From a virus, in IMG/VR virus record IMGVR_UViG_3300046005_001324, positions 1 to 47,868 of that record: a stretch of DNA of 47,868 bases; one strand, given 5' to 3'. The notes beneath the pieces were generated by a model. That model saw only the letters and a list, made by a program, of their open reading frames with translations. It did no database searches and had not been told where the DNA came from. Positions 1 to 47,868 of the stretch are shown here, piece after piece. The translations under genes and the position numbers were made by a program. How positions within the stretch are numbered: the stretch's first letter is position 1; each line of letters begins with the position of its first letter.

Positions 1-397
1 CCATCCACTCAGTACCACCTGAATGCGTATAAAACACAAACGTGTCTTTTTTGCCATTCGTACTCGTCAAAGTAGGGGCAGTCCATCTAACAGCAACCCC
101 ATTGAAAACCCAAGTCACAGTTCTAGCAGTGCCATCAGCAGTAAGCTCAATAGCAAACTCAGCATAAGTACCACTGGCAGGAATGTTAGTTACGGTAAAT
201 GAAGTAATGTTAGCATTCAGTGATACAGCAAAAACATTAGCTGTTGCTAAGTCTAACGTCACAACACCTGTTGAAATAGCAGGTGCTGTTTTGGTGAGTT
301 TAAGACCTGTTAAAGTCTTATTTATTAAGGTTTCAGTCCCAGTTAATGTAGGTGACGTAGATGGACTAAAGTCAGCTAATTGTCTTGCTTGTGTCAT
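1..397 (-). CDS. Tail fibre protein, N-terminal part (runs off left edge)
   Basis: An open frame starts at an ATG at 397 (minus) with MTQARQLADF and stays open for 132 codons to the window edge, so the C-terminus is missing. The protein has the texture of phage fibre domains: NKTLTGLKL resembles the NKTL repeats common in fibres, and the later part (FTVTNIP, RTVTWVFNG, TLTSTNGKKD) resembles a beta-sandwich module often seen in fibre and decoration proteins. It is the last visible gene of the leftward fibre cluster, 14 bp downstream of the next gene. The fibre role rests on composition, motifs and position. Confidence 0.6.
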   Translation of the reverse strand, partial: MTQARQLADFSPSTSPTLTGTETLINKTLTGLKLTKTAPAISTGVVTLDLATANVFAVSLNANITSFTVTNIPASGTYAEFAIELTADGTARTVTWVFNGVAVRWTAPTLTSTNGKKDTFVFYTHSGGTEWM

Positions 398-411
398 GTT
401 AGAAAGTCCTG

Positions 412-822
412 TTAGGCTAGAATTTCATCTTTACGTTCAGCAGTTAGCAAACCTGCTTGCTGCAAATACTCAACTGCTTGAATAGTGGTAGGCAACATTA
501 AATCAACTTGTGTTAATCGTGGATCATCTAACAGTGAAACAAAGTCCTTAACCATTGCATCCGTGCTTGCGTAGATAGCTACTCGTTCTGGTGCAGTGAA
601 GCGTAGTTTGAAAGCGATAGCGGTTATGAATTTTTCAGTGATGGCAGGTGGTTCGACATAAGCAGGTGCTTGTGCTACAAATACACCGTTAATGTAATCA
701 TCGCCAATGTTAGCTGTTTCAGATTTAATCAACGTCCAGTCACTTGGCATTTTAGGCAAATCTTCGTCTAAAAGCACAATGACGTTTTCTACTTTTCCGT
801 TTTCTATTTTTGCGTATCTCAT
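412..822 (-). CDS. Fibre-cluster protein, possible fibre assembly or hinge protein
   Basis: A 136-residue protein beginning MRYAKIENGKVENVIV, a start typical of small proteins encoded next to phage tail fibres (YAKIENGxVxNVI). A longer frame begins at 837, but that ATG lies inside the end of the upstream gene. The start at 822 has a good purine-rich ribosome site, GGGAAGAA, overlapping the upstream stop, so I prefer it. The C-terminal half (VDLMLPTTIQAVEYLQQAG) is probably helical. Its position next to the glycine-rich tip protein suggests a role in fibre folding or attachment. The function is inferred, not recognised from a catalytic motif. Confidence 0.55.
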   Translation of the reverse strand: MRYAKIENGKVENVIVLLDEDLPKMPSDWTLIKSETANIGDDYINGVFVAQAPAYVEPPAITEKFITAIAFKLRFTAPERVAIYASTDAMVKDFVSLLDDPRLTQVDLMLPTTIQAVEYLQQAGLLTAERKDEILA

Positions 823-824
823 TT

Positions 825-1523
825 TTATTCTTCCCATTCTAAAATTACGAAGCCGTTGCCACCGTTGCCGCCAGTACCTGAGTTAGTATCTCCGCCAGTT
901 CCACCGCATCCAGAAGTTGCCCCAGGTGGTGCGGCATTTAAATTCATACATCCGCCATCACCACCCCTAACACCTAATAAGTAACATACACCACCTTTTG
1001 GCGGTTTAACCACGATATATCCAGCGGCGGTTGCACTAGCTTGTTTAGATCCATTCTCTCCGTTTGAGCCTGTATATCCTATCCCACCCTGTTTTCCATA
1101 GCTTGTGCCAGTGTTTAGACCAGATGGTGCAGCTCCACCACCTCCAGCCCCACCGTTTCCACCTTTTCCGCCTATGTCTGATCTATCTCCTCCATTTCCT
1201 CCAGTTGCGCTTGCACTTGCGCCACCTGATATTGATGTTGAACCACCAGCAGATCCATTTTGCCCAGATGTTCCTCCAGCTCCGCCGCTGCCAATAGTAA
1301 TGGTTAAATTTGACGATACTGATAAAGTTTCTTGCACGACATACCCACTGCCACCGCCGCCACCATTATCACCACCTCCATAACCACCTCCACCACCACC
1401 ACCTACAAGCGTAGCAATAACAGTCGATACATTAGCTGGCTTTGTCCAAGTTGTAGATGATGTAATTGTCTGAGTTCTTCTAACTTTAGCTGTAGCAGGT
1501 GCTGTTAATAAATTTACACCCAT
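825..1523 (-). CDS. Glycine-rich tail tip / adhesin-like protein
   Basis: A 232-residue protein. About residues 20-45 form a short beta module (TWTKPANVSTVIATLVGG), followed by about 150 residues dominated by glycine runs (GGGGGGGYGGG, GGNGGDRSDIGGKGGNGG) and a C-terminal strand (NGFVILEWEE). The layout fits the glycine-rich domain of phage tail tips. In T-even gp38-type adhesins, similar glycine runs pack as polyglycine-II helices and the loops between them touch the receptor. The site GAGGAG precedes the ATG and overlaps the previous stop, so it is translationally linked to the 103-residue protein upstream. Receptor binding is inferred. The long Pro-rich frames on the other strand are its shadows. 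Confidence 0.65.
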   Translation of the reverse strand: MGVNLLTAPATAKVRRTQTITSSTTWTKPANVSTVIATLVGGGGGGGYGGGDNGGGGGSGYVVQETLSVSSNLTITIGSGGAGGTSGQNGSAGGSTSISGGASASATGGNGGDRSDIGGKGGNGGAGGGGAAPSGLNTGTSYGKQGGIGYTGSNGENGSKQASATAAGYIVVKPPKGGVCYLLGVRGGDGGCMNLNAAPPGATSGCGGTGGDTNSGTGGNGGNGFVILEWEE

Positions 1524-1526
1524 AAC

Positions 1527-1838
1527 CTACTCCTCAAATCCATAAACATTAACCGAAATACCTGTTGTGCTTGCATAAGCAACGATGTTTTTACCTGCTG
1601 TGGCAAGTAAAGCACTGCGTTCTAATGAACTATTAGCAGGAAGGGAAAAGTCATAAACAAGCCATTCTGCATTTGCAGGTGTACCACTAGCTGCTGCGTG
1701 AGCAAGTCTTACATTGATAGCCGATGCCGTTCGATTACATAAATTGACGCTAAATGTTGCTTCTTTACCTGTTGTAATTGTTCGCAGTGTTGTATTTGTC
1801 GTTGCCGCCAAATCAGCCGAATTGTTAAAAATAGCCAT
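1527..1838 (-). CDS. Small fibre-cluster structural protein, function unknown
   Basis: A 103-residue protein (MAIFNNSADLAATTNTT...GISVNVYGFEE) with alternating polar and hydrophobic residues that suggest a beta-sandwich; NLCNRTASAINVRLAHAA is its most distinctive part. It has no signal peptide or membrane segment. It lies immediately after the 610-residue fibre and before the glycine-rich protein with almost no spacing, so it is probably part of or attached to the fibre. Small proteins of this shape are common between fibre genes. I cannot name the family. Confidence 0.5.
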   Translation of the reverse strand: MAIFNNSADLAATTNTTLRTITTGKEATFSVNLCNRTASAINVRLAHAAASGTPANAEWLVYDFSLPANSSLERSALLATAGKNIVAYASTTGISVNVYGFEE

Positions 1839-3671
1839 TTACGCCCCTTGAAAATAATAAAGTTTTAGGTTTGATGTTGTAGGGATAACAACATCACCAG
1901 AACCCAGTAATGTGTTGCCATTTAATGTTTTGATATTTGTACCTGAAACCAACGCAGCCTGTTTAGCAGCAAGTAAAGTATCTACCTGTGAAACCGTATA
2001 AGTATTCGCTACGTTAAACGCACCGTAAGCCACAATATCAACGCTAGAGCCTACTGTTGCACCAGTTGATAAAACGACTGTCGTACCATTGGTTGCAGTG
2101 AAATCAGTGTCCACAACAAGTTTTACACCGTTTAAATAAACATCTACAAAACCGATGTCATAGGTAGCGTTAAAGGTTGTTTGTGAAGCGATTGCTGTGT
2201 AGAGAGAACGGTTATATGTTCCGTTAAAAGACCCTGCTTTCCACTCTGCGGTAGATGATCCTGTAGCTGTTAATACTTGACCTGCTGTTGGAACATTAGA
2301 AACAGTGTAATTTAAACCAGAAGAAGAAGTAGCCCAGTTAGCTACTGTCTGCCCTGGATTATCAATAATAGCTCTTACAGTTGTACCTATGACTAAATTA
2401 GCTAAAGGACCTGAAGTAGCTATCTGAGATATAGTCCAAATATCCCCCTTTAGAACTGCACCAGATGTACCAGATCCACCAGTTGTAGGGAAGGTATTTA
2501 CTGTTGCATCAAATGATCCACGATCATCCCATAAACCAAGAACTAAACTATCAGCATACGATTTAGCACTATCTAATACAGCAGTGTCTGCTTGTGCTTG
2601 TGCTGCTGATACTGGTTTATCTGCATCAGGCGTATTATTTACGTTAGGTAATCCTACCGCTGTTTTATCTAAAATCTGCCATGATTTATCACCACGGTAA
2701 TATTGATTTGTAGCCCCTGCAGCAAGGACAAATTCTTTCTCGGCTGATAACTCATTAATTGCTGCCTGTACTGTAGTAGCGGTAATTGTACCTGATGGTT
2801 CATTTGAAATATTAGCAGCTGATGCAGCAGGTGTTACCCATGTAGCTGCAGAATCTGATGTAGCAGTTAATACTTGTCCTGCTACTGGTGCAGTAGCATT
2901 AGATACTTGAATTGTTGTTGTAGCTGATTTTAAAGCATTAGATGCACCAGATGTTAAATCAACTGCAGTACCTGAAATATTGGTACCTACAAGTAAGGAA
3001 GGTGTGCCTAAATTTGGTGTTACTAATACAGGGCTAATTGAGAATACTAAATTACCTGAACCTGTTTCATCAGTTAAGGTATTAAATAAATTCTCACTTG
3101 ATGGTGTAGCTAAAAATGTTGTCATTCCTGTAGCTAAACCAGAGATTCCAGTAGTCACAGGTAAACCAGTAGCATTAGTTAATATCCCAGAAACAGGGGT
3201 ACCTAATGCAGGAGCTACGAATGTTTTATTTTCTAATGTAGCTTGAGTTGTTCGTTCAGTTACTACAAATTCTGTAGTAGCAAGTCTTTCACTATTAGAC
3301 GTACTAGGTGGAGTAGGAGCAGTAGGACTATTAATGAAAATAGGACTATCTAAATCAGCCTTATTTACAAATGATCCTGCAGTTAATCTGGCTTCAACTT
3401 TATCACCTATATTGAATAATGCAGCAGCTGCCCCTTCAACACTTCGTGTAACAGTTAAAACATTACCAGACCAAGAATTAACTCTTACTACTTCATGTGC
3501 TGAATCGTTTAGACCAATACGTTTAAAAATAGTAAGTAAGAAATAATTACCAGCATTAGCCCCAGTAAGTGCAGGTAATCCTGCTGTACTGTATAAATGT
3601 AAGGTTGTATCCGTTGCACCAAATGTAGCTGCAACTGTTGTTGAAAAGTTGTTTATAAATAACTGAGTCAT
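1839..3671 (-). CDS. Modular tail fibre protein
   Basis: A 610-residue fibre. Residues 1-105 form a module typical of virion-attached fibre N-termini (TTLHLYSTAGLP, VVRVNSWSGNVLTVTRSVEG). Next come repeats of the NKTFVAPALGTPVSG and TNATGLPVTTGISGLATG type, a KTAVGLPNVNNTPDADKPVS module, a GLWDDRGSFDATVNTFP module, a VDVYLNGVKLVVDTDF module, and a C-terminal segment with GTNIKTLNGNTLLGSGDVVI. All are recurring fibre modules. It has no catalytic residues or chaperone-type C-terminal domain that I can see. The start overlaps the previous stop and is preceded by AAAGG. It is likely a side fibre that reaches the host surface. Confidence 0.8.
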   Translation of the reverse strand: MTQLFINNFSTTVAATFGATDTTLHLYSTAGLPALTGANAGNYFLLTIFKRIGLNDSAHEVVRVNSWSGNVLTVTRSVEGAAAALFNIGDKVEARLTAGSFVNKADLDSPIFINSPTAPTPPSTSNSERLATTEFVVTERTTQATLENKTFVAPALGTPVSGILTNATGLPVTTGISGLATGMTTFLATPSSENLFNTLTDETGSGNLVFSISPVLVTPNLGTPSLLVGTNISGTAVDLTSGASNALKSATTTIQVSNATAPVAGQVLTATSDSAATWVTPAASAANISNEPSGTITATTVQAAINELSAEKEFVLAAGATNQYYRGDKSWQILDKTAVGLPNVNNTPDADKPVSAAQAQADTAVLDSAKSYADSLVLGLWDDRGSFDATVNTFPTTGGSGTSGAVLKGDIWTISQIATSGPLANLVIGTTVRAIIDNPGQTVANWATSSSGLNYTVSNVPTAGQVLTATGSSTAEWKAGSFNGTYNRSLYTAIASQTTFNATYDIGFVDVYLNGVKLVVDTDFTATNGTTVVLSTGATVGSSVDIVAYGAFNVANTYTVSQVDTLLAAKQAALVSGTNIKTLNGNTLLGSGDVVIPTTSNLKLYYFQGA

Positions 3672-4021
3672 TATTTAACCTTTAATTTAAAGTTAGGCCA
3701 GCGAACACCATTAGTATTAATTGGATCATATGAAGTCATCCAGCAAGTATGAGATCCTTTATCCTCATCAGTTAATAGAGGTCCTATAATTACTTCTAGA
3801 ATTCCATCAGTATCTACCATACTACCATCAGCAGCATCATCTGCATTTCCAGGTCTACGTTTAGTTTTTTTGATAAACAATGATTGATCATCAAAGACCC
3901 TACCATTAGACATTTCTAACTTAAACTGAGATAACTGTAATAAGTTAACAGGAAACTCTCCTCGCATAAACTGCAAAGAGAATGTATTGTCCATGCCTGC
4001 GAAGAGAGTTTCTACAATCAT
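3671..4021 (-). CDS. Small protein of the fibre cluster, function unknown
   Basis: A 116-residue protein (MIVETLFAGMDNTFSLQF...RWPNFKLKVK) predicted to be mostly beta strand. The middle, DGILEVIIGPLLTDEDKGSH, together with the ending resembles the Ig-like or baseplate-upper-protein style of small tail components, but that resemblance is weak. Its stop overlaps the start of the 610-residue fibre, and it follows the 143-residue gene after 2 bp, so the three are co-translated. Its job in the tail is inferred from position. Confidence 0.45.
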   Translation of the reverse strand: MIVETLFAGMDNTFSLQFMRGEFPVNLLQLSQFKLEMSNGRVFDDQSLFIKKTKRRPGNADDAADGSMVDTDGILEVIIGPLLTDEDKGSHTCWMTSYDPINTNGVRWPNFKLKVK

Positions 4022-4023
4022 AA

Positions 4024-4455
4024 TTAATCGTTAATTTGATAGAACAAATCATCTACAGTAACTGTAGCACCAACACCAGTAACGGTTTTGTTTGTACCAT
4101 AGTCACGTGCCATTAAAATGGTACCTGTGTTGTTACCTGTATTGGTAGTAGCTAATACAGCCCAACGAAGTGTTTGCCAATCATCAACTGTAGTCACCCA
4201 AGATTGATCGACTAAGCGTACACGAATACCACCTGTGCCTGCTTCTACAGTCCAATCACCTGGAGCAATAGTTTTACCCTGAACGTAACCACCACCTAAT
4301 TGTTCAAAATCTGCAATCTGTACTAATGTAGTAGCTTCTACAATTGAAGCTTCATCACGATACAAACGGAGATATAAGTTAGTTGGGCTTGCACCACCTT
4401 TAAAGTAAGAAGATAAAACTGCACTACGTAATTCTGTTGAAACTAAATTTGCCAT
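4024..4455 (-). CDS. Fibre-cluster structural protein, function unknown
   Basis: A 143-residue protein beginning MANLVSTELRSAVLSSYFKGG. The N-terminal helix is followed by strands (NLYLRLYRDEASI, GGIRVRLVDQSW, TLRWAVLATTNTG). This N-terminus and the final VTVDDLFYQIND look like a phage tail or neck connector-type small protein, but I cannot match it to a named family. It lies 2 bp after the 627-residue repeat protein and 2 bp before the next gene, so it belongs to the same translational unit. Confidence 0.45.
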   Translation of the reverse strand: MANLVSTELRSAVLSSYFKGGASPTNLYLRLYRDEASIVEATTLVQIADFEQLGGGYVQGKTIAPGDWTVEAGTGGIRVRLVDQSWVTTVDDWQTLRWAVLATTNTGNNTGTILMARDYGTNKTVTGVGATVTVDDLFYQIND

Positions 4456-4457
4456 AA

Positions 4458-6341
4458 TTAAATATCCTGTTTAGGAGTTGATAAAGATAAAGATTGTGTA
4501 GCTGATTTATAATAAATAGCCCAAGTATTCAAACCGGGATCTTCAAATGAAGCGGCTATTTGCCCTTGTAACATACTACCTGAGATCACACCATTCTGTA
4601 AACGAGCAGTAATTCGTTGCTGACTGAATAAATCACTAGTAGCTTCAATATTACCTTGTAATAAGGGATTCAACTTTAAATTTAAATTGTATATGCTAGA
4701 GCTGTAGATGCCTCCAGTATGAGATAAAGTTGTGAAGTATTTTGCAACTAGCGAGCTATCCGATCTCATATTAAAAGCCAGGTGAGGAGACACTAGTATA
4801 TCTGCTGAAACCATATTAGAAGAGTAGTTTTTAAATTCTAAATTTGCACTGAGTTGATATTTACCAGATAGAGTACTTGCACTGACCATACCAAAAGGTA
4901 ATGTAGGAGAAAGCTGATAAGTTCCCCCACAATCACCTAAATCCATAATCCCGCCAGAGAACCTACCATTTAGAATAACTAGCGCATCTGCATCATCTTC
5001 AGACGTAAGACCTCCAGATAGAATAGCATCCATCTTCACTCTTGATGGTGAGGAAATACTTGTAAATGCCCAAGTGGATTCCAGACCTCCATTTAAAGCA
5101 GCTGTTAGGCGATATCTAGATGTGATACTGGAACTAGAACTACATCCCCCACCACGAGATGAAGAAATTCTCATCTTATTAGTTGATACAACTGATGAAG
5201 AAGACAGAGATCCTCTAAGGGATACCGTAATCATCATAATGCCAGAAAGAATTGGATTACTAGATGTGAGTCCTCCTTGCATTTTTGCGGATATATTCAA
5301 TAATCCATTTAATGCTGCCCCTGAATTAACTGTACTATCCATCCTCACAGAGATACGATATTTACCTAGTAAGGAAGCTGTTGATTCAATACCTGCATTA
5401 AGCGTTGATGTAATCCGCATTACAGGACTATCAACAATAGACTTTTTAAATACAATTACAGTAGGTGTTAATACAGGGGAGATACGGTACTCAGCTGACA
5501 AGGTTTCAGTAGAGCTAATGCCAATATTTCCAGCAAATGAAATGTTAAAAAAGCCTTGATTATATGATGTTGAATATAGTCCTCCATTTAATGCTCTACC
5601 CCCTAAAATTGGATTTGTATCCAACGAGTGTGTAGACATCATACCAGACGTAAATCTAGGAACTACTTTCCCAATACCACTAACAGCACTATTTGAATAG
5701 ACCCCTTTACCTGAGAATACAGCAGTTCTTTTTTGTTTCCCTTGTATTTGATTAGTCGAATAAATTCCTTCTAATAAGACAGGCTTTGATACATTTGAGA
5801 GCACTAAACCAGAAACAAAAGAAGAGCTACTTAAACCAGAGGATAAAACATACCCTGTGTGTTTGAGGTATCCATAAGCATCAGAGAAACTGTAACAACC
5901 ATCAGCTAAGGATTGACCTAGGATATATGTAGAATCCGATACTCTATCGGTATCACCTACAGTATCTTTAGATCGTAAAATGATGTGAGTTTGAATAAAC
6001 CCACCAACACTATCAGTTTTAACCTGACCACCTTTAAGCATAGGCCAGACATGTTCTTCACCACCTACAGCAGGTTTAGAGAACAATCCTCCAACCATCT
6101 TTGGTGATATTAACCAGTTATTGTAAACAATAGAATCTGAAGTAATACCTCCAACTAACCGTGCTTCAACATTTCCACCTAAAGCTGGAGCAGTAAAAAT
6201 ACCCCCTTGAAGTTTTATATGTGTAAATACTTTGGCATCTAATTCAGAAGTAACTGGATCAAATCCTCCAGACCCTAGCCAGTTTTCACCAATATAGGAT
6301 CCAGCATTTAAATTGGAACCATTAATAGGACTTTCAATCAT
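4458..6341 (-). CDS. Long beta-repeat tail protein (spike or fibre candidate)
   Basis: A 627-residue protein made of about 20 degenerate repeats of 22-26 residues with the pattern GGLxSxSxLxGKYRISxxL (for example GGLTSSNPILSG, SLSSSSVVSTNKMRIS, GMVSASTLSGKYQLS). Regular short strands with Gly/Ser turns suggest an elongated beta-solenoid or fibrous trimer. No enzymatic motif is visible, so depolymerase activity cannot be claimed. Its ATG has GGA about 8 bases upstream. A 71-bp gap separates it from the 467-residue gene. It is probably a long tail appendage; the repeat number may vary between relatives. Confidence 0.55.
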   Translation of the reverse strand: MIESPINGSNLNAGSYIGENWLGSGGFDPVTSELDAKVFTHIKLQGGIFTAPALGGNVEARLVGGITSDSIVYNNWLISPKMVGGLFSKPAVGGEEHVWPMLKGGQVKTDSVGGFIQTHIILRSKDTVGDTDRVSDSTYILGQSLADGCYSFSDAYGYLKHTGYVLSSGLSSSSFVSGLVLSNVSKPVLLEGIYSTNQIQGKQKRTAVFSGKGVYSNSAVSGIGKVVPRFTSGMMSTHSLDTNPILGGRALNGGLYSTSYNQGFFNISFAGNIGISSTETLSAEYRISPVLTPTVIVFKKSIVDSPVMRITSTLNAGIESTASLLGKYRISVRMDSTVNSGAALNGLLNISAKMQGGLTSSNPILSGIMMITVSLRGSLSSSSVVSTNKMRISSSRGGGCSSSSSITSRYRLTAALNGGLESTWAFTSISSPSRVKMDAILSGGLTSEDDADALVILNGRFSGGIMDLGDCGGTYQLSPTLPFGMVSASTLSGKYQLSANLEFKNYSSNMVSADILVSPHLAFNMRSDSSLVAKYFTTLSHTGGIYSSSIYNLNLKLNPLLQGNIEATSDLFSQQRITARLQNGVISGSMLQGQIAASFEDPGLNTWAIYYKSATQSLSLSTPKQDI

Positions 6342-6412
6342 TGTTTTGATCCAAAATTAAAAAATAAAGATGCTGCATTGTTGCAGAAATTATTAAAATA
6401 ATCCATTAAACA

Positions 6413-7816
6413 TCAGGTGTATAGGGATAGATCTGTAATCAATACTATCGCTGGTTCAGTATTAATTGTTTGGTCAGCATATGGTCCAGGAGGAGTTGTT
6501 AGATTGTTCCATGAATCTTCTAATGAATACCCAGAACTATATACAGACCATCCAGCATACAAATTAGTAGATGAAATAGAATAGGTTTGATGATACATCA
6601 CCCACCAGTTAGTAAATGATCTCGCTGATGAATCTGCTAAATATTCCCAACCTTTAATAACTTTATATCCTTTTTTAATCCTCGAATACACAGCTTCAGA
6701 TACAGCAGGAATGCACATCAATGTATTTGAGTTCGTACCTGTATTGCTTAGTGAATGAGCGATTCCAGGTTTAGGTTTAAAGTTAAAATCTAAAGTTACA
6801 TCTCTCCAGGGATAGGTCACCTCAGGATTGTTATTAGGTACACCCCCGATACATGGAATTGCAGGTGAAGATACAGATATAGAATCAGTAATTACCATAG
6901 GCATTTTTCTACTATCAAATGTTGTTGTATCACCATCTGCTAAATAAGCTAGTACCCCATAAGCATTAGATGAAGCAGGAATACTATCTGGATTCATAAA
7001 TACATATACATTTGGGGGATTATTACTCCCTGTATGCAATAATTCATACACCCAAGCACCATTAGAGAAATACTGCCTAAGTGTGCCATAGGAATCTGAT
7101 GAGCTTCCTGGATTCACAAAGAATAGGGGAGCATATTCTTGTGACCCTGAAATTTTATATACATGCAGATAACTAGGACTTAGATTATTAAGTAACTGAG
7201 AGGTAGCTACTCCTGCATTATGCCCATCTACATATTCTCCCCATGTAGTTTTAATACTCTGAATATACGCATCGTATTTAGGCTGTAATGATGTGTACAT
7301 ACTGTCATATGCAGCAGTTTTAACTGAGACCTTACCTTCATTTACTACAGTAATTGTCTTATTTTCCGTGGTTTCATAGGCCGGCGAAATAATAAGTGTT
7401 GCCCCTGTCTTAGGATCTATTGCTGTAACAGGTGGATGTTTAGTTATTATTTGAGTCAACGTATGTGTTGTTACTGTGACGATTCCAGTAGAAGGGTTCG
7501 TTACTTTAATCGTAGTGACATTATCTAATACCGTTGTACCATCAGATGTTATAGAAGCAGTAAGTGCATCATTTCCAGCTTTTGTAGCTGCTTGCACTCG
7601 TGAAGCTATTGCAGGTGGGGTTAATATAGCAAGAGCTTTATCTATTTCTTGTTGTTTATTTAAAGCTACAGGAGCATAGGATCCTATCTGCGATGATCCA
7701 TGAATTGACTCTGTAGAAACCAGAGAAGCTATCCCAGCAAAGTGGAAGGATATTACATCACTAGAAACTAAGAGATGTCCTGCATTATTTGTTACTTCAA
7801 TTCCATATGTACTCAT
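6413..7816 (-). CDS. YGIE-type tail protein, host-recognition candidate
   Basis: A 467-residue protein starting MSTYGIEVTNNAGHLLVSSD, the same N-terminal module as the 99-residue gene just upstream (MSYGIELYSEKGELTYS). In many phages such YGIE modules begin proteins at the tail tip or hub. The centre (about 60-190) is Thr/Lys-rich and probably helical, and the C-terminal half is rich in aromatic residues and strands, as expected of a surface-exposed domain. The start overlaps the previous stop (ATGA). No catalytic site is seen. Role assigned by context. Confidence 0.5.
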   Translation of the reverse strand: MSTYGIEVTNNAGHLLVSSDVISFHFAGIASLVSTESIHGSSQIGSYAPVALNKQQEIDKALAILTPPAIASRVQAATKAGNDALTASITSDGTTVLDNVTTIKVTNPSTGIVTVTTHTLTQIITKHPPVTAIDPKTGATLIISPAYETTENKTITVVNEGKVSVKTAAYDSMYTSLQPKYDAYIQSIKTTWGEYVDGHNAGVATSQLLNNLSPSYLHVYKISGSQEYAPLFFVNPGSSSDSYGTLRQYFSNGAWVYELLHTGSNNPPNVYVFMNPDSIPASSNAYGVLAYLADGDTTTFDSRKMPMVITDSISVSSPAIPCIGGVPNNNPEVTYPWRDVTLDFNFKPKPGIAHSLSNTGTNSNTLMCIPAVSEAVYSRIKKGYKVIKGWEYLADSSARSFTNWWVMYHQTYSISSTNLYAGWSVYSSGYSLEDSWNNLTTPPGPYADQTINTEPAIVLITDLSLYT

Positions 7817-8112
7817 CGACCTAATACCATCACTAAAATTGGAACAGTCCCATTAGGGCTAACTGTTATTGTTAAACCAGAAATACTAATAGTAGGGGTA
7901 ATAGCTCTTACATCCTGGTTTCCTATCCTGCTTTTTACTGGACGAGTCATAAAGTGTTTTTGTATAGCAATATCAGAAAATATGCGTGAGAGTGTTACCA
8001 CTTTCCCTTGACCAGGTCCTACGATAAAAGAATCAATAAAATGCCATGTTGTCATTGCAGGTGAATAAGTTAGTTCACCTTTTTCGGAATAAAGTTCAAT
8101 CCCATAACTCAT
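7813..8112 (-). CDS. Small YGIE-type tail protein
   Basis: A 99-residue protein (MSYGIELYSEKGELTYSPAMTTWHFI...VSPNGTVPILVMVLGR). The N-terminal module matches that of its downstream neighbour, so the two look like paralogous modules, one alone and one fused to a larger C-terminal part. Both ends overlap neighbours by 4 bp (ATGA), which implies translational coupling with the FN3 protein before and the 467-residue protein after. Proteins of this type accompany lambda-J-like tip proteins in siphophages. The precise role here is unknown. Confidence 0.5.
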   Translation of the reverse strand: MSYGIELYSEKGELTYSPAMTTWHFIDSFIVGPGQGKVVTLSRIFSDIAIQKHFMTRPVKSRIGNQDVRAITPTISISGLTITVSPNGTVPILVMVLGR

Positions 8113-9797
8113 GATAGTTTTCCTATTTTTACCCTAATTTGATTGTTTTCTTTGATGGTAATGAGATCACCTGTAACTTCCATATAAGACTTGGGGTTGG
8201 ATTTATTAACTTTTAAGCGATCTACAATTAGAGTTTTAGCTAATGTTTTAGATGAATGTGCATCAGGTTCAAAACTAGCATCATCAGTAATTAACTGTTT
8301 AAAAGTATAGTTAGCTAAGAAGGAATTTTTAAGATATACCCCTGGAGGAATTGATTTAGAGTCTACTGTTTTAGTCGTAGTCTCGATAATAAATGGTTTT
8401 GTATTATCCGTTTTAGCTTGCAAGATATCAGCTTTAGCAGATGGATTCGTGGGAATTCCGATAGAGAACGTTGCCGCATTTACTAGAAAAGTCGTTGGTG
8501 CTGTAAATACGCCTTCTGCATTTAATAGATTAAATCTTGCTAACCCATACCCATGCATCATAGGGGTATTTTCATCAGCAGTGGGAATCATTTTTAAATG
8601 ATACTGCCCCATCATTCGTCTATTAAAATTATTTTGGACTTCAAAAGCATTGATAATTGTTAAAGGTCTATCATAGCCTGTCAGATCACTGAAAGGGATT
8701 TTTACTTTTGAGACACTATAAGCTACCGGCAATCCTACTCTCCATTCTAAAGGCTCTGCTGGATCAGGTATTCCCCTCTCTTTAGGTCCTGGCCCACCTG
8801 TTTTGTTATAAGGTAAACTATTCCACGCAGCAACTCCTGGAGCATCAATAATGAGTGTTAAATCTTTTTGATATTCTTTAATGCGAAAATAGCTATCTTG
8901 ATCTACCGCAGATAATTTTAAAATTAGCTCTAGCTGTTTTGGTGAATTCTTACGTTCTGCTTCAATAGCATTAAATTTATTTTTAAATACATTATTCGAT
9001 AATATTGATTCAATGATTATTTCGTTAACTCTAGTAGTACCATTACCATTATAGGGTACCCATTCATCCTCCCCAAAATACCCATATTTTTTATCTGAAT
9101 ACCCGTATTCAAGCACTTTGCCTTTATAAGCTGCATACCCAATTTTGGTTTTAGATACATACCCTACTGCATCAATGGTTGCGTCATATGCTTCTACAAG
9201 CTTAGTATGATTTTTTAATACAGCAGTAGTCCCATCTGTTAACGCTTTATTAGCTGCAACTAGCAATGCTCTAGCATCTGCCTCAGACTTAGCTTGAGCA
9301 TTAGCCCATTGAGTTACTGCCGTATAATCCGATTTCACTTTATCTAACACACTTTGGTATTGTTGATGTGTAGGCACAAGTGTAGGGACTAAAGCCCTAA
9401 TGGCATTTCCAAGTGATGATGTATCAAGCGTAGCTGTTAAACCGCCTATAACAACAGAATTAAGATCGACTACCGAAGACTCTGCTGTATTGGAAAGTAC
9501 TCCTCGATATCCTGATTCAGCAATGGTACGTACCCAGTAGTAATAGATTTGATCATTCTGTATCTGAATTGGATCATAATAGGATGTTCCATATACTAGT
9601 TGATACGGTGCTTGGCCTACAGGTAATTCTGCATCACCTACCGATCTATACAATTCAACATATTTCACACTGGTAGGATTAATATCAGGATATGTCCAAG
9701 ATACTTGAATACCTCCTAATACTGGCATTGCAGATATAAGACATTGTCCTTGTGGATCTGTATCAGCAGTCCCTGCTGTTGTGTTGATGTTACTCAT
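8109..9797 (-). CDS. FN3-domain tail tip protein (J-like)
   Basis: A 562-residue protein. Residues about 15-105 form a fibronectin type III domain (GGIQVSWTYPDINP, YVELYRSVGD, YYYWVRTIAESGYRG). The middle is helical, and the C-terminal part (VYLKNSFLANYTF, SSKTLAKTLIVDRLKV, YMEVTGDLITIKENN) looks like the C-terminal region of lambda-J-type host-specificity proteins. The frame could begin upstream at 9854, but that would overlap the divergent gene. The ATG at 9797 has a clear AGGAG seven bases upstream. It is the first gene of the leftward fibre cluster and probably contacts the receptor. Confidence 0.65.
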   Translation of the reverse strand: MSNINTTAGTADTDPQGQCLISAMPVLGGIQVSWTYPDINPTSVKYVELYRSVGDAELPVGQAPYQLVYGTSYYDPIQIQNDQIYYYWVRTIAESGYRGVLSNTAESSVVDLNSVVIGGLTATLDTSSLGNAIRALVPTLVPTHQQYQSVLDKVKSDYTAVTQWANAQAKSEADARALLVAANKALTDGTTAVLKNHTKLVEAYDATIDAVGYVSKTKIGYAAYKGKVLEYGYSDKKYGYFGEDEWVPYNGNGTTRVNEIIIESILSNNVFKNKFNAIEAERKNSPKQLELILKLSAVDQDSYFRIKEYQKDLTLIIDAPGVAAWNSLPYNKTGGPGPKERGIPDPAEPLEWRVGLPVAYSVSKVKIPFSDLTGYDRPLTIINAFEVQNNFNRRMMGQYHLKMIPTADENTPMMHGYGLARFNLLNAEGVFTAPTTFLVNAATFSIGIPTNPSAKADILQAKTDNTKPFIIETTTKTVDSKSIPPGVYLKNSFLANYTFKQLITDDASFEPDAHSSKTLAKTLIVDRLKVNKSNPKSYMEVTGDLITIKENNQIRVKIGKLS

Positions 9798-9824
9798 TTT
9801 TTTAACTCCTATAGGGGATTTTTT
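9798..9824. promoter_or_regulatory. 27-bp divergent junction made of two ribosome binding sites
   Basis: Between two divergent starts lie only the minus-strand site AGGAG (before 9797) and the plus-strand site AGGGG (before 9825), nearly back to back. There is no room for a promoter for either gene, so the promoters must lie inside the opposing coding sequences. The two sites also decide the starts used here over longer upstream frames. Confidence 0.7.
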
Positions 9825-10817
9825 ATGTCTATTAAATTTGAAAATACAAGTCAAATTCCATTGGCTTTAGCAGTATTCTTAGCTTCAGATTCTTATGTTA
9901 AATCTGAAGATGCTCAAACAATTAGTGCTACAACACTATTGAAACCTATTAAACAAATTATTTTACCTTCAAGAATACCACAAGGTGAAGCTTTACCAAA
10001 TCTAGGTGATTTTGTAGCTAGTCGTATTGGGACAGCAGTACATGATGCAATTGAGCGATCTTGGTTAACTAACCATAAAACTGCTATGCAAGCATTAGGA
10101 ATTCCTTTAAAAACTATCGAAAAGATCATTGTTAATCCTACAGATGCTGATGATCTGACAGATAGAATCCCTATTTACTTAGAACAACGTGTAGAACGTA
10201 AAGTGGGTGATTGGACAATTACAGGTCAATTTGACTTTGTAAGTGAAGGCAGAGTTCAAGATTTCAAAACAACCAGTACATATACATATACCAAACAGAC
10301 TAGCTCTAAAAAGTATGTGGAACAAGGCAGTATTTATCGTTGGTTAAATGAGAAGATCATTACAGACGATATTATGGCAATTCATTATATTTTTACTGAC
10401 TGGAAACGGATGCAAACATATGAGAAGAATTACCCCTCTAATCGCATCACCACACAGTTTTTTGACTTAATGCCTGTGAATGATACCGATAGAATGATTC
10501 GCTCTAAAATAGCCCTTATTGAGCAATATTTGAATGCTGATGAATCTGAAATGCCATTATGTACAGATGAAGAATTATGGCGTACTGAGCCTAAATACAA
10601 GTATTACAAAAATGGTGATATAAACGCTGCTAGAAGCACGAAAAATTTCGATACCCTTCAGGAAGCAGTTCTCTTTAAGACCACCTCCGGTGGTGATTCT
10701 GGGGCTATTAAAGAGGTTCCTGGGACAGTTACTGCGTGTAAGTATTGCCCAGCCTTTGTGCTATGCACTCAAAAAGATAACCTAATCCTGAATGGTGAGC
10801 TTCTTCTAGAAGGCTAA
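9825..10817 (+). CDS. PD-(D/E)XK nuclease with C-terminal cysteine cluster (RecB/Cas4-like exonuclease)
   Basis: A 330-residue nuclease. The active-site pattern is in order: H73 in GTAVHDAIE, D137 in TGQFDFV, D146-x-K148 in RVQDFKTTS, and Q167 in YVEQGSIYRWL. This is the RecB-type PD-(D/E)XK motif set. Near the end C305-x2-C308-x5-C314 matches the cysteine spacing of Fe-S cluster nucleases, with an earlier Cys in MPLCTDEELW as possible fourth ligand. The start at 9825 follows AGGGG; a longer frame from 9744 overlaps the divergent gene. It opens the replication block and probably resects DNA ends during replication or recombination. Confidence 0.85.
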   Translation: MSIKFENTSQIPLALAVFLASDSYVKSEDAQTISATTLLKPIKQIILPSRIPQGEALPNLGDFVASRIGTAVHDAIERSWLTNHKTAMQALGIPLKTIEKIIVNPTDADDLTDRIPIYLEQRVERKVGDWTITGQFDFVSEGRVQDFKTTSTYTYTKQTSSKKYVEQGSIYRWLNEKIITDDIMAIHYIFTDWKRMQTYEKNYPSNRITTQFFDLMPVNDTDRMIRSKIALIEQYLNADESEMPLCTDEELWRTEPKYKYYKNGDINAARSTKNFDTLQEAVLFKTTSGGDSGAIKEVPGTVTACKYCPAFVLCTQKDNLILNGELLLEG

Positions 10818-10824
10818 ATCTTTT

Positions 10825-10899
10825 GGTTATGCCACAGTAAGTCGCAATCAAAATGTGAGCTTGCGAACATTTTGTGCAGCGACTGGATGTGGCATAACC
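10825..10899. repeat. 75-nt stacked inverted repeat
   Basis: Outer arms GGTTATGCCACA and TGTGGCATAACC (12 bp, perfect) enclose AGTCGC/GCGACT and AAAATGT/ACATTTT, all nested in register around a 10-nt loop. It starts 7 nt after the nuclease stop codon. No T-run follows, so it is not a standard terminator. A cruciform or structured RNA is possible. Confidence 0.75.
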
Positions 10900-10922
10900 T
10901 TTAAAATTAGGTTTGTTATATA

Positions 10923-10993
10923 CCTAAAATTAAAATGCGTTCCCCTACGTAACTCGCTTCGCTCGTTACTTGCGGTCGCATTTTAATTTTAGG
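10923..10993. repeat. 71-nt inverted repeat with 17-bp perfect arms
   Basis: Arms CCTAAAATTAAAATGCG and CGCATTTTAATTTTAGG pair perfectly. The loop holds a smaller GTAAC/GTTAC pair around CTCGCTTCGCTCG (10953-10965), whose complement contains the very stable mini-hairpin GCGAAGC. That 13-mer differs by one base insertion from a 14-mer repeated in the early region at 45068 and 45565. Confidence 0.75.
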
Positions 10994-10998
10994 CAATA

Positions 10999-11066
10999 AA
11001 ATCAATAACTTAGATCTCTAAATAGAGTATTACTCCCTATCGAAAAGAGGTCTAAGTTATTGATTT
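10999..11066. repeat. 68-nt inverted repeat with 16-bp arms
   Basis: Arms AAATCAATAACTTAGA and TCTAAGTTATTGATTT pair perfectly and extend inward through one T-G pair and four more pairs. A third copy of the arm with one change (AAATCAATGACTTAGA) lies at 11129-11144, in direct orientation with the first. Confidence 0.75.
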
Positions 11067-11083
11067 ATAAGGAAAAGTTGAAA

Positions 11084-11113
11084 TTTGAAATCCAAGTGTA
11101 CTTGGATTTCAAA
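11084..11113. repeat. Near-perfect palindrome, operator- or iteron-like
   Basis: Arms TTTGAAATCCAAGT and ACTTGGATTTCAAA are separated by only 2 nt, so this is more like a protein-binding palindrome than an RNA hairpin. The word AGTGTACTTGGA is repeated at 11160-11171, with a shorter match ACTTGGAT at 11189. Confidence 0.7.
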
Positions 11114-11128
11114 AAGCGACTTCTATAT

Positions 11129-11196
11129 AAATCAATGACTTAGAAAAATGGAAATTCATAGTGTACTTGGACTTTATTTTCCCCCTCCACTTGGAT
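11129..11196 (+). repeat. Direct-repeat words of the candidate origin
   Basis: AAATCAATGACTTAGA at 11129-11144 repeats the arm of the 10999 inverted repeat. AGTGTACTTGGA at 11160-11171 repeats the centre of the 11084 palindrome, and ACTTGGAT at 11189 is a further partial copy. The copies lie within 135 bp of the winged-helix gene start. Confidence 0.6.
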
Positions 11197-11263
11197 CTTA
11201 TTCCTTGAACTTCTAATGTAATCAGAGTAGACTTAATTTTCACAACTTACATCTGAGATAGAA

Positions 11264-11806
11264 ATGTTACCCCGTAAAACAATCAAACCAAGAAAAGGTA
11301 TGCTAAAAATGGAGACACTGCAAATCAATGATACATCTGTACATATGCTGATTCAGCGAGCAGCAGAAAATGTATCAGCAACCAGCAATATACCTGTTGC
11401 ACCTAGACTTCACACCCACACGTTTTTAGATTTAGCTATTCAAGCTACGGCTACTAAGAATAGTGGATTAATGGCTGTGGCAATGTATCTTGCCTGTAAA
11501 TTAGATAAGGAGAGATGTTCTGTTATTCATTGTACCACTGCGGAAATTACATCAGAATTGCACATTTCCCCTACTGGCATTACAGCGTGTTTAGCTGAAC
11601 TCAGTAAACAAAAATTAATTACTAAAATAAGTAGAAGTAGTTATGAAATTTCTCCACGATTAGCTTTTTATGGTTCAGCCTTTGATTGGAGCATTGCTTT
11701 ATCATTAGAGGGCAAAGGCCAAGCAGCTATTGATGCAAAATTAAATCAAATAGACGCTGACATTAAACAAGCAGAAGATATCATTATTGCTAAATATCAC
11801 CAATAA
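11264..11806 (+). CDS. RepL-like winged-helix DNA-binding protein, candidate replication initiator
   Basis: A 180-residue protein. Residues about 65-150 form a winged helix-turn-helix: a helix over NSGLMAVAMYLAC, a turn-helix over TTAEITSELHISPTGITACLAELSKQKLI, and a wing ending SYEISPRLAFYGSAFDW. The wing-plus-aromatic ending resembles the RepL family of plasmid and phage initiators (YxINPxLxFKGS). The C-terminus is helical. The start at 11264 has GAGA five bases upstream; an internal ATG at 11309 is possible. It lies directly downstream of the repeat-rich region, whose palindromes are natural binding sites. A transcription regulator is the alternative. Confidence 0.6.
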   Translation: MLPRKTIKPRKGMLKMETLQINDTSVHMLIQRAAENVSATSNIPVAPRLHTHTFLDLAIQATATKNSGLMAVAMYLACKLDKERCSVIHCTTAEITSELHISPTGITACLAELSKQKLITKISRSSYEISPRLAFYGSAFDWSIALSLEGKGQAAIDAKLNQIDADIKQAEDIIIAKYHQ

Positions 11807-11814
11807 GAGGCTTT

Positions 11815-13953
11815 ATGAAACCAGTAGAAGAAATGGAATACCACCCAACTAGTGAAAAGTTAGTGGATATCCTAAGAGACCATACCCAGCGAGAAGACTC
11901 GCTATTTTTTCGCCTATTAGTTGGGTATTACTTCTCATTAGCAGCATCTCAAATGAGGTGTTCTATCTCATCACCAGATAGAGGTGAAATCCCCATTAAC
12001 ATGTTTGCTTTAAACCTAGCCCCATCAGGCTATGGTAAAACCATGGGTACTAACATGATGGAAGAACAGGTATTACACCTGTTTCGTGAAACCTTTCTGG
12101 AAATTACCTTTCCTGCAATGGCAGAAGCAAACCTACCAAAATTAGCCCTTAAACGGGCCTCTAAGCTTGGTACTGATCCAGATGATGAATTGATCAAGGT
12201 TCAAAAAGAATTCGCTCAATTAGGCTCTGTAGCCTTCTCATTTGATTCTGGTACATCACCTGCAGTTAAACAAATGCGACATATGCTCTTAATGGCAAGT
12301 GCTGGATCTATGAATTTAATTATGGATGAAGTAGGTGCTAATTTAACCGCTAATATGGAGGTATTTGACACGTTTATTGAACTCTATGACAAAGGGTTAG
12401 TTAAACAAAAACTCATCAAGAACACGAAGGATAGCGTCCGTAGTGAAGAAATCATTGGGAAGACTCCTACAAATTTACTTATGTTTGGTGTACCTAATCG
12501 ATTGCTTGATGGATCTAAAACAGAACAAGCTTTGATTACTTTACTGGATCAAGGCTATGCAAGACGATGCTTCTTTGGGTATGTAAAAAATTCCAATAGA
12601 AAAGCAGGTAGAACAGCAGAGCAAATGTTCATTGATCGAACCAGTACGAATAACGAATCATTTCTTATTTCCCTGGCTTTGCAATTAGCTAAATTAGCTG
12701 ATGTTAATAATGCGAATAAGACACTTACTATTAGTCGTGAGACCTGTATTCTTTTAAATGAATATCAGTTGTACTGTGAAGCTATGGCTGACAAATTACC
12801 TGAGCATCAAGAGATTCAGAAACGTGAAATGTCAGAACGTAATTTCAAAGTTTTAAAACTAGCAGGTGCATATGCCTTCATTGATAATTCACCAAGTATT
12901 ACTGAAGATCATATCTATAATGCTATTAAATTAGCTGAAGATTCTGGTGATGCATTTAATCAGCTACTCTCACGAGATAAAGCTTGGGTGAAGTTAGCTA
13001 AGTATATTGCTACGGTTGGATCTGATGTAACACAAGCAGATTTATCAGAAGAGCTTCCTTTTTACAAAGGTAGTTTGATGTATAAAAATGAGCTTATTAC
13101 CTTAGCTATTGCCTATGGATATAAGAACAATATCTTAATTAAAAAATCTTTCTCAGATGGGATTGAGTTCTTTAGAGGTGAAACCTTAGAAGCAACAGAT
13201 TTAACTAAGATGGTTGTATCTTATAGCACTGACTATACTGAAGGATACGCTAATGAATATGCACCCTTTGATAAATTACATCAGTTAGTACAGTTGGATG
13301 ATTACCACTGGACTTCACATCATTTAGCTGATGGATATAGAAATGAAGAAAATGCTATTCCAGGCTTTAATATGATTGTGGTTGATATAGATGGTAATGT
13401 GAATATGAGTACAGCAGCCTTATTACTTAAAGGCTATAAGTATTTAATGTACACCACCAAACGTCATACAGAATTAGAGAATCGATTCCGTATTGTCTTT
13501 CCAATGAATTATAAACTTTGTCTTGATGCTAAAGACTTCAAAGAGTTTATGAATAATTTCTATCAGTGGTTACCTTTCGATGTAGATACAGGAACTAACC
13601 AACGTGCTAGAAAGTGGTTAACGTGTAATAACTCATTTGAGTATAACGAAGGCGAATTGATTGATGTATTACCTTTCATTCCTAAAACCAGTAAGAATGA
13701 AGAACGTAAGGCATTACTTAATTCACAACATTCTATGGATAACCTTGAACGATGGGTAATCAATAACATTGGTGATGGTAATAGAAACAATATGCTTCTC
13801 CGCTATGCCATGATTCTTATTGATGCTGGTTTCTCATTTGATTCTATTCGTTCTCGTGTTACAGAGCTCAATAATAAGATTCCTGATAAGTTAGATGAGA
13901 TCGAATTAATGAGTACTATCTTCGTTACAGTCAGTAAGGCTTTAGCTAAATAG
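11815..13953 (+). CDS. Replication protein: P-loop ATPase fused to AEP-type primase (N4 gp43-like)
   Basis: A 712-residue protein. The N-terminal half is a P-loop ATPase with Walker A at 69-76 (APSGYGKT), a Walker B-like strand MNLIMDEVG and a possible arginine finger in GYARRCFFGY; this is the style of phage DUF3987/primase-helicase ATPases. The C-terminal part, about 470-640, carries archaeo-eukaryotic primase features: D524-x-D526 in IVVDIDG, H551 in TTKRHT, then RFRIVFPM and D589-x-D591 in PFDVDTG. A primase joined to an ATPase probably acts at the fork. N4 gp43 is the likely counterpart by position. RBS AGAGG precedes the ATG, 8 bp after the previous gene. Confidence 0.7.
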   Translation: MKPVEEMEYHPTSEKLVDILRDHTQREDSLFFRLLVGYYFSLAASQMRCSISSPDRGEIPINMFALNLAPSGYGKTMGTNMMEEQVLHLFRETFLEITFPAMAEANLPKLALKRASKLGTDPDDELIKVQKEFAQLGSVAFSFDSGTSPAVKQMRHMLLMASAGSMNLIMDEVGANLTANMEVFDTFIELYDKGLVKQKLIKNTKDSVRSEEIIGKTPTNLLMFGVPNRLLDGSKTEQALITLLDQGYARRCFFGYVKNSNRKAGRTAEQMFIDRTSTNNESFLISLALQLAKLADVNNANKTLTISRETCILLNEYQLYCEAMADKLPEHQEIQKREMSERNFKVLKLAGAYAFIDNSPSITEDHIYNAIKLAEDSGDAFNQLLSRDKAWVKLAKYIATVGSDVTQADLSEELPFYKGSLMYKNELITLAIAYGYKNNILIKKSFSDGIEFFRGETLEATDLTKMVVSYSTDYTEGYANEYAPFDKLHQLVQLDDYHWTSHHLADGYRNEENAIPGFNMIVVDIDGNVNMSTAALLLKGYKYLMYTTKRHTELENRFRIVFPMNYKLCLDAKDFKEFMNNFYQWLPFDVDTGTNQRARKWLTCNNSFEYNEGELIDVLPFIPKTSKNEERKALLNSQHSMDNLERWVINNIGDGNRNNMLLRYAMILIDAGFSFDSIRSRVTELNNKIPDKLDEIELMSTIFVTVSKALAK

Positions 13954-13973
13954 GAACACTCCGTGTTCTTTTT
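13954..13973 (+). terminator. Intrinsic terminator 1 after the primase gene
   Basis: Arms GAACAC and GTGTTC with the 3-nt loop TCC start directly after the stop codon and are followed by TTTTT. It fits a compact rho-independent terminator; the short loop also resembles the hairpins of the early region. Confidence 0.7.
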
Positions 13974-13983
13974 CGGCAAACAT

Positions 13984-14010
13984 GTCACCCGTAATTGGGT
14001 GACTTTTTTT
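13984..14010 (+). terminator. Intrinsic terminator 2 after the primase gene
   Basis: Arms GTCACCC and GGGTGAC, loop GTAATT, followed by seven T. It is a strong rho-independent terminator, in tandem with the one 10 nt before it, and lies only 14 nt before the next gene start. The ATPase gene downstream must therefore rely on read-through, anti-termination or a polymerase that ignores these signals. Confidence 0.85.
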
Positions 14011-14024
14011 ATTTAGGGGAAACC

Positions 14025-14147
14025 ATGAGTCAATCAATAAATGACCACCTAATTCTATTATGTGGGAAATCAGCAACTGGTAAATCAGCCTCTTTAATGG
14101 GACTCAAAAACCAAAAAGGTGTCTTATACGCAAATTGTGAGGCAGGT
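14025..14147 (+). CDS. RecA/Sak4-like ATPase, exon 1
   Basis: Exon 1 encodes 41 residues, MSQSINDHLILLCG onward, with the P-loop GKSATGKS at 14-21, and ends at NCEAG with its last base T at 14147. Read straight on, the frame stops after 41 codons. Joined to 15129 it continues as AGKRLPFKS without loss of frame and gives a 242-residue protein. RBS is AGGGG before the ATG. The protein corresponds in position to N4 gp44 and to phage Sak4-type recombination ATPases. The split is explained by the group I intron between the exons. Confidence 0.8.
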
Positions 14148-15128
14148 TAATATTAGCCTGAGTCTATAGAAATATAGATTAAGAATCCATTGAATTGCTG
14201 GGAAGCCCTTAGAGCTTAATCTACTACAACATAACCTTAATAGGTAAGTGTGAATGTTTAAAAAATGATTAAGATTGGGTAATCAGCAGGAAAGACTTAA
14301 TAGCAGTTAGTATGTACTTCAGAGTTATCATAAGGTATACTTTTACTTCACAGTTTACATTAGGAGTAAAAAATGCCAGATTACATTGAAGATACAGATT
14401 CTGGAATATACAGAATCACCTCAGACGGTAAAATATATACCCAAAGCAAATTAAAGATCCCTTTAGTTGGTGAAGGTATGGAGTTCACGGGAAATTTTAA
14501 GATCATTCTTAAAAAGGAAAGAGAACTGAAAACTACTGTTAATAATAGAGGTTACTATTCTGTAGGAATACGTAGAAAAACCCACATGGTTCATAGATTA
14601 GTAGCACAAGCTTTTATACCTAATCCTTTAAATAAACCATTTGTTAATCATATTGACGGCAATAAACTCAACAATACAGTCTCTAATTTAGAGTGGTGTA
14701 CGGCAGCAGAGAATAATGAACATGCTCGTCTTACAGGATTACATATTCAAGCAAGAGGTTACACTCCTGTTTATAAATCTGAATCCAGTAAGAAGAATTC
14801 ATGGGCTAACTTAATTAATAAGTCTCAACTGACTGAAGACGAAGTTAGATATATTAGATCTGTTTATATCCCTAGGGATAAAGAGTTTGGTACTAGAGCT
14901 TTAGGTAGAAAATTTAACATAAGTGGTGTTGCTATTAGTAATGTTATTAGCAGAAAAGCGTATCCCAATATTGAGTAATCTTCAACGACTATCCTGAAAA
15001 GGAGTACAGCTAAGTAGCTGGAAGTAGTGGACACCTTTAATGGTGAAGATATAGTCTAGCCTTATATGAAAGTATAAGAAGTTCATAAGAGAACTGGTTA
15101 AGATTAACGACCTTAATTGAATACATCG
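14148..15128 (+). ncRNA. Group I intron (981 nt) carrying a homing endonuclease gene
   Basis: The upstream exon ends in T and the intron ends in G, as required for group I splicing, and removing it restores the ATPase frame exactly. Core elements are visible: a Q-like AATCAGCAGG near 14280; an R-like ACGACTATCC just after the endonuclease stop (14984 onward); and an S-like AAGATATAGTC near 15046. GACTAT and ATAGTC would form P7. This arrangement is typical of phage group IA introns. The endonuclease lies in a peripheral loop before P7. The boundaries are inferred from frame and motif and were not folded by computer. Confidence 0.85.
14373..14978 (+). CDS. HNH homing endonuclease inside the group I intron
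   Basis: A 201-residue protein. The N-terminus (IYRITSDGKIYTQ) is NUMOD4-like, followed by RGYYSVGI and the HNH core: MVHRLVAQAF, VNHIDGNKLNN and NLEWCTAAENNEHAR, with the conserved His and Asn in order. A C-terminal helix-turn-helix (LGRKFNISGVAISNVISRK) probably reads the target site. RBS is AGGAG before the ATG. Such enzymes cut intron-less copies of the host gene so that repair copies the intron. Its stop falls just before the intron R element, so it does not damage the ribozyme core. Confidence 0.9.
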   Translation: MPDYIEDTDSGIYRITSDGKIYTQSKLKIPLVGEGMEFTGNFKIILKKERELKTTVNNRGYYSVGIRRKTHMVHRLVAQAFIPNPLNKPFVNHIDGNKLNNTVSNLEWCTAAENNEHARLTGLHIQARGYTPVYKSESSKKNSWANLINKSQLTEDEVRYIRSVYIPRDKEFGTRALGRKFNISGVAISNVISRKAYPNIE

Positions 15129-15734
15129 AAGAGATTACCTTTTAAATCAGAATTTCAACAATTTACAATTACAGATCCATTGCAAATTTATGAGTTATTT
15201 ACTCATGCTGAATCAATGCCTGATGTACACACAATTGTGATTGATTCACTTACTTATCTACTGGATATGTATGAGTCTTGTTATGTATTAAATTCAAATA
15301 ATACGATGAAGTCTTGGGGAGATTTTCAACAATACTTCAAAGAATTAATGCAGCAATATGTTGCTAAATCAACTAAAGCAGTAATCTTTACTGCCCATAC
15401 AGCAGATACACTTAATGAAAGTGAAATGCTTATGGAAACCAAAGTTCCAGTGAAAGGCGCACTGAAGAACAATGGAATTGAATCTTATTTCAGTGTGGTG
15501 ATTGCATCGAAGAAAGTGAATTTAAAAACACTTAAAGACTATCAGTCTAAACTTCTAACCATTACACCTGAAGAAGAAAGTCTTGGAATGAAATATGTAT
15601 TTCAAACCAGATTAACTAAGGAAACTGTTAATGAACGTCTACGTAGTCCTTTAGGATTATTTAGTATTCCCGAAACATTTACCGACAACAACGTTCAATT
15701 AATCTTAGATAGATTAGTTGAATACTATTCTTAA
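15129..15734 (+). CDS. RecA/Sak4-like ATPase, exon 2
   Basis: Exon 2 encodes residues 42-242, starting KRLPFKSEF. Walker B is TIVIDSLTYLLD with D80 of the joined protein; a sensor-like TKAVIFTAHTADT and the segment VKGALKNNGIESYF follow. An upstream in-frame TTG at 15117 lies in the intron and is not a real start. Its likely role is strand annealing or recombination during replication, as for Sak4-type proteins or N4 gp44. It sits directly before the SSB-like gene, its probable partner. Confidence 0.75.
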   Translation, partial: KRLPFKSEFQQFTITDPLQIYELFTHAESMPDVHTIVIDSLTYLLDMYESCYVLNSNNTMKSWGDFQQYFKELMQQYVAKSTKAVIFTAHTADTLNESEMLMETKVPVKGALKNNGIESYFSVVIASKKVNLKTLKDYQSKLLTITPEEESLGMKYVFQTRLTKETVNERLRSPLGLFSIPETFTDNNVQLILDRLVEYYS

Positions 15735-15755
15735 TTTTCTATAGAGAAAAAACAA

Positions 15756-16478
15756 ATGTCATTATTATCAAACTTAACAACCGATGCATCAATTGAAGAA
15801 GAAAGAGATTCCGTTGGCGGTGGTGGTGCACTGGAATCAGGGTTATACAATGCAACCGTAACATTAGCATATGTTCAACCTGCTGCATCTGGTGCAATTG
15901 GTATCGTTCTTCATTTTAAAACTGAAGATGATAAAGTTATTAGATCAACTCAGTATGTTACATCTGGTACAGCTAAAGGTGGAAAGAATACCTATGAGCG
16001 TGATGGTAAAACATATTATCTTCCTGGCTTTTTGATTGTAAATTCATTAGCTCAATTGACTGTAGGTAAAGAGCTTCCTCAATTAGATACTGAAGAAAAA
16101 GTAGTCAATGTGTATAACACAGAAGCTAAAGCTGAAGTCCCTACTAAAGTACCTATGTTGATGGATTTGATTGGTAAAGAAATTACCATTGGATTGTTAA
16201 AACAGGTCGTTGATCGTACTGCTAAAAGTGATGATGGCAAGTATTTACCTACTGGTGAAACCAGAGAAGAAAATGAAATTGATAAATTCTTCCAGGCTGA
16301 ATCTAAGTTAACTAATGCTGAAATTAAAGCTAATGCTACAGAGCCTACATTTATCCACACATGGGATAAAAAATGGACTGGTGTGACTAGAGATCGTAGT
16401 ACGAAAACTGGTGGAACTGCTGGTGCTCCTAAAGGTGCTGCAGGGGCTAAGAAACCAGCAACTAGCTTATTCTCTTAA
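15756..16478 (+). CDS. Single-stranded DNA-binding protein (N4 gp45-like)
   Basis: A 240-residue protein with a beta-rich OB-like core (LYNATVTLAYVQPA, AIGIVLHFKTED, IRSTQYVTSG) and a basic Gly/Ala-rich C-terminal tail ending KKPATSLFS. Length and position, just before the RuvC-like gene and the convergent vRNAP gene, match N4 gp45. In N4 this SSB also activates late transcription by host RNA polymerase and supports vRNAP promoter use. The purine-rich site GAGAAAAAA precedes the ATG. The assignment rests mainly on synteny and protein texture. Confidence 0.65.
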   Translation: MSLLSNLTTDASIEEERDSVGGGGALESGLYNATVTLAYVQPAASGAIGIVLHFKTEDDKVIRSTQYVTSGTAKGGKNTYERDGKTYYLPGFLIVNSLAQLTVGKELPQLDTEEKVVNVYNTEAKAEVPTKVPMLMDLIGKEITIGLLKQVVDRTAKSDDGKYLPTGETREENEIDKFFQAESKLTNAEIKANATEPTFIHTWDKKWTGVTRDRSTKTGGTAGAPKGAAGAKKPATSLFS

Positions 16479-16488
16479 TAGGTGATTT

Positions 16489-16797
16489 ATGGCTAGTAAT
16501 ACACGAGAAGCAATTGATGCTATTGAGCCTATAGAAGAGCCATCTCCTGCATCATTTGAGATTACATCTGTAGATCAAATGTATAATTTGTTTCATGAGT
16601 GGCATCAACAAAAAGTAGGCATCCTTACTCATATGCTTTCAATTCCTGAAGGTACTGTGATTGAAGATTCAGAGGGTGTTAAACACGAACTAACTAATGA
16701 TTATCTAGCTGGTTTCAAATCAGGGGTAGAAGTTGCTCTTATTGAGTTAACTACCTTACCCTTTCAACCAGTAACTCCTACTGGTGATGATGTATAG
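16489..16797 (+). CDS. Small replication-block protein, function unknown
   Basis: A 102-residue acidic protein (MASNTREAIDAIEPIEEPS...PVTPTGDDV). The central part MYNLFHEWHQQKVGILTHML and the segment DYLAGFKSGVEVALIEL are probably helices. AGGTGATTT precedes the ATG. It begins 10 bp after the SSB gene and overlaps the RuvC-like gene, so it is co-translated with DNA-processing proteins. I do not recognise a family. Confidence 0.6.
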   Translation: MASNTREAIDAIEPIEEPSPASFEITSVDQMYNLFHEWHQQKVGILTHMLSIPEGTVIEDSEGVKHELTNDYLAGFKSGVEVALIELTTLPFQPVTPTGDDV

Positions 16798-17329
16798 AAT
16801 TGTAGGTCTAGACCCTTCCCTAAGAAATTGGGGAATGGTTAATGCTCTCTATGACCAAGAGCAGAAAACTCTTTCTGTTCAATCCGTAGAAATAATCCAA
16901 CCTGATTTATCTCTCGTTGGATTATCAAAACAAAATCTCTTAGATATAGAATCAGCAACTCAGCTTTATGCAGGAACACTTGCATTAGTTAAAGAGGCTG
17001 ATTTTGTAATTGCCGAAATACCTACAGGCAGTCAATCGTCCAGGGCATCACTAGGTTCAGGGATTTGTTTAGGTGTACTTGGTGCAATTAAACTAATTCC
17101 TTTACTTAACTTTATTCCTGTTAGTCCAGCTGAAGTTAAACGAGCAGGATATGGGACTATTAATGCTACTAAAAAAGAGATGATTGAATGGGCAGTGACA
17201 AAACACCCAGAAGCTAACTGGCCTAGATACAAGTCAAAAGGTGAGTTAGTCATTAACGAAGGTAAAGCAGAACATATGTGTGATGCTCTAGCTGCAATCT
17301 ATGCAGGCCTTAAAAAACTTAAATTGTAA
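16787..17329 (+). CDS. RuvC-like Holliday junction resolvase
   Basis: About 180 residues with an RNase H-fold of the RuvC kind: first acidic residue in YRIVGLDPSLRNWG, second in DFVIAEIPTGSQSS, and the C-terminal acidic residue in HMCDALAAIYAGL. The spacing is that of RuvC, with a basic DNA-contact segment VKRAGYGTINATKK. Three adjacent starts are possible (GTG 16784, ATG 16787, ATG 16790); all overlap the previous stop. It probably resolves branched DNA before packaging. Confidence 0.75.
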   Translation: MMYRIVGLDPSLRNWGMVNALYDQEQKTLSVQSVEIIQPDLSLVGLSKQNLLDIESATQLYAGTLALVKEADFVIAEIPTGSQSSRASLGSGICLGVLGAIKLIPLLNFIPVSPAEVKRAGYGTINATKKEMIEWAVTKHPEANWPRYKSKGELVINEGKAEHMCDALAAIYAGLKKLKL

Positions 17330-17342
17330 GGAAATTTATAAT

Positions 17343-17606
17343 ATGAAAATTCAATTAAATAACACTGAAATCTTAACTGCATTGCATCAGTACGTGAACA
17401 CAATGGGTATTAATTTAACCAATAAAACTATTTCTATTGAGTTCATTCAAGGACGTAAGAATGGGCTATCAGCAGAGATTGCTATCGATGAAGCTTCAGA
17501 TGAGGTAGTTGATGAGGTAGTTGAAGCAGAAACCAAAGAACCAGAAGCACATCAAGAACGTGAAGATGTTCCTGAAACCGATGGCTCACAAAGCATCTTT
17601 GGGTAA
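17343..17606 (+). CDS. Small acidic-tailed protein, function unknown
   Basis: An 87-residue protein. The N-terminal part (MKIQLNNTEILTALHQYVNTMGINL, SIEFIQGRKNGLSAEIAI) is a small alpha/beta fold, followed by a strongly acidic tail (DEVVDEVVEAETKEPE) ending SQSIFG. A short conserved-looking domain with an acidic tail and a terminal Phe-Gly recalls SSB-type interaction tails, but this is only a likeness. The ATG at 17343 follows AAGGAAA; a longer frame from 17301 overlaps the RuvC-like gene and is less likely. Confidence 0.55.
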   Translation: MKIQLNNTEILTALHQYVNTMGINLTNKTISIEFIQGRKNGLSAEIAIDEASDEVVDEVVEAETKEPEAHQEREDVPETDGSQSIFG

Positions 17607-17609
17607 TTT

Positions 17610-17789
17610 ATGTTTCGTAGCTTAGGGTATATACTCCTGGCTTCAGTTATTATGGGAATCATCATAGCAATAGTACTTTCGGGTATTTTATTAAGTTCTA
17701 TTATGGTTCCCTTAATTCTAGTAGTGATAGGAATCGTTTTAATCAAAGAATATTTATCCATGACCCAAGAGGATAAGGATAAAGTGTAA
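17610..17789 (+). CDS. Small two-helix membrane protein
   Basis: A 59-residue protein. Two hydrophobic segments, YILLASVIMGIIIAIVL and SIMVPLILVVIGIVLI, are separated by a short polar turn and followed by a charged tail (KEYLSMTQEDKDKV). It starts 3 bp after the previous stop with GGGT upstream. Small two-helix proteins of phages include class II holins, antiholins and superinfection factors; nothing here decides among them. It is the last gene before the convergent terminator. Confidence 0.55.
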   Translation: MFRSLGYILLASVIMGIIIAIVLSGILLSSIMVPLILVVIGIVLIKEYLSMTQEDKDKV

Positions 17790-17793
17790 TGTA

Positions 17794-17826
17794 AAGAAGC
17801 CTCAATTAATGAGGCTTCTTCTTTTT
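17794..17826 (+). terminator. Terminator between convergent replication and virion operons
   Basis: Arms AAGAAGCCTCA and TGAGGCTTCTT (11 bp, perfect), loop ATTAA, followed on the plus strand by TCTTTTT. It ends the rightward block 4 nt after the last stop. On the minus strand the same hairpin follows the vRNAP stop but has a weaker T-run, so it may act in both directions. Confidence 0.85.
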
Positions 17827-17832
17827 ATGGAC

Positions 17833-20800
17833 TTAATCAACTAACCGCATAGTTAATATTTTTGCATATGCGTTATCCCACCCTAATGCCCCATCTCTGA
17901 ATGGATTATTACCAAGATGGTGAAGTAAAGAGCTATCTGTAATCATAGGTCCTAAATGAATTAATTTATTTAAAAGGACCATAGTCATCATTCTTCCAGG
18001 CTGCTCTTTAGAGAGTCTAAATAGCTCTCTTTGAATATATAAGAAATACTTAGTAAAGAGGGTTAACCCAATATCATCTGAATATTGCATCATTCTAGGC
18101 ATAGGTACCGCATATTGAACAAATGCGTTATTAGCCCTAACAACTGCATCTTTATGTGACATTGGATTAACTTTCGTAGTTTGATATTGATACATAGTGT
18201 ACCGAGCCACAAAATCTGATAATTGTGTGATATGTGCTAAAGCTTTATATGCCCCTGATTCACGAGTCATCATTAATGTTTTGATTACTTTTAGTGCTGG
18301 TTCAGGTGTTTTTTGACTCGCTTTATCAATATACTCTCCTAGCATTGTTTTATACGCATATTCCGCATCGGCACCTAAATCCTCTACAATTGTAGGTAAC
18401 ATACCTTCTTCAATTAATGCAGTAGCAGGGTTTCTTTTGATACTGTCTTCTAGTAGTACAATTTGTCGTAAATCTATTTTATTTGCAGTACCTAAAGTCT
18501 CTTTAAGACGTATAGCATCTAAGTCAGCTTTATCTCTCATATATTGAGAGGCTCCTTTAAATGCAATCATTGAGTAATGTACGATATTTTTAAGAGGGAT
18601 ACCTTCTAAAATTAATCGAGATACGTTACTAAAAATGTTACCTACTAAAACAGTTCCTGTTACTACTACAATTTTATCTTTTAAATCAGAAACGATTTCT
18701 TCCCATCCTGATTCAAATCTAGTAACAAATGTTGCAGCTCTTCTCGCATATCTGGTTGATGCTTCTGGTGTCATTCCTCTAGCTCGAGCAGAAATCATGA
18801 GGGTCTCTTCAACAAAGGCAATCCCAATTTTTTGAATAGCGTTTATGGACTTTAAATCTAGAATTCCTGCTGGTTTACCTGCGGCTATTAAATGATCACG
18901 TTCTGCATTTGCACGGTAAAAGGGGTCAGCAGCAGAGACTTTACGATAACCAAAAACGATGTCAGCAGCTTCTTTATGTACCATAATTCTTTCATCACCA
19001 AATATCTCTAAAGCTGCTAGTTGAGTTTTAGTTGGTAGTCTTGCCCATATAGCCCGATCTTCTTGATTAGATGCTTTTGGCCCAATCTCAATAAATTGTG
19101 ATCTGTTATAAGCAGTAGACGCATTATATTCAAGTTTTAATGCGCCTAAAGCTTTCACGTTTAATTCATTTGTAGACTGTTTACTAAATAGTGAACCCGA
19201 TAAGGTACCTAGCACCTTATCAAAGTTATTAGCTTTTTCAAGGACTGAGTTTTTAATATTCTCTGTCATTTTATATGTCCAGTTAATAACCTGCCCTTCA
19301 GAATCATAGATTGGAGCCATCATGTTAACTTCTGGTTTAGATGTAAAATCCTTTAACAATTCAGCCATATCATCCGAGTACCGAGTAGTACGATTTCTAT
19401 TCTTTTGATTATTAATCATAGAATGAATCTCAGCATTTAAGATACCATCTGGATTATTTAAATCCATAAAGCCATTAGTAATATTATCATCTGTTGAGCC
19501 TTCACTCCAAAACTGAACAATACCTGCTGAATACGTCTTTCTCGAGGCATGGCGTAATACATAGTAATGTTTTGTAGTTTGATCTGGATCGTGGGGATCT
19601 CTTTTAATTTCGCCTAATTGTTCAAACCCTACATCCAGAAGTTTTTGTCCATCTTCGATATTAGCTGCTCTTAATTGAACATGCGGGTTATAGATTTCAT
19701 GAATATTACCAAATGCTGCTTTTGATGGATCATTATCATAAATACTTGATAACTCTACTTCAGCTAAATGGCGGTGCAATCTAAGCATAAAGTCAATACC
19801 ATTGCCTTCTTCCATAGGACGTTGCGCTTCAATTGCCATTAATTTACTCACTGCTTGTTTATCAGACTCTGGGGTATATTTAAGAGCAAACATGGTTGTT
19901 AATTTAGTTACATGCTCAGTTGCAATATTCAATTGTTTTTGAGTCAATCGATTATTACCTTCACCAAAACTATTCACAATTTGATATACATTTCCTTTTA
20001 AGAATTGAACAGCACTGTTACCTGTGGCAGCGTAGTAACCTAATCCATGTGCATTGGTAATAAACTCAGGAGCATGTTTAGGGAATGCCGACATAAGCTT
20101 ACTGGCTTCATCTTGAATAACCTGCTCAACTTTTGAACCATCAGACATAAAAGCTTCAAGTTCCGCTAAAGAATAGGTCTCCATAAGCGAGTGCATATTT
20201 GTTTTTAATACTGCAGCAGTTAAGGCAGTCTTGTCAGTACTACTTAAATTCTGTCCATTTTTATTAAAGGCGTTTAAGGTCCCTTTAGCAATATTAGACA
20301 TCATGTCTTTACGTTGTGTATCTAAATGTGTCCGTGTTACTCGAAGTAATTCAAATACCTCTTTTTGACCTTTAACACTATTAATCAAACCAGCTAATAG
20401 ACCTAATCTGCCATTATCAGCAGCGTGGAATAATTCGAGTGTCATTCTTAATAACTGGTCTACTTTGTGTCCAGCAACTGTTTTAAATAGACCAGATATT
20501 GCTTTAACTGTGTGAAATCGTGATTCAGCAATAAGGTCCGAACTGGCAAGTTTAATACCAGTATTAATTACAGATTTTGCTGTTTTATCTAAGAATGACT
20601 CAATACTTTGTTTAGTAGGTGATGCATCTAAATCTAATTGATGTTGAATCACTTTCTTCTGATCGATCTCTAAATCCACTAATTTAATGATCAATGCCTC
20701 TAATCGCTGGCTACTAAGTTTTGAGTCTTTAGTAGACGGTGTAACCTGAGTCCATGAGTGAATGTACTCCAAAATATTTTCAAAAATAGCTTGTAACTTC

Positions 20801-23800
20801 TGTGCCCAAGATTGTTTAGCTGTACTGGTTTTCTTTTCAATGTGTTGGTCTAATAAATTATGTAATCCAGGATTCGTTAATGCAATAGCCGCAAATCTTG
20901 CTAAGTAATCCGAGGTATTATTCACGCCACTAGTTACTTTAAAAATTACATCGTGTAGTTTAGTTGCTTCAGCTTTTGTAGTTGTTCCAAATGCACTGCC
21001 TAATAAATCATCAACAGTAATTGATTTACTAACTGAATCGTATAAATTTCGTAAATCTTTATATGGCTGAAAAGTGTGTAATTCATTATTAGAATTTAAT
21101 GCCGCTATAGCAGCATATACTTGTTCCATAACAAACGACTGTTTACCATCTAGTGTTAAACCGGCTTTCCTAAGCTCATTACTAAGTGGAGTTAGCTTCT
21201 CTTTTTCATTACGCTTCCAAACTTTATCTGCACTTAATCGTGAAGATTTAATTTCAGAATGGATTAATCCAAATGGTCCATGTAATTTATTTACTATGGA
21301 TCCAAGAATATTTTTAAGATGTGTATCAAATTTTGTATCAGTATTTTGACTTGATAGGGCATCATATGTTTCTTGTGTAGAGAATTTTGAGGCCTTGGTT
21401 CCAGTCATGTGAAGTTGTAAATTAAAATCAGAATTATCAAATGAATGTGTCTGGCCTTGTTCAGCTAACGTGATTAAAGCCATTGCATCAGTAATGAATA
21501 ACCCTAAACCCTTTGCTTCTTCTAAAGTTTTAAAGCCTAGGATTTTAGCAATACTCTTAATAAACTGATTAAAGTAATTAATTAATCGCCCTAAGGTAGT
21601 ACGCTCATTTCTAATAGCCCCTCGTTCAATTTCCTGAGCGTGCAACACTTCCGTTTGAAACTTTTTATCCGTTAAGCCATACGACACAAATTCCTGGATA
21701 TCATTTAAAGGTATAGCAAACTCTACTTTTAAATCCTCAGAAATATCAGGATTTGTTTTAATACCCCCCATTAATTTTTCAAGACTAGTTATTGCTTGTT
21801 CAGTTGCCTGTCTGTGTTGAGTATTACCTGTTTCTAGAGAATAACCATTCTTTTCTTTTGCAATCAACACTCCAACTGCAGCGTGTACTAATTCATGCAG
21901 TAATACAGACGCATTTAAAGGCTGTCTTGTAAGATTTGGTCCATAGACTGTAATGGTATGCTCACCATTTTCAAAAAAGTAATCCGCACGGATAGGGACA
22001 CCTCTATTAAAAGATTGCTGCAGTTCCTTTTGATATGCAGTTTGGGCATCTTTTTTAGGTAATGAATCTATATACTTAAATTTAACATCCTTAGGGAGAG
22101 CTTTAGTTAGTTGATCTATTAAAGTATTTTCAAATGAGGTGAGAGTTCGTAGCTGTTTAAGTCCACGCATTACTGAATCAACTGATACGTCATGCGCTTC
22201 TAAGGTTTTAACTAAAGTTGTTTGATCAAAATAAGGGTGCTGTTTAACTTTCAACTTTTTAATCGCTTCAGTTATTTCAGGTGAGAGGGATACTTCATAC
22301 TTAGCCTGAGTTTTTTTAATTTGCTGTTTAAGATAGTGTCTATCTTTTTCAGTAATAGTGTAATGACCCCCTTCAGTTGAATATTGATTAATATACTCAG
22401 AAGTTAATAATGTGTTCAGTTTAGTTAAATCTGCTTGTCTCGCTTGCCCTCTCAGAAGTGTAAGCAGATCAGTTATATTAACAACCTCACCTGATAATGG
22501 ATCACGAAGTTTTGAAATAAATTCTTCCCATTCTAAAATGGTAAACTCTTCATTACTTAATCCCAACACCATTCTTTCAAGAGTATCCACCATTTCAGAC
22601 ATTGGTGAATATGAGGCATTTACTTCAAAAAATGCTTTATTTAGTTCTTGAGCAACTTCAGGGATAAGGTCAAAACGAGTAATAGCTGCATCAAAAATAT
22701 CTAAAATAACAATACCTTTTTTCTGTAAAGCTTGAATTGCTCTATTTAAAATTGCGCTATCCATTGGATGAATTAAACGTGTAACAATGCCTACGCGAAG
22801 ATTATCTAATTTATCAACTAAAGGTTTTCCAATAGCCCCTGCGGTACGAATTGTTTTGCTTTTCTCATCTGTTGGGCTTTTCCCTGCTTTAAAAATCGCA
22901 ACTCCAGTACTTAAATCCGCTGAATTTTTAGTAGGGCCAAACTTAGACATAAACGTGTGTGCATATGGTAATAAACCTTTTTCAAATAATGTGGATTTAA
23001 TGTGGTTAACTAATTCAACAGGAATACCTTCTGCAGCTTGAATTGTAGAGGCAGTATCATTCAGGTCAAATCCCTCCTCAGACCAAAATACTTTTTGTGG
23101 GATTATGGCACCATCGGCCTGAGGCCCTTCAGTAATGTAGGTCCATACGCCCTCTTTTTCTGCCTTTTTTAATTCCCTTTTAACTAATAAATCAGCCATA
23201 TCCCCTAGTACTTGAGATACGTTAATGAGTGTTTTAGACCGTTCTAAGAAAGGTGAAAACGTTTTACTCATTCCTTCTTTTAATGCTCGGCCAAAGATTA
23301 GTTCGTGTCCTTCTCTAATTGCACTATCCAAATCTGCGTTAAATATAGAATTATTCTGTACTAACTCTTTTCCGTTAAAGGTGTACCCCATTAATAATAA
23401 AGGGTCAATGTTAGGATTAATTACAATAGGAGACCTATTAAAGTTATTAACCGAAAGAATGGCATTCAAGGATGCAATCATCTTTGGTGCGTCTTTCGTT
23501 AAAGTTCCTTTTTTATGGGATTCTGAAATTTTCATTTTTACTGATGTTAAGAATGCATCAGATGTTTGTTTAGCTGCATTATCTAGAGAACTTCCAAAAA
23601 AAGGCATTAATGTAGGTTCTTTAAATAATTCACGCATATATCCTGAAATCGTATTCTCTTCAGTAGTAAACTTCCCTAAAAAATACTCCATTGCTTTATA
23701 TGCGGCTCTAGCACCTTTTTTAGTCACCAAAGGTTTTCCAGTTGCTGTTAATACTCCGTTTTGATGAATATCACTTAAGACCTCTAATGCTGCTGATCCA

Positions 23801-26800
23801 CCAGTTTGGTACACGTCTAAATTTGCAGGGTCCGCTTTTTTCCATTTATCAAAGAAAGTAATTAACCCTTTAGGGTAAATCCCAAACTTCTGAATAAACT
23901 GCCCAAGTGCTTGCATTGATCTCTCTGCCCCAAGAGCTAAGATTCCAATAGCAACACCATTAGTTTTACCATCTACCTCTGCTACTAACGATGATTTGAA
24001 GGATGTGGTCCCTTTTCTTTTCGCAGATTCTCTATCAGCTAAAGCAGTTAATCCGATAAAGGCATGCATCCCTGTCTTTGCTTCCCGGACAATTTCTTTA
24101 ATGATACGTTGATCTTCAGCATGGACAGATTCATTAATTGAGTCATCAATTACATTAGTTAATGCGCTTACTGCTTGTGATATTAATGATGTCGGATCTG
24201 CCAAAGCATCCTGTAGTGCATCTGGATTCATGCCTAATGCTTCAGCAACATTATGTTCAAAATCAGCAACGGTCTCAATATCAGTAAAATCAATGGATCT
24301 ATTCCATGATTTATGCGAAATAAGCCATCTAGAGAATTTATGTGATTGTGGGTTAATAGTTCCTGAAACCATATTACGTTGGTTAACCGCTACCCGTCTA
24401 TCAAGGAAAAATTTAACAAGACTATAATCTCCCCCAATTTCTGAGGTCTCCGTCAACTCATCAACTGCATCAAATAAATTATTGATTTGTAATTGAATAT
24501 CATCATTCTTGGCTTGTAGGCTGTCTATAACATCAGCATGATACATTGGATTTCCCAGCGCATCATCTAATTCAATTATCCCTGCCATATCAGCAATCGT
24601 ATCCATACCCATCCCTGCCATAACTACAAATGCAGAATCATTTAAGACGTATTCTGTTTTTACTTGCTGGTTTAATGTTTTGCGTTGAATTGCAGGTAAC
24701 TTAGAAAAATTCGATTGACGTTCTTTTGGAGCCTCTGTATGAAATCCCTCCGTTACACTTGTAGCGGCAAAAATCTTATTAAGGATTCGATTAGATAAAC
24801 TCAACTGCTCTAACTCTTTTTCGACTACAGCAGAATATCTAGAAGACAGTCCTAACCGTCTATTTTGTACATTAGTTTTATTAGATTTAAGTGCAGGAGT
24901 TAATCTTAGAAAGTAAAATTTGCGGTGTTTAGCATCAGTTAATGCTTTTCCCATTGGACCATATTCTGCATCTGCTGCTGTTCTTAAATCGTATTCAGAT
25001 ATTGGGACCCTTTGTACTATTCCATCTTTGATTAGTTTCTCAATTGTATGTAATCCAAACGCAGTTCTAGTTTTTTCTAGGTATTCACTATCAGCCTTTT
25101 TACCTACATTTTTATATCCCAACATATTGGTAATCTCTTTACCAATTGCAGCTGCCATCGCATTCTCATTCATCATCCCATTTGGGAGTAATTTAAATAG
25201 GATATCTGTTACAGGGGCATTAGAGTTTCTACCAATTAAGGTATTAATATGTTCTTTGGTTGTAAGAGTTTTTGCTAATCCTTGAATCGCAGTTGAACCA
25301 GCAACAGCAAATGCAGCTGCCACATTCTCTTCGACTTGCATATTACCTTGGTCATCTGTGTATGCTAATCCAAGAATAGGATTACGTTTATCTACTTTTG
25401 CGCTTGGTGGTGCATTTACATATTTATGAATTGTGTCTGTTAATCTCTTTTGAAATTCGATAGTTTTATCTTTAACAGCTCTTAAAAAAGCACTTTGATG
25501 TTCATCAATTTCAGGGACATTAGCTAATTCAGCTGCTTTAGTATTATCCAGATTAGAGATGAAGTTTCTAATGGATGTAAGTGGTTTGTCATCTGAAGTA
25601 TCTTGTTTAATGTTTTTTGCTAGTAGATTAGTCTTCGCACCTGTATTAACCAACTCACCTGCATCATTTTTTAATGCATTATGCTCTTTACCTTGAAGCA
25701 GTGCTTCCTGTCCTGCCAAGTGTTTCAGTGCCTCTTCATTAATAATAGCATCTGCTGTGATAGGTGTAGGTATACTAGTTAATCTGTCTGATGTGTTTGG
25801 GGTTGATGTAGTAACTTCATCTAATATATTAGTTTGCTGCCCTGTACTTATATCAGTGGATTGAGTTTGTGTAGTATTTTGTGAAGGCTGGGATGTTGTA
25901 TTTGTTTGTGTATTGGGTGTAGATGCCCCCATTGGTAAACCAGCTAAATAATTGTATGCGGTAGTAACATCCTGTGCTTCTTGGTTAATACTATCTCTTA
26001 ATGAAGCAGCGTTCTTACCCTTTTGGGTTGTAGCCCCGGTAATAGCAATAGCCCCTGGAACTCGTGCAGCCTGTGCATACTGAACGCCATCGACATGAAT
26101 AGGCATATTCGCAGGTACTTGTACCCATTTATTAATATCTACAGCATCTCGAATAAATACAACAGGGTTTGCTTTATATGCAGCGTCTAATTCTTGTGGT
26201 GTTTTATTTCCAATATAATCATTAATAATTTTAGCTTTAGAGTCTCTACCTTGTCTAAATTGATCCATTAAATCTAATAAATATGCTTTTCGTTTTGGAT
26301 TTGCAGATGAGATTTCTCTGACATAATCCGGAATACTTAAGTGAGTACCTCCTTCATCATATACGTCCGATCGAACATCCGATGCTGATTTATTTTGATT
26401 ATTCTTACCAAGAATCCGAAGAACAGACTCCTCTTCATCTGTAAAAGGAAGTTCAGTTTGTCCCGCTTGCTTGGCTGCCTCTTGTGCTGCTAATGCTCGT
26501 TTAAGTTGTGTTGGGCTAAGTGTCCCTGCCATCTGAAGCTTCAATACGATTCCTGCAGATGTTTTTGTATTTGGTCCCACTAAGCCATCAACAATTTCTG
26601 CTTGTTTCTGTTCTGGGTATATATGTGTATACAAATCTGCTTGAGCTTCTTTGGCTGCAATTAAGGAAGATTCCTTAGCCGCAGTTATAGAAGCAAGCTG
26701 TGTTTTAGATTCATCCGAGCTTGCCCATTGCTTTGCTCTTTCAATATCTAGTTTTAGGTCTGGAATTACCGCTTGAACTGCATCATATCTAGGGTCATCA

Positions 26801-28380
26801 GGGGTCAGTGCTTCTGCCCGGCCTAATTTAGCTTCAAGTGCTACAGGATCCGCTATTCGAGTAAGTTGTTGAAAGTCTGCGGATAGTTGATCTACAACAT
26901 TGGTAGCTGTCTGTAATACCGCGTCTTTCTTGGTTTGTAATTCAGCTTGCTTTTCAGGAGAATCTTTATCGCTGTATTGATCATACTCATGCTCAACTGT
27001 TTTAACATGATCAAATAATGCCTGAATCCCAAACACTGGATTATGTAATGCTGAGGTTGGATTAGTAAATGCGGATATATCGCCAGAATTTTTAGCTGCT
27101 TCATACTCTGCATCTTTAGCTTGTTCATTGGTTTTTTGTTCTGCTGCTGATTGAGGATTTATTACAGCACTATCTTGTCCGATTAACTGCGTAGTATCTT
27201 GCTGGTTTTGCATATTTCCTATTGCTGAAGCAACAGCTAACCCTCCTTCTTTTACACCTTGTAATCCTTTTTGAATAACATGTTGCCCTGCAGATTGCCC
27301 TACTGAGGATATGCCTTCTAATACCGCATCTTTAGCGTTTTGGTCACCTGTAGCAGCCCACTGTCCTAAGTATTCACCTACACCTTCTGAACCCATCTCA
27401 CCAGCAATTAAACCAGCAGATTGTATTAAGTTTGAACCTTGTTTAGATGCTAAATATTCAGCATCTTGTAAAATTGCCTGTCTAATAGCAGGTGTTTTCA
27501 TCGCTGCTTGTACTGCAACTGTATCAGCTATATCTACTCCAGCAGTTGATAATGCACGTCCTGTAGCAGCTTTTAATGGTGCATTCATAAATGCCCCTGC
27601 CATACCTAAAGATGCAGTATCAACTGCACCAATGACACCACTTTTAATAGCATTATCTTGTAATAGCTGACCTCTATTCTGTTGGAAGAATTGCTCCATT
27701 GCTTGAGTATCATTTTGGTCTACACCTTGTTTAGCCATTAAGTTTTGAATCGCTTCAGATTGACCAACACCCATATTCCCTAATGTAGCACCAGCAAACA
27801 TACCTGCTGCTGTTCCAACTGGACCACCCATTAAAGTACCAGCTAAAGCACCTGCACCCATACCTGCCATAGCTACTGCAGAATTAGGTAATTGAGTAAC
27901 CACACCTCCACCTAATGCAGCAGCATTTTCATACAGGGCATTTAACTTATCCATTGGTGAGACAGCTTCACCAACAGTTTGTTGGATATTAGATAGCGTA
28001 TCCCCAATACCTTGAAGTGCAGCACCAAAAGACTGCTTCTGACCTTGACTATCTGTTGCTGCTTCATAGGCAGCAGATAACCGTTGTGCAGCTAATGATC
28101 CTTGATTAGCTTGATTATATGACTGTAGCCCCAAATACTCAGTTAAAGCATCTTGTGAGTTACCTATTACAAGATTTCCTAATTGGCGTACAGAAGATCC
28201 TGCTTGAACCATCCCACGTTCTAATGGTGAATCTGATGCAGCAGCAGCATACGCTTGCTGATCTAATGCAGCTTGAGGACTAGCGACATACGCTTTAAGA
28301 TCAACAAGTTTTTGCTGCGAAGCTTGAGCTACTTCAGCAGCTTTTTGAGTAATTTGTTCTTGGGTAAGTGGGGCAGCCAT
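17833..28380 (-). CDS. Giant virion-encapsidated RNA polymerase (N4 gp50-like vRNAP)
   Basis: 3515 residues, close to the 3500 of N4 vRNAP. A Gly-rich hydrophobic stretch lies near 165-215. T7-family polymerase motifs occur in order: R1335 before NPQ (1343-1345), matching T7 GRVYAVSMFNPQ; motif A with D1470 (AEVDGKTNG); motif B R1583-x3-K1587 to F1595-G1596, matching T7 R627/K631/Y639; motif C with D1897 (LDIFDAAIT). The gaps between catalytic residues (135, 117, 310) are close to those of N4 mini-vRNAP. Odd points: Phe replaces the motif B Tyr, NQR replaces xGR, and FD replaces HD. A zincin-like H2162-E-x2-H2166 with E2230 follows. It is probably injected with the DNA and transcribes early genes. 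Confidence 0.85.
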   Translation of the reverse strand: MAAPLTQEQITQKAAEVAQASQQKLVDLKAYVASPQAALDQQAYAAAASDSPLERGMVQAGSSVRQLGNLVIGNSQDALTEYLGLQSYNQANQGSLAAQRLSAAYEAATDSQGQKQSFGAALQGIGDTLSNIQQTVGEAVSPMDKLNALYENAAALGGGVVTQLPNSAVAMAGMGAGALAGTLMGGPVGTAAGMFAGATLGNMGVGQSEAIQNLMAKQGVDQNDTQAMEQFFQQNRGQLLQDNAIKSGVIGAVDTASLGMAGAFMNAPLKAATGRALSTAGVDIADTVAVQAAMKTPAIRQAILQDAEYLASKQGSNLIQSAGLIAGEMGSEGVGEYLGQWAATGDQNAKDAVLEGISSVGQSAGQHVIQKGLQGVKEGGLAVASAIGNMQNQQDTTQLIGQDSAVINPQSAAEQKTNEQAKDAEYEAAKNSGDISAFTNPTSALHNPVFGIQALFDHVKTVEHEYDQYSDKDSPEKQAELQTKKDAVLQTATNVVDQLSADFQQLTRIADPVALEAKLGRAEALTPDDPRYDAVQAVIPDLKLDIERAKQWASSDESKTQLASITAAKESSLIAAKEAQADLYTHIYPEQKQAEIVDGLVGPNTKTSAGIVLKLQMAGTLSPTQLKRALAAQEAAKQAGQTELPFTDEEESVLRILGKNNQNKSASDVRSDVYDEGGTHLSIPDYVREISSANPKRKAYLLDLMDQFRQGRDSKAKIINDYIGNKTPQELDAAYKANPVVFIRDAVDINKWVQVPANMPIHVDGVQYAQAARVPGAIAITGATTQKGKNAASLRDSINQEAQDVTTAYNYLAGLPMGASTPNTQTNTTSQPSQNTTQTQSTDISTGQQTNILDEVTTSTPNTSDRLTSIPTPITADAIINEEALKHLAGQEALLQGKEHNALKNDAGELVNTGAKTNLLAKNIKQDTSDDKPLTSIRNFISNLDNTKAAELANVPEIDEHQSAFLRAVKDKTIEFQKRLTDTIHKYVNAPPSAKVDKRNPILGLAYTDDQGNMQVEENVAAAFAVAGSTAIQGLAKTLTTKEHINTLIGRNSNAPVTDILFKLLPNGMMNENAMAAAIGKEITNMLGYKNVGKKADSEYLEKTRTAFGLHTIEKLIKDGIVQRVPISEYDLRTAADAEYGPMGKALTDAKHRKFYFLRLTPALKSNKTNVQNRRLGLSSRYSAVVEKELEQLSLSNRILNKIFAATSVTEGFHTEAPKERQSNFSKLPAIQRKTLNQQVKTEYVLNDSAFVVMAGMGMDTIADMAGIIELDDALGNPMYHADVIDSLQAKNDDIQLQINNLFDAVDELTETSEIGGDYSLVKFFLDRRVAVNQRNMVSGTINPQSHKFSRWLISHKSWNRSIDFTDIETVADFEHNVAEALGMNPDALQDALADPTSLISQAVSALTNVIDDSINESVHAEDQRIIKEIVREAKTGMHAFIGLTALADRESAKRKGTTSFKSSLVAEVDGKTNGVAIGILALGAERSMQALGQFIQKFGIYPKGLITFFDKWKKADPANLDVYQTGGSAALEVLSDIHQNGVLTATGKPLVTKKGARAAYKAMEYFLGKFTTEENTISGYMRELFKEPTLMPFFGSSLDNAAKQTSDAFLTSVKMKISESHKKGTLTKDAPKMIASLNAILSVNNFNRSPIVINPNIDPLLLMGYTFNGKELVQNNSIFNADLDSAIREGHELIFGRALKEGMSKTFSPFLERSKTLINVSQVLGDMADLLVKRELKKAEKEGVWTYITEGPQADGAIIPQKVFWSEEGFDLNDTASTIQAAEGIPVELVNHIKSTLFEKGLLPYAHTFMSKFGPTKNSADLSTGVAIFKAGKSPTDEKSKTIRTAGAIGKPLVDKLDNLRVGIVTRLIHPMDSAILNRAIQALQKKGIVILDIFDAAITRFDLIPEVAQELNKAFFEVNASYSPMSEMVDTLERMVLGLSNEEFTILEWEEFISKLRDPLSGEVVNITDLLTLLRGQARQADLTKLNTLLTSEYINQYSTEGGHYTITEKDRHYLKQQIKKTQAKYEVSLSPEITEAIKKLKVKQHPYFDQTTLVKTLEAHDVSVDSVMRGLKQLRTLTSFENTLIDQLTKALPKDVKFKYIDSLPKKDAQTAYQKELQQSFNRGVPIRADYFFENGEHTITVYGPNLTRQPLNASVLLHELVHAAVGVLIAKEKNGYSLETGNTQHRQATEQAITSLEKLMGGIKTNPDISEDLKVEFAIPLNDIQEFVSYGLTDKKFQTEVLHAQEIERGAIRNERTTLGRLINYFNQFIKSIAKILGFKTLEEAKGLGLFITDAMALITLAEQGQTHSFDNSDFNLQLHMTGTKASKFSTQETYDALSSQNTDTKFDTHLKNILGSIVNKLHGPFGLIHSEIKSSRLSADKVWKRNEKEKLTPLSNELRKAGLTLDGKQSFVMEQVYAAIAALNSNNELHTFQPYKDLRNLYDSVSKSITVDDLLGSAFGTTTKAEATKLHDVIFKVTSGVNNTSDYLARFAAIALTNPGLHNLLDQHIEKKTSTAKQSWAQKLQAIFENILEYIHSWTQVTPSTKDSKLSSQRLEALIIKLVDLEIDQKKVIQHQLDLDASPTKQSIESFLDKTAKSVINTGIKLASSDLIAESRFHTVKAISGLFKTVAGHKVDQLLRMTLELFHAADNGRLGLLAGLINSVKGQKEVFELLRVTRTHLDTQRKDMMSNIAKGTLNAFNKNGQNLSSTDKTALTAAVLKTNMHSLMETYSLAELEAFMSDGSKVEQVIQDEASKLMSAFPKHAPEFITNAHGLGYYAATGNSAVQFLKGNVYQIVNSFGEGNNRLTQKQLNIATEHVTKLTTMFALKYTPESDKQAVSKLMAIEAQRPMEEGNGIDFMLRLHRHLAEVELSSIYDNDPSKAAFGNIHEIYNPHVQLRAANIEDGQKLLDVGFEQLGEIKRDPHDPDQTTKHYYVLRHASRKTYSAGIVQFWSEGSTDDNITNGFMDLNNPDGILNAEIHSMINNQKNRNRTTRYSDDMAELLKDFTSKPEVNMMAPIYDSEGQVINWTYKMTENIKNSVLEKANNFDKVLGTLSGSLFSKQSTNELNVKALGALKLEYNASTAYNRSQFIEIGPKASNQEDRAIWARLPTKTQLAALEIFGDERIMVHKEAADIVFGYRKVSAADPFYRANAERDHLIAAGKPAGILDLKSINAIQKIGIAFVEETLMISARARGMTPEASTRYARRAATFVTRFESGWEEIVSDLKDKIVVVTGTVLVGNIFSNVSRLILEGIPLKNIVHYSMIAFKGASQYMRDKADLDAIRLKETLGTANKIDLRQIVLLEDSIKRNPATALIEEGMLPTIVEDLGADAEYAYKTMLGEYIDKASQKTPEPALKVIKTLMMTRESGAYKALAHITQLSDFVARYTMYQYQTTKVNPMSHKDAVVRANNAFVQYAVPMPRMMQYSDDIGLTLFTKYFLYIQRELFRLSKEQPGRMMTMVLLNKLIHLGPMITDSSLLHHLGNNPFRDGALGWDNAYAKILTMRLVD

Positions 28381-28406
28381 ATAAAATCCTTAATTATTGT
28401 TGTTGA

Positions 28407-30107
28407 TTAACGTTTACGAGCTGCATCCATCATTGCTTTATAAGCAGCTTTGGTTTCAGTCTGTTTAATCTCTTCTGCTGACATAGGTATATCTTTCATA
28501 AACCCCCCAAAAGATACTTTCTTTGTAGGTACTGGTTTTGGGGACTCTTTAGATGCTTGTTCTAATAAATATGCTTCTTCAAGAGCGTTTTGTTTTTGTA
28601 CTGCTTCTGCTTCATCTTGACTTTGTTGTAATTCATCTCTTCTTACAGTATCTGAAGCAGTTTTGCCTATTTTATCCTTTTCAATTTTAGCTGCTTCATC
28701 AGCAAGCTGTTTATCTGATTGTTGAAAATGTAGTGAATTTTGTCTAAATAACATACGTTGCTTATTTAGATCAGCATATTCATTATCTAATCTAGAACGT
28801 TCTGTTTTATATTGAATCCTTTCTTCCCGATGGTGGTCTGTATTTAACTCTTTTGTGATAAGCCCTTCCATTTGAACTTGTAGATCTTCAGGGACAAACC
28901 AGAAACCCCCATCACTAGCAATACTTCGAGCTAAATCATTTAATGTATTTTGAGATAGGGTATTAATGTCTTCCCCTATTGTCGGATCTTGACGTAATGT
29001 AGTCAGAGCTTTTGCTACTGCTTCTTCAGCACTTTCTTTTTCTGTCTTAGACAAGTTTGTATCTTTTAATAAAGTCTGTACCCCTGCAACACTAGCTCTG
29101 GTATTTTGTAACTCTTGGATTTTTGAAGATGTTGCACCAATATTAGTAGAAAATACTGCGTCTTGTTTTCTGGCTTCTTGGGGAAGTTTATCTTTAGATA
29201 ATTCTAATTCAAACTGAGAATTAACCTCTTGTGTTTTTGCCTCATTTGCCGCTAAGGTACGTTGTAAAGCCATTCCGCCTTTTTTAGCGTCTATCGCGTG
29301 TGCTCTTTCTTCGTCAGTATTTGCTAATGCGTTAACCTGCGATGCAGTCTCTGCTTTATGTACCGACCCTTCAGCATCTCTTTGTGTTGTTGTTTCAATT
29401 GTAGGAATCTGACCATATAGTGCTTTAGCTGCTACTAGATCTTTAGCTTGTTGAGTAGTTTGATTTAAGAGGTCTGACGTATACTTAGGAAATAGTGAAT
29501 TCTGTGTAAGCAGCCCCCCATACAAAGCTTGATCTACTTTATTGACTGCATCTACATCATTAGCTGATATCGCTGAAGGTACTAATGATAGCTCAGTATT
29601 TGCTTTACCTAATCCAAATTGAGCACCTGCTAGTGTCTTTTTTAAGGCTGCTTCATGTAGTAATGGTGCTGCACCTGTATAGGCATCAGCTTCTGTTGTT
29701 GCTCTATCTATTTTCTCAGGAGCTTGAATTTCCCCTACTTGAGCAGATGTACCTGATGTACCTCCAGCCAATCTATTTGCCATCTGGTTTGAAAATGTAC
29801 CCGAAGAGTCAGTAATAAATTTAGATGCAGTATCTGGATTATTGTATGTCATCAGGGTAGGTGTTTGAGCTGCTATAACAGCATCGTATTCCCCAGGAGT
29901 CTTAGCTTGAGCTAAAGCTGCCTTTGCTTGAAGTAACTTAGCTGCATCCGATTGATCCATTGCATTCTGGTTTGCTTTTGCAAAGGTATCTCCTGCAGCT
30001 TTAAAAGTATTTGTTGCAGTATCTAAACCTGCAGCAGCTAAAGCCATTCCCCTAAATACATCAGCATTGGATGGTGCATTTACATTTTGCCATGTGATTT
30101 CAGCCAT
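28407..30107 (-). CDS. Internal virion protein candidate, coiled coil
   Basis: A 566-residue protein beginning MAEITWQNVNAPSNADVFRG, an N-terminus I associate with proteins encoded just before giant internal virion proteins of podophages. Ala/Gln-rich helices follow, and residues about 440-520 form a highly charged coiled coil (ERIQYKTERSRLDNEYADLN). No enzyme motif is visible. It lies 26 bp upstream of vRNAP, and its start overlaps the stop of the preceding gene. By position it may be packaged and ejected together with vRNAP. Confidence 0.6.
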   Translation of the reverse strand: MAEITWQNVNAPSNADVFRGMALAAAGLDTATNTFKAAGDTFAKANQNAMDQSDAAKLLQAKAALAQAKTPGEYDAVIAAQTPTLMTYNNPDTASKFITDSSGTFSNQMANRLAGGTSGTSAQVGEIQAPEKIDRATTEADAYTGAAPLLHEAALKKTLAGAQFGLGKANTELSLVPSAISANDVDAVNKVDQALYGGLLTQNSLFPKYTSDLLNQTTQQAKDLVAAKALYGQIPTIETTTQRDAEGSVHKAETASQVNALANTDEERAHAIDAKKGGMALQRTLAANEAKTQEVNSQFELELSKDKLPQEARKQDAVFSTNIGATSSKIQELQNTRASVAGVQTLLKDTNLSKTEKESAEEAVAKALTTLRQDPTIGEDINTLSQNTLNDLARSIASDGGFWFVPEDLQVQMEGLITKELNTDHHREERIQYKTERSRLDNEYADLNKQRMLFRQNSLHFQQSDKQLADEAAKIEKDKIGKTASDTVRRDELQQSQDEAEAVQKQNALEEAYLLEQASKESPKPVPTKKVSFGGFMKDIPMSAEEIKQTETKAAYKAMMDAARKR

Positions 30108-30592
30108 TAGTTATACCCTTTTTCATTGATACTATTCATTTTCATATAATCTTCAGTACTCATAGTTGATCCAGGATCTCCTACAGCTCGTGCTCTAGCA
30201 TTTCTAGCATTCTGACGATCACGTAATTCAGCATTAGTTAATCTGGCTTGGCTTGTGAAGTTATTCCAGTATTGTTGTTTATTTTGAGCTAGTTGTTGTT
30301 TAGCTAGTCCATAATTCTTCATACCTAAATATGCTTGCCCAATACCACCAATACCCTGAAGTGCACCAACGCCTAATCCAATTGCTTGTTTCATGCCCTC
30401 AGATCCCCATGACAGGTTGCTGATACCGCCAGTTCCTGTACCTGGTCCAGCAATACCTGTAAACCCTGGATCAATTTGTTTTTGTCCCCATGATTCCATC
30501 ATTCCACCCATAGCCGAAGGCATTTGGGTATCTGTAGGTGTTTTATACAACCAATCATCTGATGAAGGTAAAAAGCTATAATTCTCGCCCAT
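30107..30592 (-). CDS. Small internal virion protein candidate
   Basis: A 161-residue protein. The N-terminal half is Gly/Ser/Met-rich, a short glycine-zipper-like helix occupies about 73-95 (IGLGVGALQGIGGIGQAYLG), and a Gln/Asn/Arg-rich helix follows (GLAKQQLAQNKQQYWNNF), ending STEDYMKMNSINEKGYN. This pattern is common in small proteins that precede ejected internal proteins, like T7 gp14, though direct similarity is not claimed. It starts 1 bp after the 850-residue gene and overlaps the next one. Confidence 0.55.
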   Translation of the reverse strand: MGENYSFLPSSDDWLYKTPTDTQMPSAMGGMMESWGQKQIDPGFTGIAGPGTGTGGISNLSWGSEGMKQAIGLGVGALQGIGGIGQAYLGMKNYGLAKQQLAQNKQQYWNNFTSQARLTNAELRDRQNARNARARAVGDPGSTMSTEDYMKMNSINEKGYN

Positions 30593-30593
30593 T

Positions 30594-33146
30594 TCAATAT
30601 TCCTGTTTAATTGTTTGGTTAATAGTTGGTAATGTTAATAATATATCACAGAAGGATGTTAGCAAATCAAAGCAAGCAACACCAGGATTTGCACTATGTA
30701 CAGTCCTATTGTAATACTCCTCTGGTTCTTCACCTAATACCATGAAAGGCTCTAAAATAACACTATTATTGTTCTCTAAAAGAGCTTGTGCTCGTTCTAG
30801 TTCTTTGTCTTTTTCATCTGTTAATTTTGTAAAACTTTCAAAATCTTTATACACATCCCCAATTAAATTTTGGAATTCAGTTCCTGCTGCAGAGACAAGA
30901 CCATTAGCAACGCTCATTAAAGTTGTAGCCGTAGATAATAATGCAGATGCTTGAGTAGTGGTTGTAGCCATAGCACCAGCAATCCCATATCCAATAGCTA
31001 CGACCATTACTACTGCTCCTAAGATTGCTGCAGCAGCAGGACCAATTAATTTAGCAACAGCTTTAAATACAAAGTGCATAATGACAGCAACAATAATCAT
31101 ATCAACAATAAATGCTGCAACCATAATCAGAGCTGCACCTGTCATACCTGCAGCCATAAACGCTCCAGCTGCAGATAACGCTGCAGGCATTAATGCAGGA
31201 AATATCACCACTAATACAACAGCAATAACCAAAATGATTATCATGACAAAGATTTTAAAAAATCCAGTGGCATACCATGGAATCTTCGTAACTGTAATTA
31301 TTTCAGTGTTGTAAAGAAGATGCTGAGATTTGCTGTATAACACCTCTCGGTCAATAATGGAATATGAGGATGTTAAGGCTTTATCCAGGGGAATTAATAA
31401 GTGGTGTCTATCTAAATTAACTAAGTTATCTGCTGTATCTGTATATCCAGCTGTTGCACCACTACCTACATAATAAACCATCTTTAAACCCGTAACCGTT
31501 ACATCAATAGCAGTAAAGTCTGAATTATGGAATGTGTATGTGTGGGTAGATCCGATACTATTCATCGTATATTTAACACCTTCAGCAGGCTTGCTAGTTT
31601 CAAGGCGATGAGTAATCGTAATACCTTGATTCTGTAGTGCCATCTTAAAGCGTCTATCTTGAATAATAATCGAGTTGTAGTTTTCTACTTTTTGTTTAAC
31701 ATTCCTGCCTTTATTATTCCCCACTGTTTGAAATAATTCAGCTGTCGTTTTATTACCAGGATCTGATGCCCACATAGTAAAAAAGTCATAGAGATATTTA
31801 ATTTCTACTTCAGCATCGATACCAGTTGGGGTAGCAGGTACCCCCATAAAGAAGATAATACTTTTGATATCTTTAAGTTGTTTTTCCCCATTATCATTTA
31901 CTCGTTCTTTATATTGTTTCTCTTTTTTTCCAGTAACAGGGTCAACTTTATACACTGGTTTTGTACGTTTCCTTGTTAGTGTTTGTCCATAGGTTTTTGA
32001 TACAGGATCTTCATCTACGTATGTTTCTGTTGTTTCAGTCTCTTCTTCAATTGTCTCATAATGGATACTTTTACCCATTTCGTCATACTTTAAACCTAAT
32101 GTGTTTAATAGTTTTTTAGAGTCTTGGAATGCTTGAATATCTTCAGCACTGGTTAATTGTTTTTCATCGGTAATATCTTTCTTATCCCATCGAAAATAGA
32201 CGAGAGGGAAGAAGTTTCCTGCAGAAGAATTAGGGGTAGTGAATACTGTTCCAGATGTTGAACCAGAAACAAAAGAGCTATCTCTAGTAATAAACTTAGT
32301 CTTTCCTTTGACTTTATATTTGATCTGGTATTGGTCTTTATGGGCATTTAAATTAGTATCTTTTCCTGACTCATCTAAAATCACTTTAATTAAGTCAGTC
32401 TTAGCAGGTAAAGAAAAACTTCCTGTAGTTACCCCAGGAGTAGTTAAAGTATTGGTACTTGCATCTACTAATGGTTTATATGAATACTTTACTGTGAATT
32501 GTGCATCAACAGCTAATGAGTCTAAAATCTGTACTTCCGTGCTGTCTGTATATAAAGCAGCATCCTCCTCATAAGGACGTGATGGTGAGTAATTTGAAGT
32601 TGTAGGTCTTCCCCATGATTCTAAAACTACATCTGAATATGGAGATTCTTCCTCATCATTGATTGACCGCATTACCAAAACCAGGTCATCTAAGTAAACT
32701 GTCTGAGCTAAGTCAGTAGATAATTTACCTAATTTATTTGTATCAGGGTCATACCCATGCAGTGTAATTAAATCAATCCAGGCTAAGTGATAAAGATTCA
32801 ATGGCATATAGTATGAATACTCTATTGAAATATCTGACTCAGCTACTTTTTCTTCTGCAGCAATAGAGGAAATAACTGATGGCAATGAGCGAGACATAAC
32901 TAATAGGTTTCCTTGTGGTACCCCCCAAATATATTGTTTCATTGCTCGTGCATGGTAAGAATTAGCTTTCTGTCCTATACCATTAACTAAATTATTTTCT
33001 ATTCTTTCAACAAACCCATTACCATTTTTTAGATATTCAGCCATACCAGCTAATCGTGAATTAGGTAACTGTGAATCTTTTACTACTCTCATAGCTTGTG
33101 TAGCTACTGTAATTGTTGTTACTTTTTTACTACTGAATAATCCCAT
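30594..33146 (-). CDS. Virion protein with clustered membrane segments
   Basis: An 850-residue protein. The N-terminal 600 residues are soluble-looking alpha/beta sequence. About residues 625-735 contain four strongly hydrophobic stretches (FVMIIILVIAVVLVVIFPAL, GAALIMVAAFIVDMIIVAVI and two more within AAILGAVVMVVAIGYGIAGA). A charged C-terminal segment follows. A membrane-active virion protein would suit formation of a channel through the host envelope during injection of DNA and vRNAP. RBS AGGTATTTT precedes the ATG. It lies between the coiled-coil repeat protein and the internal-protein genes. Function is inferred from hydrophobicity and context. Confidence 0.6.
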   Translation of the reverse strand: MGLFSSKKVTTITVATQAMRVVKDSQLPNSRLAGMAEYLKNGNGFVERIENNLVNGIGQKANSYHARAMKQYIWGVPQGNLLVMSRSLPSVISSIAAEEKVAESDISIEYSYYMPLNLYHLAWIDLITLHGYDPDTNKLGKLSTDLAQTVYLDDLVLVMRSINDEEESPYSDVVLESWGRPTTSNYSPSRPYEEDAALYTDSTEVQILDSLAVDAQFTVKYSYKPLVDASTNTLTTPGVTTGSFSLPAKTDLIKVILDESGKDTNLNAHKDQYQIKYKVKGKTKFITRDSSFVSGSTSGTVFTTPNSSAGNFFPLVYFRWDKKDITDEKQLTSAEDIQAFQDSKKLLNTLGLKYDEMGKSIHYETIEEETETTETYVDEDPVSKTYGQTLTRKRTKPVYKVDPVTGKKEKQYKERVNDNGEKQLKDIKSIIFFMGVPATPTGIDAEVEIKYLYDFFTMWASDPGNKTTAELFQTVGNNKGRNVKQKVENYNSIIIQDRRFKMALQNQGITITHRLETSKPAEGVKYTMNSIGSTHTYTFHNSDFTAIDVTVTGLKMVYYVGSGATAGYTDTADNLVNLDRHHLLIPLDKALTSSYSIIDREVLYSKSQHLLYNTEIITVTKIPWYATGFFKIFVMIIILVIAVVLVVIFPALMPAALSAAGAFMAAGMTGAALIMVAAFIVDMIIVAVIMHFVFKAVAKLIGPAAAAILGAVVMVVAIGYGIAGAMATTTTQASALLSTATTLMSVANGLVSAAGTEFQNLIGDVYKDFESFTKLTDEKDKELERAQALLENNNSVILEPFMVLGEEPEEYYNRTVHSANPGVACFDLLTSFCDILLTLPTINQTIKQEY

Positions 33147-33158
33147 AAAATACCTACC

Positions 33159-33187
33159 AAAAATAAAGGGAACCGAAGTTCCCTTTA
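33159..33187 (-). terminator. Intrinsic terminator with TTCG loop inside the virion operon
   Basis: On the minus strand, arms TAAAGGGAAC and GTTCCCTTTA with loop TTCG (a very stable RNA tetraloop) are followed by TTTTTGG. It lies in the 76-bp gap after the 680-residue gene and before the 850-residue gene, so it would lower transcription of the membrane protein and vRNAP genes. Confidence 0.85.
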
Positions 33188-33222
33188 GTATATCAAATCC
33201 TACCTATCCTACTGAATCATGT

Positions 33223-35265
33223 TCAACCAGAGGCAACAAATGATGCTTCCGAATCAACCCCTGCAACTAATTTTTTGATAATCGCATTTCGAGTGCCAGG
33301 AGTGATAGCAACAGTATCTGATGTATTATTAGGGTCTGCCATTTGAATAGTTGCCCATGCATCTACTGCAATTTTAGCTGCTTTTTGTTCAGCATCTCGT
33401 TTAAATCCTTCAGTTTGTTGAACATACAAAGCTTTCTGTCTACCAATAACACTATTATCATCAACATTTTCACTTTTAGTCTGTGCTTTTTCTGTAGCAA
33501 GTTTCTGCGTTAATAAGTCTTTCTCTGCCGATGTCTTTAATAGAGTAACCGTTAACACGTCTTTCTCTGTTTTAGTTTTTGCTTCATTTGCAATTATTAA
33601 ATCTTTCTCTGCAGATGCTTTCAATAGATTTACTGTTAATAAATCTTTCTCCGCTTGAAGCTTATCTTTATTGACATCTAAAATCCGGTTCTGTCTTTCA
33701 AGTACACCAGCTTGTTCTTCAGTATTAGGTATTAAATCACCTTTAGCATCGTACAGTCCTAAACCAATAGTTTGTTTTTTCTCTGATTCAGTTTTATAAC
33801 GAGAGAGGATGGTCTCTTGGGTAGCATGGTTAGTTTGCGCTTGCAATAATAACCCTTGAGTGAATAAATTTAACTCCTCAGCTTTCAGGTTTTCTTGCTG
33901 TTGTTGCGCTGTAATTGCTTGTTCAGTAGTTAACTTTGTCTGCGCTTCAATTTGTAATCCTTGGCTAAATAGATTGATCTCTTCTGCCTTTAGGTTTTCT
34001 TGTTGCTGTTTCGCATTCACAGTTTGTGCAGTAGTTAACTGTGTTTGTGCTTCAATCTGTAACCCCTGGCTAAATAAGTTCAGTTCTTCAGCTTTAAGGT
34101 TAGCCTGTTGCTGTACTGCAGTATTAGCTTGTTCATTAGTTAATCTGGTTTGAGCCTCAATCTGCACACCTTGACTAAATAGATTAAATTCCTCAGCTTT
34201 TAAATTAGCAACCTCTTGTTTAACTTTGTCCGACTGCTCAACTGTTAATGCAGTTTGTGCTTTAATTTGATTACCCTGACTAGTTAAATTTAATTCCTCA
34301 GCTATAAGGTTTAATGTTTGTTGTGCTGTGTGTGCATCTTGTTTCCCAATTAACCCTGTCTGAGCTTCAATCTGCAGCCCTTGTTTAACTAAATTATTAC
34401 CTTCTGTTGTTGTATTGATGGTTTCTTGTACTGTCTTTAACAGCTGTTGACTAGTCAATCCAGACTGATTAGTTGTTAAGTCTGTTTGTGCAATAATCTG
34501 TAATTTTTGTACTTCAATGTTTAGCTTTTCAGCTTTGAGGTTTTCAGTTTCTTGAGTTACTTTTGTTGCCTGGTTTGCGGTATGGACTGCCTGGTGCCCA
34601 ATTAATCCTGTCTGAGCTTCAATCTGGATCTTTTGAGCTTTTGTATTAAGTTCCTCAGTGGCAAGATTTTTAGCTTGTTGAACAGTTACAGAATATTGAG
34701 CGTCTAACTGAAGACCCTGTTTACTAATATTAGCTTTTTCTTCATTGATGTTTGCTGTTTGAGCAATAATCATATTTCGTTGCTGAACAGTATTTAATTC
34801 ATCTGAAACCAGATTAATTTTCTGTTGTATAGCAACACCTGTCTGAGCTTGAATATGCGCTATTTCAGCAGGTACCTTTAACTGATTTGCTTTAGAAATC
34901 TCTAACTCAGATCGTGCAATCTCAGCCTGTACGACAGCTAGAGCAATTTGAGCATCTATTTGTCTAATAGTTGCTTCAGTTTTTCTGGCTTCAATTTTAG
35001 CCATAATTAACTGCTGCTCTAAGATTTGAGCTTCTAATGCAGTTTTATCTTTCTGTAGTAAAAATTGAGTAGCAGTCGATAGAACAGACTGTAGAGACCC
35101 TAAATAAACAGTGGCATACTCTGGTCCTTTAATACGATTCTTTGCAAATTCAGCCTCTAGATGGACCTTATTTGCTTGCATTAAAATATCAAATATCCCT
35201 GTTCCAGTTAGGGCTGCAGTAGTTAAGTCACCTACTGTAATTGGAGTTATTGTGGTAGTAACCAT
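33223..35265 (-). CDS. Long coiled-coil repeat virion protein, ruler-like
   Basis: A 680-residue, almost wholly helical protein. Residues about 155-478 hold roughly ten units of 35 residues with the consensus NLKAEELNLFSQGLQIEAQT followed by LTTEQAxxAxQQQE. The last four are nearly identical and the first ones degenerate. A second set of about 18-residue repeats (LLKASAEKDL) lies near 540-620. Before the repeats is another long helix rich in Ala and Gln. It lies between the gene after the capsid and the membrane-segment protein. A tail or internal-core rod, or length-setting protein, is a reasonable inference. Slippage between repeats could change its length. Confidence 0.6.
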   Translation of the reverse strand: MVTTTITPITVGDLTTAALTGTGIFDILMQANKVHLEAEFAKNRIKGPEYATVYLGSLQSVLSTATQFLLQKDKTALEAQILEQQLIMAKIEARKTEATIRQIDAQIALAVVQAEIARSELEISKANQLKVPAEIAHIQAQTGVAIQQKINLVSDELNTVQQRNMIIAQTANINEEKANISKQGLQLDAQYSVTVQQAKNLATEELNTKAQKIQIEAQTGLIGHQAVHTANQATKVTQETENLKAEKLNIEVQKLQIIAQTDLTTNQSGLTSQQLLKTVQETINTTTEGNNLVKQGLQIEAQTGLIGKQDAHTAQQTLNLIAEELNLTSQGNQIKAQTALTVEQSDKVKQEVANLKAEEFNLFSQGVQIEAQTRLTNEQANTAVQQQANLKAEELNLFSQGLQIEAQTQLTTAQTVNAKQQQENLKAEEINLFSQGLQIEAQTKLTTEQAITAQQQQENLKAEELNLFTQGLLLQAQTNHATQETILSRYKTESEKKQTIGLGLYDAKGDLIPNTEEQAGVLERQNRILDVNKDKLQAEKDLLTVNLLKASAEKDLIIANEAKTKTEKDVLTVTLLKTSAEKDLLTQKLATEKAQTKSENVDDNSVIGRQKALYVQQTEGFKRDAEQKAAKIAVDAWATIQMADPNNTSDTVAITPGTRNAIIKKLVAGVDSEASFVASG
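33830..34800 (-). repeat. About nine to ten 105-nt coding repeats
   Basis: In-frame tandem repeats of 105 nt encode the 35-residue coiled-coil units of the 680-residue protein. The copies between about 33840 and 34200 are most alike at DNA level, which suggests recent duplication, and they decay toward 34800. Confidence 0.65.
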
Positions 35266-35286
35266 TTATTTTGGGTCTCCGAAAGA

Positions 35287-35835
35287 TTAGTCTTCTAATG
35301 ATTTAGTAGCAGCCTGACGTGCAGCTAATTTAGCTAATTCATCTGGTGTTAAAGCAGGCATATACTCAATTGCAAATTCTTTAATTTGCTTACCTCTACG
35401 AGTTGTATTACCACGTGAATCAGTTGTAGAAGTAAATACTTGGCACATACGTTCTTCCATCATATTTAATAAAATTTGAGGAACATGCCAGCCATCTTCA
35501 GTGTTGAATGGTACATAGTTTTTCACAGTACCAATCACTGAATTACCTGCTGATAAGATTTCACCTTGCCATTCTTTTTTTGCTGGATTCATACAGGTAA
35601 TACGCACACGAACTAAACGAAGACATTCTTCTTTAATTCTACGTTTCATTTGTTGCTCTGATTCTTCTACAGCTACAGGAGTTTCTGCTACTTCTTCAGT
35701 CATATGTGCTAAGACTTTCTCTCTTAACTTGTCTAATTTAATTGATGGGTGATATGAAATCCCAAGCATATCTGCTCTGGTTTTCAAGCTTGCTAATTCA
35801 TCCTGTACTACTTCTGTGTTTTCTTCAATATCCAT
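35287..35835 (-). CDS. Virion operon protein after the capsid gene, function unknown
   Basis: A 182-residue protein starting MDIEENTEVVQDELASLK. A SAP-like or helical N-terminus (RADMLGISYHPSIKLDKLREKVLAHM) is followed by a conserved-looking core (RIKEECLRLVRVRITCMNPAKKEW, VPQILLNMMEERMCQVF) and a C-terminal helix. The longer frame from 35889 reads through the terminator just after the capsid gene; the ATG at 35835 with GAGA upstream is the better start. It corresponds in position to N4 gp55. The core with an MCP-adjacent position suggests a head or neck component. Confidence 0.6.
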   Translation of the reverse strand: MDIEENTEVVQDELASLKTRADMLGISYHPSIKLDKLREKVLAHMTEEVAETPVAVEESEQQMKRRIKEECLRLVRVRITCMNPAKKEWQGEILSAGNSVIGTVKNYVPFNTEDGWHVPQILLNMMEERMCQVFTSTTDSRGNTTRRGKQIKEFAIEYMPALTPDELAKLAARQAATKSLED

Positions 35836-35857
35836 AATATTCTCAATAAATTTGGTT

Positions 35858-35886
35858 AAAAAAATAGGGGTGAAATTAATCACCCC
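35858..35886 (-). terminator. Intrinsic terminator directly after the major capsid gene
   Basis: On the minus strand, arms GGGGTGA and TCACCCC with a 6-nt loop are followed by TATTTTTTT. It starts 12 nt after the capsid stop. It would produce a capsid-rich transcript and reduce the downstream genes, and it overlaps the upstream alternative start of the next gene. Confidence 0.85.
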
Positions 35887-35898
35887 CATCTATTCAGC

Positions 35899-37311
35899 TT
35901 ATAAAGTTGCTGATGTGAGGATTAAGCCAAGGCGTTCAGAACGTAATGCCATAAACCCATACCACCATTTAATCGATGTGAACCCTGTTTCACCATAAGG
36001 ATCAAAACGATCTGCTGTAGCTTCACCTGGTGCTTTGTGTGTGATTTTAAATTTCACTGATTTACCATCAGTTTGGAAACCAATAGTAGTGAAAGATTCA
36101 TCACCAACTACTAAGATAGGGAATACGTCATAGCGTTCACCTGTTTCATAGTGAGTAGTTGTACCAGATGCATCAGCACCTGCACCAGCCCATCTTTGCA
36201 TCTCAGGAACAACCACAAAACGGAATGCATCGATAGAACCAATCTCACCATGAATTGCAGTACCAGCATCTGCATACTGATGTACTGGAATAAATGCAGG
36301 TAAGTTGTGTAAGTCTTTCATAGCTTTGAATGTAGGAATCAATTCAGAACCAATGTAAGCAATACGACCACCCATAATTGTACGGGTATCAACCATACGT
36401 GAACCAGCAATAACTTTAGTTGATTTAGGTGTACGGTTGTTATCTAAATCAATAGATAAACGCATTAAATCACCATAGGTTACTGTAGTAGCACCAATAG
36501 TTGCTTTTGATGTCGCTGTACCAGCATATCGAATTGTACCTGCGTTATTCAATAAATCTACTTGTAAAGCTGCTTCAGTGATTTGGTTTGCACCTTTCAA
36601 CATTTCAGAGTTAAGGTGTTGTGCCAATTCAGAATCTGTATCGAAATCTAAAGAGTCTTGTGTGTATTCATCGAAGAAGCCGAATTTTTCAAATGTGCCT
36701 TCTAACTCGATACGTTTAAAGCCTACACGGTTAACACGACCACCTGTTTCAGATACTGCAGGTAATTTACCTGAGATTGAACCAACGTCTTTTGCTGAAC
36801 CATACAAGTTACCAGATCCTTGCTGTTTTTTCGCACCAATGTTCAATGCAATAATTGTATTAGCTTTAGCTTCGGTATTAACTTTAAAGGTCAATGGACC
36901 AGTAACTGTTACATTCGCAAAACCAGTACCACCTGAATCAGCAGCACCTGCAGCAGCAGTTGTACCACCTGTATTTGCATTGATTGCAGTTACCGCAGCA
37001 GCAGCTGAAGCATTAGCAATAGCAATAATTGCACGAGGTAGAGTGACATAAAAGTCTGTAGTAGCGATAGTAACACCAGCAGCATCAATACCTTGATCGT
37101 TTAAGTTACGATCATCCAACAAAGGTAAGTAATGATATCTACGGATTTTTTGACCCATGTTTTTAGGCATGGAAACCGTATCTGCTAATTGACCAAAATA
37201 TGCTTCTTTAGCAATCTCAATTAAAGCTTTCTTTTGGAAGTAGAAGTTGTTGATTTGTACACCAACTGATGAAGCTGATCCATTAATAGGATCATTATAC
37301 TGACGTGCCAT
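35899..37311 (-). CDS. Major capsid protein, N4-gp56 family
   Basis: A 470-residue protein whose N-terminal third is highly characteristic of the N4-gp56 capsid family: VQINNFYFQKKALIEIAKEA, YFGQLADTVSMPKNMGQKI, RRYHYLPLLDDRNLNDQGID. An Ala/Gly/Thr-rich stretch at 95-125 and the segment RIELEGTFEKFGFFDEYTQD precede a C-terminal half with the HK97-like texture TTIGFQTDGKSVKFKITHKAPGE. RBS AGGAAA lies nine bases upstream. It follows the scaffold gene after 14 bp and is followed by a strong terminator, as expected for the most abundant virion protein. Confidence 0.92.
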   Translation of the reverse strand: MARQYNDPINGSASSVGVQINNFYFQKKALIEIAKEAYFGQLADTVSMPKNMGQKIRRYHYLPLLDDRNLNDQGIDAAGVTIATTDFYVTLPRAIIAIANASAAAAVTAINANTGGTTAAAGAADSGGTGFANVTVTGPLTFKVNTEAKANTIIALNIGAKKQQGSGNLYGSAKDVGSISGKLPAVSETGGRVNRVGFKRIELEGTFEKFGFFDEYTQDSLDFDTDSELAQHLNSEMLKGANQITEAALQVDLLNNAGTIRYAGTATSKATIGATTVTYGDLMRLSIDLDNNRTPKSTKVIAGSRMVDTRTIMGGRIAYIGSELIPTFKAMKDLHNLPAFIPVHQYADAGTAIHGEIGSIDAFRFVVVPEMQRWAGAGADASGTTTHYETGERYDVFPILVVGDESFTTIGFQTDGKSVKFKITHKAPGEATADRFDPYGETGFTSIKWWYGFMALRSERLGLILTSATL

Positions 37312-37325
37312 TTTTTAATTTCCTG

Positions 37326-38399
37326 TTAAATAAATTGTGATGCGGACATTTTATTAAATTCTTCATCTGACATAGATAAAGGATTAAATTCATTTTTAGC
37401 TACTACTTTTGCAGCAGCAGGAGTAGAACTAGCAGCTCTACGTTTTTCTTTCAATTGTGCATCATCAGCTTTAGGTTTCGGTTGTACTTTTACTGGAGCA
37501 GTTGGTTGTTGATTTCCAATATGGTTGAATCCACCACGTGCTTGAATAGCATCACCAATTTTACGATAAGCATCGATGTCTGACATCCCATTCAGTCTTC
37601 CAAACATTTTTTCACGTTCAACTTCAGCGTTAATAATGTCATAAATACCAGAGGCCATGTGGTCATTTATAACTTTAATTAATTGAGGTTGGGTAGCTAC
37701 AGTGTTTCGACTAGAGTTGTCCCATGATTTACCTACAACTTCTAAAGTTCGAGAGTATGTAGGAGTTTCTTTAAGTTCTTCAAGAACTAAATCTAATTCT
37801 AGAGATTGATCATCAATTGCTCTATTTGTAGGTTGATAAGCATTTGCTTTCTCTTCATTGAGGTCAAATGGATCAATCCCACTATCTTTAATCAACTTAG
37901 TAATTGCATCTGGATTTCTTTTATCAAGATCAATTAAGAAGTTTAATTTTGATTCATCTAAGAGATTATTACTCTCTAAGAGTTTTAAGACTTTAAGGTT
38001 AGGTTTTAACCCTGCCATCTTTTTATTATAGTTTGCACCCATTTGCATGAGTGAAATAGCATCTTCTACTGACTGAACTTGTACTTCTTTACCATTAGCC
38101 TTAAAAGGTTTTAAGATCTGTTCGTATGCTGCTTTATAATCAATCTGATCAGTAGCTTCCTCTTGAGTATCTGATTTAGATTCTTCAGATTGAGTTTCAG
38201 ATGAATCTTCATAAGTATCTTCTTCTGCTTGAGTTTCATCTTCAGGAGTAGGTGCATCTTCTTCTTCATTCGTAGAACTTTCTTCTTGTTCTACTGGTTC
38301 CTCATAAGGAGGTGAAGCTAAGAAATCTTCATCTGACATGTCTAAAGGATTAACTTCTGTTTGATCCTCTTGTGTTTCTAACTCTTGTTCAACACTCAT
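37326..38399 (-). CDS. Scaffolding protein candidate
   Basis: A 357-residue protein. The first 100 residues are very acidic and low in complexity (EEEDAPTPEDETQAEEDTYE), and the rest is helical with a basic patch near 310-335 (QPKPKADDAQLKEKRRAA), the usual polarity of phage scaffolds. The motif NPLxMSDExF occurs twice, near the N-terminus (NPLDMSDEDF) and at the C-terminus (NPLSMSDEEF). It lies directly upstream of the capsid gene and overlaps the previous gene by 4 bp. GGAG precedes the ATG. Assigned by composition and place; N4 gp57 is the likely counterpart. Confidence 0.75.
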   Translation of the reverse strand: MSVEQELETQEDQTEVNPLDMSDEDFLASPPYEEPVEQEESSTNEEEDAPTPEDETQAEEDTYEDSSETQSEESKSDTQEEATDQIDYKAAYEQILKPFKANGKEVQVQSVEDAISLMQMGANYNKKMAGLKPNLKVLKLLESNNLLDESKLNFLIDLDKRNPDAITKLIKDSGIDPFDLNEEKANAYQPTNRAIDDQSLELDLVLEELKETPTYSRTLEVVGKSWDNSSRNTVATQPQLIKVINDHMASGIYDIINAEVEREKMFGRLNGMSDIDAYRKIGDAIQARGGFNHIGNQQPTAPVKVQPKPKADDAQLKEKRRAASSTPAAAKVVAKNEFNPLSMSDEEFNKMSASQFI

Positions 38400-38740
38400 T
38401 CTTCATCTCCTGCAGCATATAACTCAGCTAATTGATCAGCTGAATCTTCAAGAGTTCTTCGTGCCATATTAGCTCTAAGAATGATAGTGTCTAAATAAGA
38501 ACTCAATCCACCGATAGCATCCATTTGAGCAATAATACTATCTTGTGCCTCTTTAGATTGCATACTTGGATCTGCTTTTAAATGAACAAGTCTAATAGCT
38601 TCTTGTTCAAAAAAACCTTTAACGATTACAGTATTAAAATCTTTGTTCTTTTTAAGTCTTTCAAGCGTGTTACCGAGATTCACTATTGTAGTTGCTGTTG
38701 CAACATCTCGTTCAATTGCTTCAATGTATTGTGATGTCAT
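38396..38740 (-). CDS. Small head protein between portal and scaffold
   Basis: A 114-residue helical protein (MTSQYIEAIERDVATATTIV...LAELYAAGDEE) with the segment FFEQEAIRLVHLKADPSMQS, which recurs in small proteins encoded between portal and scaffold in many podophages. No catalytic motif is seen. It overlaps the scaffold start by 4 bp (ATGA) and lies 53 bp after the portal gene. It is a probable head-assembly factor, equivalent in place to N4 gp58. Confidence 0.6.
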   Translation of the reverse strand: MTSQYIEAIERDVATATTIVNLGNTLERLKKNKDFNTVIVKGFFEQEAIRLVHLKADPSMQSKEAQDSIIAQMDAIGGLSSYLDTIILRANMARRTLEDSADQLAELYAAGDEE

Positions 38741-38793
38741 ATTTATTATTTGCTTTAAATAAGATTAATAAAAATTAAGGAGACTAAGTTATA

Positions 38794-40968
38794 TCAGTCT
38801 TTATCCTTATTGGTCAAATATTCTTTCAAGAAGTCCTTGTTATCTTTAGACTCCTTATAGGCTAAATCATTTTGTTGTTTAGTCAAATCAGCTGAGGCTT
38901 TTACCCCATGCAATTCTTTCTCTCTGGCTTGCTTAACACCTGACTCTTGTTCTAAGAACTCTAAGTTTTTAAGATCAGTATCCGATTTCAAGTGACCTTG
39001 TTTGACTACTTCAGTTCCAGCTTTAGAACTCTTCAATCCAATGTCAGCTAAATTCTCTTGTGCTTTAGATTTCAGTAATTCAATATCTGCCTGTAACTTC
39101 ATCATCTCAAGCTGTTTCATTTGCTCTTGATATGGATCAGGCTGTGGTTGGAAGTTAATAATTTTCTGTGCTAAATCAGGCATTTTACGTAATCTAGCAA
39201 TATCACTAAGAATAATCTTAGATAGTTCAGGATCCATATTAGGACCTACTGTTTGAAGCATAAATGCTAACTGCTCAGCCTTATTATTATCTTCTTCAGC
39301 AGTAGAAATGGTTAAAGTTAGATCGAAATTACCCGGTAAATCATCACGTCTAATCGTAACAAATTGCTCATTAGTAACACGTATTACCTCTTCCTCAGAT
39401 AAGAAAACAGCATTCATGCTAATGAGCTTTCTCCCCATCTTAATGATGCCATTTGATAATCTGCGTAAGATTCCTAATTCTCTTTTAGACGCTGCATCTA
39501 ATGCACCCCTAATTCCTACAGCAACATCACCTAGTGCACTAGAAGACATACCCTGTGCCCATGATTTAACACCAGTCATTGATTCAGCTTCCATATTCTG
39601 AACCTGTAACATGAATTGAGCTGAGTTAGGAATCTCTGGGAATACGTGCATATGCACACCCTGTCTAGGATCAACATTAGAGTTGAATTCATAATCTTTA
39701 CCAGATTCAAATTTCTTACGATTTACGGAATCCAGCATATCTTTACGAATACCTGTCTGACCATTAGCGGATTTCCCAAGAATATCAATCATACCCCTAG
39801 TAACAGCACCAATAACTTTTTGATTATCTTCTAATAAAGCACCATCAGGTTCACCATAGTTATCCTTACGAACAGGTAAATAGTGTTCTAAGATGAAAGG
39901 TAATTTTTTATCAGGAAATGGGGATTCTTCCATACGAATCAGAACATCACCTACCCACTCAGCTACAATAGAGGTAACATTTCCACTACCATCCACATCA
40001 ACTTTACCCCAATACTGATATACAACAAATTTCTTTCTAGCATCATCTTTAAAATTGAAATTCTGTTCTGCTTCCCTAGCACTATGATCAGGTGAAGCCA
40101 GTACTGATACATTATCAATATTGATCTTATCCAAATTCTGATATTTCTTACCATCTTTCTTTAACAAGTATTTACTGGTTTCATAACTCTTGATAATGAA
40201 GTTAGCTTTATCAATATCACCCTGAGCTGTAGGATCAATCATAATATTTCGATAATCACATACCTCAAGTGTAGGACGATTCACAATTGTTTTAGTCTTA
40301 GTCTGCATAGTTGCAGTACCTAAGTTCACTGGTTCAATTGGTTGCCCTGATTGCACACTCATCTCATGGGCTTGCTTTAATTCATCTGGGATATCAGTTT
40401 GAAACTGACTAGGAGATAGCTGTTTCATTTCAGCTAATTGTTGATGAAGTTCTGCTAACTGGGGATTTACTACAAATTCAAAATCAGGTACTAACTCTTC
40501 ATAAGTTTCTTCTTGAAATTCCCAACCTAATTGAACAATCACTGTACCTTCATCTACAGCAGTACGTACATACTCATCAATAAACCTAATTTTATCAATC
40601 TGGGTATTTAACTGATAATTAAGCAATAACTCATTCTGTCTTGCTGCATTTTTATCTTCCCAGGTTACAGGATTTACATTAAATACATCAGTAGTAGATA
40701 AAAACGGTTCCGATAGAGCAGCATATCGCCATTCTGCTTGCTTTCTAATCAGTTTAGGTTGAATTGTTGATTGATTAGCAGGGAGTTTTAATGAGGCTTT
40801 CCCTGTCATATTCATATTATCCAACCATGCAGAGATCTTCTCTACACGACCTGTATGAATGGCCCTAGCTTCTTGTTGATCTTGCTTTAATTCTCTTAAT
40901 TTAGGTGGTTTAGTCCAACTCTCAGGTACCTTAATATCTTGTTGTTCTTCGATTGGTTTATTTGTCAT
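38794..40968 (-). CDS. Portal protein
   Basis: A 724-residue protein. The first 170 residues include RKQAEWRYAALSEPFLSTTDVF and a DEGTVIVQLGWEF segment typical of portal wing regions; the middle has DYRNIMIDPTAQGDIDKANF and the later PDGALLEDNQKVIGAVTRGMID; the C-terminal 120 residues form a long Lys/Glu/Gln coiled coil. Length and position agree with N4 gp59 (about 760). The ATG at 40968 is preferred to an upstream TTG at 40980, because GGA is at the right distance. It is transcribed after the terminase and adaptor genes. Confidence 0.85.
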   Translation of the reverse strand: MTNKPIEEQQDIKVPESWTKPPKLRELKQDQQEARAIHTGRVEKISAWLDNMNMTGKASLKLPANQSTIQPKLIRKQAEWRYAALSEPFLSTTDVFNVNPVTWEDKNAARQNELLLNYQLNTQIDKIRFIDEYVRTAVDEGTVIVQLGWEFQEETYEELVPDFEFVVNPQLAELHQQLAEMKQLSPSQFQTDIPDELKQAHEMSVQSGQPIEPVNLGTATMQTKTKTIVNRPTLEVCDYRNIMIDPTAQGDIDKANFIIKSYETSKYLLKKDGKKYQNLDKINIDNVSVLASPDHSAREAEQNFNFKDDARKKFVVYQYWGKVDVDGSGNVTSIVAEWVGDVLIRMEESPFPDKKLPFILEHYLPVRKDNYGEPDGALLEDNQKVIGAVTRGMIDILGKSANGQTGIRKDMLDSVNRKKFESGKDYEFNSNVDPRQGVHMHVFPEIPNSAQFMLQVQNMEAESMTGVKSWAQGMSSSALGDVAVGIRGALDAASKRELGILRRLSNGIIKMGRKLISMNAVFLSEEEVIRVTNEQFVTIRRDDLPGNFDLTLTISTAEEDNNKAEQLAFMLQTVGPNMDPELSKIILSDIARLRKMPDLAQKIINFQPQPDPYQEQMKQLEMMKLQADIELLKSKAQENLADIGLKSSKAGTEVVKQGHLKSDTDLKNLEFLEQESGVKQAREKELHGVKASADLTKQQNDLAYKESKDNKDFLKEYLTNKDKD

Positions 40969-41001
40969 AACTGATTCCAAAATATGTAATTAATACTTTC
41001 A

Positions 41002-41655
41002 TTATACCCACCCACCTAACTGAATTCGAGGAACTTCTCTTGATGGAGCTGCTTGAGGATTCCAATCTGTTAATTGTTTACAGGCTGCCTCATATTTTTG
41101 GAGATATTGCATACTAGCTAAGCCCTCAAACTGTCCTGAACCAGTAGAAGATAATAACCTTGCAGCAACGAAGTACAATAAAGGTTCAATATATGAGTCA
41201 GGTAATTCAATTGTTAACGTATCTACGTCTACATACCCATCTTCTGCCATTAATTTAGGATGATTAGCACGATAAATAACAGTAAGACTTTCATGTTTGG
41301 CTATCTCAGTTAAAAATGAACTGATAACTAAGGTACGATCACTAGTGGTACTGCATCCTTGTGGGTCATCTGGATCATTTAAGCTAATTTCTACACCAGT
41401 TGGACTAATAATACGCTCAATCTTCATCACATCTGGCTGCGTCAGAGGATAAATTAATTGTCCTGAAACCAGTGGTAATACTAACGAGGATTCTTTTAAT
41501 TTAAATCGTTTGTATAAAGCGGTCATCCCTAAATTAATATGGGGTAATACCTTAGCCATATTAGAATCATCAATAATTCCTGCTTCCCCTCCTCCAATAC
41601 TAAGCTGTGCTAGTTCACCGAAGGTTAATAAATCAAATATTTCTTGTAATGTCAT
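41002..41655 (-). CDS. Head-tail adaptor-like protein
   Basis: A 217-residue protein. It starts MTLQEIFDLLTFGELAQLSIGGGEA, and the rest (HINLGMTALYKRFKLKESSLVL, ELPDSYIEPLLYFVAARLLSS) has the look of small head-tail adaptor or connector proteins that lie between terminase and portal. N4 gp67 is the positional counterpart. The end (VPRIQLGGWV) is compact. GTGAGAAT precedes the ATG, and the gene is 20 bp from the terminase stop. Function is by context and fold type. Confidence 0.6.
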   Translation of the reverse strand: MTLQEIFDLLTFGELAQLSIGGGEAGIIDDSNMAKVLPHINLGMTALYKRFKLKESSLVLPLVSGQLIYPLTQPDVMKIERIISPTGVEISLNDPDDPQGCSTTSDRTLVISSFLTEIAKHESLTVIYRANHPKLMAEDGYVDVDTLTIELPDSYIEPLLYFVAARLLSSTGSGQFEGLASMQYLQKYEAACKQLTDWNPQAAPSREVPRIQLGGWV

Positions 41656-41675
41656 AGGTAATTCTCACTTAAGGA

Positions 41676-43271
41676 TTAAACAATATATGATGCCATTCTA
41701 TCCACAGGACCATCATCGTCATCAATGTCCCACATATTATCTTTTTTAGGGCTTTCATGTAACTCCGCTTCTTCAGATGGTTTCCAAGGATTCAACGAAG
41801 CCAGCATAGATATTGTATCTAAGAAATCATCGTGCTTACTTCTAAATCCCCCTACTGCAACTAAACTTAATTCATTCATTGCCTCAATCAAAGCAGTTTC
41901 TTGTTTTCTTTCTGAAGGAAAGAATATTTTTCTAGCTTTAAACCAGGGAACTACTGTATTAAATCTAACTAATTTATTGGTATTTGGGCGTATTCCTGGT
42001 CGTGCGTCATTGCCTTCACTAGCCAATGGAAAGTATATATTTCTTTCTAGCATTTGACCCTGAATCCATTGAATAAATCCACCTTGTTGGCCAGTAACCT
42101 CAATACCTACTGACTGAGGCTTATACTGTTGAGCCAGTCTGAATAAATCATCAATGTTTTTATCCATCAATTGACGCTTACATACTCCATCAACCCATAA
42201 CCAATCACCAACATTGTTATATGCCCATACAGATATTACACTAAAATCTGCTTTATCTTTCTCCGATGTAGCAAAATCAGTAGTAATATAAAAATTAAAC
42301 CTGCTTTTATTACGTAAGACAGCATCAATCTTATACCACCCAATATCGCCATCTTGAATCATACGATCTTCATCAGACATAATGCGAAGCATTAACTCTT
42401 GATTGAATGTATCCACCTTACCCAGCAGTAAAGACTTATCATGTTTATCTTTTACAAATTCATAAGTAAAACGATCAGGCCAACTACCTTTAAAATCCTC
42501 CTTACTACAGGGAAATACCTCACATACAGGAAATACGTTAACTTCCCATGCTCCTGATTCCACTGCCTTATACAACGGATCTTTCGCATTAAAAGGGGTA
42601 CCACTCCAAATGATCATATTATTTGATGGATGCAAAGCATATGTCACAGCCTTATAAACTGTATCTTCTACAGATGAAATAACAGTTGCAGACCTAGCAT
42701 CTTCATCACTAATCAAATCATCAAGTACAGCTAATTGTGGTCGTTTACCTAATTCTTTAGCACCACGAACACCTGTCTGTGCACCATATCCTTTAACAAT
42801 AAAAGTATTCCCGTCTGCATTAATAAATTCCCACCTGATATCTGTAAACCTGGCTTCAGGAATGTACTGCTTTAAAAAATCAGAGTTATCATATCTAAAC
42901 TGTAAGTTCTTACGCATATTCTTTACACCGTTCTCTACAGAATCCGATACATAAAGAGCGACATCCACTTTACCAAAACCAGGGAGATGACCATACACAC
43001 CAAGATATAAAAATAAATATTCGCCCATGACTACAGTTTTACCCATACCACGATGACATAAATTAATAACTTGCTTACCTTTATTTGTCAGTGTATCCAA
43101 CATCTTATAATGCACAACAGGTGTTAAGTTTTCTTCACCTTGTCCACCATTTACCAACTTAATAAATGTAACAAATTCCAATGCAAACTCACTTGGAACA
43201 TAGTAAGGATCATCGCTATAGTCCAAAGCATTTAGATAATCCTCAACTCTCTTAATTTCTGTATTATCCAT
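41676..43271 (-). CDS. Terminase large subunit (N4 gp68-like)
   Basis: A 531-residue DNA-packaging motor. Walker A is at 72-79 (CHRGMGKT) and Walker B around LAVLDDLISDED (D184-D185). The C-terminal nuclease shows FYITTDFATSEKDKADF with the first Asp, GIEVTGQQGGFIQ, and KHDDFLDTISML as the terminal acidic motif. Length equals that of N4 gp68 (about 530). Its ATG overlaps the previous stop (ATTATGGATAA). It pulls genomic DNA into the capsid through the portal and cuts concatemers. Confidence 0.92.
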   Translation of the reverse strand: MDNTEIKRVEDYLNALDYSDDPYYVPSEFALEFVTFIKLVNGGQGEENLTPVVHYKMLDTLTNKGKQVINLCHRGMGKTVVMGEYLFLYLGVYGHLPGFGKVDVALYVSDSVENGVKNMRKNLQFRYDNSDFLKQYIPEARFTDIRWEFINADGNTFIVKGYGAQTGVRGAKELGKRPQLAVLDDLISDEDARSATVISSVEDTVYKAVTYALHPSNNMIIWSGTPFNAKDPLYKAVESGAWEVNVFPVCEVFPCSKEDFKGSWPDRFTYEFVKDKHDKSLLLGKVDTFNQELMLRIMSDEDRMIQDGDIGWYKIDAVLRNKSRFNFYITTDFATSEKDKADFSVISVWAYNNVGDWLWVDGVCKRQLMDKNIDDLFRLAQQYKPQSVGIEVTGQQGGFIQWIQGQMLERNIYFPLASEGNDARPGIRPNTNKLVRFNTVVPWFKARKIFFPSERKQETALIEAMNELSLVAVGGFRSKHDDFLDTISMLASLNPWKPSEEAELHESPKKDNMWDIDDDDGPVDRMASYIV

Positions 43272-44220
43272 AATTTTCAGCTTCAGCCCTTTGCTGCATC
43301 ACAATATTTTTAAATGTTTCCATAGGTCGTGCATCTTGTTGCAACTGTGCCACCTGATCATTGGTTTCTAACCCTGCACCTAAATTAGCTACTTTCGCTA
43401 CTGCCCTTTGTAGTGCTACATTCTTAGCTTGGCTCAATGCTTTTACATTTGCTTCTTGTGCCTGTGGGGCATCCTCACCCAATGAAGCCAGTACATCTAA
43501 CATAGTCTTAGGTGTCTCCTTAGCTACTACCTGTGCTGGCTGCTGACCATACTGTAATGCTTCAGGGGTAACTGGTTCAGCTACTGGAAGGATACTCTCT
43601 GCTTGAGCTATAACTGGTTGCTCAACAGATGGTTCAACTACTTTTGGTGCTTCTGCTATAACTACTGGTTTTTCAACTGGGGCAGCTTGCACAACTGTTG
43701 GCTGAACAGGTACCACCTTTGGTGCTGAAGCCAGGGGAACTACTTTAGCTGGAGCAACGTCATTACTTGCCATAACAGGTGTCGTATTTTTAACAGCAAT
43801 CCTCTCTGGATTAGCGATATTCTGTAAAACCTTTTGCGTATACCCAGGTGTACCACCACCGTATAAATCCAAAGCTTTATCAATACCCCCTAAATGTTTA
43901 CTAGTTTTAGCCAACATTTCTGCAGTAAACCTTACCTGTTCATCGAGGCTTTTATCTTTCAACGGAGTAATCCCATATCCCGGCTTCTGAGCAGTAGAAT
44001 CTAAAATACCAAATGGACCAAACGCACTAGACTGGGTACCCTCTTTAGTTCGATGCTTCCCATCAGCAGCAACAGGATAGTGATACGTATCAGGGGTATC
44101 TAAGTATTTATCACTATACCTTATCTCATTGTGCATAATTGCACGCATAATTCCAGGAGGTAATCCATAAGCTTTCTCAGCAGCATCAGTCTTCTCAAAT
44201 ACCTTATTCAAATCAGCCAT
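43264..44220 (-). CDS. Lytic transglycosylase-like virion protein
   Basis: A 318-residue protein. The N-terminal 140 residues match the SLT/lysozyme-like fold: E32 in MRAIMHNEIRYS as catalytic acid, SSAFGPFGILDSTA (64 onward) as the GxxGxMQ-type motif, and KALDLYGGGTPGYTQKVL as the late motif. A Pro/Val/Glu-rich linker (about 150-240) and a helical tail follow. Without a signal peptide or membrane anchor it is more likely a virion-associated peptidoglycan hydrolase for entry than the lysis enzyme. It overlaps terminase at one end and the 234-residue gene at the other. Confidence 0.75.
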   Translation of the reverse strand: MADLNKVFEKTDAAEKAYGLPPGIMRAIMHNEIRYSDKYLDTPDTYHYPVAADGKHRTKEGTQSSAFGPFGILDSTAQKPGYGITPLKDKSLDEQVRFTAEMLAKTSKHLGGIDKALDLYGGGTPGYTQKVLQNIANPERIAVKNTTPVMASNDVAPAKVVPLASAPKVVPVQPTVVQAAPVEKPVVIAEAPKVVEPSVEQPVIAQAESILPVAEPVTPEALQYGQQPAQVVAKETPKTMLDVLASLGEDAPQAQEANVKALSQAKNVALQRAVAKVANLGAGLETNDQVAQLQQDARPMETFKNIVMQQRAEAENYG

Positions 44221-44917
44221 CAGTTAATTCCCCATCAATAATATTGTCATCAACCAATTGTAGCTTGGAACCCGCAATACCACCAGCAGTCATCTGACCT
44301 GCTTGCATCACCAATCTCTGATTAGCAACCAACTCCATAGTCGCTTGCCTCAAAGCATTAATACTACTATCTTCTTTAATCCCAATATCCAACTCAACCT
44401 TCTTAACTTCAGGCATTCTCAAATGTGTAAGCAAACTATTAGCAGCATCAGTCCTAACCTTCTCACTATTAGCACTAACCATTAGCTCTGCCTGTACATT
44501 CAAAGCCTTCTGATATAAATCCTGGTTTAATACATAGTGAGGAATAAGCGTTTGCTCATAAATCAGGTTAACTAACTTAGATTTATTATATGCAGTGACA
44601 TAACTAGCAATATCTTTCGATGACACACCAGTAGCATTAAATCTTAAAATCTTATCAGGGAATGTCTTACTATAAGCATCAATATTAGTCCCACCCATAA
44701 GCTTATGACTAACATACTTAACAGCATTAATATAATCAGTAATCTTAAACTTCCCATCAGCCATAACCTTAGTATAACTAAGTAGGTTATCCCTATATGC
44801 CTCATATAAATCTGGATCACTTAACGTGTGATTAATCTGATCAATTAACTCTTGATTAACTGACTTCTTAACTTTCTCAGGTAAAGCTTGTTTAAATTGT
44901 TCTATGGTTAAACTCAT
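44213..44917 (-). CDS. Candidate terminase small subunit or N4 gp69-like protein
   Basis: A 234-residue helical protein starting MSLTIEQFKQALPEKVKKSV. The C-terminal part KVRTDAANSLLTHLRMPEV-KKVELDIGIKEDSSINALR resembles segments of proteins annotated as small terminases or terminase partners in podophages. It is the first gene of the leftward virion operon, with AGGAAA upstream, next to the entry hydrolase and terminase. Recognition of packaging sites is inferred from position. A role as N4 gp69-type protein of unknown function is an equal possibility. Confidence 0.55.
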   Translation of the reverse strand: MSLTIEQFKQALPEKVKKSVNQELIDQINHTLSDPDLYEAYRDNLLSYTKVMADGKFKITDYINAVKYVSHKLMGGTNIDAYSKTFPDKILRFNATGVSSKDIASYVTAYNKSKLVNLIYEQTLIPHYVLNQDLYQKALNVQAELMVSANSEKVRTDAANSLLTHLRMPEVKKVELDIGIKEDSSINALRQATMELVANQRLVMQAGQMTAGGIAGSKLQLVDDNIIDGELTDG

Positions 44918-45067
44918 TTTATTTCCTATTATTTTTTAGTATTAGTACGAGTGCTATACAGTCTGAAGGAATCCAGATTTTTTTCAATATTAGTAGCACT
45001 CCAATAATGCCCACACACTCCAGTCAAAGTAAGCTATCCCCCCCGGGTATCTATAAGCATCCTTATT

Positions 45068-45081
45068 CTCGCTGTCGCTCG
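45068..45081 (+). repeat. 14-mer repeat CTCGCTGTCGCTCG, copy 1
   Basis: The same 14 bases recur exactly at 45565-45578, and a one-base-shorter form is at 10953-10965. In both early-region copies a hairpin starts 5-7 nt downstream, so the 14-mer plus hairpin looks like one conserved control block. Confidence 0.7.
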
Positions 45082-45085
45082 GAAG

Positions 45086-45101
45086 AGCACAATTGTGTGC
45101 T
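45086..45101 (+). promoter_or_regulatory. Hairpin upstream of the first early gene, candidate vRNAP promoter
   Basis: Arms AGCACA and TGTGCT with loop ATTG, 22 nt upstream of the ATG at 45124. N4 vRNAP recognises short DNA hairpins of 5-7 bp with small loops on single-stranded template; this element has the right size and place. No transcription data are available. Confidence 0.45.
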
Positions 45102-45123
45102 ATTAATCTTACTGGAGAGTATC

Positions 45124-45333
45124 ATGACTATGTTAACTGAAGCCTTTAACTTTGTATCTGTATCAATCAGTGTTGCCACTAACACTGTTGAATCAGTTGG
45201 TGATATATCGAAAACTATTCGACATATCACTAGTGCAGTTGAACGCACTACAGGTACGGTAATGCCAATGATCGAACAATCTATCATAAATTCATACACC
45301 AAATCACAATCTGATCTACTAGATCAATTGTAA
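45124..45333 (+). CDS. Small early protein, function unknown
   Basis: A 69-residue protein (MTMLTEAFNFVSVSISVATNTVES...SQSDLLDQL). It is mostly amphipathic helix with Val/Ser/Thr-rich heptads and no convincing membrane segment. The ATG follows TGGAGAG, the standard strong site of this early region; a longer frame from 45007 has no ribosome site. It resembles the 72-residue protein at 46707 in length, VSV-start and helix pattern, so the two may be paralogues. Early position suggests host takeover, but no function can be named. Confidence 0.65.
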   Translation: MTMLTEAFNFVSVSISVATNTVESVGDISKTIRHITSAVERTTGTVMPMIEQSIINSYTKSQSDLLDQL

Positions 45334-45341
45334 ACCTATAT

Positions 45342-45372
45342 CCTCACTATATACTAACCGTATGTAGTGGGG
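45342..45372 (+). other. Imperfect hairpin 8 nt after an early-gene stop codon
   Basis: CCTCACTATATAC pairs with GTATGTAGTGGGG with two mismatches and loop TAACC. No T-run follows. It is the first of a series of hairpins that follow the stop codons of early genes at nearly constant distance. The rest of the 340-bp gap to 45674 holds two or three more hairpins and no credible gene. Confidence 0.5.
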
Positions 45373-45504
45373 ATTTAAAGCATCACACATTAGCTATCTG
45401 CATGACTATCTATATGTCTTATATCTACATACTCTCGTTTTTGTCACACACTTCTGGATAGTCTCGACAAGGGATAAGATGCACACCCTTTCGCTCCACA
45501 TGTA

Positions 45505-45523
45505 GTAATGCCTGTGGCATTAC
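45505..45523 (+). promoter_or_regulatory. Hairpin with 3-nt loop, candidate vRNAP promoter
   Basis: Perfect arms GTAATGCC and GGCATTAC with loop TGT. Stem 8 bp, loop 3 nt, as in N4 early promoter hairpins. It lies in the gap before the 174-residue early gene. Confidence 0.45.
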
Positions 45524-45564
45524 CTTTTAAAATCCCTTCGGTTTTTACCTAACTATCTAGTTGG

Positions 45565-45578
45565 CTCGCTGTCGCTCG
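45565..45578 (+). repeat. 14-mer repeat CTCGCTGTCGCTCG, copy 2
   Basis: Exact copy of the 14-mer at 45068. A hairpin starts at 45585, 6 nt downstream, the same arrangement as at copy 1. Confidence 0.7.
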
Positions 45579-45584
45579 TAAAGG

Positions 45585-45644
45585 CATACATTGTGTATGT
45601 ATTTGTCCATTGTGGACGCTTCGTGTACACCTTGTGTGTGTACA
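45585..45644 (+). promoter_or_regulatory. Three successive short hairpins before an early gene, candidate vRNAP promoters
   Basis: 45585-45599 has arms CATACA/TGTATG with loop TTG. 45605-45617 has arms GTCCA/TGGAC with loop TTG. 45624-45644 has arms TGTACAC/GTGTACA with a 7-nt loop. The first two have the 5-6 bp stem and 3-nt loop of N4 vRNAP promoters and share the same loop. They end 29 nt before the ATG at 45674. Confidence 0.5.
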
Positions 45645-45673
45645 TGAAATTATTTATATCTAGGAGAAGTATC

Positions 45674-46198
45674 ATGGCTTTACCAAAAAGAAATGCAGCA
45701 ACACGTTCTAACAAAGCTGCAGTGAACAGTGATAGCTGGAAAAAAGCTAAAGGTATTATCAATATTTACGTGACTGGTGCATCACGTACTAAATTGGGAA
45801 TCTTACCTTTACGTGAGAGCAATGCTATTGAAAGCAAATTGCTTGAGTGGATTGGAGACGATGCTGGTGATAAAGCTGCATCGTTAATGGATAAGTTCGA
45901 GCTAACATATAACAGCGTTAGTGTTGACGATGCATTAGACTTTATCGAATTAGATTCAGATGATGAATCAATCGATGATAAAGGTGTGCTTGGTTATTTG
46001 AACTTTGCATTACCTTCATCAGCTGGCTCTAGTCGTATTGGAGCTATTGTGTTGAAGGATGGTGAAAGTAATCACCGTAAAATCGCCAGTTGGTTACTTC
46101 AAGATGAAGGAAATATTGAAGTATTGAAAAGCAAGATGTCTATTATTTATCACACTACTGAAAAGAGTACTACTAGTGATGTAAAACTATTCATCTAA
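45674..46198 (+). CDS. Early protein of 174 residues, function unknown
   Basis: The ATG follows TAGGAGAAG. The N-terminus is basic (MALPKRNAATRSNKAA), then comes INIYVTGASRTKLGILPLRES, a strongly acidic stretch FIELDSDDESIDDKG, and a soluble alpha/beta C-terminal half (LNFALPSSAGSSRIGAIVLKDG, IASWLLQDEGNIEVLKSKMS). No membrane segment or catalytic motif is recognised. Longer frames upstream cross the promoter hairpins and are unlikely. As the largest complete early gene here with a strong RBS it may be highly expressed; its role is unknown. Confidence 0.65.
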   Translation: MALPKRNAATRSNKAAVNSDSWKKAKGIINIYVTGASRTKLGILPLRESNAIESKLLEWIGDDAGDKAASLMDKFELTYNSVSVDDALDFIELDSDDESIDDKGVLGYLNFALPSSAGSSRIGAIVLKDGESNHRKIASWLLQDEGNIEVLKSKMSIIYHTTEKSTTSDVKLFI

Positions 46199-46206
46199 TG
46201 GATAGG

Positions 46207-46240
46207 AAGCCAGTACCCTAGAAATAGGGTATTGGTGCTT
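46207..46240 (+). other. Hairpin with GAAA loop after an early-gene stop codon
   Basis: Core arms TACCCTA/TAGGGTA with loop GAAA (46214-46231), extended by CAG/TTG and AAGC/GCTT with a small bulge. GAAA is a stable RNA tetraloop, so this probably acts as RNA. It begins 8 nt after the stop and has no T-run. Confidence 0.65.
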
Positions 46241-46243
46241 ATG

Positions 46244-46273
46244 TAAGATAGTCAAATTAATTGGAGAGTAAAA
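46244..46273 (+). repeat. Repeated early-gene leader, copy 1
   Basis: TAAGATAGTCA is followed closely by AATTGGAGAGTAAA and then the ATG at 46274. Nearly the same leader lies before the ATG at 46463 (46435-46462). It contains the ribosome site GGAGAG. Confidence 0.7.
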
Positions 46274-46390
46274 ATGAGTTTAAAAGAAGCTATAAAACGT
46301 GAAAAATTGATGTTTGTTGTAGATGGTTTAGTGATCACAGCAATCATTATCATACCTTGTATTTTAGGTTTGATTAGTTCAAATCTGTAA
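46274..46390 (+). CDS. 38-residue single-helix membrane protein
   Basis: MSLKEAIKREKLMF, then a hydrophobic helix LVITAIIIIPCILGLI, ending SSNL. The charged start with Lys/Arg and a single helix suggest an inner-membrane protein with its N-terminus in the cytoplasm. GGAGAG lies at a good distance. Short membrane peptides in phage early regions often act on the host membrane or on superinfection, but nothing here shows the target. Confidence 0.65.
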   Translation: MSLKEAIKREKLMFVVDGLVITAIIIIPCILGLISSNL

Positions 46391-46397
46391 GGTAAAT

Positions 46398-46425
46398 ACT
46401 ACGATGTCTGAAAAGATGTCGTAGT
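46398..46425 (+). other. Hairpin with GAAA loop after an early-gene stop codon
   Basis: ACTACGA pairs with TCGTAGT, then two G-T-type pairs, then TCT/AGA closing a GAAA loop. It starts 7 nt after the stop at 46390. The loop is shared with the hairpins at 46207 and 46936. Confidence 0.65.
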
Positions 46426-46434
46426 GAAATTAAG

Positions 46435-46462
46435 TAAGATAGTCACTAATTGGAGAGTAAAC
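46435..46462 (+). repeat. Repeated early-gene leader, copy 2
   Basis: TAAGATAGTCAC then TAATTGGAGAGTAAAC before the ATG at 46463. It differs from copy 1 by small changes only, so the leader has probably been duplicated together with an early gene unit. Confidence 0.7.
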
Positions 46463-46651
46463 ATGTTAAATGTAGAGAACATCATTAAGTTAGCAGCAGA
46501 ACAAATTGAAGCGTGGAACACTGCTGAGTATAGGAAAGAAAGTATGAGACAGTACAGACCCATTGCAGAGTACACAACAGATCTATCAATAGCCAAAGAT
46601 TTAGCTGAATTGGCATATTTACGTGTATTGCTTGATGAATTAAGAAAATAA
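46463..46651 (+). CDS. 62-residue early protein, function unknown
   Basis: MLNVENIIKLAAEQIEAWN, then YRPIAEYTTDLSIAKDLAELAYLRVLLDELRK. It is a helical, charged, soluble protein with no membrane segment. The start at 46463 uses the GGAGAG leader; a GTG-started extension from 46424 would read through the leader repeat and is rejected. Two helices with a Pro between them could form a small dimeric bundle. No family is recognised. Confidence 0.65.
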   Translation: MLNVENIIKLAAEQIEAWNTAEYRKESMRQYRPIAEYTTDLSIAKDLAELAYLRVLLDELRK

Positions 46652-46658
46652 CCTTGAG

Positions 46659-46673
46659 GCGTACTCCGTACGC
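46659..46673 (+). promoter_or_regulatory. Hairpin with 3-nt loop after an early gene, candidate vRNAP promoter
   Basis: Arms GCGTAC/GTACGC with loop TCC; stem 6, loop 3. It lies 7 nt after the stop at 46651 and 33 nt before the ATG at 46707. A TTCTTCCCTTTT stretch follows, so a weak terminator is also possible. Confidence 0.5.
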
Positions 46674-46706
46674 TTCTTCCCTTTTATTATGTAGTGGAGA
46701 AGTAAA

Positions 46707-46925
46707 ATGTTAAAAGAATTATTGGATGTTGTAAGTGTTGGTTTGGTTGTATCTACGCAAGCACTAAATACTGTATCTACAGGTGTAACTGCTGTAGACA
46801 ACTTAGTAAATGCAGCAGAAAAATCAACAAGAATGATTGATATTGAAGCAGAAAATTTGTTGAAATTGCAGACACAGCGGTTATCAGCAAATGCTCAAAC
46901 TGCTGCATTGTTAGACAGCTTATAA
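46707..46925 (+). CDS. 72-residue early protein, function unknown
   Basis: MLKELLDVVSVGLVVSTQAL, then STGVTAVDNLVNAAEKSTRMID and a Gln/Leu-rich helix ending TAALLDSL. It is a helical protein with the same length class and a VSV segment at the same place as the 69-residue protein at 45124, so it is a possible paralogue. TGGAGAAG precedes the ATG. No catalytic motif is seen. Confidence 0.65.
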   Translation: MLKELLDVVSVGLVVSTQALNTVSTGVTAVDNLVNAAEKSTRMIDIEAENLLKLQTQRLSANAQTAALLDSL

Positions 46926-46931
46926 AACTAG

Positions 46932-46990
46932 AGGGCTAGTAGAAATACTAGTCACCGTAGGTGACAGGCACACTGAGTGTGCCTAGCCCT
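46932..46990 (+). terminator. Three-hairpin junction closed by an outer stem, before the RNA polymerase gene
   Basis: Outer arms AGGG and CCCT (extending to AGGGCTA/TAGCCCT) enclose hairpins CTAGTA-GAAA-TACTAG, GTCACC-GTA-GGTGAC and AGGCACAC-TGA-GTGTGCCT. Five T follow the outer stem. Two of the loops have 3 nt. It could terminate early transcription before the polymerase gene, promote it from vRNAP hairpins, or do both. Confidence 0.6.
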
Positions 46991-47012
46991 TTTTGTTGTA
47001 TTGGAGATAGAC

Positions 47013-47868
47013 ATGAATCAAAAAGAAATTGAAGAACACTTTAGTAAAAAGAAACCAAGACAAATGATCAAACAATTTATCCTTGAGAATATTGAGGATG
47101 AAGATATTGATCAAGCTGTAGTGTTGTTAGAAGAATGGATGAGTGTTGAGTATTATCCAAGCAAACAAGCTAGATTAGAGAAACTAGCTGAAATGGATTT
47201 AAGAAAATTAGTGGTTGATGTTGTTATTAGAACTACTGAGATTCAAGTAGAGACATTGCTTACAAATGCTGTAGGACAACTAGCTTCATTATTAGATATG
47301 AAGAAGTTAGACAGCATTAAAACCATGAGTGAAATACTAGCAATATTGTCTGAGATGGAATGGTATGAACTTATAAAAGAATCTAATGAAGCAAGTTGGA
47401 TGATTGTAAGTTTGATTGAAATACCAGAAGAAATACAGGATGCAGCGGATAGATGCTTGTATATGCCGCCAATGATTCAGAAACCAAGAAGATTAAAAGA
47501 GAATAAAGACAGTGGATATTTGACTGTTAAAGAATCTTTAATCTTAGGTAGTGGGAATCATCATGATGGTGATATTTGTCTTGATGTACTTAATCTCATG
47601 GCTTCAGTGCCATTGAAATTAGATGTTAAATTTATATCTGAAGTAGTTGAAGAACGAAAAGAAGAAGTTACAGCAGATATGATATTACAAGATTATCCTG
47701 AATTAACAGATGAAGAAGCTATCGCTGAAGCTATGTACAGAATGGAAATGCATGAGATATTTGCAGAACAAAGTCAGGCAGTATATGACCTGATAATTGA
47801 TGCAGGTAATGAGTTCTATCTTAATCAGAAAGTAGATAAAAGAGGACGAGTATATGCACAAGGCTATC
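47013..47868 (+). CDS. N4-type RNA polymerase subunit (RNAP1, gp15-like), cut by the right edge
   Basis: 285 codons are open to the window end. The ATG follows TTGGAGAT. The protein is helical and acidic (IEEHFSKKKPRQMIKQFILEN). At its end is FYLNQKVDKRGRVYAQGY, with D275-x2-G278-R279, the DxxGR motif of T7-family RNA polymerases. In N4 this motif lies near the C-terminus of gp15 (269 residues), the first of two proteins that make RNA polymerase II; the second, gp16, carries motifs A to C. Length and motif position here suggest the same split, but the end is outside the window. It would transcribe middle genes. Confidence 0.75.
   Translation, partial: MNQKEIEEHFSKKKPRQMIKQFILENIEDEDIDQAVVLLEEWMSVEYYPSKQARLEKLAEMDLRKLVVDVVIRTTEIQVETLLTNAVGQLASLLDMKKLDSIKTMSEILAILSEMEWYELIKESNEASWMIVSLIEIPEEIQDAADRCLYMPPMIQKPRRLKENKDSGYLTVKESLILGSGNHHDGDICLDVLNLMASVPLKLDVKFISEVVEERKEEVTADMILQDYPELTDEEAIAEAMYRMEMHEIFAEQSQAVYDLIIDAGNEFYLNQKVDKRGRVYAQGY

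Follow-up and report, generated by a model that had tools for sequence, protein, structure and literature searches.

Hairpins behind the early genes of an uncultivated N4-like phage as candidate transcript-end elements

Why should one early gene after another in a stretch of phage DNA be followed by a hairpin, and are these hairpins elements of a single kind? The stretch analysed here, 47,868 nucleotides long and called the window below, is a fragment of an uncultivated Schitoviridae (N4-like) phage. It encodes an N4-like portal and terminase, a giant virion RNA polymerase and, running off its end, RNAP1 (Table 1). RNAP1 matches 421 phage records, every one at less than 60% identity, and the annotated records that we examined among them are Schitoviridae; by DNA similarity no near relative of the window was found among named phages. 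The hairpins lie in the early region, which has RNAP1 at its end. In N4, the injected polymerase copies this region from hairpin promoters on single-stranded DNA (PMC4496689), and the window's own giant virion polymerase is expected to do the copying here; its residues 961-2127 gave no sequence match to solved structures, N4 mini-vRNAP included. The original prediction described repeating units of leader, small gene and hairpin, and proposed that they serve RNA protection, processing or partial termination at each gene, or modular gene capture.

A stable stem-loop stands directly behind all five early stop codons. The RNA folding z-scores of hpA, hp1, hp2, hp3 and hp4 are -6.55, -6.77, -6.34, -5.31 and -5.42, and for each hairpin none of 200 dinucleotide shuffles folded as well. 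The predicted constant distance from the stop holds roughly, with a spread of 5-11 nt rather than exactly 6-8. The GAAA loops are present as described, in hp1 (46221-46224), in hp2 (46410-46413) and in the first arm of hp4, as are GGAGA-type ribosome sites upstream of each early gene. Of the other stops tested in the window, most lack a hairpin of this kind; strong ones do stand at a convergent terminator (17789/17833) and behind the stops at 35899 and 16797. Directly behind the stop at 13953 there is also a hairpin with a TCC triloop (13954-13968), followed by TTTTTC. Rfam searches at relaxed and gathering thresholds gave no credible match, and the CCTAAG half of a GAAA tetraloop receptor was not found.

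Table 1. Features of the window that bear on the early-region hairpins
Feature	Coordinates	Strand	Description
Giant virion RNA polymerase	17833..28380	-	3515 aa; PF21867 domain match
Early gene A	45124..45333	+	69 aa
Hairpin A (hpA)	45340..45374	+	stop 45333, starts at +7; 15 bp, loop TAACC, no U-tract
Early gene B	45674..46198	+	174 aa; homologues across Schitoviridae
Hairpin 1 (hp1)	46209..46236	+	stop 46198, starts at +11; 12 bp, GAAA loop, no U-tract
Spacer copy 1	46239..46276	+	TTATGTAAGATAGTCA ... TAATTGGAGAGTAAAAATG; TAATTGGAGAGTAAAAATG is the ribosome site of the 38-aa gene; direct repeats D8, D6
Small gene	46274..46390	+	38 aa
Hairpin 2 (hp2)	46397..46426	+	stop 46390, starts at +7; 13 bp, GAAA loop, no U-tract
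Spacer copy 2	46430..46465	+	repeat of spacer copy 1; direct repeats D8, D6
Small gene	46463..46651	+	62 aa; absent in L129 and L094
Hairpin 3 (hp3)	46656..46676	+	stop 46651, starts at +5; 9 bp, TCC triloop closed by C-G
Early gene upstream of RNAP1	46707..46925	+	72 aa
Hairpin 4 (hp4)	about 46930..46994	+	stop 46925, starts at +5; branched, then TTTTT
RNAP1, small subunit of N4 RNAPII type	47013..47867	+	runs off the window; phrog_2166

The close relatives available for comparison are two IMG/VR contigs, L129/L012 (74 kb) and L094/L014 (61 kb), whose terminases are 91% identical to that of the window; a search for further relatives, by hairpin DNA pattern and RNAP1 alignment, returned the same two contigs only. 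Conservation in relatives had been proposed as a check on the hairpins, and they are indeed conserved in both contigs, with compensatory changes. hpA, hp1, hp3 and hp4 (or its first arm) occupy the same junctions in L129 and L094, and hp2 is nearly identical in L129 and absent in L094. In hpA four pairs are changed on both sides and 97.8% of cells are paired, a level matched by 8 of 500 shuffles; in hp3 two pairs are changed on both sides. hp1 is 100% paired across the relatives, with wobble changes only, and its loop varies from GAAA to GCAA, both of the GNRA type. Coming from three sequences, this covariation is supportive, not conclusive. The first arm of hp4 reads GGCTAGTA-GAAA-TACTAG in the window (within 46930-46994), and L094 carries at 4660-4703 (minus strand) its exact inversion, GGCTAGTA-TTTC-TACTAGCC, then TTTTT; this is a hairpin inversion between relatives. 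Elsewhere in L094, a group I intron (RF00028, 69.3 bits; 2700-2991, minus strand) splits the RNAP2 gene; the 233-aa reading frame behind the intron has no match in Pfam.

Comparison with more distant members of the family suggests what kind of position these junctions are: at least three of the five hairpins stand where relatives carry predicted transcription terminators. The clearest case is hp1. An automatic rule finds, behind 41 of 55 gene B homologues, several of them near-duplicate loci, a hairpin at or below -9 kcal/mol with a U-tract, and a T-run is visible in about eight of the remaining 14. A strong hairpin without a U-tract behind gene B is clearly seen in the window and in L012, and L094 keeps TTTTT behind hp1, so that hp1 is best read as a terminator site at which two genomes have no U-tract. 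Early hairpins resembling hpA, with a TAACT loop and a T-rich tail, are found in two relatives (L075, L080); LIT1 has a hairpin with the loop CTAACCC behind its first gene, and CB1 and P184 have hairpins behind their first genes as well. hp2 has a counterpart in L129 only. The tails of hpA (TTTAAAGC), hp1 (GCTTATGTAA) and hp2 (AAATTAAG) lack a U-tract, and we therefore file these three as position counterparts, not as terminators. hp4 comprises three small hairpins inside an outer stem, then TTTTT at 46990-46994, and its anatomy is that of a predicted terminator (T5) before RNAP1; a tRNA-like reading of it was dropped because no tRNA was found.

Hairpins at stop codons are not peculiar to this phage. 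Eight named phages have 52 early gaps no shorter than 30 nt, and 25 of these gaps carry such a hairpin, where 10.3 are expected; post-stop hairpins are thus common in the family. Unusual in the window are the presence of a hairpin in every early gap and the lack of a U-tract in three of the hairpins. Seven terminator-like sites lie in the region, hp3 and the last arm of hp4 among them, against 1.7 expected. Intrinsic terminators have been predicted in N4-like phages of the LUZ7/LIT1 (PMC3715699) and CB1 (PMC6027278) types; they share with the window's hairpins the site behind gene B, similar stems and tetraloops and, with hp4, the T-run, whereas hpA, hp1 and hp2 have no T-run and the fold of hp4 is branched.

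Homologues of gene B itself occur in LIT1, CB1, Kc283 and MIF8 and in a large number of environmental relatives. In the deposited annotation of Kc283 the homologue is an RNA polymerase cofactor. Gene B and its homologues also match phrog_6271, which is labelled a toxin. Position and the one deposited annotation suggest a cofactor role despite that label. Assignment of gene B to N4 gp1 or gp2 was dropped, the similarity being unconvincing. Gene A and the gene before RNAP1 are apparent distant paralogues (pairwise E 4e-4), and a defence-family search of the small early genes gave no match.

The reading that we favour, at a probability of roughly 60%, is that the hairpins are mostly transcript-end elements in an N4-type early region copied by the injected virion RNA polymerase. 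Early transcripts would partly end at the hairpin behind each gene or be trimmed back to it. The U-less hpA, hp1 and hp2 would act as leaky terminators or, once the upstream mRNA has been cleaved or trimmed, as its stable 3' ends, and may stabilise that mRNA. Where the U-tract is missing, readthrough would carry transcription on towards RNAP1, with hp4 as the putative last terminator before it. Small genes would come and go between spacers that hold their places. The counterpoint to termination at hpA, hp1 and hp2 is that the U-tract that defines an intrinsic terminator is missing from all three, and sequence alone cannot separate termination, processing and stabilisation. Partial termination at each gene, as proposed, or a 3'-end function draws support for hpA, hp1 and hp4 from terminator position homology, covariation and sense-strand bias. 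The idea of one uniform repeating unit finds no support, since hp3 looks more promoter-like, hp4 is a composite terminator and the other three have no U-tract.

Junction DNA is 84% identical at hpA, 87% (L129) and 68% (L094) at hp1, 88% at hp2 and 72-79% at hp3. The neighbouring genes are less alike: gene A reaches 47-48%, gene B 56-57% and the gene before RNAP1 53-59%. Local alignments return the same conserved islands at the junctions. In the interval from hp1 to hp3 the window carries two genes, of 38 and 62 aa, L129 carries one 82-aa gene similar to neither, and L094 carries none. The suggestion of modular gene exchange is supported, in three genomes only, by conserved spacers with different genes between them. 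Direct repeats of the spacer lie on both sides of the 38-aa gene, and across the family the interval from gene B to RNAP1 holds 0 to 11 predicted genes, which marks it as a plastic place in general.

T4-like phages offer a comparable arrangement in their PeSL promoter-terminator cassettes (Arbiol 2010, Comeau 2014, as cited in PMC4503421). There too, spacers with stem-loops separate small early genes within a plastic region where genes are exchanged, and exchange of genes between conserved spacers is what we find, again in three genomes only. We found neither a sigma-70 type promoter nor a C-TNC-G hairpin in the hp1 and hp2 spacers, which therefore do not combine a recognisable promoter and a stem-loop in one spacer; the polymerase also differs from that of the PeSL phages, and the comparison covers only three genomes. 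It is possible, and we put it forward tentatively, that the spacers, each a hairpin with a ribosome site, are mobile recombination units for the capture and exchange of small genes, in the manner of PeSL. The conserved spacer DNA around exchanged genes, the direct repeats flanking the 38-aa gene and the variable interval speak for this; the sample of three genomes, the lack of a recognisable promoter in the hp1 and hp2 spacers, and the fact that selection on expression signals alone also predicts conserved spacers speak against it. Mobility of this kind and a transcript-end function can hold together. A more speculative proposal, which we regard as doubtful, sets the U-less hairpins of N4-like phages apart as a separate functional class: terminators in origin, they would have been retained by selection in a readthrough 3'-end role, on spacers working as gene-exchange modules, and would make up a PeSL-like system with a phage polymerase that starts at DNA hairpins.

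Folding of both strands bears on a further alternative. For hpA, hp1 and hp2 the sense RNA is clearly stabler than the antisense, because wobble pairs turn into A-C mismatches on the other strand, and this bias points to RNA and not to a hairpin in template-strand DNA; it is weaker in hp3 and absent from the L094 form of hp3. In T7, RNase III cleavage sites lie at the junctions between early genes. By analogy, a host double-strand RNase might cut the early polycistronic RNA of the window's phage at the hairpins, the remaining 3' hairpin then protecting the mRNA. The sense-strand bias, the tolerance of G-U pairs, the hairpins without U-tracts, their position between early genes and the retained GNRA loop agree with such processing, and T7 is likewise a podophage with hairpins between its early genes. 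The stems of the window are shorter than those of the T7 sites, however (hp2 has only 13 bp and hp3 9 bp); relatives, moreover, carry ordinary terminators at the hp1 position and terminator-type hairpins resembling hpA. We consider intercistronic processing at the hairpins unlikely.

hp3 calls for separate treatment. We scanned for promoter loops of the N4 type (C-TNC-G on the sense strand, C-GNA-G on the template), and the scan recovered the three N4 promoters at 90, 557 and 4546 in the N4 entry (L002). It also returned multiple copies in relatives, with 106 loops in sense and 22 in antisense orientation across the early regions. In the window's early region hp3 is the only one: its template strand reads C-GGA-G, position -11 is a purine and the stem has 5 bp or more. 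Its loop lies 42 nt upstream of the next start codon (45 nt in L014), within the range of some 40-60 nt before an early gene; in relatives with such a hairpin behind gene B, the distance from loop to start is mostly 41-46 nt, and the location between gene B and RNAP1 is shared. The vRNAP promoters of N4 require a C-GNA-G triloop, -8G and +1C on the template strand (PMC4496689). In hp3, position -8 is A (T in L129 and L094) and +1 is not C, and we therefore call this hairpin promoter-like without filing it as an N4 vRNAP promoter. It resembles N4 P1-P3 (PMC4496689) in its template C-GNA-G triloop, its short stem and its position, which is a short way upstream of an early gene and fairly near RNAP1, and differs from them in lacking G at -8 and C at +1 and in the TTCTTCCC downstream. 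The sequence directly after its stem is TTCCCTTTTA, and in two relatives (L145, L146) long T-runs follow TCC-loop hairpins. By its letters hp3 is ambiguous between promoter and terminator; within the transcript-end reading it may, with less certainty, be a promoter hairpin of the N4 P3 type.

Both types of hairpin occur side by side in relatives. In L028, L059, L069 and L050 several early genes have a promoter-type hairpin before and a terminator-type hairpin after them, and some spacers hold both. The early regions of these four and of L064 contain between four and six N4-type promoter hairpins (C-TNC-G), which exceeds the number in N4, reportedly described with three vRNAP promoters. Scanning upstream of genes A and B revealed no N4-type promoter hairpin. 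The long leaders before these genes each contain one copy of the 14-mer CTCGCTGTCGCTCG, a mirror repeat over 13 nt, and these are its only two exact copies in the window (45068-45081 and 45565-45578; 0.03 expected); it may mark an early promoter. A second motif, GATAGTC, was dropped as part of a start site, since ATG adjoins it in only 5 of 53 cases.

That every one of the hairpins serves the virion polymerase as a promoter in single-stranded DNA is very improbable. hp3, with the triloop required in N4 (PMC4496689) and a loop-to-start distance of 42 nt beside the 41-46 of most relatives, favours the idea, but even hp3 lacks -8G and +1C; hpA, hp1, hp2 and the outer stem of hp4 show no template-strand C-GNA-G triloop, the first three have loops of 4-5 nt on stems of 12-15 bp, and on the template strand their wobble pairs would turn into A-C mismatches. 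Nothing beyond the small number of hairpins speaks for chance folding in A+T-rich spacers, which can be set aside as negligibly probable given z-scores of -5.3 to -6.8, 0 of 200 shuffles for each hairpin, and conservation with compensatory changes.

Read mostly as transcript-end elements, the hairpins provide a concrete map of candidate early transcript ends for an uncultivated N4-like phage. They also indicate that cis-acting signals can outlast the genes that lie between them. With most of the family carrying a predicted terminator behind gene B, and with promoter-type hairpins repeated along the early regions of relatives, the early transcription units of N4-like phages may be readable from sequence.
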